Of a stretch of DNA of 64,000 nt, positions 1 to 64,000 are shown one piece after another. The notes under the pieces are model-generated. The model did not search any database. It worked only from the letters and a program-made list of their open reading frames with translations, and was not told the origin of the DNA. Every line of letters starts with the position of its first letter. The first letter of the stretch is position 1. Source of the stretch: Pelagibacterium limicola (lineage in GTDB: Bacteria; Pseudomonadota; Alphaproteobacteria; Rhizobiales; Devosiaceae); contig NZ_JADQDB010000004.1 in assembly GCF_015694405.1 (NCBI RefSeq), positions 310,001 through 374,000 of the forward strand. Reading direction: 5' to 3'. A program made the position numbers and the translations under genes.

Positions 1-542
1 ACGGACGGCGCGCGTTCGGAAGGCTTTAAAATAAAAGCGTTGCCCGCCGCTATGGCCGGGGCGAACATCCACATGGGGATCATGGCCGGGAAATTGAACG
101 GCGTGATTCCTGCGCCGACGCCGACCGGCTGGCGCATGGAATACATGTCGATCCCGGGGCCGGCACCCTCGGTAAACTCACCCTTCTGTAGATGCGGAAT
201 GCCGCACACGAACTCGGCGACCTCCATGCCGCGCACGATATCGCCCTTCGAATCCTCGACTGTTTTGCCGTGTTCGGACGAGAGCAGGACGGCTAGCTCA
301 TCCATGTGCTGGTTGATGAGATCGACAAAGCGAAAGAATACCCGCGCCCGGCGCTGCGGGTTGGTGGCGGCCCATTTGGGCTGGGCGGCGAGGGCAGAGG
401 CCACGGCAGCATCGAGCTCGGCCGCGCTGGCCAGCGCGAGGCGGGCACTGACTTCGCCTGTGGCGGGATTGAACACATCGGCGGAGCGGCCCGACTTGCC
501 CTCGACGCGCACGCCGTTGATGAAATGTCCTATGCTCCGCAT
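1..542 (-). CDS. mmsA: Methylmalonate/malonate-semialdehyde dehydrogenase (CoA-acylating), N-terminal part, cut by the window edge
   Basis: NAD-dependent aldehyde dehydrogenase that turns malonate (or methylmalonate) semialdehyde into acetyl-CoA (or propionyl-CoA). It is the last step of inositol breakdown, where it is also called IolA, and it acts in valine degradation. Reading leftward from ATG at 540-542, the first 180 residues are visible: an IGHFINGV start, the cofactor-site segment TPFNFPAMIPMW at about 147-158 and ILKPSE at 171-176. The catalytic Cys lies beyond the window edge. A strong ribosome site (GGAGGGAGG in the transcript sense) fixes the start. The gene is divergent from a LysR regulator and lies close to the iol operon, which supports an inositol role. 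The family is certain; which semialdehyde is preferred is not. Confidence 0.9.
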   Translation of the reverse strand, partial: MRSIGHFINGVRVEGKSGRSADVFNPATGEVSARLALASAAELDAAVASALAAQPKWAATNPQRRARVFFRFVDLINQHMDELAVLLSSEHGKTVEDSKGDIVRGMEVAEFVCGIPHLQKGEFTEGAGPGIDMYSMRQPVGVGAGITPFNFPAMIPMWMFAPAIAAGNAFILKPSERAPS

Positions 543-604
543 CGCCTGCCTCCCTCCGTGTTGAATATGCAGGGGAAAGATCGGCTTTAATAATTGAGCA
601 ATCA

Positions 605-622
605 ATGCCATAGTTTCGGCAT
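605..622. promoter_or_regulatory. Inverted repeat in the mmsA/LysR divergent promoter (candidate LysR operator)
   Basis: ATGCC (605-609) and GGCAT (618-622) form a perfect 5-base inverted repeat with an 8-base spacer, between the divergent starts of mmsA and the LysR gene. LysR regulators typically bind such dyads upstream of a divergent target gene. The arms are short, so chance is possible. Confidence 0.35.
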
Positions 623-631
623 CCGTTGTGC

Positions 632-1528
632 ATGAATTATAGCCAGATGAACTGGGACGATATCCGCATATTCCTCGCTATTGGCCGCGCGGGGCAGATC
701 CTCGGTGCGGCGCGTGCATTGGGGCTCAACCACGCCACGGTAGCGCGGCGGCTGACAGCGCTGGAGACGAATTTCGGGGCGCGGCTGTTCGTGCGGCGCA
801 CCAATGGCTGCGATCTGACGGCGGAGGGCGAGGCGCTGCTGCCGCGCGCCGAGGCGATGGAAAGTGCCATGCTGGGCGCCGCCGCGGAAATCGGCAAGGC
901 CGACGAAGCGCTTTCGGGTACGGTCAGGATCGGCGCGCCGGACGGGTTCGGCGTGGCGTTCCTCGCGCCGAGGCTCGGGGAGCTGGCGCGGGAGCATCCC
1001 GCGCTCAGGCTGCAACTCGTGCCCATCCCGCGCAGTTTTTCGCTCTCGCGCCGCGAGGCCGATATCGCGATCACCGTCGAGCGGCCGACCGAGGGGCGGC
1101 TTGTGGCGCGCAAGCTCGTCGATTATCGCGTCGGGCTCTACGCGGCGCGCAGCTATATCGAGCGGGCGGGGGTCCCAGAAAGCCGCGAGGCGCTGGCGGG
1201 GCACCGGCTGGTGGGCTATGTCGAGGACCTGATTTTCACGCCTGCGCTGGATTTCAGCGCCGCCTTTTCAAGGGACTGGCAATCGGCGATCGAGGTGTCG
1301 AGCGCCATCGGCCAGACCGAGGCGGTGCGCGCCGGAGCGGGCATCGGTATCCTCCACGCCTTCATCGCCAGCCAGTATGACGAACTGGTTCCTGTCCTGC
1401 CCGAACTCGGCCTCACGCGCGCCTATTGGCTCGTGCTCCACGAGGACGTTCGGGACATACGGCGCGTGGCGCTTGTCGCCGATTTCATAACCCGGCAGAC
1501 CGCGACGGCGCGGGCAATCTTCGGCTGA
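632..1528 (+). CDS. LysR-family transcriptional regulator
   Basis: DNA-binding regulator of about 298 residues, the usual LysR length. An N-terminal winged helix-turn-helix (MNWDDIRIFLAIGRAG, then LGLNHATVARRLTALE) is followed by a periplasmic-binding-like effector domain (GTVRIGAPDGFG onward). Three in-frame starts exist: TTG 626, ATG 632 and ATG 647. Family alignments usually begin at the MNWDD segment, so 647 is a serious alternative. It is divergent from mmsA and convergent with the LacI gene, whose stop lies 4 bases away. The arrangement suggests control of mmsA, but the effector cannot be read from sequence. Confidence 0.88.
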   Translation: MNYSQMNWDDIRIFLAIGRAGQILGAARALGLNHATVARRLTALETNFGARLFVRRTNGCDLTAEGEALLPRAEAMESAMLGAAAEIGKADEALSGTVRIGAPDGFGVAFLAPRLGELAREHPALRLQLVPIPRSFSLSRREADIAITVERPTEGRLVARKLVDYRVGLYAARSYIERAGVPESREALAGHRLVGYVEDLIFTPALDFSAAFSRDWQSAIEVSSAIGQTEAVRAGAGIGILHAFIASQYDELVPVLPELGLTRAYWLVLHEDVRDIRRVALVADFITRQTATARAIFG

Positions 1529-1531
1529 AGG

Positions 1532-2563
1532 CTACATCGACTCCGGAAAACAAAGATATGGCTCAAGAAACCGCTGGCCGGGAAGGCTGTCGCGGTTGCC
1601 CCGGGTAGCGTCGACCATCAGCGCGACGAGGTCCTGGCAGAGGATTTCGAGCGGCGTGCGGATGGCCATCAGGAGATAGCGGTCCGATAGCGCGGCGCGT
1701 GACTCGGGAGTAATTTCGTTGACGATCAGAGCCACCTCGCCCGGAGCGCGCACCTCGCGCAGCGCGGCAATGGCACCCTCCATGCCGCCGCCTGCCACAT
1801 ACATTCCCTTGATATCGGGATGGCGTTCGAGGAGGTCGAGCGTCGCCTCGTGGGTCAATTGCCGCGTTTCGAGGTTGACCAGCGTGTCGAGCACCGTGAA
1901 GCGGGGCTGGTGTTCGCGGAAATAGCTGCGGAATCCCGTCTCGCGCAATTCGTGGCCATGCCAGCGGTGTCCGCCGACGAAGAGGGCGACCTTGCCGGGC
2001 TCGTGGATAGCCATGGCAAGAATGGAGGCCACCAGCCGCCCCATCTTGAGATTGTTGAGGCCGATATAGGCCATTCGCTCGCCCTGGGCATAGTCCGACA
2101 ACAGGGAAATCGTCGGCACGCCCGCCGCCTTGAGATCGCTCACCGCCGCCGTGGTATATTGATGGTTGGTCGCCACCGCCGCCAGCACGTCGACCCTCGC
2201 CCCAAGGTCGCGCATCATGTCGGCTATGTCCTTGGGCGCCTGGGTGGGACAGAATTCGATTGTGGCCTCTGCGCGGACGCCGGGCATCGCGCGCGTGGCC
2301 TGCTCCAGTTGCGCCGCCATCGATTGATAAAAGAACTGCCCCTGCTTGGTGAGGACAAAACCCAGCCGCACCGAAGGTGCGTCCGCGGTCATGCGGTGCT
2401 CGATGAGGCGTGCGGCATGATAACCGATCTGCGCTGCGGCATCGTAAACCCGCCGCACCGTGTCCGGATGCACATTGCTGCGGTCGTTGAGCACGCGGTC
2501 GACTGTGGCGGTGCTGACGCCGGCCTTCCTTGCGAGGTCGGCTATGGTGGGTCGTCGGGCCAT
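1532..2563 (-). CDS. LacI-family transcriptional regulator, probable inositol-catabolism repressor
   Basis: 343-residue LacI/GalR protein. The N-terminal HTH reads PTIADLARKAGVSTATVDRVLN, followed by the hinge and a sugar-binding type I periplasmic fold (VRLGFVLTKQGQFFYQSM onward). The TATVDRVLN variant, rather than the usual TTVSRVLN, is common in one LacI subgroup with periplasmic-binding-protein-like sensor domains. It is divergent from the iolG operon across a 472-base spacer that carries a 10-base inverted repeat just upstream of this start. By position it is the best candidate for an iol regulator; the name iolR is avoided because several unrelated families carry it. No good ribosome site is visible before the ATG at 2563. 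Confidence 0.85.
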   Translation of the reverse strand: MARRPTIADLARKAGVSTATVDRVLNDRSNVHPDTVRRVYDAAAQIGYHAARLIEHRMTADAPSVRLGFVLTKQGQFFYQSMAAQLEQATRAMPGVRAEATIEFCPTQAPKDIADMMRDLGARVDVLAAVATNHQYTTAAVSDLKAAGVPTISLLSDYAQGERMAYIGLNNLKMGRLVASILAMAIHEPGKVALFVGGHRWHGHELRETGFRSYFREHQPRFTVLDTLVNLETRQLTHEATLDLLERHPDIKGMYVAGGGMEGAIAALREVRAPGEVALIVNEITPESRAALSDRYLLMAIRTPLEILCQDLVALMVDATRGNRDSLPGQRFLEPYLCFPESM

Positions 2564-3035
2564 CTGCGGCTCGCTGATTGTTTTCCATCACGTTCGTGTA
2601 TCCTGTACTTCATTCTGATGGAAAAGGAAGTCGGGGTAGTGCGCTCCACGGCTCTCCTTGGCCCCACTCCAAAAGGGGGTAGGCAAAAAGGATAGAACTT
2701 TCATCGGGATAAATCACCGCGTTCTGCCGCGTCGGATCGGCAACAGCCTGATGTAGAACCATCAGGGCCACCGGATATTTGCTGATCGAAAATGATGCAA
2801 AAAACATCACAGCAATTGACGGGCGATAATCCGGGCGGCCATCATTGGGACGACGGAGGAGTCCGGCGCGGCGCGACCCGGTCGAAGCCCTCAACTATCC
2901 CGGAATCAGGGACGGCACCGGCAGCCTGACGCGGCTCGAAAACCGCGTGCTGTCCATCGAGGCCGGATCGGTGCGGGTAGACTGCAAAGAAAGCGGCACG
3001 GCCGCGACTCGCACATGGAAAGTGAGAACTGATAA
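2564..3035. promoter_or_regulatory. Divergent LacI/iolG regulatory spacer
   Basis: This 472-base spacer holds the 2581-2625 inverted repeat near the LacI start, an A-rich stretch with a small dyad (TGATG 2793-2797, CATCA 2805-2809) and probably the iol promoter. A 64-codon frame at 2845-3039 overlaps the iolG start, but it has no recognisable domain and I do not call it a gene. Confidence 0.5.
2581..2625. promoter_or_regulatory. 10-base inverted repeat upstream of the LacI gene (operator candidate)
   Basis: TTTTCCATCA (2581-2590) and TGATGGAAAA (2616-2625) are exact reverse complements separated by 25 bases. They start 18 bases upstream of the LacI start. The arrangement fits two facing half-sites for autoregulation, or a stem in the LacI leader RNA. 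No second copy was noticed elsewhere in the iol region. Confidence 0.5.
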
Positions 3036-4046
3036 ATGACAGTGAGAATTGGCGTCATTGGCACCGGTGCCATTGGTCGTGACCACGCCCGCAGGATAAA
3101 CCAGGTTTTGGCTGGGGGCAGGATCGTGGCGTTGTCGGACGTCAACGGCGCATCGGCGGAGGCAGTCAAGGCCGATATTGCGCCCGATGCCAGGATTTAC
3201 GCCACCGGCGAGGAACTGATCGCCGCCAGCGACGTCGATGCGGTTCTCGTCACCTCCTGGGGCACGACCCACGAGCAATACGTGCTGGGCGCAATCGCCG
3301 CGGGCAAGCCGTGCTTTTGCGAAAAGCCGTTGGCGACGACGGCAGAAGGAGCCAGGCGCATTGTCGATGCCGAGGTGGCGCATGGCAAACGGCTGGTTCA
3401 GGTGGGTTTCATGCGCCGCTATGACGAGGGCTATGTTGCACTCAAAAAGGCAATCGAGACGCAGACCGGCGCACCGATCATGGTCCACGCCGCACACCGC
3501 AACCCGACCGTGCCCGAGAGGTACATCACACCGATGGCGGTCCACGATACGCTGATCCATGAGATCGACGTCTTCCGATGGCTGCTCAACGACGATTACG
3601 TCTCGGCCCGCGTGCTCTTTCCGCGCAAGGCGGTCCGTTCACACGGCAAGCTGCGCGACCCGCAGGTGGTGGTGCTGGAAACCCGGAACGGCGTGCTGAT
3701 CGATGTCGAGATCTTCGTCAACTGTCACTACGGCTACGATATCCAGTGCGAGATCGTGGGCGAGGATGGCACCGCGCGCCTGCCTGAGCCGATGGCGGTC
3801 CCGATGCGGCTTGGCGCCAAGCTGCAAAACGAAATCCTCTATGACTGGAAGGACCGCTTCATTGGGGCCTATGATGTGGAGCTTCAGGATTTCCTGAAGG
3901 CTGCCGCGCAAGGAACCGCCGTCGGCCCGACCTCATGGGACGGCTATGTCGCGGCCATCACTTCGGATGCCTGCGTGAAGGCGCAGGACCTAGCGGGCGA
4001 CGCCGTCGCAATCGATCTGGCTGAAAGGCCCGGACTGTATGCCTGA
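3036..4046 (+). CDS. iolG: Inositol 2-dehydrogenase (Gfo/Idh/MocA family)
   Basis: Oxidises myo-inositol to 2-keto-myo-inositol with NAD, the first step of the pathway. The 336-residue protein starts with a Rossmann fold ([15 protein letters not shown], residues 6-20). It carries the EKPLA motif (96-100, catalytic Lys97) and the HDTLIHE segment with Asp171 and His175, matching the K/D/H triad of this family. It is the first gene of the iol operon and overlaps iolC by 8 bases. Family membership alone would allow another sugar dehydrogenase, but the fixed context of iolC, D, E and B makes inositol very likely. Confidence 0.9.
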
Positions 4047-5970
4047 CGCAAGAACCCTCGATGTGATCACCATCGGCCGGTCGTCGGTCGACCTTTACGG
4101 CGCCCAGATTGGCGGACGGCTCGAGGACATGGGTTCGTTCAACAAATATATCGGCGGCTCACCGACCAATATCGCCTGCGGCGCGGCGCGGCTGGGGCTG
4201 AAGTCGGGTCTCATCACCAAAGTTGGCGACGAGCATATGGGCCGGTTCATCCGTGAGCAGCTTTTGCGCGAGGGGGTGGATGTCACAGGGATTGCAACCG
4301 ATCCCCAACGGCTGACGGCGCTGGTCATTCTCGGCATTCGCGACGAGGAGCAGTTCCCGTTGATCTTTTACCGGGAGAACTGCGCGGACATGGCCTTGAG
4401 CGAGGACGATATCGCGGAGGAATACATCGCTTCGGCGCGCGCCATTGTCGTGACGGGCACCCATCTCTCGCACCCGCGCACCGAGGCGGCTGTTCTGAAG
4501 GCGCTCGCGCTTGCCCGCAGGCACGGCGTGCGTACCGCGCTCGATATCGATTATCGCCCCAACCTCTGGGGGGTAGCCAGGCACGGGGAGGGGGAAAGCC
4601 GGTTCGTCGAAAGCGCAAAGGTCACCGCCAAGCTGCAATCGAGCCTGCATTTGTTCGATCTGATCGTGGGTACCGAGGAAGAGTTCCACATCGCAGGCGG
4701 ATCGACCGATACGGTCGTGGCGTTAAAGGCGGTGCGCGCGGTCTCCAAAGCAACGCTGATCTGCAAGCGCGGAGCGGCGGGTGCGGTGGGGTTCGAGGAG
4801 GCAATTCCCGAGAGCCTTGATGACGGCCAGACCGGGCCGGGTTTCCCGATCGAAGTGTTCAACGTGCTGGGCGCGGGGGACGGGTTTTTCGCCGGGCTCC
4901 TCAAAGGGTGGCTGGACGATGAGGATTGGCCGACGGCGCTCAAGTATGCCAATGCCTGTGGAGCCTTTGCGGTGTCCCGTCACGGCTGCACGCCGGCCTA
5001 TCCCTCGCTCGAGGAATTGCAGTTCTTTTTGAAGCGCGGCGTGGTGCGCCCCGATTTGCGCAACGATGCGGAACTCGAACAGATCCACTGGTCGACCAAC
5101 CGCCACCGCAATCACGGCGGCGACTGGTCCGAGTGCCGGGTGTTCGCCTTCGATCACCGCCTTCAGCTCGAGGAGATGGATGGCTATACGCTCGGGAAGG
5201 GCGGGGCGTTCAAGGAGCTATGCCTCAGGGCTGCGCTCGACGTTCAGGACGGGCGGCCCGGTTATGGGATATTGTGCGATCACCGCATCGGCCGCCATGC
5301 GCTGCACGCGGCCTCGGGCACGGGGTTGTGGATCGGGCGGCCCTGCGAATGGCCGGGCTCGCGCCCTCTGGCTTTCGAGCCCGAGCTTGGTGCCGATTGC
5401 GGCGGTTTGGGCGAATGGGCACGGGAGAACGTCGTCAAGGTCCTGTGCTTCTGCCATCCCGACGACGATGCGGCCATGCGCACCGAGCAGGAGCAAAGCG
5501 TCAAGCGTCTGTTCGATGCAGCGCGGCGCAACAGTCTCGAATTCCTTCTGGAAATCATTCCTTCCAAGGTCGCTCCGGTCGATGACGACACCATCGCCAC
5601 GCTGATCGGCCAGTTCTATGCGGCAGGGATCTATCCCGACTGGTGGAAGCTCGAACCGATGAAGACGGCCGCCGCCTGGCAAAAGGCCTGCGCGGCGATC
5701 GAGGCGCGTGACCGCTATACGCGCGGCATCGTTGTCCTCGGGCTCGATGCGCCGGAAGCGGAACTCGCGTCCAGCTTCGAAATTGCAGCCGGGTTCGATC
5801 TGGTCAAGGGTTTCGCCGTGGGGCGTACCATCTTCGGCGATGCGGCGCGCGCCTGGATGAAGGGCGAAATGGACGACGCAGCGGCGGTGGCACAGATGGC
5901 GGAACGCTATGCCCGCCTGTGCGAGATATGGGACGAGGCGCGAAAAGCAGCTCGGGAGAAAGCAGCATGA
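4039..5970 (+). CDS. iolC: 5-dehydro-2-deoxygluconokinase fused to a DUF2090 (IolJ-like aldolase) domain
   Basis: 643-residue two-domain protein. Residues about 1-330 are a PfkB kinase ([16 protein letters not shown] near the start; GAGDGFF with catalytic Asp281) that phosphorylates 5-dehydro-2-deoxygluconate. Residues about 345-640 are a DUF2090 domain, related to class I-type aldolases, which probably cleaves the product to malonate semialdehyde and dihydroxyacetone phosphate. Single-domain IolC is about 330 residues, so this is a genuine fusion, a form widespread in proteobacteria. It overlaps iolG by 8 bases and iolD by 4 (ATGA), indicating translational coupling. No separate iolJ lies in the window, consistent with the fusion supplying that step. 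Confidence 0.9.
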
Positions 5971-7805
5971 CTAGGACGATCAGATTGACCGCCGCGCAGG
6001 CGATGGTGCGGTGGCTTTCGGTACAGATGACCGATGAAGGCGAACGCTTCATCGAAGGCGTGTGGGCGATCTTCGGGCACGGCAACGTAGCCGGGCTCGG
6101 CGAGGCGCTGCACGGGATCGGCGACAAGCTGCCCACATGGCGTGGCCAGAACGAGCAGACGATGGCTCACGCCGCGATCGCCTACGCCAAGACCAAAAAA
6201 CGCAAGCGGGCACATGCGGTAACCAGTTCCATCGGCCCTGGGGCCACCAATATGGTGACCGCGGCCGCGCTCGCCCATGTCAACCGCATCCCGGTGCTGT
6301 TCATCCCCGGCGACGTCTTTGCCAACCGCCGCCCCGACCCGGTGCTTCAGCAGGTCGAGGATTTTGACGACGGCACGGTTTCTGCCAACGACACCTTCAG
6401 GCCGGTCGTGCGTTATTTCGACAGGATTTCGCGGCCCGAGCACCTCCTGACCGCTCTGCCGCGTGCGCTTGCCGTGATGACCGATCCGGCAAATGCCGGG
6501 CCGGTATGCCTTGCCTTCTGCCAGGACGTGCAGGCGGAAGTCTACGACTATCCGGAAAATTTCTTCGATCCCAAGGTCTGGCGCATCCGCCGCCCCGAGC
6601 CCGACCCGCGCGAGGTCGAGGATGTCGCGGCGCTGATCCGGCAAGCAAAGAACCCGATCATCCTTTCGGGCGGCGGGGTGATCTATTCGGAAGCCGAGGA
6701 AACCCTCGCGCGCTTTGCCGAGGCGCACAATATCCCCTTCGCGGAAACGCAGGCGGGGAAGGGCGCCAACGGTTGGAACAACCCGTTCAATTTCGGCTCG
6801 CCCGGCGTCACCGGGTCGCAGAGTGCCAACGATCTTTGCGAGAAGTCCGATCTCGTGATCGGGGTGGGCACGCGCTTCCAGGACTTTACCACCGGGAGCT
6901 GGGCGCTGTTCAAGAACGAGAACCGCACAATCGTTTCGATCAACCTCCACGGCTATGACGCGACCAAGCACGGCGCGGTGCCGTGCGTTGGCGATGCGCG
7001 GGTGACGCTCGAAAAGCTCTCGGCGCGTCTCGGCGGGCACAAGGCCCCGGCATTCGATGCGAAATCGCGCACCGATTGGCACGAGGCTGTGAAAAAGGTC
7101 ACCGCCGCGCCCGATGGCAAGCCGACCAATTACCTGCCCACCGATGCACAGGTGATCGGCGCGGTCCAAAGGGTGGCAACCGAAAAGACCGTCGTGATGT
7201 GCGCTGCCGGGACGATGCCGGGCGCGCTCCATGTGCTCTGGCAGGCAGCGCCGGGCGGCTACCACATGGAATACGGCTATTCCTGCATGGGCTATGAGGT
7301 GGCCGGGGCCATGGGGATAAAGCTCGCCGTCCCGGAAAAGGAAGTGATCTGCTTTGTTGGGGACGGCTCATACATGATGGCCAATTCCGAACTGGCTACC
7401 GCCGTCATGCGCCATGTGCCGTTCACGGTCGTCCTCACCGATAACCGCGGCTATGGCTGCATCAACCGTCTCCAGATCGAGACCGGCGGGGCCGAGTTCA
7501 ATAACCTCTACAAGGACGCCAATATCGAGGAGCAGCCTCAGATCGATTTCGTGGCCCACGCCGCTTCGATGGGCGCATACGCCGAGAAGGCCGCCGATAT
7601 CGCCGATCTTGAAGCAAAGATCGTTGCGGCGCGGGGGCGCGACAAACCCACCGTCATTGTCATCGATACCGATGCGGTGCCCGGCACAGGGGCGGGCGGG
7701 CATTGGTGGGACGTCGCTGTGCCGCAGGCCGGAGGTCCCGAACGCCTCGAGCAGGCGCGCCAACGTTACAACCGGAACATCACGCAGCAGCGCGCATTCG
7801 ATTAG
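5967..7805 (+). CDS. iolD: 3D-(3,5/4)-trihydroxycyclohexane-1,2-dione hydrolase
   Basis: Thiamine-diphosphate enzyme that opens the inositol-derived ring to 5-deoxyglucuronate. 612 residues from ATG 5967, which overlaps the iolC stop as ATGA; an upstream in-frame start at 5919 would lie inside iolC and is rejected. The N-terminal pyrimidine-binding domain has TWRGQNEQTMAHAA, with the conserved Glu. The central domain is transhydrogenase-like. The C-terminal diphosphate-binding motif begins GDGSYMMANSE at about residue 465 and ends with NRGYGC. Length and motifs match IolD closely. Confidence 0.93.
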   Translation: MTRTIRLTAAQAMVRWLSVQMTDEGERFIEGVWAIFGHGNVAGLGEALHGIGDKLPTWRGQNEQTMAHAAIAYAKTKKRKRAHAVTSSIGPGATNMVTAAALAHVNRIPVLFIPGDVFANRRPDPVLQQVEDFDDGTVSANDTFRPVVRYFDRISRPEHLLTALPRALAVMTDPANAGPVCLAFCQDVQAEVYDYPENFFDPKVWRIRRPEPDPREVEDVAALIRQAKNPIILSGGGVIYSEAEETLARFAEAHNIPFAETQAGKGANGWNNPFNFGSPGVTGSQSANDLCEKSDLVIGVGTRFQDFTTGSWALFKNENRTIVSINLHGYDATKHGAVPCVGDARVTLEKLSARLGGHKAPAFDAKSRTDWHEAVKKVTAAPDGKPTNYLPTDAQVIGAVQRVATEKTVVMCAAGTMPGALHVLWQAAPGGYHMEYGYSCMGYEVAGAMGIKLAVPEKEVICFVGDGSYMMANSELATAVMRHVPFTVVLTDNRGYGCINRLQIETGGAEFNNLYKDANIEEQPQIDFVAHAASMGAYAEKAADIADLEAKIVAARGRDKPTVIVIDTDAVPGTGAGGHWWDVAVPQAGGPERLEQARQRYNRNITQQRAFD

Positions 7806-7814
7806 GACAGCACT

Positions 7815-8717
7815 ATGATCTTGTACGGCACCAACCCAATCGCCTGGTCCAACGATGACGACTGGTCCATTGGCGACCACCTCTCGCTCGAAGACTGTCT
7901 TTCGGACTGCCAGAGGATCGGCTTCGATGGCATCGAGAAGGGGCATAAGATGCCCGACGATGGCAATGCGCTCAAGGCCAAGCTGGGCGAATTCGGCCTG
8001 CACTTTGCCGCGGGATGGTTTTCCACCAATCTGCTGGTCAACGACATCGAGACCGAAAAGAAGGCGCTCAAAGCCTGGATCGATTTCACCAAGGCCGCGG
8101 GCGGCGATCACATCAACGCCTGCGAATGCTCCAACACCGTGCACGGCAATGACAAGGTGGCGGTCAACGACCGTCCGATCATGAATGACGAACAGTGGGA
8201 GCGGTTCTCCAGGGGCTATGAGGAGCTTTCGCGCTTCGCGGCCGACGAGGGCGTCCGGATGGGCTACCATCACCATATGGGTACCATCATCGAAAGCCCC
8301 GAGGACATCGACCGCTTCATGGAAATGGCCGGACCCCACACCCGCCTGCTGCTCGATACGGGCCATGCCTTGTTCGGCGGCGGCGATCCGGTGGAACTGG
8401 CACGCAAATATATGGACCGTGTGACCCATATCCATTGCAAGAACATCCGGCCCGAGATCATGCGGCAGGTGCGCGAGGAGGGATTGAGCTTCCTCGAGGG
8501 CGTGCGGCGGGGCGCGTTCACCGTGCCGGGCGACGCTGAAGGCTGCATCGATTTCGAGCCCGTGCTGCGGATTGCAGCCGAACACGATTATTCCGGTTGG
8601 GTGGTCATCGAGGCGGAGCAGGACAGCGCGGTGCGGGAGCCGTTTCATTACCAGAAGATGGGCCTTGAGACGCTCAAGGAGATCGCCGCGCGTATCGGGC
8701 TTGGAGGCGGGCAATGA
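7815..8717 (+). CDS. iolE: Myo-inosose-2 dehydratase
   Basis: Removes water from 2-keto-myo-inositol to give the dione substrate of IolD. The 300-residue xylose-isomerase-like TIM barrel starts MILYGTNPIAWSNDDD. It carries metal-site segments YHHHMGTIIE, LLLDTGHALF and THIHCKNIRPEIM. It lies 9 bases after iolD and overlaps iolB by 4 bases. Identification rests on the characteristic start, the metal ligands and the operon. Confidence 0.93.
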   Translation: MILYGTNPIAWSNDDDWSIGDHLSLEDCLSDCQRIGFDGIEKGHKMPDDGNALKAKLGEFGLHFAAGWFSTNLLVNDIETEKKALKAWIDFTKAAGGDHINACECSNTVHGNDKVAVNDRPIMNDEQWERFSRGYEELSRFAADEGVRMGYHHHMGTIIESPEDIDRFMEMAGPHTRLLLDTGHALFGGGDPVELARKYMDRVTHIHCKNIRPEIMRQVREEGLSFLEGVRRGAFTVPGDAEGCIDFEPVLRIAAEHDYSGWVVIEAEQDSAVREPFHYQKMGLETLKEIAARIGLGGGQ

Positions 8718-9520
8718 CCAACCTCCTGCGCAAGCCCTTCGGCACGCATGGCAAGGTGCACGAGATCACCCCGCAATCGGCGGGCTGGCGCTATGTCGGT
8801 TTCTCGCTCTACCACCTGCGAGCAGGGGAGAAGGTAGCCGAGGCGACCGGGGACAACGAGGTGATCCTCGTAATGATCGAGGGCAAGGCCGCTATAAACG
8901 GCGCGGGGCAGGAATGGGGCGTGCTCGGGGAGCGCATGAATGTCTTCGAGAAAACGCCGCCCCACTGTCTCTACCTGCCCAATGGCACCGAATGGGAAGC
9001 GCGGGCCGAGACCGATTGCACCGTCGCGGTCTGCTCGGCGCCCGGCAAGGGTGGCCACGCCGCGCGCCGCATCGGGCCGGACGGCATCACGCTGACCGAG
9101 CGCGGCAAGGACACCAACACCCGTTATATCAACAATATCGCGATGGAAAACGAGGATTATTGCGACAGCCTTCTGGTGACCGAGGTATTCACGCCGGCAG
9201 GGCACTGGTCGAGCTACCCGTCTCATCGCCACGACGAGGACGATTACCCGCGCATCACCTATCTCGAAGAGACCTACTACCACCGGCTCAACCCGGCCAA
9301 CGGGTTTGGCATCCAGCGGGTCTACACCGACGATTCCCTCCTCGATGAAACGATGGCAGTCGCCGATGGCGACGTGGTTCTCGTCCCCCGCGGCCACCAT
9401 CCCTGCGGCGCGCCCTATGGCTTCGAGATGTACTATCTCAACGTCATGGCCGGACCCTTGCGCAAATGGCGCTTCGTCCCGGCGCCGGAGGTCGCGTGGA
9501 TTCTGGAACGGGACAAATAG
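8714..9520 (+). CDS. iolB: 5-deoxy-glucuronate isomerase
   Basis: Isomerises 5-deoxyglucuronate to 5-dehydro-2-deoxygluconate, the substrate of IolC. 268 residues with a bicupin fold; the second cupin shows SSYPSHRHDEDDYPR, with the His/Glu metal ligands, and later VLVPRGHHPC. It overlaps iolE as ATGA and is the last iol gene. A hairpin follows immediately after its stop. Confidence 0.93.
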   Translation: MTNLLRKPFGTHGKVHEITPQSAGWRYVGFSLYHLRAGEKVAEATGDNEVILVMIEGKAAINGAGQEWGVLGERMNVFEKTPPHCLYLPNGTEWEARAETDCTVAVCSAPGKGGHAARRIGPDGITLTERGKDTNTRYINNIAMENEDYCDSLLVTEVFTPAGHWSSYPSHRHDEDDYPRITYLEETYYHRLNPANGFGIQRVYTDDSLLDETMAVADGDVVLVPRGHHPCGAPYGFEMYYLNVMAGPLRKWRFVPAPEVAWILERDK

Positions 9521-9549
9521 AGCGGTTCGCGATTTCGCCGGGAACCGCT
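9521..9549 (+). terminator. Hairpin ending the iol operon
   Basis: AGCGGTTC (9521-9528) pairs exactly with GAACCGCT (9542-9549); inside the loop GCG (9529-9531) can pair with CGC (9536-9538). It starts at the base after the iolB stop. There is no clear T-run downstream, so it may be a processing or weak terminator structure. Confidence 0.55.
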
Positions 9550-9633
9550 TCCACCTCCATTGACTACTCCTGAAGAAAGAATCCGCCAGGCTTCCGGCCC
9601 CGGTTGACTCCATCCTTCAACCCGTGTGATAAA

Positions 9634-9681
9634 TTTAAAACGTTTGCAGGATCGAAAAAGGAAAATTGCAAACGTTTTAAA
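9634..9681. promoter_or_regulatory. Pair of facing LacI-type operator sites upstream of the LacI gene
   Basis: TTTAAAACGTTTGCA (9634-9648) and TGCAAACGTTTTAAA (9667-9681) are perfect 15-base reverse complements with an 18-base spacer. Each arm contains the palindrome AAACGTTT and fits the general LacI-family operator pattern TGNAAnCGnTTnCA. They lie 20-70 bases before the LacI start, as expected for an autoregulated repressor binding two sites. Centre-to-centre spacing is about 33 bases, roughly three helical turns. Confidence 0.75.
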
Positions 9682-9701
9682 CGAGGGGCGACAGAATTTC
9701 C

Positions 9702-10739
9702 ATGCGGGCGCGCACGCTCAAGGAATTGGCAGAGAAGCTCGGTGTCTCGGTGACAACGGTCAGCCGGGCGCTGGCTGGCCATGAGCAGATTGCGCTCAAG
9801 ACCCGGCAGCGGGTGGCCGAGGCTGCGCGTGAGGCGGGGTATGTGCCCAATATCGCCGGAAGACAGCTCGTTTCGGGACGCTCGAACTTCGTGGGCTTCG
9901 TGCTTCCGATCCGCGGGCCCAACTTCATGGACTCCTATCTCGGCGAATTCATCACAGGGCTCGGCGAAGGGCTGGTCCACCATGGGATCGACCTTATCCT
10001 CGCAACCGTGCAGCCCGGCCAATCCGAACTCGAGGTGTTGCGCCATCTCGTTGAGTCGGGCCGCGCCGACGGCGTGGTCGTCCCGCGTATCGCGGCACAC
10101 GACGAGCGTGTTCAATATCTCGCCGAACGTGATTTTCCCTTCGTTGCGCACGGGCGGGTCGAAAACGAGGACTTCGCCTATAGCTGGCTCGATGCCGACG
10201 GCTATGCCGCGTTCGAGCAGGCGTTCGATCTTCTCTATGATCTCGGACACCGTCATTTCGGCATTGTCTCGATTGCAGAGAACATGACTTTCCGCAACCT
10301 GCGCGAGCAGGGGTTCAGGAAGGCGATGACGCGGCGCCGGGACCCCGATTTGCGGCTCGACATCGAACGCGCGCCGCGCTTTGACCGCGGGGCGATGGTC
10401 TCGGCCATTGGCAGGATGCTCGATGCACCCGAGCGGCCCACAGCAATCATCGGGCTGTTCGACGAGATCGCGCTCACCGTCATGGACGAGGCGCGGCGGC
10501 GCCACATCTCGATCCCGCGCGATCTCTCGGTGGTCGGCTTCGACAACATCGCCGCATCGGCCTATGCGCCGCCGGGGCTGACGACATTCGAGGTCGAGAC
10601 CCGCTCCATGGCGCGCGCAATTGCCAACATCCTCGTACGCCGGATTGACGGCGCCCCCCCTGGCGAAGGCAACAGGCTGATAGAGCCGAGGCTCGTGGAG
10701 CGGGCGAGCCACGGACCGGGCCCGAAACGGGGCCTGTAA
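9702..10739 (+). CDS. LacI-family transcriptional regulator of the glycoside-uptake operon
   Basis: 345-residue LacI/GalR protein. The HTH reads LKELAEKLGVSVTTVSRALAGHEQI, followed by a hinge with NIAGRQLVSGRSN and a sugar-binding domain. It lies just downstream of two facing operator-like repeats and 50 bases upstream of a sugar-binding-protein gene in the same direction. It probably represses itself and the whole downstream operon, with release by the imported sugar. The HTH resembles AglR-type regulators of alpha-glucoside uptake, but the true effector is not evident. Confidence 0.88.
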   Translation: MRARTLKELAEKLGVSVTTVSRALAGHEQIALKTRQRVAEAAREAGYVPNIAGRQLVSGRSNFVGFVLPIRGPNFMDSYLGEFITGLGEGLVHHGIDLILATVQPGQSELEVLRHLVESGRADGVVVPRIAAHDERVQYLAERDFPFVAHGRVENEDFAYSWLDADGYAAFEQAFDLLYDLGHRHFGIVSIAENMTFRNLREQGFRKAMTRRRDPDLRLDIERAPRFDRGAMVSAIGRMLDAPERPTAIIGLFDEIALTVMDEARRRHISIPRDLSVVGFDNIAASAYAPPGLTTFEVETRSMARAIANILVRRIDGAPPGEGNRLIEPRLVERASHGPGPKRGL

Positions 10740-10788
10740 CGATCAACAAAACAATACCCATCGATGCAAGGGAGGTTCAAAAAGCACG

Positions 10789-12063
10789 ATGAAAGCTTCA
10801 GCAAGATATCTCATATCGACGGCCTTCGGCCTGTCATTGACCCTCGGCGTGACAGCCGGCGCCGGTGCGCAGGTGCTGTTCTGGTCCAACCAGGCCGCGC
10901 CGATCGAGGAAACCCAGGCGATGCGCGAGCAGGTGCTGGCCGGATTCGACGGGCAGGTGGACTTCCAGACCCAGGAGCCCGGCCCCTTCCTTACCCGCCT
11001 CGACGCGGAGCTGGAAGCTGGCAGCGGTGCTATCGGAGTCGTTGGCGCCCTGCACGGGGAGCTGTCGAACTACACCGAGAGCTGGATGGATCTTTCCGGT
11101 CTCGATCTGGGCGTGACGGTTGGCCCCGCCCTGCTCGAACTCGGCCGTCTCGGCACGGACGAGCTCAAATACCTGCCCTGGATGCAGGCCAGCTACGTCA
11201 TGGCCGCCAACGTGCAGGCACTTGAATATCTGCCCGAAGGTTACGACCTCGACGCGCTGACTTACGACCAGCTCGTCGAGTGGATGGAAATCCTCGCCAC
11301 CGAAACCGGTTCGCCTAAATTCGGCTTCCCCGCCGGACCGCAGGGCCTCAAGCACCGCTTCTTCCAGGGCTTCCTGCTTCCATCCTATGCCGGATCGACG
11401 GTGACGAAGTTTCGGTCCGCCGAGGCCGTTGCCGGCTGGGAGATGTTCCGCGAGCTCTGGCAGCACACCAACCCGGCATCGACCAATTATGGCTTCATGC
11501 AGGAACCTTTACTTTCGGGCGATGTATGGGTGGCGTTCGATCACGTCGCGCGGCTGGGTGACGCGTTCAACCAGCGCCCGGACGATTTTTTAGCCTTCCC
11601 GGCCCCTGCCGGGCCGATGGGGCGCGGCTTCATGCCGGTGCTGGCAGGTATTGCCATTCCGCAGGGCGCGCCGAATCCGGAAGAATCCCAGGCCCTTGCC
11701 ATCTACATGATGCAGCCTGAAACCCAGGTGGCAACGCTGCGGGCGACCAACTTCTTCCCCACCATCGACATCGATCTGCCCGACGATCTGCCGAACTCGG
11801 CACAGGCGCTCGGAGCCGCGATCACCACGATGACGGGAAGCGACGATGCCCTTCCCGCGCTGTTGCCGATCGGGCTGGGCGATCTGGGCGGGCAGTTCAA
11901 CCAGGTCTATGTTGACGCCTTCGAGCGCATCATCCTCGCCAATCAGGATATCGCTCAGGTCCTCGACGACCAGGCGAATGCCCTGCGCGATGTCATCGAC
12001 CGTGCCGGCGCGCCCTGCTGGGCGCCGGACGCGCCCTCGGAAGGGCCTTGCCCGATCGAATAA
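10789..12063 (+). CDS. Sugar ABC transporter, periplasmic substrate-binding protein
   Basis: 424-residue solute-binding protein of the large carbohydrate-binding type (SBP_bac_1-like). A signal peptide covers about residues 1-27, with a probable cut after AGA. A GGGAGG ribosome site lies about 13 bases before ATG 10789. It heads an operon with two permeases, a MalK-type ATPase, a glycosidase and a deacetylase. The glycosidase makes a small glycoside such as glucosylglycerate the likely ligand; this is inference. Two strong hairpins follow the stop codon. Confidence 0.88.
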   Translation: MKASARYLISTAFGLSLTLGVTAGAGAQVLFWSNQAAPIEETQAMREQVLAGFDGQVDFQTQEPGPFLTRLDAELEAGSGAIGVVGALHGELSNYTESWMDLSGLDLGVTVGPALLELGRLGTDELKYLPWMQASYVMAANVQALEYLPEGYDLDALTYDQLVEWMEILATETGSPKFGFPAGPQGLKHRFFQGFLLPSYAGSTVTKFRSAEAVAGWEMFRELWQHTNPASTNYGFMQEPLLSGDVWVAFDHVARLGDAFNQRPDDFLAFPAPAGPMGRGFMPVLAGIAIPQGAPNPEESQALAIYMMQPETQVATLRATNFFPTIDIDLPDDLPNSAQALGAAITTMTGSDDALPALLPIGLGDLGGQFNQVYVDAFERIILANQDIAQVLDDQANALRDVIDRAGAPCWAPDAPSEGPCPIE

Positions 12064-12074
12064 TCCGCGTCCGT

Positions 12075-12104
12075 CATGGGTGACACCTCCTCCTGTCGCC
12101 CATG
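12075..12104 (+). promoter_or_regulatory. First intercistronic hairpin after the sugar-binding-protein gene
   Basis: CATGGGTGACA (12075-12085) pairs with TGTCGCCCATG (12094-12104) over 11 positions with one G-U pair and an 8-base loop. It lies 11 bases after the stop of the binding-protein gene. Such structures protect the upstream message from 3' decay and reduce readthrough into permease genes. Confidence 0.65.
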
Positions 12105-12113
12105 ATCCTCCTG

Positions 12114-12148
12114 CCGCCCGGACGCTTTCCTCAAGGGTGTCCGGGCGG
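12114..12148 (+). promoter_or_regulatory. Second intercistronic hairpin before the permease gene
   Basis: CCGCCCGGAC (12114-12123) and GTCCGGGCGG (12139-12148) are perfect 10-base complements with a 15-base loop. No T-run follows, so it is more likely an mRNA-stability or attenuation element than a full terminator. Confidence 0.65.
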
Positions 12149-12177
12149 AGCATCCAACGTCGGCCGGGAATGCCCCC

Positions 12178-13023
12178 ATGACCAACAAGGCCCTGCCATA
12201 TCTGCTGTTGACCCCGGCAATCCTGTTTTTGCTGGTGTTCTTCCTCTACCCGTTCGTGCAGATCGCGGTTCTCGCGTTCGCCGGGCCGGAGGGGTTCACG
12301 CTTTCCCATTTCCAGCGCATGACATCGCACTGGAAGTTTGGCACCGCGCTCGCCAACACGCTCATCCTGACGGCGATCATCGTCCCCGTGCAACTGGCCC
12401 TGGCGCTCTCGATGGCCTCCATCGTCACCCGGCTCAAGACCGGGCGAAGCACCATTCTCTATATCTTCGCCATTCCGCTCGGCCTTTCCGATCTGGCCGC
12501 CGGGATCATCTGGCTGGCAATCTTCGAGCAATCGGGCTTTCTCAATTCGCTTCTGGTCGGGCTCGGTCTCGTCGAGCGTCCCGTGCTGTTCCTGGGCTAT
12601 CAGAACATCGGCTGGATATTCGCCGCCGTCATCATCGCCGAAATCTGGCGCGCCACGGCCATCATGATGGTCATCCTCGTTTCGGGCATGGGCATCATTC
12701 CCAAGGAATATTATGAGGCCGCAGAAGTGTTCGGCGCCTCGCGCTGGCAGCGGTTCAGGAAGGTCACGCTGCCCATGCTGCGCCCCAGCCTTCAAACCGC
12801 GCTCATCCTGCGCACCATCGCTGCCTTCGAGGTTTTCGCGGTCGTCGTCGCGCTTGGCGGCACGACGCTGCCGGTCCTGATGGGCGAGACCTATCAGTGG
12901 CAATTTTCGCTGCGCGACCGTTCGGTTGCAGCGTCCTATGCGCTCGTTATCCTCGCTATATCGATTGCCGCCACGCTCGTCTTCCTGCGCTTGTTGCGCG
13001 TGCCCAAGGAGGCCAAGATATGA
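12178..13023 (+). CDS. Sugar ABC transporter permease (MalF-like)
   Basis: 281-residue inner-membrane protein with about six hydrophobic segments, starting MTNKALPYLLLTPAILFLL. The permease-ATPase coupling loop is seen as YYEAAEVFGASRWQRFRKVTLP near residue 180. It is shorter than E. coli MalF, like most CUT1 permeases. Its stop overlaps the next permease start by 4 bases, so the two are translated as a coupled pair. Confidence 0.9.
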   Translation: MTNKALPYLLLTPAILFLLVFFLYPFVQIAVLAFAGPEGFTLSHFQRMTSHWKFGTALANTLILTAIIVPVQLALALSMASIVTRLKTGRSTILYIFAIPLGLSDLAAGIIWLAIFEQSGFLNSLLVGLGLVERPVLFLGYQNIGWIFAAVIIAEIWRATAIMMVILVSGMGIIPKEYYEAAEVFGASRWQRFRKVTLPMLRPSLQTALILRTIAAFEVFAVVVALGGTTLPVLMGETYQWQFSLRDRSVAASYALVILAISIAATLVFLRLLRVPKEAKI

Positions 13024-13880
13024 GTTCGGCTCCCGTCGCTGCAAATATCGAAGACAGGCCGCGCCCGGTGGGCGATGCGGGCAGGGCAGGGCAATTCGTT
13101 TTCGTTGCTGCCATCATCCTGCTCTGCGCCTGGATCCTCGTGCCGCTCTACCTGCTGTTCGTCAATACGCTCTCCTCGCCGGCCGAGGTCACCGGCTTCC
13201 CCAAGTCGGGGCTGCCCAGCTTTTCCATGGGGTCGGTGCAGTTCTTCCTTTCCTTTTCGGGTGTCGGGCAGGCCCTGTGGAACTCGCTGCTTGTCGCAGT
13301 CCTGACCATGGTGTTCTCGATCCTGCTCGGCGCACCGGCCGGCTATGCCCTTTCGCGGTTCGAATTCCCGGGCAAGGAAATCTTCCGCCTGCTGGTTGTG
13401 ATGACCCGCGCCTTCCCCCTGCCGCTGCTCGCCCTGCCGCTGGCGGTGATGTTCATCCGTACCGGGCTCGACGATACGGCGCTCGGGCTGGCATTGGTCC
13501 ATACCGTACTGGCCTTGCCCTTTGCCGTGCTCATCACCTTCTCGCTTTTTGCGGGTATACCGGTGGAGCTCGAGGAAGCGGCATGGACGCTGGGCTGCAA
13601 CCGGTTGCAGGCCTTCATCAAGGTCATTCTTCCGCTCGTCCTGCCCGGCATCGTCGCATCGGCGGTCTTTGCGTTCACGATCTCCTGGAACGAGGTGTTC
13701 GCGGCCTCTGTGCTCACCATCGAGAACCGGACACTGACCGCGTTCCTGGTGCAGAACCTCAACGTTTCCCCGCTTCATCTCAAATTTGCCGGAGGCACCG
13801 CGCTTGTCCTGCCTGCACTCATCTTCATCTTCGCCGTTCGCAAATACCTGTTTGCGATGTGGGGCATCGCTAACCGATAG
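13020..13880 (+). CDS. Sugar ABC transporter permease (MalG-like)
   Basis: 286-residue inner-membrane permease with about six membrane segments. The start at ATG 13020 (MSSAPVAANIE) overlaps the preceding stop as ATGA; an in-frame start at 12897 lies inside the upstream gene and is rejected. The EAA loop appears as ELEEAAWTLGCNRLQAFIKVILP. It forms the translocation channel with the preceding permease. Confidence 0.9.
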   Translation: MSSAPVAANIEDRPRPVGDAGRAGQFVFVAAIILLCAWILVPLYLLFVNTLSSPAEVTGFPKSGLPSFSMGSVQFFLSFSGVGQALWNSLLVAVLTMVFSILLGAPAGYALSRFEFPGKEIFRLLVVMTRAFPLPLLALPLAVMFIRTGLDDTALGLALVHTVLALPFAVLITFSLFAGIPVELEEAAWTLGCNRLQAFIKVILPLVLPGIVASAVFAFTISWNEVFAASVLTIENRTLTAFLVQNLNVSPLHLKFAGGTALVLPALIFIFAVRKYLFAMWGIANR

Positions 13881-13889
13881 GAGCTGCCT

Positions 13890-14936
13890 ATGGCCGAAAT
13901 CGTCATAAAGAATGTCGCCAAGAGTTTCGGCGCGTTTCAGGCTCTGCACGCGCTGGACATGGCCATCGCCGACCAGGAATTCATGGTCCTGCTCGGCGCC
14001 TCCGGCTGCGGGAAGACGACGCTTTTACGCATCATCGCCGGGCTCGAAACCCCGACGCAGGGCGAGGTCTGGATCGGAGGCCGGCGGGTCGACCACCTGC
14101 CGCCGCGTCAGCGCGGCATCTCGATGGTCTTCCAGAACTACGCTGTATTCCCCCACCTGACTGTCTTCGAGAACATCGCCTTCGGCCTGCGTATGCAGAA
14201 GATGGGCCAGCCCGAGGTCGAGCGCCGAGTCCGGCGAACGGCAGAACTGATGCATATCGAGCAACTGCTCGAGCGCTATTCGGGCCAGCTTTCGGGCGGA
14301 CAGCGCCAGCGCGTCGCGGTTGCGCGCGCGCTCGCCATGGAGCCCGACGTCATCCTGATGGACGAGCCGCTCTCGAACCTCGATGCACTGCTGCGCCTTG
14401 AAATGCGCGCCGAGCTCAAGGGCGTTCTGGCAGAGTCGAAAACCACGACAATCTACGTGACGCACGATCAGGTGGAGGCGATGAGCCTTGCCGACCGTAT
14501 TTCGGTGATGAACGGGGGCAAGATCGTCCAGAACGATTCCCCGGTCGAAATCTACCGCAATCCCGCGGCTCGGTTCGTGGGCAGCTTCATCGGCAACCCG
14601 CCGATGAACTTCATACCGGCCAAGCGCACGGACAATGGTCGGTGGGCTGTGGCCGGGCTCGAACTCGATGGACCGCGGACCGAACGCGAGTTGATCGAAT
14701 TCGCGATCCGTCCCGAAGATGTGTTCCCGGGCGAGGAAGGCTTTGTTGCGGATGTGCGCGTGGTCGAACCGCTCGGCGCGCATACGCTCGTCACCTGCGA
14801 TGTTGCCGGAAAACCTTTCCGCGCCGTCCTCGAATCCGACAGGCGCGTATCGCCCGGCGAAACGCTCAAACTCATGCCAGCCGCCTCGCGCATCCGCTGG
14901 TTCGACCTCGATACCCAGACGGCCATCCCCGCCTGA
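13890..14936 (+). CDS. Sugar ABC transporter ATP-binding protein (MalK/UgpC type)
   Basis: 348-residue ATPase energising the upstream permease pair. Walker A GASGCGKTT at 36-44, signature LSGGQRQR at 134-141 and Walker B VILMDE at 154-159. The C-terminal TOBE/MalK regulatory domain spans about 240-348 (FAIRPEDVFPGEEG). It is 9 bases downstream of the permease gene and 20 bases upstream of the glycosidase. Confidence 0.93.
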   Translation: MAEIVIKNVAKSFGAFQALHALDMAIADQEFMVLLGASGCGKTTLLRIIAGLETPTQGEVWIGGRRVDHLPPRQRGISMVFQNYAVFPHLTVFENIAFGLRMQKMGQPEVERRVRRTAELMHIEQLLERYSGQLSGGQRQRVAVARALAMEPDVILMDEPLSNLDALLRLEMRAELKGVLAESKTTTIYVTHDQVEAMSLADRISVMNGGKIVQNDSPVEIYRNPAARFVGSFIGNPPMNFIPAKRTDNGRWAVAGLELDGPRTERELIEFAIRPEDVFPGEEGFVADVRVVEPLGAHTLVTCDVAGKPFRAVLESDRRVSPGETLKLMPAASRIRWFDLDTQTAIPA

Positions 14937-14956
14937 CCCAACGCCACAGAGACAAG

Positions 14957-16228
14957 ATGACCACGACCGATCCGCGCGACCACGCCATTGCCGTTCTGAA
15001 AGAAAACGATCGCGGCACCTATACAGTCCCGACCAAGGGACTCTACCCCTTCCAGTGGAACTGGGATTCGTGTTTTACCGCGATCGGCCAGGCCCATTTC
15101 GACGAGAACCGCGCCTGGACCGAGATGGAAACCCTCTTCGCCCACCAATGGGCCGATGGCATGGTTCCGCACATCATCTTCCATGTCTATGACGACGGCT
15201 ATTTTCCCGGTCCCGACGTCTGGCGTACCAACCGCCCTGTCAAGACATCGGGCATCACCCAGCCGCCGGTGGCAGGGTTTGCGCTCAAACGCCTCTACGA
15301 GACGAGCACGGACAAGGAGGCCGCTGCACGCCGGGCCAAAACGCTTCTCGCACCCATCCACCGCTGGCACCGCTGGTTCTATGCCTGCCGGGACCCCAAG
15401 GGCGAAGGGCTCGTGGCCATCATCCACCCCTGGGAAGCAGGGCGCGACAACTCGGTCGATTGGGACGAGGCTTTCGCACGGGTGCCGACCGAAGGCGTCG
15501 ATCCTTATGAGCGCCGCGACCTCCGGCACGCCGATCCATCCCATCGCCCGACCAAGGAGCAATACGACCGTTATCTCTGGCTCGTTCAGCACTTCCGCGA
15601 ACTCGAATGGGATAACACGAGGCTCCATGACGCCTCGCCCTTCCAGGTCATCGATCCGGGGTTCAACGCCATCCTCATCCGCTCCTGCGCCGATCTCGCC
15701 GACGTCGCGGACATGCTCGGCGAAACGGCGATTGCCGACGAGAACCGGGAGTGGGTGGAAAAAAGCATCGATGCGCTCGATACGCTCTGGAGCGAGACGC
15801 ATGGGCAGTATCTGTGCCACGACCGCGTGACGGGCGATCTGATCGACAGTGCCTCGATCGGCGGTGTCATGGCCGTCGTCGCGCCAGTCCCCGATCATCG
15901 CGCGGCCTCCATCGCCCGGACCATCGAGCGTGAGGCGGAAAAGGCACGGTTTATCGTGCCCAGCCATTCGCTGGACGACCCCCGGTTCGATTCCAAACGC
16001 TATTGGCGCGGCCCGGTCTGGCTGGTGGTCAATTATCTCATCGCCACGGGGCTGCGCGCGGCGGGGGAGGACGCGGTGGCCGATCATATCGTCAAATCCT
16101 CGCTCGATCTGATCGCACTTTCCGGCTTTGCCGAGTATTATGACCCTCTCGACGGGGCACCGCTCGGCGGCCGGACGTTCACCTGGACGGCAGCCGTGGT
16201 GCTCGAATTTCTGGCCGGCAAACCCTGA
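14957..16228 (+). CDS. GH63-like glycosidase (glucosylglycerate/mannosylglycerate hydrolase-like)
   Basis: 423-residue (alpha/alpha)6-barrel hydrolase without a signal peptide, so cytoplasmic. An upstream in-frame start at 14642 lies within the ATPase gene and is rejected. Family hallmarks are PFQWNWDSCF (31-40), HPWEAGRDNS with the probable acid Asp164, YWRGPVWLVVNY, and FAEYYDP with Glu393 near the end. These fit the GH63 subgroup that includes bacterial glucosylglycerate and mannosylglycerate hydrolases, compatible-solute enzymes. Position directly after an ABC transporter suggests hydrolysis of an imported glycoside. A related trehalase or debranching-type activity cannot be excluded. Confidence 0.75.
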   Translation: MTTTDPRDHAIAVLKENDRGTYTVPTKGLYPFQWNWDSCFTAIGQAHFDENRAWTEMETLFAHQWADGMVPHIIFHVYDDGYFPGPDVWRTNRPVKTSGITQPPVAGFALKRLYETSTDKEAAARRAKTLLAPIHRWHRWFYACRDPKGEGLVAIIHPWEAGRDNSVDWDEAFARVPTEGVDPYERRDLRHADPSHRPTKEQYDRYLWLVQHFRELEWDNTRLHDASPFQVIDPGFNAILIRSCADLADVADMLGETAIADENREWVEKSIDALDTLWSETHGQYLCHDRVTGDLIDSASIGGVMAVVAPVPDHRAASIARTIEREAEKARFIVPSHSLDDPRFDSKRYWRGPVWLVVNYLIATGLRAAGEDAVADHIVKSSLDLIALSGFAEYYDPLDGAPLGGRTFTWTAAVVLEFLAGKP

Positions 16229-16230
16229 CC

Positions 16231-16950
16231 ATGACCATCCTCGCCCTCGGCGCGCATCCTGACGACATCGAAATCTTCATGTTCGGAACCCTCGCGGCCT
16301 TCCGCAGGATGGGGCACGAACTGGTATTCGCCGTCGCCACCGACGGGTCCATGGGCGGAACCGGAAACAGGGAGGAACTGGCGCGCGTCCGGGCGCGGGA
16401 AGCAGCTTCGGCTGCCGCGCTGCTCGATGCCGATCTGCGGCTACTGGGATTTACCGACGGCGAGCTTGTCCCCGATGCCGCGCTTGTCGGAGCGGTGCGG
16501 AGCCTGATTGCGGCGGTCGAACCGGACTTGATCCTCACCCATGATCCCGGCGACTATCATGGCGATCACCGTGCCCTCTCCGCGGCCGCCGATCTGGCAG
16601 CATCGTTCCGGGTGCCGGTGATCTATGCCGATACCCTCAACGGCACCGGGTTCGCGCCCACCCACTACGTCGACATCACCGGCCACATGTCGCTCAAGGA
16701 AGAGTCGATCCTGTGCCATATCAGTCAGGACCCTGGGCGGTTCATCGACATGATGCGGGCCCACAACCGCTTCCGCTCGGCGCAGTGCTATCGGCCCAAC
16801 GGCTTCGCCGAAGCCTTGCGCTTCGTCCAGCGCTCGCCCTTTGCCGACATCCGCGACCTGCTTCCTCCTGCTCCTCCCGTCACCACCGTTCGCGACCGCG
16901 CCAAGCAATCGGGGCGGAACGGGAACGAGGAATGGACCCCTAAGTCCTAG
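16231..16950 (+). CDS. PIG-L/LmbE family N-deacetylase with a GGDEF-like tail
   Basis: 239-residue zinc-dependent deacetylase family protein. The AHPDD metal motif is at residues 8-12 and HGDH at 110-113. Known relatives remove acetyl groups from N-acetylglucosamine conjugates. It starts 2 bases after the glycosidase stop, so it belongs to the same operon and may process the same imported substrate. The last 17 or so residues (RAKQSGRNGNEEWTP) do not belong to the family: they match the C-terminus of the diguanylate cyclase at 23511-24770, with 40 of 46 bases identical by hand alignment. This suggests 3'-end recombination with a GGDEF gene. Confidence 0.85.
   Translation: MTILALGAHPDDIEIFMFGTLAAFRRMGHELVFAVATDGSMGGTGNREELARVRAREAASAAALLDADLRLLGFTDGELVPDAALVGAVRSLIAAVEPDLILTHDPGDYHGDHRALSAAADLAASFRVPVIYADTLNGTGFAPTHYVDITGHMSLKEESILCHISQDPGRFIDMMRAHNRFRSAQCYRPNGFAEALRFVQRSPFADIRDLLPPAPPVTTVRDRAKQSGRNGNEEWTPKS
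16895..16940 (+). repeat. 46-base block shared with a GGDEF gene, copy 1
   Basis: This stretch at the 3' end of the PIG-L gene matches 24700-24745 at 40 of 46 positions, in the same reading frame. The first 19 bases and a later run of 12 are identical. It encodes the terminal signature of a diguanylate cyclase. Confidence 0.7.
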
Positions 16951-16991
16951 GGAGAAAGGGCGGCGATGCGAGAGCTATCGGCCCGCTGCCT

Positions 16992-18260
16992 TCACGCAGT
17001 CGCCACCGCGTTGTTTCTGTAAAGCGCCCGCAATGTCGCGGACAGCGTCCATGCGGCGATCATGCCAGTTGTCCCCGTTGTGAGCAGGAACATTGCCGGG
17101 ATTTCCATCTCGACCGCTCCAAAAAGCAGAACTGCGAAACCGGCGGCAATCATGGCGATGCCGTTGAAAGTGTGATTGACGCCGATGAACCGCGCGCGCT
17201 CGTCGTGGGGCGTGAGTCTTTGCAAGGCCGCGTGGAGCGGAACGACATAAAAACCGGTACCGATGGCAAGCAGAAAGAGATCGAACATGGCGCGCATGAC
17301 GCCTTGTGACGTCTGCATGGGGCCAGCGAACCACAGATCGACCCCCGGCAGGAAGACGACTGCAAAGACGGCAACCGGCAGCCAGGCCGATGTATTCCGC
17401 ACCGCAAGGAGGCGAGCGCCCAGCGCCCCGACGGCCACACCCATGCCCGAAGCGATCAGCAGCAGCGAGACGACATTTTCCGCGCTGTCGGGCGACGCCG
17501 CGACGTAGAGCGGAAAGAGCGTGGTGTTGACCGCGCCCTGAAACCAGAACCAGCTGCACCCCACAACCGGCAGGATGACCACGGGCACAGCGCCCAACCG
17601 CCGGAAGCAGCTCCAGAAATCGAGAACGAGATGGGCGGGATGGAGCTTGAGGCTGGGCATCAGAGCCCTCGTATGCGGCAATGACAGACTGGCGACCCAC
17701 CCTGCAACGCCAATGGTAACCCCGCCGATCGCAACGATATAAAGCCCGCCATCGAGGAGGATCAGAAGATTGCCCGCTATGAGCCCAAGCAAGATTGCCA
17801 TCGTGTTCGTCGCGCTCATGGACGCATTTGCCGCCACAAGATCATCGGCAGGTAAAAGCTCGGGCAGGACGCCGAATTTGGCGGGCCCAAGCAGCGCTGC
17901 CTCAACGCCCGCGAGCAGGATCGAGAGCAGCAGCAGGGGGACATTCATCGATATGAGGGCGACGCCGGCGATCAGGAAGACGGGAATTTCGGTGGCCTTG
18001 ATCGCCTGGATGACGCTGGCCTTCGGCCATTTGTCGGCCATGCGACCACCAAAGATCGAAAGGGTGGCAAAAGGAGAAACGATCAACAGGGTGCTGAGCG
18101 CAACCACGGTTTCAGCACTCATGCCGTATCGATCCATTTCCCGAAATGCGACGAGAGTCAGCAGGGCAGATCGCAATTGGTTATGATTGAATGCGCTCAG
18201 CGCTTGCAGGATCAAAAGCGCGCGATATCCGGGAACCGCCCCGCTTGCCCATCTGAACAT
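16992..18260 (-). CDS. MFS transporter, LplT-like lysophospholipid-transporter family
   Basis: 422-residue membrane protein with about 12 hydrophobic segments. The region AFNHNQLRSALLTL and the segment LGPAKFGVLPELLPADDLVAANA are typical of the LplT-like MFS group, which includes lysophospholipid flippases often fused to acyltransferase/acyl-ACP synthetase. ATG 18260 is chosen because a strong GGGGGAGG site lies 8 bases before it; ATG 18323 would add 21 unlikely residues. No acyltransferase partner lies nearby, so the substrate is unclear. It lies 171 bases downstream of an AraC gene on the same strand. Confidence 0.8.
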   Translation of the reverse strand: MFRWASGAVPGYRALLILQALSAFNHNQLRSALLTLVAFREMDRYGMSAETVVALSTLLIVSPFATLSIFGGRMADKWPKASVIQAIKATEIPVFLIAGVALISMNVPLLLLSILLAGVEAALLGPAKFGVLPELLPADDLVAANASMSATNTMAILLGLIAGNLLILLDGGLYIVAIGGVTIGVAGWVASLSLPHTRALMPSLKLHPAHLVLDFWSCFRRLGAVPVVILPVVGCSWFWFQGAVNTTLFPLYVAASPDSAENVVSLLLIASGMGVAVGALGARLLAVRNTSAWLPVAVFAVVFLPGVDLWFAGPMQTSQGVMRAMFDLFLLAIGTGFYVVPLHAALQRLTPHDERARFIGVNHTFNGIAMIAAGFAVLLFGAVEMEIPAMFLLTTGTTGMIAAWTLSATLRALYRNNAVATA

Positions 18261-18431
18261 TGACCGTAGCCCTCCCCCTTGAGGCCAATCGCCGGACATG
18301 ATGCCGAGAAACGGTTTATCCAACGAAACCGAGATTCCTGCCCCCGATTTAATCAGAGAGAATTAATTCAGGAACAAGGCGTTTGAGACGAATTGGCCTG
18401 GCGACCGGAAGCCGGTTCCTGCCGGATGTGA

Positions 18432-19496
18432 TCAGACCACATTCTGCCCGAACCTTATCCCCTTGATTTCGCTGGGGCGAATGCCAAAAAGCTCCCGAAA
18501 CTGGCGGGCGAAATGTACACTGTCTTCGATGCCACAACGCAGGATGAGGTCGCTGATCTTGTCGCCAGCCGCACTATGTTCAATCAGATGGCGGGCGCGG
18601 ATCAGCCGGATGGCGCGGATGTGGCCGGCAATCGTCAGGCCGTGGCCGGCAAAGGCTCGGTATAGCGTGGCGCGGGACACGCCCAGCTGGCCGGCGATGT
18701 AATCGGCGTCCAGCCTTGCATTGTCGAGATTTGTGGCAATCACGTGCTGTGCGGCGACAATCAGGCCGCGTCGCAATTCACCCACGTCCATGTCGGGAAG
18801 CTCCGGCGCCTGCTGCAGCATCAGCAGAGCCAGATCGCTCGCGATGTCCAGCAAGCGGCCGGAATCGGGCGGGTCCGGACGCCGCCGGGCCTCTATCAGC
18901 ATGGCCAGTTGCATTTGCAGGAATGGCCTCAGGGGAGAGCGTTCCAGCCGGTACAGCAGACTGGCGTGATCCTGACGGCCCTGCGGGAGAACCCGATCCA
19001 CTGCATCAGCCTTGATGCTGAGGTAGGTAACCTGGTGCTCGCTCATCTCGAGTCGTGAGGCGACGGCAGCATCGTAGAGATAGAGCTGGCCGGCTTCGGC
19101 GCGGTGACGCCAGGAGCCGGCTTCGTAGTCGCGCCGTCCGGACAGCATGAAGCCGATGGTGAGATTGGCATTGGGCAATTGGCTGATGCCGGCGCCGGTT
19201 CTTGCTCCGGCCAGGTCCGCAGACCGCGAATACACGAATTCACCGCGAAGCGAGACCACGGCCTGGGCGCTGGCGTAAAAGGGTACGCTCTGATCGGCTC
19301 TCCGATCGGCGGCGAAGTCGTAAAAGACCCGGTGGCGCCAGAATTCGTATGGGTCGCCATCGGCCGCATCGGTGCTGAGACGCAGCGTGAACCATGAACG
19401 GTCGGGCGCCGGGCTGGCCGGTCGCTCGCATGCGGTCCAGCGATCGGGCAGGGCCTGGACCCAGTACCAGGCATTGCGATGTTCGTCTGGCGTCAT
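18432..19496 (-). CDS. AraC-family transcriptional regulator
   Basis: 354-residue regulator. An N-terminal AraC-binding-like sensor domain (about 40-220) is followed by a C-terminal double HTH (about 250-350) with LGVSRATLYRAFAGHG and IRPSEIKG. ATG 19496 has a good GGGGGAAGG site; the frame extends to 19673, but that would add 59 atypical residues and occupy the divergent promoter. It is divergent from the autotransporter gene and may control it, the downstream MFS gene, or both. Confidence 0.87.
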   Translation of the reverse strand: MTPDEHRNAWYWVQALPDRWTACERPASPAPDRSWFTLRLSTDAADGDPYEFWRHRVFYDFAADRRADQSVPFYASAQAVVSLRGEFVYSRSADLAGARTGAGISQLPNANLTIGFMLSGRRDYEAGSWRHRAEAGQLYLYDAAVASRLEMSEHQVTYLSIKADAVDRVLPQGRQDHASLLYRLERSPLRPFLQMQLAMLIEARRRPDPPDSGRLLDIASDLALLMLQQAPELPDMDVGELRRGLIVAAQHVIATNLDNARLDADYIAGQLGVSRATLYRAFAGHGLTIAGHIRAIRLIRARHLIEHSAAGDKISDLILRCGIEDSVHFARQFRELFGIRPSEIKGIRFGQNVV

Positions 19497-19810
19497 AAGC
19501 ACCTTCCCCCAGGGGCTGATGTCAGAAATGCCCGATGATGACGCGGCCGGCAACCGGCGATGCGTAAATTTTTCTCTGTGAGACGGAATGGTTACCGGCC
19601 TGCCTGTCCAGCCGCTAGATCGGGACTTGCCGAGACAATGGGGGCACGGTTGGGACGATACATTCCTGCGCACATCGCTTTTTGGTCTCCTGACGGCGTA
19701 GCCGGAGTCAGCCGGTCTTGCTCAGGAGGCAAGGGACCGGCTCATGACCGCGACGGGAGGGCGCTAACGACCTCCCGGGCGCTGCAGTTTCTAACTATTC
19801 GAGGGGTACG
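19497..19810. promoter_or_regulatory. Divergent AraC/autotransporter spacer with two hairpins
   Basis: The 314-base spacer carries two inverted repeats near the autotransporter start. AGCCGGTC (19710-19717) pairs with GACCGGCT (19735-19742), extended by TTGC/GCAA across a 2-base bulge. CGGGAGG (19754-19760) pairs with CCTCCCG (19771-19777). They could lie in the autotransporter 5' leader. A GAGGGG ribosome site precedes ATG 19811. No gene is seen. Confidence 0.5.
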
Positions 19811-22800
19811 ATGAACCGCTATACTTTTATTTTGGGGGCCACGGCGCTGTCCTGCGGTCTGGCGCTTGGCACCGCCCCGGCACCTGCGCAGAGCTTCATC
19901 ATCCTGAACGGACAGACGGTAAACGTCACCCAGATCATGGCCGGCCCTGACGATATCGGCGTGGTCGAGCTGGGCGGGGCCATCGAAACGTCAGGAGGCT
20001 TCCACGGCATCCACTCCCTCGGCACAAACGCGCAGATTACCAACAGCGGGACCATTGCAACGCAAGACTGGGGAGCCCTCGGCATATGGTCCACCGGCAC
20101 AAACGCGCAGATTTCCAATAGCGGAACCATAACGTCGGACGGTTTCTACGCCCACGGCATCTACTCCGAGGGTGACGGCGCTCACGTCGCCAACAGCGGA
20201 GTCGTCGCGACGCTAGGCTGGTCCGCCTATGGCATCAACTCCGTAGGGAGCAGCGCGTACATTACCAACAGCGGAACCATCGCAACGCAGGACGGCTCAG
20301 CTCGCGGTATATGGTCCGACGGCGCCAATGCGCAGATTGCCAACAGCGGAACCATCACCACGCAAGGCAACGCCGCCCACGGCATATGGTCCCGCGGCGA
20401 TGACGCTCAAATCGCCAACAGCGGAACCATCGCTACACAAGGCAACACCGCCTTTGGCATCTCGTCCCTCGGCGCCAGCGCGCAAATTGACAACAGCGGA
20501 ACGATCTTGACGCAAGGCGAGATAGCCCACGGCCTCTACTCCGAGGGTGACGGCACTCGCATCGCCAACAGCGGAGACATCGAGACGCAGGGCTGGGCCT
20601 CCTCAGGCATCGTTTCCTTTGGCGCCGACGTGCAGATCACCAACAGCGGAACCATAACCACGCAAGACGACGACGCCTACGGCATCGCTTCCCTCGGCAC
20701 CGGCGCGCAGATTACCAATAGCGGAACCATAACCACGCAAGGTTTGGAAGCCTATGGCATCTACACCGACGGTAACGACGTGCAGATTGCCAACAGCGGG
20801 ACTATCTCGAGCGGGACAGTCGGCATCTTGTCTGTAGGTGCAGACGCGAAGATCGCCAACAGCGGGGCCATCTCGAGCGGGACCATCGGCATCTCATCCG
20901 ATGGCGCAAGCGCCTATATCGACAACAGCGGAACCATCTCCAGCGGGACTGGCGGCGTTTCGTCCATGGGTGCCGACGCCCAGATCGTAAATAGCGGTAC
21001 CATCGCCACGCAACTCGGCGGCGCTCATGGTATCACCTCCGACGGGGCCGGCGCGCGGATTGCCAACAGCGGGAGCATCACCACCCAAGGCAACTCGGCC
21101 CAAGGCATATCGACCGGAGGCAATAACGCGCGCATCGCCAACAGTGGAACCATCGCCACGCAAGCCTCCAACGCCTATGGTATCGCCTCTGACGGCGCAA
21201 ACGCCCATATCGCCAATAGTGGGATCGTCGCCACACTGGCCTCCAACGCCCACGGTATCGTCTCCGATGGCGCAAACGCGCGCATCGCCAACAGTGGAAC
21301 CATCGCCACACAAGGGGGAGGTGCCTTTGGCATCGCCTCCGATGGCGTCGGCGCGCGGATTACAAACAGCGGAACCGTTGCCACGCAAGGCGTGTCCGCC
21401 TTCGCCGTCGCTTCCGATGGCGCCGGCGCACGGATCGCCAACAGCGGGGCTATCACTACGCAGGGTTGGGTCGCCTATGCCATTTCCGCCGCCGGTGATG
21501 ACGCGCAGATCGCCAATAGCGGATCCCTCACGACGCATGGCGGGGGTGCCTCGGGCATCTTGTCGATTGGTGCCAACGCGCGGATCGCCAACAGTGGATC
21601 CATCACGACGCAAGGCAGCGTTACCGAGGGCATCTACTCCGAAGGCGCGAACGCGCGAATCGTCAACAGTGGATCCATCTCCGCGCTAGGCCACCAAGCC
21701 TGGGGCGTCGTCTCCAACGGCGCCAACGCGCACATCGTCAATAGTGGCGCCATTCGCGCGCCCGGAACGGACTCCATGGCGATCTATATGGACTCCGGGG
21801 CCACCAACGCCACCCTCGACCTGTTGCCGGGCACGGTGCTGGAAGGCGCGATATTCGTTCACGATACCGTCGCGCCGGGCATGACCATGAACATCGGATA
21901 TGGCCCCAACACCAGCATCCGTTTCACGGACGCCGGCTATTTCCCTTGGGACACAGGCGCCCTTCCCGGCACGATCAATGCGAAGGCCGCCATGGTCGTG
22001 ATCGACCAGGATGCCATGACGGTCATGACCGCGGACGCCACAGCGCCGCAAGCCGCGGCAAGTACGCTCGGCAGCCTGACCGGCGGCATCTTTGGCGCCA
22101 TCGGCGCGCGAGACACCGGCGGCGCCCTGCGCACACCGGTCCAACCGCTCGGCTATGCGCCCGCACGCCCTTCGCCCACAAATGCCTTCGATATCTTCGA
22201 GGCCATGGACGAGGCCTATTCGCCGCAAGCATGGATCGCCGGCTTCGGCGGCTTTGGCTATCGCGACCCAGCGGGCACATCGCCCGGTCACAGGCACGGC
22301 ATGAGCGGTATCGTCTCGGGCATCGATCTCGGCGCAAACGAGGCGGGAACCTCGGGCATCCTCATTGGCGGCGCATGGGAACGTACCGACGTGCCAGGCA
22401 GCCAGACAGTCAATGCCAGTTCCATCTTCGGCGGCGCCTATGGCGCCATCGCGCTGGGGGATACCAGCATCGATCTCGGCCTTATCCTCGGCCGCACGAG
22501 CTTCGAGAGCACGCGCGCGGTATTCGACAACATGGCCCCGGGCGGTATCGCCAACGCGCGGGCCGAATATGGCGGGGTCTTCGTCTCTCCGCACCTTGCC
22601 ATAACCCAATCGGTCGATCTCGGAGGGCAGGCGGTGAAGGTGGGCGGCTCAGTCCGCTATTCGGGCCTCTTCCTGGACGGTTATGCCGAAACTGGCACCA
22701 ACGCCCCGCTTTCGGTCGACGCCCGCGACCACCACGCCGTCACGGCCCGCGCGTTCGTCTCGGTCCCGTTCCAAACGCAGCACGATGATGGTGCCATCTC

Positions 22801-23050
22801 CCGCATCACCCCGACCCTCGGAGTCGAGGGTACCCTCCAGTTCGGCGCCGACACGCTGACCGGCTCCCTGAGTGGCATCGGCGTCGCCTTTTCCGCTGGC
22901 CATCGTAACACGCTCGGCGCGTTCGCGGGCTTGCGGCTGGAACACGAGACGGCGGATAATCTCTCGATTTTTGCCGAGGCGCAGGGGACTCTGAGAGACG
23001 ACCGGTCGGGCGATTTCTCTGCAAGCTTCGGGGCGAACGTAAAGTTCTGA
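19811..23050 (+). CDS. Autotransporter adhesin with a repeat passenger domain
   Basis: 1079-residue type V secreted surface protein. A signal peptide covers about 1-26 (cut near APAQS). The passenger domain contains 24 tandem units of 25 residues, three of them 22, with consensus IANSGTITTQGxxAxGIxSxGAxAx; this is the regular turn pattern of a parallel beta-helix. The C-terminal autotransporter beta-barrel spans about 793-1079 (AWIAGFGGFGYRDPAG onward) and ends in the usual terminal Phe. The function is probably adhesion or aggregation. The next gene on this strand is a diguanylate cyclase, which may link surface attachment to c-di-GMP. Ligand and cleavage are unknown. Confidence 0.88.
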   Translation: MNRYTFILGATALSCGLALGTAPAPAQSFIILNGQTVNVTQIMAGPDDIGVVELGGAIETSGGFHGIHSLGTNAQITNSGTIATQDWGALGIWSTGTNAQISNSGTITSDGFYAHGIYSEGDGAHVANSGVVATLGWSAYGINSVGSSAYITNSGTIATQDGSARGIWSDGANAQIANSGTITTQGNAAHGIWSRGDDAQIANSGTIATQGNTAFGISSLGASAQIDNSGTILTQGEIAHGLYSEGDGTRIANSGDIETQGWASSGIVSFGADVQITNSGTITTQDDDAYGIASLGTGAQITNSGTITTQGLEAYGIYTDGNDVQIANSGTISSGTVGILSVGADAKIANSGAISSGTIGISSDGASAYIDNSGTISSGTGGVSSMGADAQIVNSGTIATQLGGAHGITSDGAGARIANSGSITTQGNSAQGISTGGNNARIANSGTIATQASNAYGIASDGANAHIANSGIVATLASNAHGIVSDGANARIANSGTIATQGGGAFGIASDGVGARITNSGTVATQGVSAFAVASDGAGARIANSGAITTQGWVAYAISAAGDDAQIANSGSLTTHGGGASGILSIGANARIANSGSITTQGSVTEGIYSEGANARIVNSGSISALGHQAWGVVSNGANAHIVNSGAIRAPGTDSMAIYMDSGATNATLDLLPGTVLEGAIFVHDTVAPGMTMNIGYGPNTSIRFTDAGYFPWDTGALPGTINAKAAMVVIDQDAMTVMTADATAPQAAASTLGSLTGGIFGAIGARDTGGALRTPVQPLGYAPARPSPTNAFDIFEAMDEAYSPQAWIAGFGGFGYRDPAGTSPGHRHGMSGIVSGIDLGANEAGTSGILIGGAWERTDVPGSQTVNASSIFGGAYGAIALGDTSIDLGLILGRTSFESTRAVFDNMAPGGIANARAEYGGVFVSPHLAITQSVDLGGQAVKVGGSVRYSGLFLDGYAETGTNAPLSVDARDHHAVTARAFVSVPFQTQHDDGAISRITPTLGVEGTLQFGADTLTGSLSGIGVAFSAGHRNTLGAFAGLRLEHETADNLSIFAEAQGTLRDDRSGDFSASFGANVKF
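20035..21808 (+). repeat. Array of 24 tandem 75-base units inside the autotransporter gene
   Basis: Units recur every 75 bases (for example AACAGCGGA at 20342 and 20417); three units near 20790-21000 are 66 bases. Length stays a multiple of three, so unit gain or loss would keep the frame. Neighbouring units around 21120-21460 are especially alike, which favours slippage or recombination. Each unit encodes one NSG-containing beta-helix rung. Confidence 0.85.
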
Positions 23051-23510
23051 GCATTGGCGCGCGACGGCATCATTTGTGTACGCTGACGCGCGCCGCGCGC
23101 TCGCCAAATAGACGCAATGGCTTCATGACGCCGGCCGATGGCGTCGATTTCTGGTCTTCCGCCAGTATCGGCCGGCAAATCTCCCGCACGATCACGGAAT
23201 GGCGAAGCCTTTACGGTCCCAGCGGAGTCCTGGCCCTTGGCGCAGGCTGGCCGACACGTTTGCTGCCGAGATGGGTCCCTGATTCTCGCTTAAGACACCG
23301 GCACCGCCTGGACTCATTGGCGCCGCCCACTGCGGTCAGGGACCGCGCAAGGTTCGGGAATCCGATTGAATCCCCCCGTTAACCCCTCTTTGAGAGGGGT
23401 GGTTCATTGTTATTTCGAGGGTGGCAGGGAGCGCGTCGGTCGATTGTTGCGTTACAGCCGTGTGGCCTCATGCTGCCAGGGCCGCAATGCCTGCAGGGAA
23501 GTACGCGCGT
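23051..23510. other. Spacer between the autotransporter and diguanylate cyclase genes
   Basis: No convincing gene in these 460 bases. A 102-codon frame at 23074-23382 has no recognisable domain. TTGGCG and CGCCAA arms downstream of the autotransporter stop could form a weak hairpin. A clear stem-loop lies at 23382-23400. Confidence 0.5.
23382..23400. terminator. Perfect 8-base stem-loop, possible terminator
   Basis: ACCCCTCT (23382-23389), TTG loop, AGAGGGGT (23393-23400), followed by the T-rich GGTTCATTGTTATTT. A GC-rich stem with T-rich downstream DNA fits a Rho-independent terminator on the plus strand, although it is over 300 bases from the autotransporter stop. It could instead end a leader transcript of the following gene. 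Confidence 0.5.
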
Positions 23511-24770
23511 ATGGATTATGCAAAGGGTGTCCAGGATCGGACCGCGGCTATTCTGGACGATCTAATCCGGGATCCTGCCATAATGGCCGAAACCGAGCGG
23601 CAGTTGTCTGGTCGGACGAGGCATATCCGGCTCGAAGGGGCGATGGCAGCGGGCTATCGCGCGCGGATGTGGCGTCAGCACGCCAAGGTGATCCGATCCT
23701 GGATGAGCTGGGTCATCATCATTAATGCCCTGACCCTTGTCCTGAACATGGTGTTGCTGCCCGATACCATCGCCAACGCCATGCTGGCCCCAGGCGCAGT
23801 TATCTTTCCCGCGGCGCTCGGCGTGATCCTCGTATGGCTCAGGCGGCGCCAGCCGATTGTTGAGGACGCCACATTGCTGGGCGGGCTATTCGTCATCCTG
23901 CTGGCGGTCTCGTGGATGGCGGTCGCGGCCGGCCCTGTTCTGCTCGAACGCTACCTTAACATCATGCTGTTCGTCGGCATCGCCGCCATCATCATCTTCG
24001 ACGTACCCTTTCGCCAGACGCTGGCCATAGCGGTCTATCTGCTGGCACTTTATCTCATCTTCCATTTTGGGGCAGGCGGGGCGGACTCCAGAACGATTCT
24101 TTCAGGCTTCATGTTCTTTGCCAGCGGTGTCGCGGCCACGGTCATGGCGCGGCGCACGATGAGCATTCTCGCGCGCAAATCGTTCCTGCTCGAACTGCGC
24201 GACCGTCGCCGGATGATCGATCTGAGTGAGACCAATGTCAGCCTTGAGCAGCTATCGCGCGTCGACGGCCTGACCGGACTTTCCAACCGGCACAGGATGC
24301 ACGAATGCATGGCGGCGCTGTGGCGAACCGGCAGCGACATCGGGTTGCTGATGTGTGACGTCGACGATTTCAAGGCCCTTAACGATAGTCTGGGCCATTT
24401 GGCCGGAGACCGATGCCTCGTGGAAGTCGCACAACTGATCAAGAAGAGCACGCGGCAGGCCGATTGCGTCGCCCGCTACGGCGGCGAGGAATTCGTCGTC
24501 GTGCTGTCAGCGTCTTCCAGCGCCCATGCAAGCACCATCGCAGAACGCATCCGCAAAAGCGTTGAGGAAGCAGGGCTACCGCATCCTGCCTCGCGGGTCG
24601 CGCCGGTGGTAACGCTCAGTATCGGCATTGCCATATGGAAGGGGACCAAGGAACAGTTGAGCCCCGAACAGCTTCTCGGCCGTGCCGATGCAGCCCTTTA
24701 CCGCGCCAAGCAATCGGGCCGGAACAGAGTCGAGGAATGGACGCCCGCGCTCGATCCCGCGGAGGCGTGA
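23511..24770 (+). CDS. Membrane-anchored diguanylate cyclase (GGDEF)
   Basis: 419 residues from ATG 23511, which has an AGGGAAG site; an in-frame start at 23421 is possible. About six membrane helices lie between residues 60 and 225, followed by a short linker (LLELRDRRRMIDLSETNVSLEQLS) and a GGDEF domain. The active-site loop is GGEEF at 324-328, an intact catalytic form. The product-inhibition site RxxD (RQAD, 315-318) sits the standard five residues before it. The enzyme should therefore make c-di-GMP with feedback control. There is no EAL domain. Its neighbours are an autotransporter and a glycosyltransferase, consistent with surface or biofilm control. Confidence 0.92.
   Translation: MDYAKGVQDRTAAILDDLIRDPAIMAETERQLSGRTRHIRLEGAMAAGYRARMWRQHAKVIRSWMSWVIIINALTLVLNMVLLPDTIANAMLAPGAVIFPAALGVILVWLRRRQPIVEDATLLGGLFVILLAVSWMAVAAGPVLLERYLNIMLFVGIAAIIIFDVPFRQTLAIAVYLLALYLIFHFGAGGADSRTILSGFMFFASGVAATVMARRTMSILARKSFLLELRDRRRMIDLSETNVSLEQLSRVDGLTGLSNRHRMHECMAALWRTGSDIGLLMCDVDDFKALNDSLGHLAGDRCLVEVAQLIKKSTRQADCVARYGGEEFVVVLSASSSAHASTIAERIRKSVEEAGLPHPASRVAPVVTLSIGIAIWKGTKEQLSPEQLLGRADAALYRAKQSGRNRVEEWTPALDPAEA
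24700..24745 (+). repeat. 46-base block shared with the PIG-L gene, copy 2
   Basis: This part of the diguanylate cyclase 3' end encodes YRAKQSGRNRVEEW, the normal GGDEF terminal signature. It matches 16895-16940 at 40 of 46 positions, so this copy is likely the original context. Confidence 0.7.
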
Positions 24771-24955
24771 GGGGCCGGCTCGAAAAATCGGATCGTTGAG
24801 ACAGGCGTGGGAACCGCGCGGCGTATCTTAGGCCTATTTTGATGGTTAAAGGTGCGGCGGGCGGGAAAGGGGCGGTCTGGATCATTTGACACGGGGTTGG
24901 ACCGTTGCGCACGCTGCGGGCAGGCGCTAAAGCCTAGCACCACACTTTCTGAACG

Positions 24956-26191
24956 ATGAGCAAAATCTTGACGGTTGATCGGCGCGCCTCCGCTCCTCTA
25001 GTGCACGTACTTCCGACCTCGCCGGTTTTCCTTCCCGAAGCCAGCCCCATGCGGCGCCTGCCTCGTCGCCCGGAGCGAAGCCGCCCTCCAGAATTCTTCG
25101 CGGCCTTTGAAGACAGGGCGCTGTTTTACGACTGCTTTCGCGCCGGGTCGTCCGATATCGTTCTGGTCGGCCCTCCGCCGCTGAACCTGACGCCCCTTCT
25201 CAGGTCCGCGCGCTTTCGTGCGCTGCCTTCGGGGGAGATCGTTGAGGCATCATGGTTTCCTTCGCGGTCCACGATGACCACGCTGCTGCGGAGCGTGGTC
25301 CCTGGCACCGAAGCGGTGGAGATTCGCTTCGAAGGGTTCGCCCAGACGATACCTGTACAGCCACAATCCGACCTCTTCAGGAATCGGCGCGTCATGTTCA
25401 CGATGAACAAGGACAACGAACTGGAGTGGATCAACGCCTGGGCGAATTGGCATTGCCGGATGCACGGTGTCGATGCCATCGTGATCTTCGATAACGGGTC
25501 TACCCGATATCGGCTCGAGGACATCGCCGCCGCGCTAGCCGGGATTGAGGGGCTCGAGGCGGTTGGACTGATCTCCTGGCCGTTCCGCTATGGGCCTGTC
25601 GACCCGGCAGTGCTCTCGCGTCCCTATTGGCCCAATTTTCTTCAGGTGGCGAGCTTTACCGTGATGCTGCGCCGCTTCGCGGCCGGGAGCGCCGGGATTC
25701 TCAATTGCGACATCGATGAACTCGTGGGGCGGGCCGGAGACGAGGACGTGTTCTCGCTTCTGGCGGACAGCCGCGATGGTTATGTCCGGCTCAAGGGAAC
25801 TTGGATCGAGGCCGTCGAAAGCGGCGAGTTGGCGGCAGCAACGCCATCGCCAGCGCATTTCCGGTTCGAGCATCGCGTCAAAAACCCGCTGCTGGCCCGC
25901 TGCGCGGACAAGTGGGCGCTGGATCCTCAACAGGCCTGGCTGCAGGACCTCGGGATATTTCCCATGATGCACCGCATCTATGGGATGCCCCGCGCGCAGG
26001 CGTTGCTGGCGCCGACCTCTCCGTTCTGGCATTTTCGCGGGATCAACACGAACTGGAAGGAAGAGCGCGTGAAGCGCGAACTGCCCCCTGCCGACCCGCG
26101 CCGCCACACGAGGGACTCCGGCTGGCTCGAAGCCCGGCGGCTGTTTTCTAAAGGCGGTACTCCCACTAGCGTCGGCGGTGAGACGCTCTAA
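24956..26191 (+). CDS. Glycosyltransferase family 2/92-like protein
   Basis: 411-residue protein. The middle (about 140-260) has MFTMNKDNELEWINAWANWH, VDAIVIFDNGST and ILNCDIDELV. The last is a DxD-type metal/nucleotide-sugar motif typical of Glyco_tranf_2_4 and GT92-like enzymes. The first 130 residues show no domain I recognise. There is no signal peptide or membrane helix. It follows the diguanylate cyclase after 185 bases and is convergent with the DMT gene. It may modify a surface glycan, but donor and acceptor are unknown. Confidence 0.75.
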   Translation: MSKILTVDRRASAPLVHVLPTSPVFLPEASPMRRLPRRPERSRPPEFFAAFEDRALFYDCFRAGSSDIVLVGPPPLNLTPLLRSARFRALPSGEIVEASWFPSRSTMTTLLRSVVPGTEAVEIRFEGFAQTIPVQPQSDLFRNRRVMFTMNKDNELEWINAWANWHCRMHGVDAIVIFDNGSTRYRLEDIAAALAGIEGLEAVGLISWPFRYGPVDPAVLSRPYWPNFLQVASFTVMLRRFAAGSAGILNCDIDELVGRAGDEDVFSLLADSRDGYVRLKGTWIEAVESGELAAATPSPAHFRFEHRVKNPLLARCADKWALDPQQAWLQDLGIFPMMHRIYGMPRAQALLAPTSPFWHFRGINTNWKEERVKRELPPADPRRHTRDSGWLEARRLFSKGGTPTSVGGETL

Positions 26192-26340
26192 GGTCCATTG
26201 AACTGTTTAGGCGGTGCGTGGCGGTTTTGATCGTGCCTTGCCAAGGAGCCCAGCCACAGGGGCAGCGTCGATCATCAGGCAAGCCGAACAGGCCGAGGGT
26301 CATTCATCGGGATTGCCCAGGTGACATCACCGATTTCAGT

Positions 26341-27222
26341 TCAGTCATACTTGGGGTGATTGTGGTGAACGCCGCGGGCGCGAGTGGAAAGCTGCAGCCC
26401 GATAAAAATAACGACGATGCCCGGTATTATGGCTGTGCCCGGTACTTCGGAAAAAACGAAATACCCTGTCAAAGAAGCAAAAACGATCGACAGGTAGCCA
26501 AGAGGGGCCAGGATACTGGCCGGGGTGGATTGATAGGCTTTGAGGAAGCAGAATTGCGCGATTTGGGCCAGCAGGCCTATCCCGATCAGGAGTGGCCAAT
26601 CCCCAACGGCAACAGGATTCCAGAATAATATGGCCGGTACAGCGGTCAAAATGGACAGCCCCACCGTATAGAACACCATCATCACCGTGGTGTTCTCGTC
26701 TTTGAGCGCCCGGGTCTGTATGGTGGCCATTGAGCCGAAAAATACAGAACCGAATGCCGCAGCAAGCCCCCAATCAAAGGGAATCTCTCCCGGCGCAATG
26801 ATAATCAGGACGCCAGCGAAGCCAAGTGCCACGCCAACCCATTGCATTGCCCCAACCCTCTCGGCAAGGAGTATGACAGCAAGAATTGTAACCACGAGCG
26901 GGCGCATGAAGCCGATGGCATTGACCAGTGCAAGGGGCAAAGCCGCCAATGCCGAGAAATTGCAGGTAAGTGCCAGCGCATTGCAAAACACACGAAAGCT
27001 GTGCCGTCCGGCTCGCCGCGTTGAAAACACCTCGGCGCGGTAGCGCCAGATAAGGGGCGTGATCGCACCCAGACCGATCAGCGACCGAATGAACACCAAC
27101 TGGATTGCCGGATAGTCGGCGCCTGCCAACTTAACCAGCGCCGTCATAGCCGTTACAAGCAGCATGTCGGCCAAAAGCCACGCCATCCCCGATCTGTTGG
27201 CTGCGTCGGGTGCGCCCATCAT
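26341..27222 (-). CDS. DMT-superfamily (EamA) transporter
   Basis: 293-residue membrane protein with about ten hydrophobic helices in two EamA repeats (LVFIRSLIGLGAITPLIWR in the first; LAQIAQFCFLKAYQSTPASI in the second). ATG 27222 lies 4 bases after the PIG-L stop, indicating one operon. An in-frame start at 27333 would overlap that gene by more than 100 bases. Such proteins usually export small metabolites; the substrate is unknown. Confidence 0.85.
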   Translation of the reverse strand: MMGAPDAANRSGMAWLLADMLLVTAMTALVKLAGADYPAIQLVFIRSLIGLGAITPLIWRYRAEVFSTRRAGRHSFRVFCNALALTCNFSALAALPLALVNAIGFMRPLVVTILAVILLAERVGAMQWVGVALGFAGVLIIIAPGEIPFDWGLAAAFGSVFFGSMATIQTRALKDENTTVMMVFYTVGLSILTAVPAILFWNPVAVGDWPLLIGIGLLAQIAQFCFLKAYQSTPASILAPLGYLSIVFASLTGYFVFSEVPGTAIIPGIVVIFIGLQLSTRARGVHHNHPKYD

Positions 27223-27226
27223 CCGA

Positions 27227-29605
27227 TCAGGCCGGTTGCACCAGATTGGCCACCAGGCGGAACGCCCCGGGCACCAGTCGGTCAAGCTGGTGGTGCAGCA
27301 CGAGGCTCGTGTGGGTATGGCGACCTTTGCCAATTTTTGCTGAAATCAGCGAACCGATGAGCGGTGACTCTCCAGCATCGTTCATTGCCAGCAACGGCGA
27401 ATATGCAGGGTCCCATTCTGACGCGAAGTAAAGCCCGCGTTCCTTGTCCCAGCCGGAAAAGTCGTTCAGCGTGATCTGGTTCGGCCCGCAGAGCAGAGGA
27501 TGACGGGGCTCCAATATATTTACAGGCGCTGCCGGATCGGTTACCCGCCAACGCAAAGACGGCGAGCCGATGACTATTCGTCCCGGAGGGGTTCGCTCGG
27601 GGTCCCAGCCATCAGTCGGCCTGTGATAGAGCGTGAGCAGATGACCACCTGCCTCGACCCAGCGACGCAGCTTGTCGCGTGCTGCAATTAGATCGGGCCG
27701 CAAACCAAAAGCAAAAATTCCAATAACGATGGTTGTGAAGTGCGAAAGGCCCCCGGCCAATTCGTCGGCGCCAAGCAGGGTGACATCAAGTCCCATCCGC
27801 GAGAGCCATAACCCCACCCGGTCGGCGCCGCCGCCGGCATAGCCGATACGGGCTCCGTCGGGGCGTTTAAAATCCAGCGCCAACACCTCTAGGGTTTCTG
27901 GCCGGAAAAATCGGGCTCGTCCTATGTGGTCGTAGTCAATATCGCTTTGTCGATAAGCTCGCTCGCCATCGATATCAAGGGCCAGCGAATGCCGTCCTGA
28001 TGGAAGGTCTGCAGGTGTCACTATTAGAAATCGGTCGGCATTTCGCCTCACCTCGATTCCATTTAGGGCCGATAAATGGGCATTCTGGTCCCCCGCACCG
28101 CGCAATGTCACCACATGCTCGACGGCGCTCACACCCATCGGCACGATCAGCGCCTCAGGATCGAGAGCCACAACATGACGTGGAACGATCTGTACGGCTT
28201 CTTCAAGATCGATAGGCACCGAGATTGCACGCCCCCCGATCTGCGTTTCGACTTTCACGCTGACGAGGCCGTTGCCGCCGATGCTGGAGAAATCGGGCGG
28301 GAAGCCGTTTGCCGGTATGGCATCCGCGGCAACCTTGAGCACAAAGCTGGTGATGTTCCCTGCCTGCTCTGAGTGTGCCGCCGCTAGCACATCGGACAGC
28401 ACAGGTCTGATGGTTACGGGGGCGAGGTGCGATCCCAACTCCACATGGATATTAAGGCGTGTCTCACCAGCCGGTGGCAGCGCGTTCTGCTCAGCCCAGC
28501 CGGTGATCCGCAGCCCGGCAGCGACGGCCAGCGCCGTATCGATTTCTTCAAGTTTGCGTTTCAGCCTATGCGTGTGTTGGGCGGGAGTATCCTTTTGCAC
28601 ACGTTCGATTTCGCCTGCTGCGGCTGCAAGTTCGGCAATGATTGTTTCGCGATTGGGAAAGGCGGCAATGGCGGCATCAATATGGACTTGCGCCTGGGTA
28701 ATCCCTCGCTTGGAGGCTTCCGGCATATCGTGCGCCAGATCTCCAAGAGTGGCAGGGAGCCCATCGCGGATATCCAACTCGGCTTTTCCCTCGGCCTGCT
28801 TCAGGTGCAACGGCCAATCCGACCTGGGTTCTGCGCTCCAATGTCCCATACCCTGCGAGGCATGGTACGCGCGTGACCATTCTCCGATCTCGTCGTAACG
28901 CGCCCCGGTGGCAGGGTCCCTTCCCGGATCGACAACCGAAACCGTCGCTGGCGGTGGCGGCACTTCGTCATCATAGGTGCCACCACCACCCGGCCAGGAG
29001 GGAAGATAGTATTTCGCGACGGTCCAGGGCTCCAATCCCCATGCGCTATGCTCGGGATAGGCATCGGGATCGGCAGCCAGCGCCAGCGCCGTTTCGGCCG
29101 CTTCGGTCATGGCGCGATGGTGACCATGCTGACCGGGCACGTCCAGGAAGGTTGGGATTACGATATCGGGGCGGAACTGACGATAGGCGCGCACCAACCG
29201 CTCGATGGTGCGCTCACGGCCCCAGCGAGCAAGCGTATCGGTTCCTTTCTTTGAAAAGCCGAAATCGTGAACCGGATCGTCAGGACCATGACCGAGCCAT
29301 GCGATATCGGCGTCGAGGACCTTTGCCGCCTCCTCGAGTTCGCGCGTGCGCAATACGCCCAGAGCGCCGGCGCGCTCGGGGCCGAGGCTATTCTGGCCGC
29401 CTTCGCCGCGGGTTGAGCACGCAATGACGGTACGCATCCCCATTCCCAAACGCATGACCGCCAGCATTCCGCTTTGCTCATCGTCGGGATGGGCGCCCGT
29501 ATGCATCACCGTTATTACGGAGCGCAGGCGGCTCAATGCGCGGTGGAGTTCCAAGAGATAGGGGCGGGACTGAGAGCGCATGAGGCGCTGCCTATCGGTA
29601 AGCAT
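27227..29605 (-). CDS. Large PIG-L family deacetylase with a fused C-terminal GATase-like region
   Basis: 792-residue protein. Residues about 30-300 are a PIG-L/LmbE zinc deacetylase domain with GAHPDDEQSG and GQHGHHRAM metal motifs. The middle (about 380-560) is a beta-rich region resembling NEW3/sugar-hydrolase accessory domains. The end (about 590-790) resembles a class I glutamine-amidotransferase-like fold (RVGLWLSRMGLDVTLLGADE, then GGHLLTLYHRP) but shows no clear catalytic Cys. Normal PIG-L enzymes are 220-300 residues. No signal peptide is seen. It follows a ROK regulator gene and precedes a DMT transporter. Substrate is unknown; an N-acetylated sugar conjugate is plausible. Confidence 0.8.
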   Translation of the reverse strand: MLTDRQRLMRSQSRPYLLELHRALSRLRSVITVMHTGAHPDDEQSGMLAVMRLGMGMRTVIACSTRGEGGQNSLGPERAGALGVLRTRELEEAAKVLDADIAWLGHGPDDPVHDFGFSKKGTDTLARWGRERTIERLVRAYRQFRPDIVIPTFLDVPGQHGHHRAMTEAAETALALAADPDAYPEHSAWGLEPWTVAKYYLPSWPGGGGTYDDEVPPPPATVSVVDPGRDPATGARYDEIGEWSRAYHASQGMGHWSAEPRSDWPLHLKQAEGKAELDIRDGLPATLGDLAHDMPEASKRGITQAQVHIDAAIAAFPNRETIIAELAAAAGEIERVQKDTPAQHTHRLKRKLEEIDTALAVAAGLRITGWAEQNALPPAGETRLNIHVELGSHLAPVTIRPVLSDVLAAAHSEQAGNITSFVLKVAADAIPANGFPPDFSSIGGNGLVSVKVETQIGGRAISVPIDLEEAVQIVPRHVVALDPEALIVPMGVSAVEHVVTLRGAGDQNAHLSALNGIEVRRNADRFLIVTPADLPSGRHSLALDIDGERAYRQSDIDYDHIGRARFFRPETLEVLALDFKRPDGARIGYAGGGADRVGLWLSRMGLDVTLLGADELAGGLSHFTTIVIGIFAFGLRPDLIAARDKLRRWVEAGGHLLTLYHRPTDGWDPERTPPGRIVIGSPSLRWRVTDPAAPVNILEPRHPLLCGPNQITLNDFSGWDKERGLYFASEWDPAYSPLLAMNDAGESPLIGSLISAKIGKGRHTHTSLVLHHQLDRLVPGAFRLVANLVQPA

Positions 29606-29618
29606 GGCTAAAACCTCA

Positions 29619-30857
29619 TCAAGCGAGCGACGGTAGGTGCATTGGAGCAGGGGCGGTGCTCAGATGCGGGGATACGGCATCGAGCAGGGGCAACGCGGCC
29701 GCACCCAGCGCCGCCGTCAGTTGGCCGGTTTGGCCGATGAGCACGCGTGGATGGGTCCGGCCGGGCCGAACCGCAATCGACACGGGCAGCGGGTCGAGTG
29801 CAGAGATCATCGCCTCAAGTATGCAATCGGGCAGCCCGCCGCCAAATATCACGGTCTCGGGGTCGAAGATGTTCTCGAGCATCGCTATAGCAGGCGCCAG
29901 GTGGTCCGCGGCCTCCACGATCCAATCGAGCAGCGCGGGTTCGCGCGCCTGATACAGGGCTTCGATCGCTTCTACGGTATCGATCCTATGACCGGCCGTT
30001 GCCATTCGCGCGCGCAGCGCGACTACAGATACGAAATTTTCTATAGCGCCATCGGGCCCATATAGTGCCGTCCGGTTGCGCGGGGTTATCGCCACGTGCC
30101 CGATTTCGCCCGCATTTCCAAACGTGCCGCGCAATGGGCGGCCGTCCTGAATGATACCGAGCCCAAGGCCTGCCCCAAAATAAAGATAACAGAAGTTGTC
30201 GATCCGTCGCCCTGCGCCGTAAAGCCGTTCACCCACCGCGGCGGCCGTCGCATCGTTGTCGAGACTGACTGGATACCCCGTCGCAAGGCCGATCATAGGA
30301 ACCGGGTCGACGCCTTGCCATCCCGGAAGCATGCCCGGCCCGACCGAACTCATCGCCTCGACCTCAAACGGGCCAGGCATAACGACACCGATACCCAGAA
30401 TGCGTCCGCCCCCGGCCAGTTCGGCGAGGGCGGCAACTTCATGAGCCACGCGCCCCGGGATAACTGCCGGACTGGTGTTCTGGAGCGGTATATGGGCCTG
30501 TGCCCTGACCCGGCCTGAAAGATCGAGTAGCACGCCCACCATATGGTCAGCGGCGATCTCTACCCCTGCGGTCATCGGTCCATCGGGGTTTATTGCAAAC
30601 TGTATTGGTGGCTGGCCGCGGCCCGCCCGCAGGCGGCCCGTTTCGATCAACATGCCTTCATCGAGCAGCTCATCGACAATATTGGCCACGGCTTGTGCAG
30701 TAAGCTGGGCGTGGCGAGCAATTTCCGTACGGCCAAGATGGCCGTGTAGCCTTATCGCTTCCAGAACAACCCTGCGATTGTGCGCGCGGTTTCTACCGGG
30801 ATTTGACCCAATGGCAAGCCGCTTGGACTGCGCGACCTGCCTCCTATTGCTGGTCAT
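29619..30857 (-). CDS. ROK-family transcriptional regulator lacking the zinc cysteines
   Basis: 412-residue NagC/XylR-like protein. An N-terminal winged HTH (HGHLGRTEIARHAQLTAQAVANIVDEL) precedes a ROK sugar-binding/kinase-like domain (LDNDATAAAVGERLYGAG, GNAGEIGHVAI). The canonical CxCGxxGC zinc motif after GEIGH is absent: the region reads TPRNRTALYGPDGAIENFV, with no Cys. ATG 30857 has a good GGGGAGAGG site; an in-frame start at 30971 is less likely. The gene is divergent from a sugar ABC operon, which it probably regulates together with the downstream PIG-L/DMT genes. Confidence 0.87.
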   Translation of the reverse strand: MTSNRRQVAQSKRLAIGSNPGRNRAHNRRVVLEAIRLHGHLGRTEIARHAQLTAQAVANIVDELLDEGMLIETGRLRAGRGQPPIQFAINPDGPMTAGVEIAADHMVGVLLDLSGRVRAQAHIPLQNTSPAVIPGRVAHEVAALAELAGGGRILGIGVVMPGPFEVEAMSSVGPGMLPGWQGVDPVPMIGLATGYPVSLDNDATAAAVGERLYGAGRRIDNFCYLYFGAGLGLGIIQDGRPLRGTFGNAGEIGHVAITPRNRTALYGPDGAIENFVSVVALRARMATAGHRIDTVEAIEALYQAREPALLDWIVEAADHLAPAIAMLENIFDPETVIFGGGLPDCILEAMISALDPLPVSIAVRPGRTHPRVLIGQTGQLTAALGAAALPLLDAVSPHLSTAPAPMHLPSLA

Positions 30858-31131
30858 GGCCTCTCCCCGAATTCGCTGCCCCCATAAGACGTGGCGCAAT
30901 ATCATTGACCATCCACGCATCCATCCCAGAAGACTTCGACAAGGACAGTTGGTAAAAGCTAGGTCAGGCAATTCAATAACTCAAGTAGATTATTTTATTG
31001 ACAACTTCTCTGTCCTCGTTTCACCTTGAGCTTTGGAATTGCGGGAATGTCTCGCGTTTCAACAAGGAGCGGACCCGATGCAGCGGGAGGGTATTGCAAT
31101 AGCCGCATGCAAGGGCATCAAGGAGGTTTCA
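30858..31131. promoter_or_regulatory. Divergent ROK/ABC-operon promoter region
   Basis: The 274-base spacer contains an AT-rich stretch with a 6-base inverted repeat, CAATAA (30974-30979) and TTATTG (30995-31000), overlapping a -35-like TTGACA (30998-31003). No good -10 box was found at standard distance. The repeat is a candidate ROK operator; an AAGGAGG ribosome site precedes ATG 31132. Confidence 0.4.
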
Positions 31132-32388
31132 ATGCGCAACCGTTTCACTTTGGCCGGCCTTGCTGCCGGTGTTTCCATGATGGCGATGGGTTCTGCCCAG
31201 GCTGTAGAAATCGAATACTGGCAATATGTGTTCGATAGCCGCGTGCAGGCGATGGACCAGCTCATCGCCAACTTCGAGGCAGCCAATCCCGGCATCACCG
31301 TCAGACACGTGACTTTTCCCTACGCCGACTACCAGACACGCGTAACCGCCGCCAAATTGGCGGGGCAGGGGCCTGACGTCGTGCAACTGTTCTATGGCTG
31401 GCTTGACAATTTTGTCGCGGGCGAACTGATCCAGCCCCTCAATCCCGACGTCTTCCCGCACGAAGAGATTGAGAGTGAGTTTTTCCCCATCGTCGGCGCC
31501 ATGAAGCGAGGCGAGGACTATTACGGATTGCCGACAGCTGTCCGCTCTCTGGCTCTTTTCTATAACAAGCAACTTTTTGACGAAGCCGGTCTCGACCCCG
31601 ATAACCCGCCCCAGACCCTCGAGGAACTGCTCGCCGCGGCTGAGGCGACCGTTAAGCGCGACGGCGCGGGCAATATCATCTCGGTTGGTCTTGCGATGGG
31701 GATGGCCGCGCAGGACCACCATTGGTGGCGTGAAGGCCTTATTCGCCAGTTCGGCGGTCAGGCCTATTCCGATGACGGGCGCACCGTGGCGTACAACGAC
31801 GACGCAGGCCTCGCTGCAACGAGCTGGCAGGCCGACCTCTACAATACTCACGGCGTCACCCAGATCGGCTTCATGGATGAACCGCAGGCTGCCTTCCGGG
31901 CTGGTCTTGCAGCAATGTCGATTGATGGCACCTTCCGCCTCGGAGCGTTCAACGCCATTGAATCCTTTGAATGGGGGGTTACTGAACTGCCCGCCAACGC
32001 CGATGGCTATCGCTCCAACTATGCAAGCTATTTTGCAAATGCCATCGGAGCGAGCGCTTCTGGTGACGAGCTTGAAGCCGCCGAAAAATTCCTGGCCTAC
32101 ATTTCTTCCGAAGAGGCCATGGAAGTGTGGCTGGACATCGTGGGCGAGTTGCCGGCGCGCCAGTCTGCGGCGCTTACAGAAGAAAACCTTTCCCATCCGG
32201 TCTATGCGCCCTTCCTAAAGGGGCTCGAATACGCTCATACCACTGTCTTTGTGGATGAAGCGGCTCAGCGGCAGGTCGCCATCGACATGGAAGCCCGGAT
32301 GTCCATTCAAGGGCAGGACCCTGCGGATGCGCTTGCCGAAGCTGCGGCAGCCGAGCAGGCCATTCTCGACAACTTCTACAGCCGCTAG
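31132..32388 (+). CDS. Sugar ABC transporter, periplasmic substrate-binding protein
   Basis: 418-residue solute-binding protein (SBP_bac_1 type). A signal peptide with cleavage after GSAQA (about residue 24) is followed by IEYWQYVFDSRVQAMDQLI and the family motif GPDVVQLFYGWL. The ATG at 31132 has a near-perfect AAGGAGG site; an upstream in-frame start at 31033 is rejected. First gene of the second sugar-uptake operon, divergent from the ROK gene and followed by a 9-base hairpin. The accompanying deacetylase, lyase and kinase suggest an unusual amino-sugar or sugar conjugate as ligand. Confidence 0.9.
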   Translation: MRNRFTLAGLAAGVSMMAMGSAQAVEIEYWQYVFDSRVQAMDQLIANFEAANPGITVRHVTFPYADYQTRVTAAKLAGQGPDVVQLFYGWLDNFVAGELIQPLNPDVFPHEEIESEFFPIVGAMKRGEDYYGLPTAVRSLALFYNKQLFDEAGLDPDNPPQTLEELLAAAEATVKRDGAGNIISVGLAMGMAAQDHHWWREGLIRQFGGQAYSDDGRTVAYNDDAGLAATSWQADLYNTHGVTQIGFMDEPQAAFRAGLAAMSIDGTFRLGAFNAIESFEWGVTELPANADGYRSNYASYFANAIGASASGDELEAAEKFLAYISSEEAMEVWLDIVGELPARQSAALTEENLSHPVYAPFLKGLEYAHTTVFVDEAAQRQVAIDMEARMSIQGQDPADALAEAAAAEQAILDNFYSR

Positions 32389-32404
32389 GACTCGACGCGG
32401 TCGA

Positions 32405-32428
32405 CCGGCGCCCGGGTAAGGGCGCCGG
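32405..32428 (+). promoter_or_regulatory. Intercistronic hairpin after the second sugar-binding-protein gene
   Basis: CCGGCGCCC (32405-32413) and GGGCGCCGG (32420-32428) form a perfect 9-base stem with a 6-base loop, 16 bases after the stop. No T-run follows, so an mRNA-stability or partial-attenuation role is more likely than full termination. Confidence 0.65.
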
Positions 32429-32504
32429 CCCCTCAATGGCTCGGCAAGGGGTGTTGCCTTTGTCTTTCGAGCTTCGTCGGGGTGTAGGGAAAAGGGGAGA
32501 AGCA

Positions 32505-33434
32505 ATGTCCTTTGGAAATGAGGCTGGCCCGGCCGGTGCTGTCGGTATCTGGGATCGCATTACCATCGGGCAGAAGCGCGTGATCTGGGCTTGGGCCTTT
32601 CTCGCCGTGCCGATCGTTTTTTATGTCGGCATTCGCTTTTATCCGACATTCCAAGCCTTCTGGCTCTCTTTCACCAATTGGGACCTTCTGCGCCCGGCCC
32701 GTTTCATAGGGCTAGCCAATTACCAGAGGATGTGGGGCGATCCCCAATTCTGGCAGGTCTTTCGCAACACCTTCGCCTATCTCATCATAGGCACCCCAAT
32801 CAGCCTCGTGGTCTCGTTCGTTATTGCCTATTATCTCGACCGCGTCCGTTTCATGCATGGTTTTATCCGCGCGCTCTATTTTCTGCCTTTCTTGACCACA
32901 GCCGCGGCAATGGCATGGGTGTGGCGGTGGTTCTATCAGCCTGTTCCCATAGGCATCATCAACAGTTTTCTGGCCAATTTCGGTTTGCCGTCCCAGCCGT
33001 TCCTGCGCTCCACAGAACAGGCGCTCCCAGCAATTATGGTCACCGCCATCTGGGCAGGGCTCGGTTTTCAAATCATCATATTCATGGCCGGCTTGAGGGC
33101 GATCCCACAGACCTTTTACGAAGCGGCCCGTATTGACGGTCTGGGCGAGTGGGCCATTCTGCGCAAGATCACCCTGCCGCTTCTCAAGCCCACCACTGTC
33201 TTCCTCGTCGTCTTCTCCTCGATCGGTTTCCTGCGGATATTCGATCAGGTCTACAACATGACGACCAACGATCCAGGCGGTCCGCTCAATTCGACCAAAC
33301 CGCTGGTTCTCCTGATCTACCAGACCGCATTTTCTTCCTATGACATGGGATACGCCGCAGCTCAAACCGTCGTGCTGTTCACGATCCTGCTCGTTGTCTC
33401 CTTGTTGCAACTTTGGGTGTTGAGGAATCGCTGA
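32505..33434 (+). CDS. Sugar ABC transporter permease (first)
   Basis: 309-residue inner-membrane permease with six predicted helices. It starts at ATG 32505 behind GGGGAGAAG; an in-frame start at 32436 is rejected. The EAA coupling loop reads TFYEAARIDGLGEWAILRKITLP. Its stop overlaps the next start (TGATG), coupling the two permeases. Confidence 0.9.
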   Translation: MSFGNEAGPAGAVGIWDRITIGQKRVIWAWAFLAVPIVFYVGIRFYPTFQAFWLSFTNWDLLRPARFIGLANYQRMWGDPQFWQVFRNTFAYLIIGTPISLVVSFVIAYYLDRVRFMHGFIRALYFLPFLTTAAAMAWVWRWFYQPVPIGIINSFLANFGLPSQPFLRSTEQALPAIMVTAIWAGLGFQIIIFMAGLRAIPQTFYEAARIDGLGEWAILRKITLPLLKPTTVFLVVFSSIGFLRIFDQVYNMTTNDPGGPLNSTKPLVLLIYQTAFSSYDMGYAAAQTVVLFTILLVVSLLQLWVLRNR

Positions 33435-34300
33435 TGGCCGCCTTGATGACTCGCCCCGGCAGTCCCGAACTCGCAGCAAACCGCAGAAATATCCGTCCCG
33501 GTCGCGTGATGGTGTGGACGCTCTTGTTCATCGGTGGCGTGATAATGGTCACGCCGCTGCTTTACATGTTCTCGACCTCGCTCAAGTCGGCAGGACAAGT
33601 CTACGATCTGCGGCTCATTCCGGCCGCACCCACGCTCGACAACTATATCAAGGTGCTGTCAGACGGGCGCTTCCTTCGCTGGTTTTTCAACTCCACCCTG
33701 ATTGCGCTCTGCGTCACGCTTTCGAACGTATTTTTCGACAGCCTCGTGGGCTACACGCTCGCCAAGTTCGATTTCCGCGGTCGATATCTCGTCTTCATCG
33801 CTATTCTTTCGACACTCATGATCCCGACCGAGATGCTGGTCATCCCCTGGTATCTGATGAGCGCGCAGTTCGGCTGGATTGATACGTATTGGGGCATCAT
33901 GTTCCCCGGTATGATGACCGCCTTCGGCACCTTCCTCATGAAACAGTTCTTTGAATCGGTGCCCAACGACTTTCTTGAAGCCGCGCGTGTGGACGGTCTG
34001 AATGAATTCACCATCTGGTGGCGCATCGCCATGCCGATGGTCGTGCCGGCGATTTCAGCTCTTGCCATCTTTACGTTCCTTGGCAACTGGACGGCATTTT
34101 TCTGGCCCCTTATCGTCACCAACAGTCGTGAGCTTTATACGCTGCCCGTTGGCCTTTCGAGCTTTGCCGTCGAACAGTCGATCCAATGGGAAATGATCAT
34201 GACCGGCGCTGCCCTCGCGACAATTCCAACTCTTCTGGTGTTTCTCGTGCTGCAACGCTTCATCGTGCGTGGCGTGATGCTGGCCGGTCTCAAGGGATAG
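33434..34300 (+). CDS. Sugar ABC transporter permease (second)
   Basis: 288-residue MalG-like permease with six predicted helices. The EAA loop is FLEAARVDGLNEFTIWWRIAMP. The start overlaps the upstream stop by one base. It lies 3 bases before the lyase gene, so transporter and enzyme genes are one operon. Confidence 0.9.
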   Translation: MAALMTRPGSPELAANRRNIRPGRVMVWTLLFIGGVIMVTPLLYMFSTSLKSAGQVYDLRLIPAAPTLDNYIKVLSDGRFLRWFFNSTLIALCVTLSNVFFDSLVGYTLAKFDFRGRYLVFIAILSTLMIPTEMLVIPWYLMSAQFGWIDTYWGIMFPGMMTAFGTFLMKQFFESVPNDFLEAARVDGLNEFTIWWRIAMPMVVPAISALAIFTFLGNWTAFFWPLIVTNSRELYTLPVGLSSFAVEQSIQWEMIMTGAALATIPTLLVFLVLQRFIVRGVMLAGLKG

Positions 34301-34303
34301 GCG

Positions 34304-35815
34304 ATGATGACAGACCCAAGACTATCGGACACAAGCGTTTTCCCCGACCCGGTCTACACGGAAACGGTGTTACGCCCACTATTCGAAGGGGCCAAGGCTC
34401 ACCACGTCGAAGGATTTCGCGCCATCGATCGCGCCCATCTCGTGATGTTGGCGGAAACCGGGATTCTCGACGCGGGGCAGGCCTCCGCCCTTGCCTCGGC
34501 ATTGGTGGACATCGATGCAGAGGTCGACGTCCCGTCTCTTACCTACACCGGGGAGGTCGAGGACTTTTTCTTTCTGATCGAACGCGAACTGCGCAAGCGC
34601 CTTGGTCCGGATCTCGCAGGCCGTCTGCATACGGCCCGTTCACGCAACGATATCGACCACACCCTGTTCAAAATCGGGCTGAAAGAGCGGATTGATGTTC
34701 TCATCGGTAAGGCCATGGCGCTGCATACCGCGCTCATCGACGCTGCCGAGCGGGAAAAGGACACGCTGATCGTTGCTTATACCCACGGACAGCCAGCTCA
34801 GCCCTCAACCTTCGGGCACTATCTTTCCGCCGTAATCGAAGTGCTCGCTCGCGACATCGAACGCCTCTTTGAAGCTCGAGCGGTTGTGGATCTCTCCCCG
34901 ATGGGCGCCGCTGCGATCACGACGTCGGGGTTTCCTATAGATCGCGAGCTTGTCGCCCGGCTGCTGGGCTTTTCCGCCCCCCTCCAGAATTCATACAGTT
35001 GTATTGCAGCGGTGGACTACATAACGGCCACCTATGGCGCGATCGAGTTGATGTTTCTCCATATCGGGCGCCCGATTCAGGACTTTCAGTACTGGACGGC
35101 ATTCGAGGTCGGCCAACTCTATGTGCCGAATGCGCTGGTGCAGATCTCGTCCATCATGCCGCAGAAGCGCAATCCCGTGCCGATCGAGCATCTTCGACAT
35201 CTCGCGAGCCAGACCATGGCGCGCGCGCGCGCAATGCTCGATGTGATGCACAATACCCCGTTTACGGACATGAACGACAGCGAGGGCGAAACCCAGGCGA
35301 TGGGGTACCAGGCGTTCGATTGCGCCTATCGTGTACTCGATCTGTTAAGTTCGGTCATCTCACAGGTGCGGGTCGATTCAACGCGTGTAGCGGGCACAAT
35401 CCGCCGCTCCTGCATAACCATTACCGAACTTGCAGATAGCCTTGTGCGCCAGGAAGGACTGTCTTTCCGCGAAGGCCACGAAATTGCCGCGACCGTCGCA
35501 CGCGCCGTGGTCTCGATTGACGGCGATCTTCTGATCGATGGCTACGGTCCTTTCATAGAGGCTTTCGAAAGGCTGACCGGACGCCACACCGCGATAGGAC
35601 CGGAGCGCTTTGCCGAGCTTGTTTCGCCGGAGAATTTTGTTGCCGTGCGTGCACGATATGGCGGTCCTGCTGCCGGTCCTTTGGGAGAGGCCATCGCTGG
35701 CTACCGCGAAAAGGCCGAGTTCTTTTCCGAGATGGCCGCTGGCCATGCGCGGCGAACAGCCGCCGCCGCCGCCGAACTCGATACACGTTTCAACGCCTTG
35801 ATAGGGGAAGCCTGA
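34304..35815 (+). CDS. Argininosuccinate-lyase-like enzyme of an uptake operon
   Basis: 503-residue member of the fumarase/aspartase superfamily, closest in pattern to ArgH. It shows LHTARSRND (about 108), THGQPAQPSTFGH and the flexible catalytic loop SSIMPQKRNP, with the catalytic Ser. ArgH proper is about 460-470 residues. Members cleave C-N (or C-O) bonds and release fumarate; EDDS and iminodisuccinate lyases are ArgH-like examples outside arginine synthesis. Sitting between transporter permease and ATPase genes, it is far more likely catabolic than biosynthetic. The substrate is probably an imported adduct of an amino compound with a fumarate-forming acid. Calling it argH would mislead. 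Confidence 0.8.
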   Translation: MMTDPRLSDTSVFPDPVYTETVLRPLFEGAKAHHVEGFRAIDRAHLVMLAETGILDAGQASALASALVDIDAEVDVPSLTYTGEVEDFFFLIERELRKRLGPDLAGRLHTARSRNDIDHTLFKIGLKERIDVLIGKAMALHTALIDAAEREKDTLIVAYTHGQPAQPSTFGHYLSAVIEVLARDIERLFEARAVVDLSPMGAAAITTSGFPIDRELVARLLGFSAPLQNSYSCIAAVDYITATYGAIELMFLHIGRPIQDFQYWTAFEVGQLYVPNALVQISSIMPQKRNPVPIEHLRHLASQTMARARAMLDVMHNTPFTDMNDSEGETQAMGYQAFDCAYRVLDLLSSVISQVRVDSTRVAGTIRRSCITITELADSLVRQEGLSFREGHEIAATVARAVVSIDGDLLIDGYGPFIEAFERLTGRHTAIGPERFAELVSPENFVAVRARYGGPAAGPLGEAIAGYREKAEFFSEMAAGHARRTAAAAAELDTRFNALIGEA

Positions 35816-36879
35816 TGGCCAGGATCGAACTCGAAAGGTTGGTCAAACGCTACGGTGCTACCACGGCTGTGCATGGCATCGATCTGATGGTGGAAGATGG
35901 AGAGTTCGTTGTCCTGGTGGGTCCTTCGGGCTGTGGAAAATCGACCACGCTGCGGATGATCGCCGGGCTGGAGGATATTTCGGACGGCGTGTTGCGTATC
36001 GGCGGCGAGGTGGTCAACCAGCGCGAGCCCAAGCAGCGCAACATCGCCATGGTCTTCCAGAACTACGCCATCTACCCGCATATGACCGTGGGGCAAAACA
36101 TTGGATTTGGTCTCTACACATCCAAGCTTTCCAAGCCGGAAAAGCAGGCCCGCATCCTTGATGCGGCTAAAGTTCTCGGCCTCGAAGACCTTCTCGAACG
36201 CCGCCCTGCAGCCCTGTCGGGCGGACAGCGCCAGCGTGTTGCCATTGGACGCGCCATGGTCCGGGATCCCGTCGCTTTTCTTTTCGATGAGCCACTTTCC
36301 AACCTCGATGCACAGTTGCGCGCGGCCATGCGTATCGAGATCAAACGCCTTCATCAGCGTCTGGGCACCACGATCGTCTATGTAACGCACGACCAGATCG
36401 AGGCGATGACCATGGCAGACAAGATCGTTGTGATGCGGGACGGACGAATCCTTCAGGTAGGATCGCCTACCGAACTCTACGAGCATCCGGTAGACATCTT
36501 TACAGCACGCTTTATCGGCAGTCCCTCGATGAATCTCATCGAGGCGAATGCTGCCGGAGCGGAGATCGCGGTTGCCGGCCAGTCACTGCAAGGTTTCAAG
36601 GCCGAACACTCAGGACCTGTCCAGATCGGTGTCCGGCCACACGATCTGGTGGTTGGCGAGGCCGGCGGAGGCGGCCTTTCGGTTACCGGAAGCGTGACTG
36701 CGGTCGAACCGTTGGGGTCCGAAACTCTCGTTCATCTCGATATTGCAGGTGCGCAGATCATCGCCACCGCTCCGGGGCGCGTCGTACCCAAGGTGGGCTC
36801 CCAGATTGCCGCGCACGCCGAACCGGGAGCGCTCTATGTGTTTGACGCAGCCAATGAGAGAGCGCTCGGCCGCCTATGA
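35815..36879 (+). CDS. Sugar ABC transporter ATP-binding protein (MalK/UgpC type)
   Basis: 354-residue ATPase. Walker A GPSGCGKST at 36-44, signature LSGGQRQR and Walker B FLFDEP in order, then a C-terminal TOBE domain (VGVRPHDLV-like segment VQIGVRPHDLVVGE). The start overlaps the lyase stop by one base (TGATG). It overlaps the kinase gene by 4 bases at its own end. Confidence 0.93.
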   Translation: MARIELERLVKRYGATTAVHGIDLMVEDGEFVVLVGPSGCGKSTTLRMIAGLEDISDGVLRIGGEVVNQREPKQRNIAMVFQNYAIYPHMTVGQNIGFGLYTSKLSKPEKQARILDAAKVLGLEDLLERRPAALSGGQRQRVAIGRAMVRDPVAFLFDEPLSNLDAQLRAAMRIEIKRLHQRLGTTIVYVTHDQIEAMTMADKIVVMRDGRILQVGSPTELYEHPVDIFTARFIGSPSMNLIEANAAGAEIAVAGQSLQGFKAEHSGPVQIGVRPHDLVVGEAGGGGLSVTGSVTAVEPLGSETLVHLDIAGAQIIATAPGRVVPKVGSQIAAHAEPGALYVFDAANERALGRL

Positions 36880-37793
36880 GGACAACAGAAAAATCAGCAG
36901 TGCTCAGCCTGGGTCGCATCTATTGCGATTTGGTATTCACGGGCCTTGCCGATATGCCACATCTGGGGCGGGAGATCTTTGCTCGTGATATGGTGCCCAC
37001 GCTTGGCGGGGGCGCCCTGATCACAGCCGCCCATTGTGCCATGCTTGGGCGTCCTGCGGCGTTGGTTGCACGCTACGGCACCGATCCCCTGTCTATGGCC
37101 CTCGAGGCGCATTTGGACCAACCGGGCTTGCATCGTGAATATGTGGAGCGTAGCGCGCAAGCAGGCCCGCAAGTGACCGTGGTCATGACTGCCGGAGAAG
37201 AGCGGGCCTTTTTGTCGCGCCGAGCCGGGCATGCGCTGCCTGATAGCCTGGACAAAGCACTGGCATGGGCCCGCGCATCGCATCTGCACATCGCAGAATA
37301 TGCAACGCTACATGAACGCCCTAACCTTGTCGCCTTGGCGCGCCAGCATGGACTGTCGATTTCGCTCGATCCCAGTTGGGATGACGAATTGATCCACGAT
37401 CCAGATTTCTTTCAACGCACAGCTGGAATCGATCTTTTCTTGCCCAATCTGGAAGAAGCTGCGGCTTTGACAGGGCATCAGGATCCAATGGGGGCTCTTG
37501 CTGCTCTCGCGCAGCATTTCCCTTCGGTGGCACTCAAACTCGGCGCGCGCGGGGCCATCGTTACGCTGGACGGCGCAATTTATGCTCAGGACGCTCCCAC
37601 TGTCCCGGTCATCGACACGACCGGCGCAGGAGACGCTTTCAACGCTGGCTTCATCGACGCCTGGCTGGACGGAAAAACGCCCAATGACGCTCTTGCAGCC
37701 GCCATCGAATGCGGGTCGCGCTCGGTGCAGCACCCCGGTGGACTTGGGGGTCCGACCGGCCGGCTACTGGAGCCAACCCGACGGGCAGGGTAG
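36876..37793 (+). CDS. PfkB-family sugar kinase
   Basis: 305-residue ribokinase-like enzyme. The substrate-side segment GGGALITAAHCAMLGRPA lies near residue 50, and the ATP-site signature DTTGAGDAFNAGF near 247-259 has the catalytic Asp. It is the last gene of the sugar ABC operon, overlapping the ATPase gene by 4 bases. It probably phosphorylates the sugar released after import and deacetylation or lyase action. The exact sugar cannot be told from sequence. Confidence 0.88.
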   Translation: MRTTEKSAVLSLGRIYCDLVFTGLADMPHLGREIFARDMVPTLGGGALITAAHCAMLGRPAALVARYGTDPLSMALEAHLDQPGLHREYVERSAQAGPQVTVVMTAGEERAFLSRRAGHALPDSLDKALAWARASHLHIAEYATLHERPNLVALARQHGLSISLDPSWDDELIHDPDFFQRTAGIDLFLPNLEEAAALTGHQDPMGALAALAQHFPSVALKLGARGAIVTLDGAIYAQDAPTVPVIDTTGAGDAFNAGFIDAWLDGKTPNDALAAAIECGSRSVQHPGGLGGPTGRLLEPTRRAG

Positions 37794-37950
37794 GTAATCG
37801 CTCGCAATATATGTTGCCCAGGGTCTAGGTCTCCGCCGTTGTGTCGGAGCAAGGTGATGCCTCGGGATTTCAAAAAGGTTTCGTGAAAATCAGTGAAGGC
37901 ACCTGCCCACGGATATAGACTTTTAGTTCAACGCCATTATGTTGATGAAA

Positions 37951-37958
37951 TTGTCGAC
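37951..37958. promoter_or_regulatory. TTGTCGAC site before the first CapA-like gene (candidate GntR operator)
   Basis: TTGTCGAC lies 15 bases before ATG 37973 within a 16-base imperfect palindrome (AAAT, GTCGAC centre, ATTT; 14 of 16 positions symmetric). The same core occurs at 39127 and, with one change, at 41202, all near genes around the GntR regulator. Confidence 0.55.
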
Positions 37959-37972
37959 GATTTGAGGGCTCT

Positions 37973-39097
37973 ATGATCACACTGGCGGCGGTCGGCGACG
38001 TAGGAGCGAAACGACACGATCCCGACGGCATGTTCGCAGGAATCGCGGACGCCTTGAAAACCGCGGACATACGGTTCGGGCAGCTCGAGACCGTCGTCTC
38101 GGATCGAGGCGCGATGAGTCCGAATGCGCGGCTAGCGATGCGAACGTCGCTCGACTTTGCGCCTGCGCTTTCTCGCGCCGGTTTCAATGTCATGAGCTTT
38201 GCCGGAAACCATTGTCTCGACTGGGGCTATCAGGGGTTTGACGACACCCTGAGTGCCATGAGCAAGGAACACATAGCGATTTGTGGCGCAGGCGAGGACC
38301 TTTCGACCGCGCGGCGCCCTGCAATTCTCAAGGCAAATGGGGAAAGGGTCGCCATCCTTGCCTACAATTCGATTCTACCCGAGGGGTACGCGGCGACCTC
38401 CAATCGTCCTGGTTGTGCGCCGCTGCGTGCCCACACGGTTTACACACCCATCGAGCCGGACCAGCCGGGAACCAGGGCTCGGGTGATGAGCTTTTGCGAT
38501 CCCGGAGACCTCGCTGCGATGAAAGCCGATATCGAAAAGGCCCGCAATGCGGCAGAATACGTAGTGGTATCAATGCACTGGGGCATACATATGACTGAGG
38601 CCGTGCTAGCCGATTACCAGCGCGAAGCCGCTCATGCTGCCATCGACTGCGGCGCCGCAGCCGTGATCGGACACCACGCCCATATTCTCAAGGGTGTGGA
38701 GTTCTTTCGCGGAGCGCCGATCTTTTACAGTCTCGGCAATTTTGCAATCGAGCAGCCCCAAGTGTGGGATCCGGCGATCGTTGAGACTGAGAGTTTCAGG
38801 CATTTGGCGAGCCTCAATCCAGGGTTCGATCCGACCCGGATTTACATGCTGCCGCAAGAAACGCGGTTTACCGGCATTGTGAGACTCCAGATGGCCCAGG
38901 GTGCGGTGTCGCGCACCGAGTTCCTTCCTGCCTTCATCGGAGACGATAGTGTGCCTCAGATGGTCGGTCGAACTGACACGAAATTTGATGACATCCTCGC
39001 CTATCTGCGGCGTATCAATCAGGCCGAGGGCATCGAAACGCACATTGTCCCTGAAGGGGATGCAATCGTACTTTCCCCATGTTCCGACCGATCGTGA
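37973..39097 (+). CDS. CapA-family (PGA_cap) metallophosphatase-like protein, copy 1
   Basis: 374-residue calcineurin-like protein of the CapA/PgsA poly-gamma-glutamate family. Motifs: VGDVGAKRHDP at the start, FGQLETVVSDRG, SFAGNHCLDWGYQG, CAPLRAH and GHHAHILKGVEFF, followed by FYSLGNFAIE. It has neither signal peptide nor membrane helix, unlike polymer-synthesis CapA/PgsA, so a cytoplasmic hydrolase is more likely. A clear paralogue lies at 46700-47818. Neighbours are a P450, a GntR regulator and a peptide-type ABC transporter. Substrate unknown; an amide- or peptide-like compound is a reasonable guess. Confidence 0.82.
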   Translation: MITLAAVGDVGAKRHDPDGMFAGIADALKTADIRFGQLETVVSDRGAMSPNARLAMRTSLDFAPALSRAGFNVMSFAGNHCLDWGYQGFDDTLSAMSKEHIAICGAGEDLSTARRPAILKANGERVAILAYNSILPEGYAATSNRPGCAPLRAHTVYTPIEPDQPGTRARVMSFCDPGDLAAMKADIEKARNAAEYVVVSMHWGIHMTEAVLADYQREAAHAAIDCGAAAVIGHHAHILKGVEFFRGAPIFYSLGNFAIEQPQVWDPAIVETESFRHLASLNPGFDPTRIYMLPQETRFTGIVRLQMAQGAVSRTEFLPAFIGDDSVPQMVGRTDTKFDDILAYLRRINQAEGIETHIVPEGDAIVLSPCSDRS

Positions 39098-39116
39098 TTA
39101 TCGCATGGCTGTGTAA

Positions 39117-39136
39117 GTCGACGTAATTGTCGACAA
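39117..39136. promoter_or_regulatory. Double GTCGAC site before the P450 gene (candidate GntR operator)
   Basis: The perfect palindrome TTGTCGACAA lies at 39127-39136, and a second GTCGAC at 39117-39122 is offset by 12 bases, about one helical turn. FCD-type GntR proteins commonly bind short palindromes of this form. The site is about 60 bases upstream of the P450 start. Confidence 0.6.
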
Positions 39137-39198
39137 AATGATGGACTAAAACTTCATTCTCCGCTTTGATGCAGCACATGGCGAGTGAGGAGGATGAC

Positions 39199-40437
39199 TT
39201 GGCTGATATTTCGCGACCGGCGCCCAGAACCTTTGTTCCACCGAGAAACAATCTGCATGAATTCAGCGCGGATGTGGTGGAAGGTTTCGACGACGCACAT
39301 GCGGCGTTCAAGGACTTGCGCGGCCGGTGCCCCGTCGCCCATAGCGCTGACTTCGAGGGCTTCTGGGTCCTGACGAAATATGATGACGTTGTCCGTGCCC
39401 TCGCTGATTACGAGAATTTCTCGACCGCCCACCAGAACGTCGTGCCGCGGGTAGCGACTTCAGGGCGCCGGCCCCCTTTGCATCTCGATCCGCCCGAACA
39501 CACGCCGTATCGGCGGGCAATCACGCCGCTGTTCTATCCGGAACGCATGGCATTTTGGGAGCCAGTGGTTCGCAAGATCATCGCCGATCTTCTCACGCCA
39601 CTGGTTGCGCGTGGTGAGGCAGACATCTGTGTGGACTTTTCCTATCGGTTGCCGATTTTCGTTCTGGCAGAGTTCTTTCATATTCCTGCAGAACAAGCCG
39701 AGAAAATCCGGAATATCGGGGCGGACTTCAATCGTGCGTTGCAAGTGCGCGATATGGCGGCACTCGAGCAGACAAGCTTGTTTCTCTACGATGTCGCTCG
39801 CGAGATCATCGCCCTGCGTAAGATAAGCCCGCTCGATCCCGGCGTCGACCCGACGAGCGCGATGCTCGCCGCGCGAGACGATGAAGGTAGGCCGCTGCCC
39901 GATGATATGATCCTGGGCACCATTCGGCAGTTGCTGGTTGTAGGCATTATCGCGCCAACGACATTTACCGGATCGATGGCCATTCACTTGGCGCGTCACC
40001 CGGAACATTTCGCGATGCTTAAGGCCAATCCAGCGCTGATCCCGGATGCGCTCGAAGAATTGCTACGGCTCTATACACCCTATCGCGGCTTTGCGCGCAC
40101 GGCCAAACGAGACATGGAAATCGGTGGGCGGCAAATCAGGAAGGACGAGCCCATTGCGCTGGCCTTCACGTCTGCAAACCGCGATGCCGATGCCTTCGAG
40201 GACCCCGACACCTTCAGGCTCGATCGTCCGGGCGAGAAGAAGCACATGGCATTCGGACGCGGACCGCACCAGTGCGCCGGCGCGCCGCTTGCGCGCCTTA
40301 TGCTGCGCGTCACACTGGAGGAACTGATCTCGAGAACCGGTGGTTGGAAGATTGTCGGGCCGGTACCGATGACTACATGGCCCGAATACGGTCCGTTGAG
40401 TGTACCTGTGCGGTTCCTTGGAGACGATGAGCGCTAA
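39199..40437 (+). CDS. Cytochrome P450 with atypical I-helix
   Basis: 412-residue soluble bacterial P450. The heme loop FGRGPHQCAG has the iron ligand Cys359; ELLR provides the ExxR pair; HLDPPEHTPYRR is typical of bacterial CYPs. The I-helix reads VVGIIAPTTF (about 247-256). In a gapless alignment the acidic residue and conserved Thr of the (A/G)Gx(D/E)TT motif become Ile and Ala, so the usual proton-delivery pair is missing. TTG 39199 is chosen because AGGAGG (39188-39193) precedes it by 5 bases; ATG 39169 and 39178 are alternatives. No ferredoxin or reductase gene is near. It converges with the GntR gene, the ends overlapping by 4 bases. Confidence 0.88.
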   Translation: MADISRPAPRTFVPPRNNLHEFSADVVEGFDDAHAAFKDLRGRCPVAHSADFEGFWVLTKYDDVVRALADYENFSTAHQNVVPRVATSGRRPPLHLDPPEHTPYRRAITPLFYPERMAFWEPVVRKIIADLLTPLVARGEADICVDFSYRLPIFVLAEFFHIPAEQAEKIRNIGADFNRALQVRDMAALEQTSLFLYDVAREIIALRKISPLDPGVDPTSAMLAARDDEGRPLPDDMILGTIRQLLVVGIIAPTTFTGSMAIHLARHPEHFAMLKANPALIPDALEELLRLYTPYRGFARTAKRDMEIGGRQIRKDEPIALAFTSANRDADAFEDPDTFRLDRPGEKKHMAFGRGPHQCAGAPLARLMLRVTLEELISRTGGWKIVGPVPMTTWPEYGPLSVPVRFLGDDER

Positions 40438-41102
40438 CGGAAATGCTCTTCTGCCAACCGCAGTACGTGCTGGTTTCCTGCCCGGACATGCGCGCGCATG
40501 GCGGCTTCGGCAGCGTCTGGCTTGCCGGCAAGAATGCAACTGGTGATGACCTGATGGTCGCGGTTGGAACTTGCCATCGAGTCATTGGAAAAGCTGCGCG
40601 GAAGTTGCAGGCGGTAAAGCGGCAGTCGGACCCGTGACAAGGACTCTTCGACGTGACGGTTGCCAGCGATGCGGCAGATCGTGGCGTGGTATTCGAAATT
40701 CTCGGTGTTGTACCGGTCGACATCATTTGCCGCTTCCGCATCGTCAAGACGACCCTGATGGGCACGGAGAAGATCGCGCTGGTCGGGTCCTAGTTCCATT
40801 TCGGCGGCGAGGCGAGCCGATAGCCCTTCAAGCACCTCCCGGACCCTTCCCATGTCGAGGATTTCCCCGCGCGTGAAGCGACGGACATAAACGCCGCGAT
40901 TGGCAATGAATTCAAGGTAACCCTCTCCGACGAGGGTTTTGAAGACCTCTCGAATTCGGCCGCGACCAACAGAAAATTCCTCGGCAAGGTCGACCTCGAT
41001 CAGCCTCTGACCGGGCGCATAGCCTCCCCGGTGAATGCGCGTTTTGATGCCTTGGGCGATGGCCATTGCCGAGACCGGCTCTGATGTCGTGGTGGCGCTC
41101 AT
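40434..41102 (-). CDS. GntR-family transcriptional regulator (FCD domain)
   Basis: 222-residue regulator. The N-terminal winged HTH has APGQRLIEVDLAEEFSVGRGRIREVFKTL, and the all-helical FCD ligand domain (about 90-215) has FEYHATICRIAGNRHVEESL and DHQVITSCILAG, with His residues of the usual metal/ligand pocket. It is divergent from the dipeptide-type ABC operon and convergent with the P450. It is the obvious candidate for binding the TTGTCGAC sites. FCD regulators usually respond to small organic acids, often a substrate or intermediate of the adjacent pathway. Confidence 0.9.
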   Translation of the reverse strand: MSATTTSEPVSAMAIAQGIKTRIHRGGYAPGQRLIEVDLAEEFSVGRGRIREVFKTLVGEGYLEFIANRGVYVRRFTRGEILDMGRVREVLEGLSARLAAEMELGPDQRDLLRAHQGRLDDAEAANDVDRYNTENFEYHATICRIAGNRHVEESLSRVRLPLYRLQLPRSFSNDSMASSNRDHQVITSCILAGKPDAAEAAMRAHVRAGNQHVLRLAEEHFR

Positions 41103-41201
41103 TGTGGACCCTTTACCCCTGCAGGACTGCTTTCGGAGTGCGCAACAAATTAGGGAGAGCAGGAGCGGAATGTCAAACCGAACTCCGAATAGCCGACAAT
41201 T

Positions 41202-41233
41202 TTGTTGACTTATTAGTTCATTTTCATAACTAT
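41202..41233 (+). promoter_or_regulatory. Promoter with overlapping GntR-like site before the ABC operon
   Basis: TTGTTGAC (41202-41209) differs by one base from the TTGTCGAC core and overlaps a -35-like TTGACT (41205-41210). A -10-like AACTAT (41228-41233) follows at a 17-base spacing. CGACAA at 41194-41199 gives a facing half-site. This layout fits repression by blocking the -35 box. Confidence 0.5.
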
Positions 41234-41265
41234 CTCAGCCAGGCATAGCCTATGGGAGGAACCAA

Positions 41266-42846
41266 ATGAACAAGCCAATTACCGGACCGGTCCGACGAGC
41301 CGCCTTTGCCCTGCTCTGCGGCGTGGCATTGACTCTTGCGCCGGTCATGCCAGCGTGGGCGCAGTCGGACGATCTCATCGTCGCGCTTTCGACCTTTTCT
41401 GAAGAAACGATGACGCCTTGGGGCGGCAGCGGACAACGCAAGACCTATCTCGACGTCGTCTATGAATATCTCACCTATATGGATCCGGAAACGCTCGAAA
41501 CGGTCCCAGGACTCGCTGAATCCTGGGAGATGAGCCCCGACGGCACGACATGGACGTTCAATCTGCGCCGGGGCGTTCAATTCTCCGGTGGCTATGGCGA
41601 GATGACGTCCGAAGATGTTGCCTATTCGATCGCTCGCCTAATTCGCGAGGATTCGCGCGCTGGACCGGCATCGCCGATGCGCCGAGCCATTGCCTCGGTC
41701 GAAACGCCCGACGCTTATACGGTCGTCGTCAATCTTAACTTCCCGGATTTCGAGCTGGCGCAGGGCTATTTCGGTGCCGGTCAGCAGCTTGGCGTCGTTT
41801 CCAAGAAGCATTTTGACACGCTGGGTGAAGCAGATGCCGAGCCGACCCCGATCGGCACCGGCGCCTATGAGCTGGGCAGCATCACGCCGGGCTCGGAAAT
41901 CGTCATGACGTTGCGTGACGACGTTGCCGACCATTGGCGCGTTTCGCCCGAATTCGAGAACATCGTGTTCAAGGTCGTTCCGGAAGAATCGACCCGTGTG
42001 GCCATGCTGCGAACGGGCGAGGCCGATATTGCTCCGATCGGGTTTGACTCGATCCCGACGGTCCGCGATGCAGGCCTCGATATCGTGTCCGCCCAGGCGA
42101 CCTGGTCTCCCGTGGTGCGCTTTGGCGGGCTGATCCAGACAGCCGAGAACCGCTACAATCCGGATAATCCGTGGGCGATCCGTGAGGTTCGCCAGGCGCT
42201 CAATTATGCCGTGGACAAGCAGACCATTATCGACGAGCTCTTCCAGGGTGAGGGTACTGTTGCTTCCGCTGATACCCCGGTCCCTGCCTGGTTGGACGTT
42301 GAGCCCTATCCCTATGATCCGGACCGTGCTCGTGAGCTGCTGGCAGAGACTGGATATCCCGATGGCTTCGATATCACGATCCGGACATTCACCACTGCGC
42401 CGGGTGCGGAACTGCCGCTGATGGCGGAGGCTGTCGCGCTTTACTGGCAGGATATCGGGGTCAATGCTTCCATCGAACCTGTGGATTGGCCATCGCTCCG
42501 TACCGAGTGGACCGAAGGCCGGGCCAACAATTATGTCTGGACCCATCGTGGTTTCCCGTTCGCCAGCGCAGCGAATGGCCTCGAAGCGGGGTTCATGGCG
42601 GCAAGCCTTTTTGCCAGCTTCACCTCACCCGAACTTGAGGCGATGATCCAGAGCTTTTCGGACGAAGGTGATCTGGATGCTCGCAGCCAGAAGTTCACCG
42701 AAATCGGGCAGTATCTGCGCGACGAAGCGGCGGCGGTGTTCATCGCCCTGGCCAATGAACCTTATGGGGTGAGCACCAAGGTTGATCAGTGGAAGATCAC
42801 CACAGCCTATGTGTGGAACTTCGATCAGGTCAGCCGCGCCGACTAG
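41266..42846 (+). CDS. Dipeptide/oligopeptide-type ABC transporter substrate-binding protein
   Basis: 526-residue periplasmic protein of the SBP_bac_5 (DppA/OppA/NikA) family. A signal peptide ends near AWAQ (about 32). The family signature LAESWEMSPDGTTWTFNLRRGVQFS-type segment is near residue 85-110, here LAESWEMSPDGTTWTF followed by NLRRGVQF. GGGAGGA precedes ATG 41266. It heads a complete five-gene transporter and is followed by a long hairpin. These proteins bind peptides but also opines, chelates and glycoconjugates, so the family name does not fix the ligand. Confidence 0.92.
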   Translation: MNKPITGPVRRAAFALLCGVALTLAPVMPAWAQSDDLIVALSTFSEETMTPWGGSGQRKTYLDVVYEYLTYMDPETLETVPGLAESWEMSPDGTTWTFNLRRGVQFSGGYGEMTSEDVAYSIARLIREDSRAGPASPMRRAIASVETPDAYTVVVNLNFPDFELAQGYFGAGQQLGVVSKKHFDTLGEADAEPTPIGTGAYELGSITPGSEIVMTLRDDVADHWRVSPEFENIVFKVVPEESTRVAMLRTGEADIAPIGFDSIPTVRDAGLDIVSAQATWSPVVRFGGLIQTAENRYNPDNPWAIREVRQALNYAVDKQTIIDELFQGEGTVASADTPVPAWLDVEPYPYDPDRARELLAETGYPDGFDITIRTFTTAPGAELPLMAEAVALYWQDIGVNASIEPVDWPSLRTEWTEGRANNYVWTHRGFPFASAANGLEAGFMAASLFASFTSPELEAMIQSFSDEGDLDARSQKFTEIGQYLRDEAAAVFIALANEPYGVSTKVDQWKITTAYVWNFDQVSRAD

Positions 42847-42853
42847 TCTCCCT

Positions 42854-42890
42854 TGGCCCGGCGTCGCCCTCTCGGGACGATGCCGGGCCA
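42854..42890 (+). promoter_or_regulatory. Long intercistronic hairpin after the binding-protein gene
   Basis: TGGCCCGGC (42854-42862) pairs with GCCGGGCCA (42882-42890). Inside, GTCG/CGAT and CCC/GGG extend the stem to 16 pairs with one bulged A and a 4-base loop. A T-rich GTTTGATTTC follows, so partial termination is possible. It lies 8 bases after the stop and 30 before the permease gene. Confidence 0.7.
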
Positions 42891-42920
42891 GTTTGATTTC
42901 TGGATCGACACCGGACGACC

Positions 42921-43844
42921 ATGCTCAAGATCATCGCCACACGCGTCATCGAAGCGTTCATCGCTCTGCTCCTGATGAGCATCGTGATCTTCTTGTTGAG
43001 CCGCCTCACTGGGGATCCGATTGCTCTGCTGTTGGGCGATGGTGCGACTGACGCGGACAAGATCGCGATGGCGCAGGAGCTCGGCCTCGATCGGCCGTTG
43101 CCGGTGCAGTATCTCAATTTCCTCGGCAATGCCCTCACGGGCGATTTCGGTCAGTCGGTAACGGCGGGCAAACAGCCTGCGCTTGATCTTGTGCTCTCAA
43201 GGCTTCCAGCCTCGCTCAGCCTTGCGGGGGTCGCGCTGATTTTCACGCTCATTATCGGCATCGTTTTCGGAGTACTGGCCTCTGTCACCCGCAATTCGCC
43301 AATCGACGTCGCAGCTCGTCTGATTGCGCTGGTAGGTCAGTCGGTCCCTAGCTTCTGGCTTGGCATCGTTCTGATGTACATCTTTGCGGTCCAACTGCGA
43401 CTTTTGCCGACGTCCGGATACGGGCGGCCCGAGCATTATATCCTGCCGGCAGCGACCCTCGGGCTGTTCACACTTGCCGCTATTACGCGCTTGGTACGGT
43501 CCTCGATGCTTGAGGCGCTGGGGAGCGAATACATAAAGCTGGCGCGAGTCAAAGGACTTTCCGAAAGCATCGTCATCTGGAAGCACGCGCTGGCCAATAG
43601 CCTTATTCCCGTCATAACCTTCATGGGTACGTTTTTTGCTGTCATGATCACCGGTGCGGTGATTGTCGAGACAGTGTTTTCCTGGCCAGGCATAGGACGG
43701 TTGGCCTATGAATCGATCCTGTCGCGCGATTTTCCTGTCGTGCAGACAGTCGTGCTGGTCATCACCTCGCTATTCATCATCGCCAACCTCCTGGTCGACA
43801 TTCTCTACATCGTCGTCGACCCGCGCATGAGGAGCCGAGGCTGA
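42921..43844 (+). CDS. Dipeptide-type ABC transporter permease (DppB-like)
   Basis: 307-residue inner-membrane permease. The first helix begins MLKIIATRVIEAFIALLL, as in DppB. A periplasmic loop follows, with the typical GLDRPLPVQYLNFLGNALTGDFGQS. The EAA loop is YIKLARVKGLSESIVIWKHALANSLIP. It ends YIVVDPRMRSRG. The stop overlaps the next start by one base (TGATG). Confidence 0.92.
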   Translation: MLKIIATRVIEAFIALLLMSIVIFLLSRLTGDPIALLLGDGATDADKIAMAQELGLDRPLPVQYLNFLGNALTGDFGQSVTAGKQPALDLVLSRLPASLSLAGVALIFTLIIGIVFGVLASVTRNSPIDVAARLIALVGQSVPSFWLGIVLMYIFAVQLRLLPTSGYGRPEHYILPAATLGLFTLAAITRLVRSSMLEALGSEYIKLARVKGLSESIVIWKHALANSLIPVITFMGTFFAVMITGAVIVETVFSWPGIGRLAYESILSRDFPVVQTVVLVITSLFIIANLLVDILYIVVDPRMRSRG

Positions 43845-44737
43845 TGCCCGATACGGCGATGGCACTCACGTCAAATGCGGGACGTTTCCGCGCCTTCTGG
43901 CGTCAACTCGACTGGCCCCTTCGGGTTGCGCTCGCGATGCTCGTCATATTTGTCTTCGTAGCCATATTTGGCCCCTGGATTTCGCCATATGACCCGCTGC
44001 AAGGCTCGCTGAGGGCGCGGCTGGCGCCGCCGGTCTGGCAGGAAGGCGGAAGCTGGGCGCATATTTTCGGCACCGACCGGCTTGGTCGCGATATTCTCTC
44101 GCGTATCATTGCGGGCGCGCGGATTTCGCTGACCGTCTGCGTTATTGTAATCGCGCTTGCCGGCGCGGTCGGCACTGCTGTCGGGACGGCCGCTGGCTAT
44201 TTCGGCGGGTGGACCGACCGAATCCTGATGCGCCTTGTCGATCTTGCCTTGTCGTTCCCGGTTATCCTGCTGGCTCTGTTGCTTGGTGCGATTTCGGGTC
44301 CGAGTTTCACCAATATCATCATCGTCATTTCGCTGGTGCTGTGGAGTCAATATGCCCGTATGGCGCGCGGCGAGACGCTCAAGATCCGCAATGAGGATTA
44401 TGTCGATCTGGCGCGGACTTCCGGGCTATCGGATTTCAGGATTATCTGGCGGCATATCCTGCCCAATATTGCGCCTTCGCTAATCGTTATCGCGACATTG
44501 CAGGTCGGTATCGTTATCGTACTCGAAGCCTCGCTGAGCTTCCTCGGTGTTGGCGTACCACCTCCTGCACCCTCCTGGGGATCGATGGTGGCCGATGGGC
44601 GGTCCTACATCACCTCGGCATGGTGGCTTTGCATGGTGCCGGGTCTGGCGATCCTGTTCACGGTGATGGCCGTGAACCTTGTTGGCGACGCGCTTGCCGA
44701 CCGTATCAATCCGGCGCTCAGGGGGCGCAATATATGA
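43844..44737 (+). CDS. Dipeptide-type ABC transporter permease (DppC-like)
   Basis: 297-residue permease. The N-terminal oligopeptide-permease domain and GTDRLGRDILSRIIAGARISL are hallmarks of DppC. The EAA loop is YVDLARTSGLSDFRIIWRHILPN; the end is GDALADRINPALRGR. It overlaps DppD by 4 bases (ATGA). Confidence 0.93.
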   Translation: MPDTAMALTSNAGRFRAFWRQLDWPLRVALAMLVIFVFVAIFGPWISPYDPLQGSLRARLAPPVWQEGGSWAHIFGTDRLGRDILSRIIAGARISLTVCVIVIALAGAVGTAVGTAAGYFGGWTDRILMRLVDLALSFPVILLALLLGAISGPSFTNIIIVISLVLWSQYARMARGETLKIRNEDYVDLARTSGLSDFRIIWRHILPNIAPSLIVIATLQVGIVIVLEASLSFLGVGVPPPAPSWGSMVADGRSYITSAWWLCMVPGLAILFTVMAVNLVGDALADRINPALRGRNI

Positions 44738-45732
44738 TGACCCTTGAGACCGAGACACCCTTGCTGGAAATGCGTGAGGTCAGCGTGCGGCTGGGCCGCG
44801 GCGCGCAGGCGCCGGCTCTGATCGAGAATATTGATCTGAAAATTTTTCCGGGTGAGACCGTGGGGCTTGTCGGTGAGAGCGGATCGGGCAAGACAACACT
44901 GGGCATGGCACTGATGCGGCTGTTGCCGCCTCTGCTCGATCAGGGGCTTTCGGGCGAAATCTTCTATGATGGTGAGGACATCGCAAATCTCCGGGCCGGC
45001 GAACTTGCGCGCCTCAGGGGTGGTGAGATTTCGATGATTCTTCAGGACCCGATGGCCTCCCTCAATCCGATTTTTTCCATCGGTAACCAGCTGAAGGAAG
45101 GCCTGCGCCTGAACGCAACCGCCAAGGGGAACCTGGAGGCGCGTGCCATTCAGGCGCTCGAGAGCGTAAGGATCCCTTCGCCGAAAACCCGCCTGGCCAA
45201 CCATCCGCACCAGATGAGCGGCGGAATGCGGCAGCGCGTTGTGGGGGCGATATCGCTGACACGGTCGCCGCGGCTGTTGATTGCCGACGAGCCGACGACA
45301 TCGCTCGATGTAACGATTCAATACCAGTTCCTTGAACTACTCAAGGATCTCCAAAAGCGCATGCGTATGGCTATGTTGTTCATCACCCATGATTTTGGCG
45401 TCGTCGCCAAGATGTGCGACCGCGTGGCGGTGATGTACGCCGGCCAGATTGTCGAGGAAGGACCGGTGCGGGATATCTTTAACCGACCCGCGCACTGGTA
45501 TACGCGGGCGTTGCTCGAAAGCGTGCCGACCGTCGATCATGCACCAGAGCGATTGCCGACGATCCCCGGATCGCCGCCGACAATAACCGGCCGCCCCCGG
45601 GGGTGCCGGTTCCATCCACGCTGTGCCAACGCGCAGTCAAAGTGCTTGGAGCCGCCGGTGGATGTTGAAGTCGGCGCTAAACACCACGCGAAATGCTGGT
45701 TTCCGCTTCGGGCGCAGCGGGGTGCGGCATGA
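44734..45732 (+). CDS. Dipeptide-type ABC transporter ATP-binding protein (DppD-like)
   Basis: 332-residue ATPase. Walker A GESGSGKTT at 47-55, signature MSGGMRQR, Walker B LLIADEPTTSLD, and the Opp/Dpp C-terminal extension with RGCRFHPRCANAQSKC. The latter gives the Cys cluster seen in many DppD proteins. ATG 44734 overlaps the permease stop; ATG 44737 directly follows it. It overlaps DppF by 4 bases. Confidence 0.93.
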   Translation: MMTLETETPLLEMREVSVRLGRGAQAPALIENIDLKIFPGETVGLVGESGSGKTTLGMALMRLLPPLLDQGLSGEIFYDGEDIANLRAGELARLRGGEISMILQDPMASLNPIFSIGNQLKEGLRLNATAKGNLEARAIQALESVRIPSPKTRLANHPHQMSGGMRQRVVGAISLTRSPRLLIADEPTTSLDVTIQYQFLELLKDLQKRMRMAMLFITHDFGVVAKMCDRVAVMYAGQIVEEGPVRDIFNRPAHWYTRALLESVPTVDHAPERLPTIPGSPPTITGRPRGCRFHPRCANAQSKCLEPPVDVEVGAKHHAKCWFPLRAQRGAA

Positions 45733-46703
45733 GCGAGGCCATCCTGTCAGCGACCGGGCTCGGGCGCGTTTTCAAGATCCAACACAAGGGCAGAAAACAG
45801 GACCTTCATGCCGTAACTGACCTTGATCTCGAGCTCCATACCGGGCGCACCCTGGGGGTGGTGGGAGAATCCGGGTGCGGCAAGACGACGCTCAATCGGA
45901 TATTGTTGCTGCTCGACACACCCACAACCGGTGAGGTCTGGTTTAAGGGCAAGGCCTGCACGACGCTTTCGGGCGAGGCGAGGCGTGAGTTTCGGCGTGC
46001 CGTGCAACCTGTATTCCAGAATCCGTTTTCCTCTCTCGATCCACGCATGAGGGTCGGCAAGATTATCGCCGAGCCGCTTTCGACGATTACAGGGATGAGC
46101 AGGTCCGATATCGAGAAACGCGTTGGCGAAGTGCTGGAAGCTGTCGGCTTGCAGGCGGCCGATGCCCGGCGGTTCCCCAATGAATTCTCAGGCGGTCAGC
46201 GTCAACGTATCGCCATTGCGCGGGCGATTGCATCCAAGCCTGAAGTGCTGATGCTTGATGAGCCGGTCTCCTCGCAGGACATCTCGATCCGGGCGCAAAT
46301 TCTAAATATCCTCAAGGACCTTCAGGCCGAATACGGGCTGGGTTGCGTGTTTATTTCTCACGACCTAGCAACCGTTCGGTTCATGGCCGACGACGTTATC
46401 GTCATGTATCTGGGACGGGTGATCGAAAAAGGGACGGCGCAGGCGATCTGCTCGACCCCGGCTCATCCCTATACCAAAGCACTGCTCGCTGCTGCGCTCC
46501 CGCCCGATCCCGACGCCCCCCGGCCCGAGTTGCCGCCACAGGGCGAAATCCCCAGCCCGCTCGATCCGCCGTCGGGCTGCCCATACCATACACGCTGCCC
46601 TCTGAAATTCGACCGCTGTGAAACCGTGCGGCCGCCGATGTTTGCGGCCCCCCATGGTGGCGCTGCGGCGTGTCATCTGCTTGATCCGGAAATCGCTCAA
46701 TGA
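45729..46703 (+). CDS. Dipeptide-type ABC transporter ATP-binding protein (DppF-like)
   Basis: 324-residue ATPase. Walker A GESGCGKTT at 46-54, signature FSGGQRQR, Walker B LMLDEPVSSQD, and the C-terminal SGCPYHTRCPLKFDRC Cys segment. The partner of DppD. Walker B is followed by SSQD rather than the usual SALD, a minor variation near the D-loop. It overlaps the second CapA-like gene by 4 bases, so that enzyme is co-translated with the transporter. Confidence 0.93.
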   Translation: MSEAILSATGLGRVFKIQHKGRKQDLHAVTDLDLELHTGRTLGVVGESGCGKTTLNRILLLLDTPTTGEVWFKGKACTTLSGEARREFRRAVQPVFQNPFSSLDPRMRVGKIIAEPLSTITGMSRSDIEKRVGEVLEAVGLQAADARRFPNEFSGGQRQRIAIARAIASKPEVLMLDEPVSSQDISIRAQILNILKDLQAEYGLGCVFISHDLATVRFMADDVIVMYLGRVIEKGTAQAICSTPAHPYTKALLAAALPPDPDAPRPELPPQGEIPSPLDPPSGCPYHTRCPLKFDRCETVRPPMFAAPHGGAAACHLLDPEIAQ

Positions 46704-47818
46704 GCATTGATTTCGTTGCCGTCGGTGATGTCGCACCGGATCGCGAGGTCCCGGCGACCATATTTGAATTCGTCCGCCACCGGATCGGGCGGGCCGATCT
46801 CGGGTTCTGCCAGCTCGAGGTGAACCTCACGACGCGCGGCGTGCGCCTACCTCAGGCACGGCACACGATGCGCGGTGATCCAGCGATTGCCGATGCGCTG
46901 GTCGGTACGGGGCTTGAAGTGGTGTCGTTTGCCGGCAATCATTGCATGGATTGGGGGCCGGAGGGCTTGTTCGACACCATCGACAACCTCACGCGTGCCG
47001 GGGCCATCCAGATCGGGACAGGCAAGGATATCGCGGCGGCACGACAACCAGCCTATGTGACGCGCAACGGTGTGACTGTTGGCTTTGTCTCGGTCAACTC
47101 GATCCTGCCCATGAACTATTGGGCAGAGGAAAACAGGGCTGGCTGCGCGCCGCTGCGGGCTCATACGATTTACGAGCAGATCGAGCACGACCAGCCTGGT
47201 ACCCCGGCGCGGGTTCACACTTACAGTTTCCGGGACGACCTCGATGCGTTGCTGGCGACGATCCGGCAAGTACGAGATAACGCCGATGTAGTCATCCTCT
47301 CGCATCACGCCGGCATCCATTTCGTGCCCGCCGTGATCCCCCACTACCAACGCGAGGTTGCCCATGCCGCGATTGATGCGGGCGCCGATCTTGTGCTCGG
47401 GCACCACGCGCATATCCTCAAGGGGATCGAAATCTACAAGGGTAAAACGATCGCCTACAGTCTCGCCAACTTTGCCATCGATCTGCGGATGGATGAGGCA
47501 CATGCCAAGTCCAAGGGGTTCAGGGAAATCCAGAAGCTCAATCCGGACTGGGTGCCCGATCTTTCGAGCCGGTACAATTTCCCTCCGGGCGCGGAAATGA
47601 GCGTGATGCTGGAAGCAAAGCTTGGGCGCGACGGGGTAAGCGATGTGCGGTTTGTGCCGATCATGATTGGGCGCGATGCGGACCCCAAGATCGTTGCGCC
47701 TGAGCATTCCGATTTCGAGCGCATCCGCGCCTATTTGCAGGATGTTTCCGACAGGGCCGGTCTTGGCAGCACGATATCTGCAGAGGGCGAAGTGTTGCGC
47801 GTTTCGCCAGGCGAATGA
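46700..47818 (+). CDS. CapA-family (PGA_cap) metallophosphatase-like protein, copy 2
   Basis: 372-residue paralogue of 37973-39097. It shares VGDV at the start, SFAGNHCMDWGPEG, NSILP, GCAPLRAHTIY, DQPGT, YQREVAHAAIDAGADLVLGH and HAHILKGIEIYKG in the same order. Again there is no signal peptide or membrane segment, so a cytoplasmic enzyme is inferred. Position 4 bases inside the ATPase gene end and 4 bases inside the next gene implies that it handles the imported compound. Two copies may act on stereoisomers or on successive bonds. Confidence 0.82.
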   Translation: MSIDFVAVGDVAPDREVPATIFEFVRHRIGRADLGFCQLEVNLTTRGVRLPQARHTMRGDPAIADALVGTGLEVVSFAGNHCMDWGPEGLFDTIDNLTRAGAIQIGTGKDIAAARQPAYVTRNGVTVGFVSVNSILPMNYWAEENRAGCAPLRAHTIYEQIEHDQPGTPARVHTYSFRDDLDALLATIRQVRDNADVVILSHHAGIHFVPAVIPHYQREVAHAAIDAGADLVLGHHAHILKGIEIYKGKTIAYSLANFAIDLRMDEAHAKSKGFREIQKLNPDWVPDLSSRYNFPPGAEMSVMLEAKLGRDGVSDVRFVPIMIGRDADPKIVAPEHSDFERIRAYLQDVSDRAGLGSTISAEGEVLRVSPGE

Positions 47819-49173
47819 TGCTGACACAGGGCATACTCGAAGCCTATTGCGCGATCGATCGCGCCCGGATTGACGATGTGGTGCTGCGGGCAGCGAAACT
47901 CGCTCTGGCAGACGGGCTGGCGGTGATGGTAGCGGCAACCGGGCTCGAGCCAGCGACACAACGCTTCACCGATTATGCTTTATCTTCAGGCCACGGTCCT
48001 TCGTCGCTGATTGGTATGCCGCGAAAGGTTTCGGCTGTCCATGCCGCGCTGGCCAATGGCGCACTCGCTCATGCCATCGATTTCGAAGATACCTTCGAAG
48101 AAGGCATGATCCATCCCAACGCTTCTCTGATTCCGGCGGTACTGGCGCTGGCGGAAAGCGAGGGGATCGATGAACGGTCCACCCTATTCGCATTGGCGCT
48201 TGGCTGCGATTTCTCATGTAGGTTGTCGCTGGCGATTGACGGCGATCCAGCACAATTGGGCTGGTACCATCCCCCGATCCTCTCGGGTCTCGGTGCAACA
48301 TTGGGTTGCTCGGTCTTGCTGCGCCTGGATGCCGTGGCGACCAACGATGCTCTTGGGCTGTTTGCTGCCCAGTTCATGCTGACCGACGAACTCAAGCGCA
48401 GCCCCAACTCTGATCTGCGCGCGGTTCGCGAGGGGTTCGCAGCGCGGGCCGCCGTTGAAGCCGCTCTCCTTGCAAGAGCAGGTGTCAGAGGCGTTGAAAA
48501 ACCACTCGAAGGCCAGAGCGGTGTATTTCGGATTCTGACAGGAAAGCCGCCGCTGCGGCAGGCGTTTGAAGGCATCGGCTCACGCTATTGGGGGCCGGAA
48601 GTGGGTATCAAGCGCTGGCCTGCGTGTCGCGGCACCCACAGTGCGATCCTACTGGCGCAACGCCTGAAAACGAAACAGATTCCGGCAAGTGAAATTGCTC
48701 GGATCGGCGTCAAGTTATCCCCGCCTAACGATATGCTGTTCACACCGCGCACCCAGCGAATTGCCCCGTCAACCCCGATAGATGCGAAGTTCTCAATACC
48801 TTTTGTCTTGGCGGTCACGCTTCAGGACGGTGCTATTTCCCTTTCGAGTTTTTCCCAGGAGCGGCTGACGGATCCGGCGATTCTTGCCTTGACCAGCCGG
48901 GTTCATCTGGACGAAACGGCGGCGGCCGGGGGGCATGAGGCGGAGTATCGTGTTCAATTGAATGACGGATCGATTGTAGCCGAAATCATTGCCGATTTAC
49001 CGGTGTGGCGCGCGCGCGATATCGATTTGTACGATCTGGCGGGGAAGGTTGGAGAGTGTTTCGGTGCGGGGACAGGTCTGGTGGACGCGGCGACATTCCT
49101 CTCAAGAATGAATGAATTCGGTGACGCAGGACCTGTGCGTCTCTCCTCTCTACTCTGGGACCACTCACTTTAA
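47815..49173 (+). CDS. MmgE/PrpD-family protein
   Basis: 452-residue member of the MmgE/PrpD fold. The N-terminal helical domain has LANGALAHAIDFEDTFEEG with the conserved His and Asp of the active site, and the later KRWPACRGTHSAI carries family residues. Known members include 2-methylcitrate dehydratase, cis-aconitate decarboxylase and iminodisuccinate epimerase, so the family alone does not give the reaction. No prpB/prpC partner exists here, so methylcitrate metabolism is unlikely. It is the last gene of the Dpp-type operon, with ATG overlapping the CapA stop. Confidence 0.85.
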   Translation: MMLTQGILEAYCAIDRARIDDVVLRAAKLALADGLAVMVAATGLEPATQRFTDYALSSGHGPSSLIGMPRKVSAVHAALANGALAHAIDFEDTFEEGMIHPNASLIPAVLALAESEGIDERSTLFALALGCDFSCRLSLAIDGDPAQLGWYHPPILSGLGATLGCSVLLRLDAVATNDALGLFAAQFMLTDELKRSPNSDLRAVREGFAARAAVEAALLARAGVRGVEKPLEGQSGVFRILTGKPPLRQAFEGIGSRYWGPEVGIKRWPACRGTHSAILLAQRLKTKQIPASEIARIGVKLSPPNDMLFTPRTQRIAPSTPIDAKFSIPFVLAVTLQDGAISLSSFSQERLTDPAILALTSRVHLDETAAAGGHEAEYRVQLNDGSIVAEIIADLPVWRARDIDLYDLAGKVGECFGAGTGLVDAATFLSRMNEFGDAGPVRLSSLLWDHSL

Positions 49174-49654
49174 GGGCACAGCCTGATTTCGGCAGCCACC
49201 TGACCCAGGTGGGTTCCGACATCGGTTTGGCTCCCAAAGCCAGGAGCGGGGCAGGAGCCGATCGGTCGGCGTGCTAAAGAATGCTTTCGATTCTCAACGG
49301 CCAACACAAAAAGTGTTTGATCACACCGTGGCGCTGCAACCCCAGTGCGTCGATTGGTCGTTTCACCCGTCTCGTCTGTTGAAACGGGCCTTATGAAGGC
49401 CTGAATGGATATAACGGCCTGTGGACACCGCTTGCGCAGCGGGGCCGAAGCGAACCTTTCGCCAAACTCGACACCGCCATGCCACACCTGTTCTGGAGGT
49501 CCTGCCGACCGGATCATCATTATGGTGCGGCGATTTCGCCGCTATCCTCAGCGTATGTGGACCAGTTCGCCACTTAGCCCCGTTTCGAATTCAACGCTGA
49601 AGGTCGGCGTGGTCCATCGACCGTCGACCGCAATCCATTCCCTAGTTGTGCTGG
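49174..49654. other. Gene-poor spacer between the catabolic and exopolysaccharide loci
   Basis: These 481 bases hold no convincing gene. Frames at 49170-49520 (minus) and 49405-49686 (plus) have no recognisable domain and may be decayed coding DNA. A CCACCTG/CAGGTGG hairpin lies at 49196-49212 and a GCGGCG/CGCCGC hairpin at 49527-49542. Composition is more mixed than in the flanks. Confidence 0.45.
49196..49212 (+). terminator. Hairpin after the MmgE/PrpD gene
   Basis: CCACCTG (49196-49202) and CAGGTGG (49206-49212) pair exactly across a 3-base loop, 23 bases after the stop. No T-run follows, so it may be a weak or Rho-assisted terminator of the long operon. Confidence 0.4.
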
Positions 49655-51205
49655 TCAAGGGTTGCTCAACAGTGCTCGAATCATGAAGGCGAACATGCCC
49701 AGCAGGAGACCCGCAAAGCCCGCGGCGATCCAGGCCAGCAGCGTCGTGCGCGAGATAAACTCGGCGGTCCGACCTACGGCATCTGGTGTGGGCAGAGGCT
49801 GGAAGAGTTGCTTGTCATGGGCCAGACGCTCGAGATTGGCCTGAGCCAGTATGGCCTGGACATCGTCCCAGTCACTGTTAAGGGCTTCAACCAAACGGTC
49901 CGCTTCGGTGACGAATATCTCCTCAAGGCGCGATTCGTTGACCAGTTCGCGCCCCTCGGAAATCAGGGCCAGGCGGTGTGCAATGCGCTCGCGCTCGACG
50001 CCCAATACCAAGGCCCGCTGTTCGTATTCCAATTTGGCTTGGATCAGCGACTCGCGGAAATCGACGCCGGCATTCTCCACCGACATGCTCACGAGGCGAT
50101 CCACGAGCTCCGGACCGAACTGCTGGACAATAGTAGCGGGAATGGAGGCCATGCCTTCGCCGCTCGAAACATCGGACAACCGGCGGTCGGCGCCGCGTAC
50201 CAGCAAGGTATCGGACGTCGAAAGGGCGCGATCGAGAATCGCGGCATTCTCGTTTGCGAGCCGAATCTGGCGGCCCAGTTCCTCAAGCTGGAATTGGTAT
50301 GAGGCTTGCGTGAGTTCCGGCGAGCGGTTGATGCCGAGTGCAGTCAGGGGTTCGAGGACATGGGTAAGCGAGAACCGTTCCAGATTGTGCAGATCGCGCT
50401 CGATGTCGTAAAGCGTGCGGTCGGTGAGTGGCGAGCTCAAGGAGTGGGAGCCGGAAATACTGCGCGCGAGGTCTATGCGCGCATAGAGCGTTTCAAATGC
50501 CGTCTTGAGGGCATCGAAAGCGGCCGGATAGTCCAGTTCCGTCAGTAGGTCGGACGAAATCAGGTTTGTCCGGGCGCCCGGCACGGGAAGGTCGAGCACG
50601 CCCAGTTGGTTGATGAAGATATCGGCCCAGACATCGGGGATAGATGTAACCACCATGCGTCCGACCGCAGGAGGGATGTTATGGCGTGCCGGCAGGTTAA
50701 ACTGGACGACTGCCCCAGTCGCAAGGGACGCACGGAGAGAGTTGGCAAACTCCTCCTCGATTTGCTGGCGCTCGGCAAAAGTCAGATTTGTCTGGCCGAG
50801 GCGGCTGCGGTAGCGCTCGATGACGCCTTCATAGGTCTCGGATGTTGGTGTCACACTGATCGCGGCAGCAAAGTCGCGGTAACTCAGCCCGTAATCGTCA
50901 AGTTCCGCTCGGGCGTAAACACGTTGTAAGATGGCTGGCGAGCGCAGATCGTTCGGTGAAAATGTCAACCCGTTGGGATAGGTGCCCGCACTGCCAAGGT
51001 TCAATGCGATATTCTGGCGAAAGATCGTTGCGCCAGGCGTAGACAAATATATTGCCAATGAAACCAGAATGGCTGCCGAAAGGGCTACGGTGGCACCAAC
51101 TATACCGTAAACGCGAGTGCGCCAAATCCCGCGCACAAGATCACCGATACTGATTTCATCGTCCCGTGCAACAGGAGTGTGGGTGGTGGTGTTTGACCGA
51201 TTCAA
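49655..51205 (-). CDS. Wzz-like polysaccharide chain-length/co-polymerase protein
   Basis: 516-residue inner-membrane protein with one membrane helix near residue 33-55 and one near the end (about 490-512), with a long periplasmic, partly coiled-coil region between them. This is the polysaccharide co-polymerase (Wzz/GumC/ExoP) layout. No Walker motifs or tyrosine-kinase domain follow, so it lacks the BY-kinase part. The start is TTG 51205, as no ATG fits upstream. It lies downstream of the sugar transferase gene behind an AT-rich spacer and so may have its own promoter. Sequence similarity to classic Wzz is weak; the call rests on topology and context. Confidence 0.7.
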   Translation of the reverse strand: MNRSNTTTHTPVARDDEISIGDLVRGIWRTRVYGIVGATVALSAAILVSLAIYLSTPGATIFRQNIALNLGSAGTYPNGLTFSPNDLRSPAILQRVYARAELDDYGLSYRDFAAAISVTPTSETYEGVIERYRSRLGQTNLTFAERQQIEEEFANSLRASLATGAVVQFNLPARHNIPPAVGRMVVTSIPDVWADIFINQLGVLDLPVPGARTNLISSDLLTELDYPAAFDALKTAFETLYARIDLARSISGSHSLSSPLTDRTLYDIERDLHNLERFSLTHVLEPLTALGINRSPELTQASYQFQLEELGRQIRLANENAAILDRALSTSDTLLVRGADRRLSDVSSGEGMASIPATIVQQFGPELVDRLVSMSVENAGVDFRESLIQAKLEYEQRALVLGVERERIAHRLALISEGRELVNESRLEEIFVTEADRLVEALNSDWDDVQAILAQANLERLAHDKQLFQPLPTPDAVGRTAEFISRTTLLAWIAAGFAGLLLGMFAFMIRALLSNP

Positions 51206-51457
51206 TTTACGTTTTCCAATGTAAAATAACTAAAATTGTGAGTTTTAAATTATAATTATATATACGAGTCAAGATAGTTTGTGGACAGCAGGATTGTGAT
51301 TGAAAAGTGGTCGGCCAGCAATCTATGTCATTGCGTATGAGTTTAGAGGTCAGGTAAGAAGTCTGGACAATCATTAAATAAGAAAAACAGATAAATATAT
51401 TGTCAGGTGGCTGTCGATCGCCGTCGACAGTCGCTCGGATTACTCCTTGTTCAGGCG
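51206..51457 (-). promoter_or_regulatory. AT-rich spacer with probable promoter of the Wzz-like gene
   Basis: An AT-rich stretch (about 51206-51420) in GC-rich surroundings. On the minus strand TTGACT (51272-51267) is followed by two TATAAT sequences at short spacing (51260-51255 and 51254-51249) and by TTTAAA (51249-51244) at 17 bases. The exact promoter is uncertain. No gene is seen. Confidence 0.4.
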
Positions 51458-52768
51458 CTACCGCGCCCCGGTGCCAAATAGAACCGTGCGGACAGTCCGG
51501 AAAAGAATTTGCAGGTCCAGGTCGAATGAAAGGTGCTTGATATAATAAAGATCGTAGGCGAGTTTCGTTCTCGCCTCGGCGGGGGTGCTGGTGGCGCCAT
51601 TGTTGACCTGCGCCCATCCCGTGATGCCCGGCAGCACCAGCGTCCGATAATCCCATTCGGGGATTTCCTTGCGATACCAACGCACAAGATCGGCAGCTTC
51701 GGGGCGGGGCCCGATCAAGGTCATATCGCCCTTGAGAATGTTGTAGAGTTGAGGAAGCTCATCGAGGCGCGCGCGCCGTATGAAACGGCAGCCCGGGATG
51801 ATGCGTTTGTCGGCCACCACGGTGGCGCCGCCCCGCGTACCGCGGTACATCGTCCGGAACTTGTAGAGCCGGAAAACGCGCCCCCCCAAGCCGTAACGAT
51901 GCTGCACGAACAGAACCTGTCCGCCATCGCGCAAGGAGATATAGGCGGCTGTAAATAAGGCGAGGGGTATAGTGATGGGGAGAGTTAAAACGACGATGAG
52001 AAGATCGAGGAGCCGTTTGGCCCGGGCATAGAGACGTTGGCTGGGCGAGTATTGAAGATGACTCAGGTCGAAGGACGACACGTCCACCCTGCCCATGTGA
52101 ATCTCGAGAAAGCGCGTCCAGGGCAGGATTTCGACGCCCGATAGATAGCATCGGGATAAAAGGTGGGCCCATTCGCCCGAAGGATGCTGATTTGGATCGA
52201 CGAGGATGGTATCGAACCGGGTCACATCCTCCTCGGGGCTCCCGATCATGGCGACCGTTCCATTGAAAAGCGCCACCACCGTGGGCGCGCCGGCAAAGCC
52301 GATCACACCAACCCGATCCCTGATTGCCCTGTGAAAGCCGATATTGGCGAACGCCATCGCAACGGTCGAAACCGGCAGTGCGGCAGCCAGGGCGCCATAG
52401 CTCATGGGAATACGAAACGCTGAAAGCACCGTGACGGCAAAGCTGAAGAAGACCAGGACCACGGCCAGGGCGGAAACGATCGGGGCTTCGTTGCGCCGGA
52501 AGGCAGTCAGGATGAACGCGCTGAGTACGGGAACGCCGGTAAGCGCGGCAATGGTCGGAACAAGGCTGAAAAAGTCAGCGCGACCGGTGCGGAGAAAGAT
52601 CGCTGAGTAAATGAGCGTCTGGCCCAGGGCCGCAATGAGCACGGGAATTGCAAACGCGCGTATGTCGCGCCAATAGCGATGGTGCCGGGTTTGCGCGCCA
52701 AGCATCCCCAGATGCGCAAAATACGCTCCCGTGCGACGATCCTTGGGTTGCTTCAAGACTTTGTCCAT
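51458..52768 (-). CDS. Exopolysaccharide initiating sugar transferase (polyprenyl glycosylphosphotransferase)
   Basis: 436-residue membrane enzyme that transfers a sugar phosphate to undecaprenyl phosphate to start repeat-unit assembly. Four to five N-terminal helices (about 30-140) precede a central nucleotide-binding-like region. The C-terminal bacterial sugar transferase domain has KRLLDLLIVVLTLPI, FRLYKFRTMY, RRARLDELPQLYN and GDMTLIGPRPE. ATG 52768 is chosen; the frame runs open to 53056 but that part overlaps the GT4 gene. The sugar (glucose or galactose phosphate) is not determined. Confidence 0.92.
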   Translation of the reverse strand: MDKVLKQPKDRRTGAYFAHLGMLGAQTRHHRYWRDIRAFAIPVLIAALGQTLIYSAIFLRTGRADFFSLVPTIAALTGVPVLSAFILTAFRRNEAPIVSALAVVLVFFSFAVTVLSAFRIPMSYGALAAALPVSTVAMAFANIGFHRAIRDRVGVIGFAGAPTVVALFNGTVAMIGSPEEDVTRFDTILVDPNQHPSGEWAHLLSRCYLSGVEILPWTRFLEIHMGRVDVSSFDLSHLQYSPSQRLYARAKRLLDLLIVVLTLPITIPLALFTAAYISLRDGGQVLFVQHRYGLGGRVFRLYKFRTMYRGTRGGATVVADKRIIPGCRFIRRARLDELPQLYNILKGDMTLIGPRPEAADLVRWYRKEIPEWDYRTLVLPGITGWAQVNNGATSTPAEARTKLAYDLYYIKHLSFDLDLQILFRTVRTVLFGTGAR

Positions 52769-52854
52769 GCACCTGCCGTCCGAAAAATAGATCGCTGCCG
52801 GGGGACATGCCATTCCGATGTGCCCCTTTTGGCGGCGTCTTGTCAATGCCGCGG

Positions 52855-53976
52855 TTAAAGTTTCATTGCTCCGATCATCGTCGCGTTGACCTTGCGGACG
52901 TCGAATCGCTCCTCGACCAGGGCGCGGCTGCGTGCGCCCATCGACGCAACGAGCTCTGGCGCGGCGACGAACCGACGCATGGCATCGGCCAACGCTGCCG
53001 AGTCGCGCGGGGGCACGAGGAAGCCGTTGCTGCCCTCGATAACGGTCTCGCGGCACCCGGGCGCATCGGTGGTGATGACGGGGCGTCCCATGGCCATCGC
53101 CTCCTGGATGGAGCGTGGCACGCCCTCGCGGTAATAGGAAGGCAGGACGAAAACGCTAGCCTGGGCCAGCCAGGGCTTTACCGGCACATGGCCGGGCCAT
53201 TCGAGAATCCCTTCGGCAACCCAGGCCTCGACGTCGGCCCGCGCGATGCCATGAGGGTTGGAATCGAGCCCGCCCAGAAGCACGAAGCGCGCTTCGGGCG
53301 CCTCCCGCTTGATCGCCCGCGCCGCCTCGACAAACTGGAAAATCCCCTTCTCGGCCAGAAGCCGCGCGGCGAGCATGAAGGTCATGGGCGCGACGACCGG
53401 CGGCGCGACCGCCCAATCGGCAAGATCCACCCCCGTGCCGTTGACGCGCACGATCCGGTCGCGGGGGGCCAGCCCCATGCGCACGAAATCCTCCACATCG
53501 TCCGGATTCTGCATGAAGACGGTCTGGCAGTGCGTCAGCGCCAGCCGGTAAAGCGATTTTGCGGCTCTATGGATCGCCCGCTGCTTGAACGATGATCCCT
53601 CCTCGGCAAAGGCATAGCCCAACCCGGCAATCAGCGCATGGCGCCGGGGCACGCCCGCTGCCCTCGCCGCCAGGGTGCCATAGATGACCGGCTTGATGGC
53701 AAAGCCGAGCACGCAATCGAGCCTCAGGCCCCGCAACACCCCCACCAGCCGCACGGCATCGGCACCGTCGCGCAGGGGATTGAGCCCGGTACGCGAGAGC
53801 GAGAAATCGACCGCCTCGACCCCCAGTGCGGCAAATTTCCGCCGCGTCTCGTCATCGAAATCCGGCGCCAGCGCAAAAACGGCATGTCCCCGCGCAACGA
53901 TCTCGGCGAGCAGCGGCCCACGGAAATTGAGCAGCGAAAAGGCCTGGTTCCCGATGATGGCGAAGCGTTGGCCCAT
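52855..53976 (-). CDS. Glycosyltransferase family 4 protein
   Basis: 373-residue GT-B transferase. The N-terminal acceptor domain begins MGQRFAIIGNQAFSLLNFRG. The C-terminal donor domain has the family-4 EX7E-type region, seen as YYREGVPRSIQEAMAMGRPVIT, and GSNGFLVPPRD. ATG 53976 overlaps the stop of the upstream sulfotransferase gene (ATGA); the open frame up to 54336 is a shadow of that gene. It adds a sugar to the lipid-linked repeat unit. High GC like the conserved parts of the locus. Confidence 0.9.
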   Translation of the reverse strand: MGQRFAIIGNQAFSLLNFRGPLLAEIVARGHAVFALAPDFDDETRRKFAALGVEAVDFSLSRTGLNPLRDGADAVRLVGVLRGLRLDCVLGFAIKPVIYGTLAARAAGVPRRHALIAGLGYAFAEEGSSFKQRAIHRAAKSLYRLALTHCQTVFMQNPDDVEDFVRMGLAPRDRIVRVNGTGVDLADWAVAPPVVAPMTFMLAARLLAEKGIFQFVEAARAIKREAPEARFVLLGGLDSNPHGIARADVEAWVAEGILEWPGHVPVKPWLAQASVFVLPSYYREGVPRSIQEAMAMGRPVITTDAPGCRETVIEGSNGFLVPPRDSAALADAMRRFVAAPELVASMGARSRALVEERFDVRKVNATMIGAMKL

Positions 53977-54764
53977 CAACCACCGAGCCCCAGGCGTTCG
54001 GCCAGTAATGCCCGCTCGGCCTCCGTGGGTTTCGCTGACGCGCGAACGCTGCCACGTCCGAAAAACAGCGGCTTGAGTCCCACGGCCTTGGCTGCATTGA
54101 CGACGTTGTAAAGCCCCAGAGATCGCAACTTGTAGGAAAGGCTCCGCCCGAACTTGGCTGCCAGATAGGAGGGCGGGACGGCGCCCTTGTTGCTTTCGCC
54201 CGCAAGCGCTTCCGGCACTGGCGTGACAGGAATGGCGAGGGCGTCGCAAAGCTGGCGCACATAGGCATCGGGATCGGTCTTGAGCACGTCCAGATCCAGT
54301 TCGACGATCCGGGCCTCGGGCAGCGCCTCGCGCCAAACCTCCAGCCGCTCTTCATAACGGCTGGCTGTGAGGATCTGGGGAAACTCCGTCACAGCCTCTT
54401 CAAGAGGTTTGCGCGTATATCCATAGCGTCGCAGATGCATGTAATGCGACCAACTGCGTGCCACGGGGTCGCGCCGCGCCACGATCAGCGGCACTTCCCC
54501 GAGATCGTTGCGCACGCGGCTTGGCGCATCGGGCGAATGGAACAGGCTCGGAGCCACCTCGACGGCAATCCTGTGCCGGGCCGCGTCCCAGTGCCGGAAA
54601 TGATGGCGGTACCAGTCCAGACCACGATCGTGGTAGCGGTCGAAATAGAAGGTTTCCTTCACCTCGAGCGGCAGGCACACATCCCCCCGCGCCTCCAGAT
54701 AATCGTGCATCCAGGTGGTCCCGGCCTTCATGGGGCCGATGACGAGGGCCGTGGGGAGAGTCAT
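53976..54764 (-). CDS. Sulfotransferase (first of three)
   Basis: 262-residue PAPS-dependent sulfotransferase-fold protein. The 5'-phosphosulfate loop is GPMKAGTTWMHDYL (10-23) and the 3'-phosphate site is RRDPVARSWSHYMHLRRYG. No signal peptide or membrane helix, so it acts in the cytoplasm, probably on a lipid-linked glycan. It overlaps its neighbours by 1 and 4 bases. The acceptor is inferred from the exopolysaccharide context. Confidence 0.88.
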   Translation of the reverse strand: MTLPTALVIGPMKAGTTWMHDYLEARGDVCLPLEVKETFYFDRYHDRGLDWYRHHFRHWDAARHRIAVEVAPSLFHSPDAPSRVRNDLGEVPLIVARRDPVARSWSHYMHLRRYGYTRKPLEEAVTEFPQILTASRYEERLEVWREALPEARIVELDLDVLKTDPDAYVRQLCDALAIPVTPVPEALAGESNKGAVPPSYLAAKFGRSLSYKLRSLGLYNVVNAAKAVGLKPLFFGRGSVRASAKPTEAERALLAERLGLGG

Positions 54765-55963
54765 CGAGCAATTTTCCTGCGCAGTCGCGTATAGGCGGGG
54801 ACAGCCAGAATTACCAAAATGAATACAAACTTGGACCGATGCCGAAGCGCGGTGCCGAAATTGCTTGTACCCATGGAAAAGGCAACGATCAGGCCTGCCA
54901 GGATCAAAAAGACCATCAAGGCGGCCTTGTTACGTTTGATCAGATCGAAATTCGCGGCGACGGCGAAGGTGAGCGCCATGAAGATCAAGCCGTCGGCAAG
55001 GCCGATAAAATGGGCAGCTTGGCGAACGTCCCATGGAAAGGGCGAAAAGAGGAAGTAGGCCACCCGTAGCGGCACAAGATAGACCAGTTCCAACCCGTTG
55101 CTCGCCACAAGCCAAACGGGATAGCTCGCATCCCCCCTGGCGCGCACCCCGAGCACTTGAAGGTAACGCTCCGGGCCAAGCAGTTGGGTCGGGCGACCCA
55201 GCTTGGGGATGGATGGATCGACTAGGAACAGGAGCAGCAGTCCGATTACGGCAGCCATGACAATTGCAAACGACCGCAAAGGCACTCGACCTTTGACCAA
55301 TCCTGCCGCCAGTCCGGTTCCGGCCGACAAAACAATCAAGGCAACCAGCGAGAGCAGCCCAACTATTATCCCGCCGTGAAACGCCGCGCCCATACCGAAG
55401 GCAACGACGGAGCCGGCGAGATGGCGGAGCTTGCCCGAGTTGACCCAGCGAGCGACAAACAGCAGCGCCAGCAATACGAAGAAGGTGATATAGGCTTCAC
55501 GCATCGTCAGCGCCGCATACATTACCGGTATGGGAAATATGGCTACAATCCATGCCGGTCGCGAAGCGTACTCACGCCCCCATAATTCTGAGGCGAGCTT
55601 CCATACGAGATAGACGTTCAAAGTGCCGACCAGCACAGAGAACGCCTGCAGCATAAGAGGGCTGCGATCCGTAAAGGCGTAGGGGATGGCCAAGAAGAGG
55701 CTGTAGATGTAAGATGTACTATACCTGAAATCAGTGATGGTACCCCAGATATCCTGAGAGAACTCCCAAGCGGTTCGCTCGAATCCCACCGCATCGGCCA
55801 AGCCGCCAGGAAGGGGCAATACGTAATAGTGTATAAGTGCGGCGGAGGTTCTGAGGGTCAGGGCCGTCAGGAGAATAAGCGTGAAGCGCTGCCTACGAGC
55901 TACTAGCGCCGAGACCATCAACAAATTAAGGAGAAGCGCGCCAGCGCCAAGAACGTCAGCCAT
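54761..55963 (-). CDS. Wzy-like polysaccharide polymerase / multi-pass membrane protein
   Basis: 400-residue protein with about ten hydrophobic helices and a large periplasmic loop (ERTAWEFSQDIWGTITDFRYSTS region, then a basic segment near 255-280). This is a typical O-antigen or EPS polymerase layout, though such proteins share little sequence. Context of flippase, transferases and Wzz supports Wzy. It overlaps the sulfotransferase gene by 4 bases. GC is lower than in the downstream genes, marking one edge of the low-GC block. Confidence 0.7.
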   Translation of the reverse strand: MADVLGAGALLLNLLMVSALVARRQRFTLILLTALTLRTSAALIHYYVLPLPGGLADAVGFERTAWEFSQDIWGTITDFRYSTSYIYSLFLAIPYAFTDRSPLMLQAFSVLVGTLNVYLVWKLASELWGREYASRPAWIVAIFPIPVMYAALTMREAYITFFVLLALLFVARWVNSGKLRHLAGSVVAFGMGAAFHGGIIVGLLSLVALIVLSAGTGLAAGLVKGRVPLRSFAIVMAAVIGLLLLFLVDPSIPKLGRPTQLLGPERYLQVLGVRARGDASYPVWLVASNGLELVYLVPLRVAYFLFSPFPWDVRQAAHFIGLADGLIFMALTFAVAANFDLIKRNKAALMVFLILAGLIVAFSMGTSNFGTALRHRSKFVFILVILAVPAYTRLRRKIAR

Positions 55964-56071
55964 TTTGGGCGAACCCCTTGCAGTGTCGTGTTTCGGCTGG
56001 AGTTCGTTGCATGGATCCTAAGGCTTCAAATAGGCCGCAGATGAATCGCAATATGCCGAATCCGGCAAACG

Positions 56072-57190
56072 CTATATTGTTCGGTTGCGCAAAAGTTCCT
56101 TATACATTTCTGCATACTGGCGCGCTATCACTGGCGCGCTGAATTTCCGTTCGGCAACTTCCCGGCCGGATCGAGCGATACGGTCCCGCAGCGCCGCGTC
56201 AAACAATAAGACATCGATGCTTTGGGCTAGTGATTCTGCATCGCCTGGTCGACAGAGAAGGCCCGTCTGGCCAGTATCGATATACTCGCGAACGCCGGGC
56301 AGGTCGGAAGCAATGACAGGCCTCCCAGCGGCCATAGCCTCTACCGCCGCCAGACCAAAGCCCTCCCAAAGCGAGGGCATTATGCAGATATCGGCCGCCG
56401 ACATGAGGGCCGGAATATCGTCGCGGAAGCCCGCCAAGTGAACGAAATTCTCAAGGCCAAATCGCGCGATCTCGGCACGAATTGTTTTCTCTTCGGGACC
56501 GCGCCCTGCGATCACAAGCTTGAACCTGATTGATACGCTACGCTTCAGGATGCCAATTGCTTCAACAAGACATCGATGGCCTTTGGCCTTTACTAGGCGT
56601 CCGACCGAAACCAGCAGCGCTTCATTCTCTTCTACCTCAAACTCATTCCTGATGCGATCGCCTTGCGAAGCATCAGCGCGGAAACGATGGATATCAACTG
56701 GATTTGGTATAACCACCGAGCCCTTCTTGTGGAGGTTTGCCCAGCTCTCGGCGACGCCTTTCGAAACATAGGTTCGCCGGTCAAAGGTGCCTTCAATCAG
56801 ACGTATCACAGTGGATGTCGCCGGATTAAAACCTTCGCGCATGCCGTGGAACGTTGCGCATACGCTGGCTCTGCGGGGCGCGCAGAACGGCGCCAAGAGG
56901 ATCGAACGTCCCATATGCGCGTGAACTACGCTTGGCGCCTTTTGACGAAGCAACCTATGGAGGGCGTGAATGGAGAGCACTGGATTTGGACTAGACGCGC
57001 CGATCACACTGACTGGTATTCCGAGATTCGAAAACTGTGCCGCGACGTTGTCGTTCTCAGGAGCTCTGTTCAAAGCGACAACCTCTACGTCGAACTCGGA
57101 CTCGATGGAGGGATGAATGTCCCGCAGAATGTGTGGGATCGCGCCTGATCGAAAGGCATTCAACACATGGACAATTTTAGGCTTGCGCAT
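56072..57190 (-). CDS. Glycosyltransferase family 4 protein
   Basis: 372-residue GT-B transferase. It begins MRKPKIVHVLNAFRSGAIPHI; the donor domain has LLVSVGRLVKAKGH, IAGRGPEEK, MPSLWEGFGLAAVEAMAAGRPVIAS with the EX7E motif. ATG 57190 overlaps the upstream sulfotransferase end by 14 bases; the frame to 57370 is rejected. GC content is clearly below that of the outer EPS genes. Confidence 0.9.
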   Translation of the reverse strand: MRKPKIVHVLNAFRSGAIPHILRDIHPSIESEFDVEVVALNRAPENDNVAAQFSNLGIPVSVIGASSPNPVLSIHALHRLLRQKAPSVVHAHMGRSILLAPFCAPRRASVCATFHGMREGFNPATSTVIRLIEGTFDRRTYVSKGVAESWANLHKKGSVVIPNPVDIHRFRADASQGDRIRNEFEVEENEALLVSVGRLVKAKGHRCLVEAIGILKRSVSIRFKLVIAGRGPEEKTIRAEIARFGLENFVHLAGFRDDIPALMSAADICIMPSLWEGFGLAAVEAMAAGRPVIASDLPGVREYIDTGQTGLLCRPGDAESLAQSIDVLLFDAALRDRIARSGREVAERKFSAPVIARQYAEMYKELLRNRTI

Positions 57191-58091
57191 CAGACCTCTG
57201 GAATGATCGGGAGCTCTGAAACCAATGACCAAGGTCCCTGCCCGTGAGGCGGGACAACAATAGAATGTCCTCCCGAAAATAATCCTCCAATATGGTACGC
57301 ATTTCTGGTGTGAGTGTGGCCCTCGGCCGCTCAATGCGGTTCCATTTGCTAATGGCAGTGCCGACGCCAAAGCTTTTAGCCCGCAGACCCATTGCGATCT
57401 TTGCCCTGACGGCTAACGTTACCAGGGTTGCGAGCAGTTTGTTCTTCCATTGTTTGGCCGCATTCAGCCTAACAAAACTGTCTGGTTGCCATGCCGGAAG
57501 CTCGAGGAACTCCAAGAGCGACTGATAGACTTCTCCTGCGCTAGTATTCAAGTCTTCCATGAAAACGATACGGACCCTTGATGGTGAAACCGCACCAAAT
57601 AGTCGCTCAAGCTGACGTCCAAGGCTGCAATAGCTTCCGTACTGAAGGTGTTTGGGGTCGACACATCTTAATGGGATATTTTGTCCTTGCGCTCTTGCGG
57701 ATTGAAGGCGCCAAGCTTTCTCAAAGGACTCGACGTCTTCGTTTAGAGTAAATACGTATTGCTCGTGAAGCGACGCGGCCATCTCGACCGGGTTCCGCAC
57801 CATTACGATGAATTTAGCTTCGGGTGAGTAGTCAAGAATGTTTCTAACTGCCATATCGGAGTTGAGATACCTGACCGATGCTTCGCCGACCTGCAGGTGT
57901 GCGTCACCGGCATCCTTGAACAGCCTCTCATAGCTGGCTAGGTCTTTTATGCCCGGCTTATGATCGGTATCGAAATGGTGCGGCTCCTTTATGGCGGAGA
58001 AAAAGACGTTGGGATGTTGCGAGAGCCACGTGGCCATGGAAGTAGTTCCACATTTTGGTGCACCCAATATAAAAAAGGTCGGCTTTTTCAA
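57177..58091 (-). CDS. Sulfotransferase (second of three)
   Basis: 304-residue sulfotransferase. The PAPS 5' loop LGAPKCGTTSMATWL is at 9-23 and the 3' site VMVRNPVEMAASLHEQY near 105. It ends in a basic Arg/Ser-rich tail. Low GC (28 of 60 bases in the line from 57661) points to acquisition from another genome. Probable acceptor is the EPS repeat unit. Confidence 0.88.
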   Translation of the reverse strand: MKKPTFFILGAPKCGTTSMATWLSQHPNVFFSAIKEPHHFDTDHKPGIKDLASYERLFKDAGDAHLQVGEASVRYLNSDMAVRNILDYSPEAKFIVMVRNPVEMAASLHEQYVFTLNEDVESFEKAWRLQSARAQGQNIPLRCVDPKHLQYGSYCSLGRQLERLFGAVSPSRVRIVFMEDLNTSAGEVYQSLLEFLELPAWQPDSFVRLNAAKQWKNKLLATLVTLAVRAKIAMGLRAKSFGVGTAISKWNRIERPRATLTPEMRTILEDYFREDILLLSRLTGRDLGHWFQSSRSFQRSDAQA

Positions 58092-58119
58092 TCTGATTTA
58101 CCTCTCATGAAGGGGAAAC

Positions 58120-58758
58120 CTACGCGTCCCAGCCGAGTAGTGAAAATTCGAACTCGGCACCTTTTTGAATGTCGCGCTTCTGCTGAGGTGTCAGCAACTC
58201 CCTCGTAACGAAGTCGTTCCTGAACTGTCCTTTGGCCATGGGCAATGTGTGGGGAAATGGATTGCCAGTTCTTTCCGCCAAGCTCTTCAGGTGGTCCCAG
58301 AGCTCTTCGTAACGAACAACTTGGTCCACAATGACTGAGCCATTATAAGTATATAGTGGATAGTTCAGATACCGATCAGTCGCTAAGAGATTGTCGATCT
58401 CCTGAATTAGGTCGTCCGGAGTATAGGAGCCCTGTCGCCCTAGTCTAAATGCCGACTGAGACAACACCTTATCATAGGGGTGCCGGTCAACAGCGAACGT
58501 ATAGGCTCGCTCCCAGAACCCATTGAGCCTTTTACGTACTGCCGACGCATGCATGTGGCTGACATATTTTGCCCCGAACCAGCCACGATAGTTCATAGCT
58601 TGGCCCCCAAACTCGGCGCGAATATCCTCATCACGCGTGGAAATTGGCGTGCAGATATCATTCCCCCTGCACCAAGAACTCATAACAATCTCAGCGCTCG
58701 TTCCTGCCGTCTTTCGGGTCTTAATAAAAATAAAGTTGTGAGTGAATGAGGCGATCAT
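58120..58758 (-). CDS. Sulfotransferase-family protein (third of three)
   Basis: 212-residue protein of the Sulfotransfer_2-like group. The P-loop-like segment HNFIFIKTRKTAGTSAEIVM begins at residue 7 and AVDRHPYDKVLSQSAFRLG forms the second site. It lacks a transmembrane anchor. It overlaps the flippase gene stop by 4 bases. Very low GC (23 of 60 in the line from 58321). Sequence is more diverged than the other two, so activity is less sure. Confidence 0.8.
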   Translation of the reverse strand: MIASFTHNFIFIKTRKTAGTSAEIVMSSWCRGNDICTPISTRDEDIRAEFGGQAMNYRGWFGAKYVSHMHASAVRKRLNGFWERAYTFAVDRHPYDKVLSQSAFRLGRQGSYTPDDLIQEIDNLLATDRYLNYPLYTYNGSVIVDQVVRYEELWDHLKSLAERTGNPFPHTLPMAKGQFRNDFVTRELLTPQQKRDIQKGAEFEFSLLGWDA

Positions 58759-60161
58759 TTTTCGTTCGATTCTTGTTGTTCTAGATTGGAGCGAACGGGG
58801 GTGGAAATCCTAGGGCGCCCCACGGATAGGCCAAGCGCCGACGCGTCAATTCCCAAGTGGCGGCGAACTACGCCCCACAAAATGAGGTTTTTGGTGGCGA
58901 TAGTTGTTGCCGTTGCTAGTGCAGCCCCCGTTATTCCGAACATCGGTATCAAGGCATAATTGAGAGCCATGTTGAGCCCAACCATTGCAAAAAGCACCTG
59001 AGACAGGTGCCGTTCGTGACCCGACATGGACAACAGAGGGCCGACCGAACTGGCCAACGCATTTATAAGCTGACCGCAAGCCAAAATAACCAATGCAGTA
59101 TAGCCGGGCTCGAATTCGTTCCCGAATAGAATGCCAATGATTTCGCGACCGAAAACCACGATCACCAGAAATGCTGGCAATGAAAACATAGCCGTCGAGC
59201 GAGCTGAGGTGGTGGCGACACGCTGCAATCGCTTCAAATCGCCCTGTGCATAGAGGCGCGCAATATGTGGCATGACAACAAGATTAGCCGCCGAAAGCAC
59301 AAGGGCGACGAGGACGGCTCCCTGGACGGCGATTTTGTAGTAGCCTACATCTGCGTGTGCCTTGAAAAAACCAAGCATAACGACGTCGGTGTTTGTAATG
59401 AGCTGGTTCATCCCCGCTATCATTGCCAACGGCACTGCGCTCGCCAGCCAGAGGCGGGTATGTACTTCGGGGTTTTGAGCCGCCTTGAGCTCCACCGGGC
59501 GTGCCCGCAATAGCAGCCATGCCCCGATCATGAACGCCATAAGGCTGGCGACCGCGTGCAGCATCATCGCGTCGGAGGCCGTCAAGGCGCGGGCTGAAAG
59601 GCCGAAATGCGCCGCAAGGACCAGCCCGATCAGGAAGGCCGGCCTGAGGATGAATTCGGGCAGTTGTCCCTGCACCACATGGCGCAGTCCGCGCAAGGCC
59701 GCGCCGCGCAGGTTTCCCAGCGCCACCAGCGGCACCAGCACGAGGCCCCAGTAAAAAACCGCAATTCCGCCCTCCGGCAGGTTGGCGGCGAATATCCAGG
59801 CGGCCAGCGCGCCGATGGCCATGAGGACGGCTGACATCCCCAGCGCCATAAGGCTCGACCAGCGCCACAGCCCCTTCATCAGCCCCCAATTTTCCCCGGC
59901 CTGCGCCTTGGCCGTTTCCCGCACGACGAGATTTGGCAGGCCCATCTGGGCGGGGATGGCCATGATGGTGATGAGCGCAAAGACGAACGAATAGACCCCG
60001 AACCCTTCCGCCCCCAGCGCGCGCGCAAGAACGATGGCGAGGCCGACATTGAGCAGGGTCGAGCCGATCTTGATCGCAACAGAGCCCACCCCGCCGCGCA
60101 AAAGCTGGCCCTTCAGCCCCTGTCCTGAACGAAATGCAGTTAAAAAGGAAGTCAAGGCCAT
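58755..60161 (-). CDS. Oligosaccharide flippase (Wzx/MATE-like)
   Basis: 468-residue membrane protein with about 12-14 helices (ALARALGAEGFGVYSF-type first region, seen as LARALGAEGFGVYSFVFAL). It flips lipid-linked repeat units across the inner membrane. ATG 60161 is chosen; TTG 60194 is an alternative and neither has a clear ribosome site. The gene looks chimeric: its 5' half (about 59400-60160) is GC-rich (40 of 60 bases at 59521), while the 3' half is near 53 percent or lower (27 of 60 at 59341). This suggests recombination within the gene. Confidence 0.85.
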   Translation of the reverse strand: MALTSFLTAFRSGQGLKGQLLRGGVGSVAIKIGSTLLNVGLAIVLARALGAEGFGVYSFVFALITIMAIPAQMGLPNLVVRETAKAQAGENWGLMKGLWRWSSLMALGMSAVLMAIGALAAWIFAANLPEGGIAVFYWGLVLVPLVALGNLRGAALRGLRHVVQGQLPEFILRPAFLIGLVLAAHFGLSARALTASDAMMLHAVASLMAFMIGAWLLLRARPVELKAAQNPEVHTRLWLASAVPLAMIAGMNQLITNTDVVMLGFFKAHADVGYYKIAVQGAVLVALVLSAANLVVMPHIARLYAQGDLKRLQRVATTSARSTAMFSLPAFLVIVVFGREIIGILFGNEFEPGYTALVILACGQLINALASSVGPLLSMSGHERHLSQVLFAMVGLNMALNYALIPMFGITGAALATATTIATKNLILWGVVRRHLGIDASALGLSVGRPRISTPVRSNLEQQESNEK

Positions 60162-60325
60162 CTTGATAACGCGAATCTTGAGGAGGTTACTCAATAGAGG
60201 GCATAAAACGGCCGAAAAGGGGCAATAGAACGTATTTACGCAGATTGGTCACGAACTGAACGCTATCGAACGCTTTCACGGCCTTTATGCAACAACCTCT
60301 GCGCAGCGATAGACCGAAATTATCG

Positions 60326-61339
60326 CTATTCCCCCGATTTGTACGCCCTATACCATTTGACGAAGGCGCCGACTGTCTCCTCGATTCCCTTTTCGGGCAC
60401 AAACCCGGTCAGGGCCTTGAGCAGCGAGGGGTCGGCAAAGGTCGCGACCACGTCGCCCTGCTGCATGGGCAGCATGATCTTTTCAGCGCTCCTGCCCAGG
60501 GCGGCTTCGATGGCCTGGATGAACGTCATGAGCCTGACCGGCTGCCCGCCGGCGATATTGACCACCCGCCAGGGCGCGACGGGAGAAAGGGAGTCCGCGA
60601 CGCCCTCGACCGGCACAGGCCGGCCCCTTACGGGAACGGCATCGAAGAGCTTCACAATGGCTTCCACGAGATCGTCGACGCTGGTCGCATCGCGCTCCAT
60701 CTCGCCATTGCCGTAGACTTCGATGGGCTCGCCCCGTTCGATGAGGTCCACGAATTTGTAGAGCGCCATATCGGGCCGTCCCGCCGTGCCATAGACAGTG
60801 AAGAACCGGAAGCAGGTGGTGGGGATATCGTTGAGATGCGCGAACGAATGGGTCAGCGCCTCGCCGGCCTTCTTGGTGGCCGCATAGAGCGAGACAGGGA
60901 AGTCCGTGCGCTCGGCCTCTTCGAACGGCATCTTTTCGTTGCCCCCGTAGACCGATGACGTCGAGGCAAAAAGAAAATGGTCCGGCCGGTGGACCTTGAG
61001 AATGTCTATGAGGTTGGCCGTGCCCACCACATTGGAGGAAATGTAGGTTTGCGGCGCTTCGATCGAATAGCGCACGCCTGCCTGCGCAGCCAGGTGCACG
61101 ACGATCCGGGGCTGAAATTGCGATACCGTGCGGTCCAGCGTTTCCCGGTCCTCGAGCATGGCCTCGACGAACCGGTATCTGGGGTTCTGCGCCAGGATCG
61201 CGTTGCGGTACCGCTTGAGCGAGACGTCGTAATAGGGCGTCATGCCGTCATAGCCGAGCACCTCATGCCCATCGGCAAGGAGCCGTCGCGAAAGATGATA
61301 GCCGATGAAGCCCGCGCTTCCCGTGACAAGAACCCTCAT
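60326..61339 (-). CDS. NAD-dependent UDP-sugar epimerase (UDP-glucuronate 4-epimerase-like)
   Basis: 337-residue extended SDR. Rossmann motif GSAGFIGYH at the N-terminus, STSSVYGGN, and the active-site Tyr-Lys in LYAATKKAGE. The segment RFFTVYGTAGRPDMALYKF is typical of UDP-glucuronate 4-epimerases, which make UDP-galacturonate. Its start overlaps the stop of the UDP-glucose dehydrogenase gene (ATGA), which supplies exactly the needed substrate. The open frame to 61540 is rejected. Confidence 0.88.
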   Translation of the reverse strand: MRVLVTGSAGFIGYHLSRRLLADGHEVLGYDGMTPYYDVSLKRYRNAILAQNPRYRFVEAMLEDRETLDRTVSQFQPRIVVHLAAQAGVRYSIEAPQTYISSNVVGTANLIDILKVHRPDHFLFASTSSVYGGNEKMPFEEAERTDFPVSLYAATKKAGEALTHSFAHLNDIPTTCFRFFTVYGTAGRPDMALYKFVDLIERGEPIEVYGNGEMERDATSVDDLVEAIVKLFDAVPVRGRPVPVEGVADSLSPVAPWRVVNIAGGQPVRLMTFIQAIEAALGRSAEKIMLPMQQGDVVATFADPSLLKALTGFVPEKGIEETVGAFVKWYRAYKSGE

Positions 61340-62682
61340 TGAGCGGCATCCATATGGAGGATTTGGTTTTGTGTCTGTGCGCCTTGTCCGATGGGTGTGT
61401 AGGCGATGCCGGCCTTTTCCATTTCGGTGGCGCGGTAGACATTGCGCAGGTCGACAAAGCAGGGGGTAGCCATCAGGGCCCGGATGCGCCCGAGGTCGAG
61501 AGATCGGAACTGGTTCCACTCGGTGACCAGCACCAGGCAATCGGCGTTGTTGGCCAGGTCATAGGCATCGGCGGCGCATTCGAGCCCTTCGATGAGGGAT
61601 TTGGCCATGTCCATGCCTTCGGGGTCGTAGGCCCGGATTTCCGCGCCGGCGTCGCGCAGGGCCTGGATGATGGCGATGGAGGGGGCATCGCGCATGTCGT
61701 CGGTATTGGGCTTGAAGGTCAGGCCCAGAATGCCGATCCGCTTGCCGCGCACCGAGCCCCCGCAGGCCGCGATGACCTTGCGGCCCATGGCCCGCTTGCG
61801 GTTCTCGTTGACCGCCACGGTCGCCTCGATCAGCCGCAGCGGCGCGTCATATTCCTGGCCCGTCTTGACCAGGGCCAGCGTATCCTTGGGAAAGCAGCTT
61901 CCGCCATAGCCCGGGCCGGCATTGAGGAATTTGGGGCCGATGCGCTTGTCGAGCCCGATCCCGCGCGCCACCGCCTGTACGTCGCCCCCCGCCTTCTCGC
62001 ACAGGTCGGCCATCTCGTTGATGAAGGTGATCTTCATGGCCAGGAAGGCATTGGCGGCGTATTTGATGAGTTCGGCGGTGCGGCGGCCGGTGAACATCAG
62101 GGGCGCCTGGTTGAGATAGAGCGGGCGGTAGACCTCTTCCATCACGGGGCGGGCCCGCTCGTCCTCGAGCCCCACAACGATGCGGTCGGGGCGCTTGAAG
62201 TCCTCGATCGCGGCGCCCTCGCGCAGGAATTCGGGGTTGGAGACGACGACGAAATCGGCATCGGGGTTGGTCTCGCCGATGATCCGCTCGACATCGTCCC
62301 CGCTTCCCACCGGCACGGTCGACTTGGTGACGATCACCGTGAACCCTTCGAGCGCGCGGGCGATATCGGCGGCCGCCGCATGGACATAGGAGAGGTCTGC
62401 ATGTCCGTCCCCGCGCCGCGAGGGCGTGCCGACCGCGATGAAGACCACATCGGCCTTGCCCACCGCCGCCGCCAGATCGGTCGTGAAATCGAGCCGCCCC
62501 GCCTCCATGTTGGTGCGCACCAGTTCCTCGAGCCCGGGCTCGTAGATCGGCATTACCCCGTCCCGCAAGCGCTCCAGCTTGCCCGCGTCCACATCAACGC
62601 ACGTCACCCAATGACCGAAATCGGCAAAACACGCCCCGCTCACCAGCCCAACATAGCCAGACCCTACCATCGCTATATGCAT
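61336..62682 (-). CDS. UDP-glucose 6-dehydrogenase
   Basis: 448-residue enzyme that oxidises UDP-glucose to UDP-glucuronate with two NAD. Start MHIAMVGSGYVGLVSGACFADFG minus its tail gives the NAD fold; STVPVGSG, the catalytic loop GYGGSCFPKD with the active Cys, and GLTFKPNTDDMRDAPS follow. Length is standard (430-450). It is the first gene of the minus-strand EPS run. Together with the epimerase it indicates a uronic-acid-containing polysaccharide. Known names are ugd, udg and rkpK. Confidence 0.95.
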   Translation of the reverse strand: MHIAMVGSGYVGLVSGACFADFGHWVTCVDVDAGKLERLRDGVMPIYEPGLEELVRTNMEAGRLDFTTDLAAAVGKADVVFIAVGTPSRRGDGHADLSYVHAAAADIARALEGFTVIVTKSTVPVGSGDDVERIIGETNPDADFVVVSNPEFLREGAAIEDFKRPDRIVVGLEDERARPVMEEVYRPLYLNQAPLMFTGRRTAELIKYAANAFLAMKITFINEMADLCEKAGGDVQAVARGIGLDKRIGPKFLNAGPGYGGSCFPKDTLALVKTGQEYDAPLRLIEATVAVNENRKRAMGRKVIAACGGSVRGKRIGILGLTFKPNTDDMRDAPSIAIIQALRDAGAEIRAYDPEGMDMAKSLIEGLECAADAYDLANNADCLVLVTEWNQFRSLDLGRIRALMATPCFVDLRNVYRATEMEKAGIAYTPIGQGAQTQNQILHMDAAQ

Positions 62683-63059
62683 TCCTGAGCTCCTCGCTGT
62701 CTTCCCATCGCTGCCGATGGTTGTCCCGGTTTTGCTGCGTGCAATTCGATTTGGCGATCCCCGCGCTTTTCTGCCAGTTGCTGCGCATTGGCAAGGCTTG
62801 AATTTGACGGAATGAACTTAGACCAGCCAGCCCTGCGCCCAATACCTCATTTTGCAGCATACCCGCCTTGACGAAATCTCATGCACGCAGGCGTTAGACT
62901 GAAAACCGTGTCCAGCAAATGACAGCGCCAGCAAACTACACCCGAGCAGGGCAGGAATATGACAATGGGTCGGTCCCGTATGCCGATACGCCTGCTGGAC
63001 GAACCGGCAATGGCCGCATAACGTGCCTCGGCCTATCCGCCTCAAGTCCGAAAGTCCCC
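62683..63059. promoter_or_regulatory. Divergent spacer between the UDP-glucose dehydrogenase and lyase genes
   Basis: 377 bases that must hold the promoters of both divergent genes. A -35-like TTGACG (62868-62873) has only a poor -10 (GCGTTA/GTTAGA) after it. Several short frames overlap here without recognisable domains. I see no gene. Confidence 0.4.
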
Positions 63060-64000
63060 ATGCCCTCTACTCTCCTCGATTCCGACTATTACCGCGATCA
63101 ATACAGCGCCGGGGCGATGCGGGCGGTCTTTTCCGACACCGCGCGCTATCGATCCTGGCTCGACGTCGAGGTCGCCCTTGCGCGCGCCCAGGCCGATCTC
63201 GGACTGATCCCGCAGGAGGCGGCGCAAGCCATCGCTGCGGCAGCGAAGGTCGAAAATCTCGATATCGTTGCCATGAAGATCGAGTTCGACAGGGCCGGCT
63301 TTGCCATCATGCCTCTGGTGCGCCAGTTGGGTAAGGCAGCGGGGCCGGATGCAGCGCGCTTTGTGCACTGGGGCTCGACCACCCAGGACATTCTCGATAC
63401 CGGGCTGGTGCTGCAAATGCGTGCGGGGCTCGATCTGATTGCCGCCGAGCTCGACGCGGTCTGCATCGCTTTGGCCGCTCTGGCGCGCACGCATCGCAAT
63501 TCGGTGATGGCGGGACGGACCTTCATGCAGCAAGCCGCGCCGATCACCTTCGGATATAAAGCCGCGATCTGGCTCGATGAGATGCTGCGCCACCGCGAGC
63601 GGTTGCCGCAAATCCGCGCGCGGCTCGAAGTGGTTCAATGCGGCGGCGCGGTGGGCACGCTGGCCACCATTGGAGAAAAGGCCCTCGCGATGCGGAAGCG
63701 GCAGGCCGAAATCCTCGGGCTGGGCGATCCCGCCATAAGCTGGCACAACGCGCGAGACGGTTTTACCGAGACCGTTTTCTGGCTGGGGCTCGTCACCGCC
63801 AGCCTCGGCAAGTTCGCCACCGAAATCGCCACCCTGATGCGCACCGAAGTCGGTGAGGTCCGGGAACCTTACGAGACGGGGCGGGGAGCCTCGTCCACCA
63901 TGCCGCAGAAGCGCAACCCGATTGCCTGCCCGCAGGTCATCGCCATCGCCGCCCTCCTGCGCGAAAAAACGGCCTCCCAGATGACGGCGATGATTCAGGA
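63060..64000 (+). CDS. PcaB/PurB-family lyase, N-terminal part, cut by the window edge
   Basis: First 313 residues of a fumarase/aspartase-superfamily enzyme. It starts MPSTLLDSDYYRDQYSAGAM at ATG 63060. Signatures are HWGSTTQDILDT (catalytic His region), GRTFMQQAAPITFG and the flexible loop GRGASSTMPQKRNP with the catalytic Ser. The pattern is closest to 3-carboxy-cis,cis-muconate cycloisomerase (PcaB) and adenylosuccinate lyase. No other protocatechuate-pathway gene is in view, so the exact reaction is open. The frame continues beyond the window. Confidence 0.85.
   Translation, partial: MPSTLLDSDYYRDQYSAGAMRAVFSDTARYRSWLDVEVALARAQADLGLIPQEAAQAIAAAAKVENLDIVAMKIEFDRAGFAIMPLVRQLGKAAGPDAARFVHWGSTTQDILDTGLVLQMRAGLDLIAAELDAVCIALAALARTHRNSVMAGRTFMQQAAPITFGYKAAIWLDEMLRHRERLPQIRARLEVVQCGGAVGTLATIGEKALAMRKRQAEILGLGDPAISWHNARDGFTETVFWLGLVTASLGKFATEIATLMRTEVGEVREPYETGRGASSTMPQKRNPIACPQVIAIAALLREKTASQMTAMIQ

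Follow-up and report, generated by a model that had tools for sequence, protein, structure and literature searches.

A conserved ROK-linked gene module with an ArgH-fold lyase and a PIG-L fusion protein may scavenge an N-acyl-glucosamine conjugate in alphaproteobacteria

A gene module encoding an ArgH-fold lyase, a PIG-L fusion protein, a PfkB kinase and an ABC transporter beside a ROK regulator was analysed in a 64,000-nucleotide stretch of Pelagibacterium limicola DNA (the window). The module proved to be a genuine unit, conserved in an arrangement far beyond chance, and its gene set is present in many soil and marine alphaproteobacteria. Its function is probably ROK-controlled scavenging of an N-acyl-glucosamine conjugate carrying a C4-dicarboxylate through deacylation, fumarate elimination and phosphorylation, with a bacillithiol-type molecule as the best-matching known compound (probability about 0.58). 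The gene identities, the conservation, the retained and changed lyase residues and the amino-sugar neighbours were all derived from sequence, and from them we infer every reaction, the step order and the substrate.

All nine open reading frames of the module were found where the preliminary description had placed them, and their products belong to the named Pfam families. Three genes lie on the reverse strand. They encode an EamA/DMT-family transporter, probably an exporter (26341..27333; EamA, 90.6 bits), the 792-residue PIG-L (LmbE-like) hydrolase fusion (27227..29605; PIG-L, 67.3 bits, domain at residues 37–173) and the ROK-family regulator (29619..30971; ROK, 134.7 bits, cut-off 22.9). The forward strand carries a CUT1-type solute-binding protein (31033..32388; SBP_bac_1, 131.2 bits), two BPD_transp_1 permeases identified by profile matches (UgpA-like, 32436..33434; UgpE-like, 33413..34300), the lyase (34304..35815), an ABC ATPase of the UgpC subfamily (35815..36879; NF008653, 459.8 bits, above the cut-off of 432) and the PfkB-family kinase, a proposed glucosamine kinase (36876..37793; PfkB, 123.9 bits). 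Judging from the starts of orthologues, the true starts likely lie inside three of the frames, at ATG 31129 for the binding protein, near 30857 for the ROK regulator and near 27222 for the DMT transporter. The last of these adjoins the stop of the PIG-L fusion gene.

The conservation of the gene set was counted at 107 fully flanked, non-redundant lyase loci, which are those of the 125 loci with more than 8.5 kb to the left and 4 kb to the right of the lyase midpoint, after the duplicates L069 and L079 were removed. Each permease and the ATPase were found at 102 of the 107 loci, and the binding protein at 101. The ROK gene was divergent from the binding-protein gene at 92 loci. The PIG-L fusion was present at 91 loci and missing at 16, the PfkB kinase was present at 78 and the DMT transporter at 54. 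In a sample of 297 genomes, 24 of which carry the lyase, all 16 genomes with the PIG-L fusion also had the lyase; the chance of this co-occurrence is 6e-21 if the genomes are treated as independent, which they are not. Among plasmid records, all 21 with the PIG-L fusion fall within the 27 with the lyase. The two genes are still adjacent at L164, L166 and L167, which are loci without the CUT1 transporter. A scan of GTDB genomes gave 545 loci encoding a relative of the lyase; the best 80 of the 545 are 70–79% identical to the window lyase and are skewed to the lineage of the window, and distant loci were added from further searches. These counts bear out the preliminary description, which had proposed one ROK-governed module for uptake and breakdown in which a deacylase, a fumarate-type lyase and a sugar kinase belong together, and both the locus count and the genome count found the set conserved together.

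The lyase (Lyase_1 and ASL_C2 domains) is assigned as the core enzyme of the module from its Pfam matches, fold and residues. It just passes the argH equivalog TIGR00838 (283.8 bits, cut-off 279.5), and it is labelled argininosuccinate lyase in 22 of the 27 plasmid records. That a second argininosuccinate lyase sits by chance in a sugar operon would agree with this label and with the margin of 4 bits, but this explanation is highly improbable. The same genome has a separate, much better ArgH (contig C12, 621.8 bits), so the lyase is not its only ArgH candidate, and the two proteins share 30.5% identity over 453 aligned residues. Orthologues of the lyase are 56–78% identical and the next matches 32–36%, with a clean gap between them. 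In an alignment of 22 of the 24 orthologues, 14 positions that are uniform in 6 of 6 ArgH sequences are altered in 22 of 22 lyases. Six of them are ArgH V118, A119, L231, D292, Y322 and Q327 in window numbering, which are D118, H119, Y231, V292, D322 and E327 in all 22 lyases; in ArgH several of the six face the arginine. The remaining eight are further ArgH-conserved positions. An ordinary ArgH was rejected on the separate ArgH, the identity gap and the 14 positions, and the lyase very probably is something else.

The catalytic loop of the fumarase/aspartase (ASL) superfamily is SSxMPxKxN. The loop and the active-site His/Glu pair are present in all 22 lyases as S282, S283, M285, K288, N290, H161 and E295, and the fumarate-side residues T160, H161, S283, K288, N290 and E295, likewise shared with ArgH, are retained in the family alignment. 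The corresponding pair in goose delta-crystallin is H160/E294, according to the available text of PMC2779060. The structure model of the lyase is nearest to ethylenediamine-N,N'-disuccinate (EDDS) lyase (Z 37.5, rmsd 2.8, 462 residues, 25% identity), followed by ASL (Z 34.8). EDDS lyase of Chelativorans sp. BNC1 (PDB 6g3d-6g3i) shares the fold, the SSxMPQKxNP loop and fumarate as the presumed common product. In contrast, it has Q159 and D290 where the window lyase has H161, as in ArgH, and V292. D290 lies near the substrate of EDDS lyase, as far as the accessible part of PMC12363623 describes it, and an EDDS lyase orthologue was rejected on its replacement by V292 in 22 of 22 lyases; Y320 of EDDS lyase sits in an ambiguously aligned stretch.

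A product other than fumarate was also considered. The module would then be a sugar scavenging operon for a hitherto undescribed N-acyl amino-sugar conjugate of plant, fungal or bacterial origin, which we regard as rather unlikely. The superfamily serves other acids as well, for example in XcbC and XcbD, the coenzyme M synthesis models that are also ArgH/fumarase-type proteins named for unusual reactions, although these models score weakly on the window lyase (169.7 and 69.2 bits, cut-offs 575 and 600). An L-lactate-dehydrogenase-like gene beside the lyase in four genomes (L044-L047) hints at a hydroxy acid, whereas the retention of all six fumarate-side residues speaks against another product. 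These four lyases lack a neighbouring PIG-L or transporter gene; as orphans they stay outside the scavenging explanation proposed here and count against it, as do the 16 fully flanked loci at which the fusion is missing.

Besides its PIG-L domain, the fusion has a middle part rich in beta structure and a C-terminal region of alpha/beta type, and no N-terminal signal peptide was evident in it by eye. Its model has a pLDDT of 88.4, with LnmX and MshB as the best Foldseek matches; the middle region gave Ig-like matches with low TM-scores. In an alignment of the window protein with 27 of 33 relatives, HPDD (H39, D41, D42) and HGHH (H160, H162, H163) are invariant in 28 of 28 sequences. The fusion shares its PIG-L domain and metal motif with Bca, BshB and Mca, but it is about three times longer, has extra C-terminal domains and scores far below the models of BshB2 (TIGR04000, 23.2 bits, cut-off 195.25) and Mca (TIGR03446, 42.8 bits, cut-off 277.15). 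The known substrates of Bca, BshB and Mca are N-acyl-glucosamines with an O-linkage at C1. According to the available text of a review (PMC4101496), the LmbE-like metal motif is HXDD plus H, which the fusion contains, and the LmbE-like enzymes known at its date, including BshB and Bca, act on N-acetyl- or N-acyl-glucosamine.

The preliminary description had left the sugar unnamed; in some relatives, the neighbouring genes of the module suggest that it is glucosamine. Two unrelated families resembling glucosamine-6-phosphate deaminase were found near 19 of 123 lyase loci (NagB-like at 12, NagB-II-like at 7) and in none of 40 control regions from 11 lyase-bearing genomes. The 123 loci are those left of 125 after duplicate removal, and loci that gave the query proteins were counted as matches. 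The Fisher value of 0.003 overstates independence, because 10 of the 12 NagB loci come from one lineage (Devosia). Deaminases and kinases were named after their best-matching models, for the most part with scores below the cut-offs (NagB of L070, 232.1 versus 236.9; NagB-II-like genes, 257–315 versus 430; NagK, 246.7 versus 370). The window genome has a NagB-II-like gene, found through the SIS family, and a NagA about 57 kb from the module; no NagB was found in it by BLAST, and no deaminase gene stands next to the operon. At L171, L174, L175 and L176 a ROK kinase replaces PfkB; sugar kinases are interchangeable among relatives. We know of no PfkB glucosamine kinase. Compared with nag operons for GlcNAc under NagC, the module likewise combines a ROK regulator with a sugar kinase, joined in some relatives by a gene resembling a GlcN-6-P deaminase, but it has an extra lyase, and NagA is near only 2 of the 107 loci with full flanks. 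Since NagA is so rare, acyl removal may precede phosphorylation, as proposed for the module.

Recycling of peptidoglycan or MurNAc would offer another role for an operon with such neighbours. MurQ is the enzyme that splits lactyl ethers. MurQ and a NagK-type kinase lie 7–10 kb away at 9 of the best 80 of 545 loci, mostly with a further CUT1 transporter; MurQ also occurs at L158, and in the window genome it stands beside the NagB-II-like gene. However, it is near only 10 of 123 loci and beside another transporter, and its own cleavage of lactyl ethers leaves no need for an ArgH-type lyase. MurNAc recycling was rejected on the locus count and is very unlikely.

SolA-like oxidase genes are near 7 of 123 loci and none of the 40 controls, and in some Devosia they adjoin the PIG-L unit. 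The SolA family oxidises secondary amines. These genes would suit a Heyns-type or other N-linked substrate, with the lyase as a true C-N lyase that acts on N-(1,2-dicarboxyethyl)-glucosamine, the adduct of fructose and aspartate, or on a similar sugar-aspartate to give fumarate and glucosamine. The amino-sugar neighbours fit such a substrate equally, and the nearest fold is that of EDDS lyase, a C-N lyase able to couple fumarate with many primary amines, as the accessible part of PMC12363623 reports. In contrast, D290 of that enzyme is changed in every lyase, and the tightly coupled PIG-L amidase would be left without a clear job, because the glucosamine nitrogen would be alkylated rather than acylated. 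An N-linked substrate is thus unlikely.

For the preferred N-acyl-glucosamine conjugate, the stepwise logic of the preliminary description (deacylate, eliminate, phosphorylate) holds at the level of predicted functions, and a C-O bond would fit the lyase cleavage at least as well as the C-N bond proposed there. The CUT1 transporter would import the N-acylated glucosamine bearing the C4-dicarboxylate. The N-acyl amide would be hydrolysed by the PIG-L fusion, whose place an MBL-fold hydrolase may take in some relatives, and the lyase would eliminate the dicarboxylate as fumarate to give free glucosamine. PfkB, or elsewhere the ROK kinase, would form glucosamine-6-phosphate, which NagB or NagB-II would convert to fructose-6-phosphate and ammonia. 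Either the DMT transporter or an enzyme that handles cysteine would take care of the amino acid set free. Through the module, a lyase and a PIG-L fusion that were both orphans are linked to apparent amino-sugar breakdown, and one directly testable reaction follows: GlcN-malate to glucosamine and fumarate.

The best-fitting candidate substrates are bacillithiol (Cys-GlcN-malate), which serves other bacteria as a protective thiol, its precursor GlcNAc-malate and N-methyl-bacillithiol. Bacillithiol would fit both enzymes because it carries on one glucosamine an amide, the usual PIG-L target, and a malate ether, which would give fumarate. A dedicated catabolic pathway is a tentative proposal, about which we remain doubtful: non-producing alphaproteobacteria would import bacillithiol, GlcNAc-malate, S-conjugates or N-methyl-bacillithiol, the PIG-L amidase would free cysteine, a new ArgH-fold GlcN-malate C-O lyase would act next, and metabolism would gain glucosamine, fumarate and cysteine. 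BshC was found in none of the 24 lyase genomes, while the control was positive in 3 of 14 genomes including Bacillus subtilis. Own bacillithiol synthesis was therefore rejected, and the lyase genomes would be scavengers because BshC is absent from all 24 searched. The cysteine clue from neighbouring genes is thin. SufS-like genes below the SufS cut-off are near 6 of 123 loci and none of the 40 controls, and one gene at L178 is annotated as cysteine dioxygenase family, matched no Pfam or NCBIfam model and has no relatives at the other 124 of the 125 loci searched. The literature searched, with most subscription journals outside its scope, gave no description of bacillithiol or mycothiol degradation or catabolism, no mention of fumarate with GlcN-Mal or GlcNAc-Mal, and nothing relevant on the combination of PIG-L, argininosuccinate lyase, ROK, ABC transporter and PfkB. 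If the bacillithiol proposal is true, the ASL superfamily would gain a new C-O lyase, the module would provide a breakdown route for such thiols, and foreign redox thiols would commonly serve as nutrients in soils and the sea. The available text of PMC6282198 suggests that, among low-molecular-weight thiols, those of the bacillithiol kind may have the widest distribution.

The ROK regulator scores 72.5 bits against the NagC model NF047937, below the cut-off of 650. A predicted ROK operator, the palindrome CAATAACTCAAGTAGATTATTT, lies between the divergent genes (30974..30995, forward strand). The underlying motif was built from 104 intergenic regions, and 100 of these reach scores of more than 8 bits. 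The predicted operator is the only match to the motif in the window, and no match appeared in 100 shuffles. It is also the only match in the whole genome, and a wide ROK regulon was rejected on this count. In one other genome (G149) a reversed control pattern matched as often as the operator pattern, and extra matches with three mismatches were found in two more (G291 and G202).

A ROK regulator gene separates two divergent units in the window. To its left lie the genes for the PIG-L fusion (792 aa, 27227-29605, minus strand) and an EamA/DMT transporter (DMT); to its right are those for a CUT1-type binding protein (SBP), two permeases, the ArgH-like lyase (34304-35815, plus strand), a UgpC-type ATPase and a PfkB kinase. 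On re-reading, the gene coordinates of the preliminary description, which proposed a ROK-controlled uptake module at 26341-37793, were right. The true starts of the binding protein (31129), regulator (about 30857) and transporter (about 27222) are probably later than the ORF starts, because the orthologues begin there. We favour, with a probability of roughly 0.6, a pathway in which an N-acyl-glucosamine conjugate would be imported, deacylated, relieved of fumarate by elimination and phosphorylated to GlcN-6-P.

The lyase orthologue group is sharply bounded. In a 297-genome sample of the order, 67 genomes matched the lyase at E 1e-60 or better, and 24 were set apart by E below 1e-169 and 56-78% identity (window itself excluded from the range), the next matches having 32-36% identity. 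At E 1e-130, the lyase was found in 12 of 385 genomes of a class-level sample and in 6 of 398 of a phylum-level sample (own genome counted), all of one class. A GTDB pattern scan gave 545 loci encoding a relative; the best 80, which were fetched and read, include Devosia, Chelativorans, Aminobacter, Microvirga, Agrobacterium, Neorhizobium, Rhizobium, Martelella, Ochrobactrum and others. The proposed gene set is conserved together at 107 non-redundant lyase loci with full flanks, which are not independent because most stem from one order: each permease and the ATPase were present at 102 loci, the binding protein at 101, the divergent ROK gene at 92, the PIG-L fusion at 91, PfkB at 78 and the DMT at 54. 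At L057-L060 a ROK gene is instead found downstream.

The PIG-L fusion and the lyase belong together. The fusion was found in 16 of the 297 genomes (E 1e-60), all 16 of which carry the lyase, and on plasmids, where the proteins were searched separately, all 21 fusion records fall within the 27 lyase records. The six plasmid lyase records without the fusion are from Shinella (2), Paroceanicella, Bosea, Roseomonas and Terrarubrum; for the Bosea record and one of the two from Shinella, annotation and opening residues indicate the usual transporter genes on either side of the lyase and a LacI-like gene at the ROK place. At L164, L166 and L167 the fusion adjoins the lyase without a CUT1 transporter; at L167 the gene directly after PIG-L is SBP_bac_5-like (peptide type, with 25% identity to that of the window), and at L164 and L166 a gene with a similar opening, judged by eye, takes this place. 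The fusion is absent from 16 of the 107 loci, at five of which (L057-L060, L173) a member of an MBL-fold hydrolase family adjoins a binding-protein or permease gene. This family was not found at any fusion-bearing locus among the 107, and perhaps it replaces the fusion, one metallohydrolase for another. At L044-L047 (four genomes, family f15, genus g80), a lyase orthologue (61-66% identical) lies beside an L-lactate-dehydrogenase-like gene (LldD-like FMN dehydrogenase, 459.7 versus 376 bits). A FadR-like GntR gene is close by, and neither PIG-L nor a module transporter is near it.

The HPDD and later HGHH of the fusion are invariant in all 28 aligned sequences and match the HXDD + H metal motif. 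The best Foldseek matches of its model were LnmX and MshB, both to the PIG-L part, after which come a beta-rich middle and an alpha/beta end. The BshB2 and Mca groups were rejected, since the scores were far below both models. According to a 2014 review, the substrates of every LmbE-like enzyme identified by then have an N-acetyl- or N-acyl-glucosamine core, among them GlcNAc-malate for BshB and bacillithiol conjugates for Bca (PMC4101496). In G202, G259 and G291 (45-47% identical), and at L061 and other Devosia loci, a further long PIG-L paralogue lies on the opposite strand just past the DMT; L061 lacks the copy beside ROK, and its paralogue past the DMT begins with what looks by eye like a Tat signal.

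The genome's ArgH is a different protein from the lyase: a separate, better-scoring ArgH was found (621.8 bits, versus 283.8 for the window lyase), against the possibility raised in the preliminary description that the lyase might be the only one. When 22 family members were aligned with 6 ArgH, R112-S113-R114-N115, T160, H161, S283, K288, N290 and E295 were kept, of which S283, K288 and N290 are presumably fumarate-side residues. The 22 members have D118, H119, T206, T207, Y231, V292 and H316 where the 6 ArgH have V, A, A, G, L, D and K, and N317, T318, F320, D322, M323, S326 and E327 where these ArgH have G, L, L, Y, S, M and Q. A goose delta-crystallin study gives H160/E294 as an active-site pair, with H160 contacting the fumarate moiety (PMC2779060). 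The AlphaFold2 model of the lyase (pLDDT 86.5, pTM 0.87) was nearest to EDDS lyase (Z 37.5, rmsd 2.8, 462 aligned) and then to ASL (Z 34.8). EDDS lyase D290, which lies near the substrate (PMC12363623), corresponds to V292. Because of the residues kept and changed relative to ArgH and of this D290 to V292 difference, the natural reading of the sequence is that the protein would be a fumarate-type lyase with a new leaving group.

The sugar of the module is probably an amino sugar, since at some related loci the module is joined by genes for glucosamine use. A NagB-like gene comes after PfkB at ten Devosia loci and after a ROK kinase gene in Paroceanicella, and it adjoins PIG-L in Loktanella; the Paroceanicella and Loktanella genes are annotated nagB. 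Seven loci have an unrelated NagB-II-like gene nearby. In L157 and Roseomonas this gene directly follows the kinase, in L057, L059 and L060 it is some 4 kb upstream, and in L158 and L169 NagA is near as well. One or the other was near 19 of 123 loci, but near none of 40 control regions taken from 11 lyase-bearing genomes (Fisher 0.003). This value overstates independence because ten of the NagB loci belong to a single lineage, and four of the 19 loci also supplied query proteins. Most scores were under the curated cut-offs (L070, 232.1 versus 236.9 bits for NagB; L059 and L157, 257.4 and 314.5 versus 430 for NagB-II). The kinase varies between loci, being PfkB, or a ROK kinase in L171, L174, L175 and L176. 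Among the 107 loci, NagA is near L158 and L169 only, and therefore deacylation, which would be the expected role of PIG-L, may come earlier than phosphorylation. In the own genome, MurQ, a GntR gene, a NagB-II-like gene (265.7 versus 430) and NagA (280 versus 225.65) are grouped about 57 kb from the module. At L094, L095, L101, L104, L105, L107, L108, L111 and L134 (mostly Neorhizobium), a likely MurNAc unit is found 7-10 kb downstream; it comprises MurQ and a NagK-type kinase, in most cases beside a further CUT1 ABC transporter.

Among known compounds bacillithiol matches best; it is a possible substrate, though one less likely than not. It is Cys-GlcN-malate, a glucosamine with an N-amide and a malate ether. 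The two activities would act on one glucosamine, cleaving the N-amide and releasing a group as fumarate; for bacillithiol, the fumarate would come from the malate ether by a C-O elimination of the fumarase kind. BshC was found in none of the 24 lyase genomes, with the control positive in Bacillus subtilis, Thermus and Deinobacterium, and therefore bacillithiol use would be scavenging. Bacillithiol and N-methyl-bacillithiol have been suggested to be perhaps the most widespread low-molecular-weight thiols (PMC6282198). In Roseinatronobacter (L178), a gene annotated as cysteine dioxygenase family follows the DMT; it matched no Pfam or NCBIfam model, and no relatives were found at the other 124 loci. 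SufS-like genes, scoring below the SufS cut-off, were near 6 of 123 loci versus 0 of 40 controls, in L075 at 92 bases from PIG-L. SolA-like genes were near 7 of 123 versus 0 of 40; in L039, L063, L068, L070, L073 and L089 they abut the PIG-L unit at its end or overlap it there (L063 protein, 426.4 versus 257 for the N-methyl-L-tryptophan oxidase model). These three kinds of gene weakly back the bacillithiol reading. In L050, a TauE transporter gene adjoins the DMT on the opposite strand.

A predicted palindromic operator scored above 8 bits in 100 of 104 ROK-SBP intergenic regions, the same regions, duplicates included, on which it was fitted; L163, L174 and L178 were among those failing. The motif matches at 30974-30995, in the ROK-SBP intergenic region, and nowhere else in the window (100 shuffles gave no match) or in the own genome. 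Of six genomes scanned, five have a cluster site with at most 2 mismatches (0 to 2); in G149 it had 3, and this genome is uninformative because the reversed control also matches there once. A local, self-contained operon under the predicted operator is likely.

Elsewhere in the window, another ArgH/fumarase-superfamily ORF (63156-63929; L006 1264-2772, plus strand) continues beyond the window end. It stayed under the cut-off of its two best NCBIfam models, adenylosuccinate lyase PRK08937 (467.9 bits) and the higher-scoring 3-carboxy-cis,cis-muconate cycloisomerase PRK09053 (471.7), and likewise under that of XcbD (427.9). After the module, 37973-42846 encodes a CapA-like (PGA_cap) protein, a cytochrome P450, a GntR-type ORF and a DppA/GsiB-like peptide-binding protein; tblastn (E 1e-10) of these genes in 23 loci gave just weak SBP5 matches (25-29%) in L039 and L042. 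At 14642-16950 (plus strand), a glucosylglycerate-hydrolase-like gene (380.5 bits versus a cut-off of 550) is directly followed by one for a 239-aa BshB1-like PIG-L protein (78.9 bits, cut-off 182.5). The gene at 19811-23050 (plus strand) encodes a repetitive protein of 1079 aa that, judged by eye, is autotransporter-like and rich in NSGTI-type repeats.
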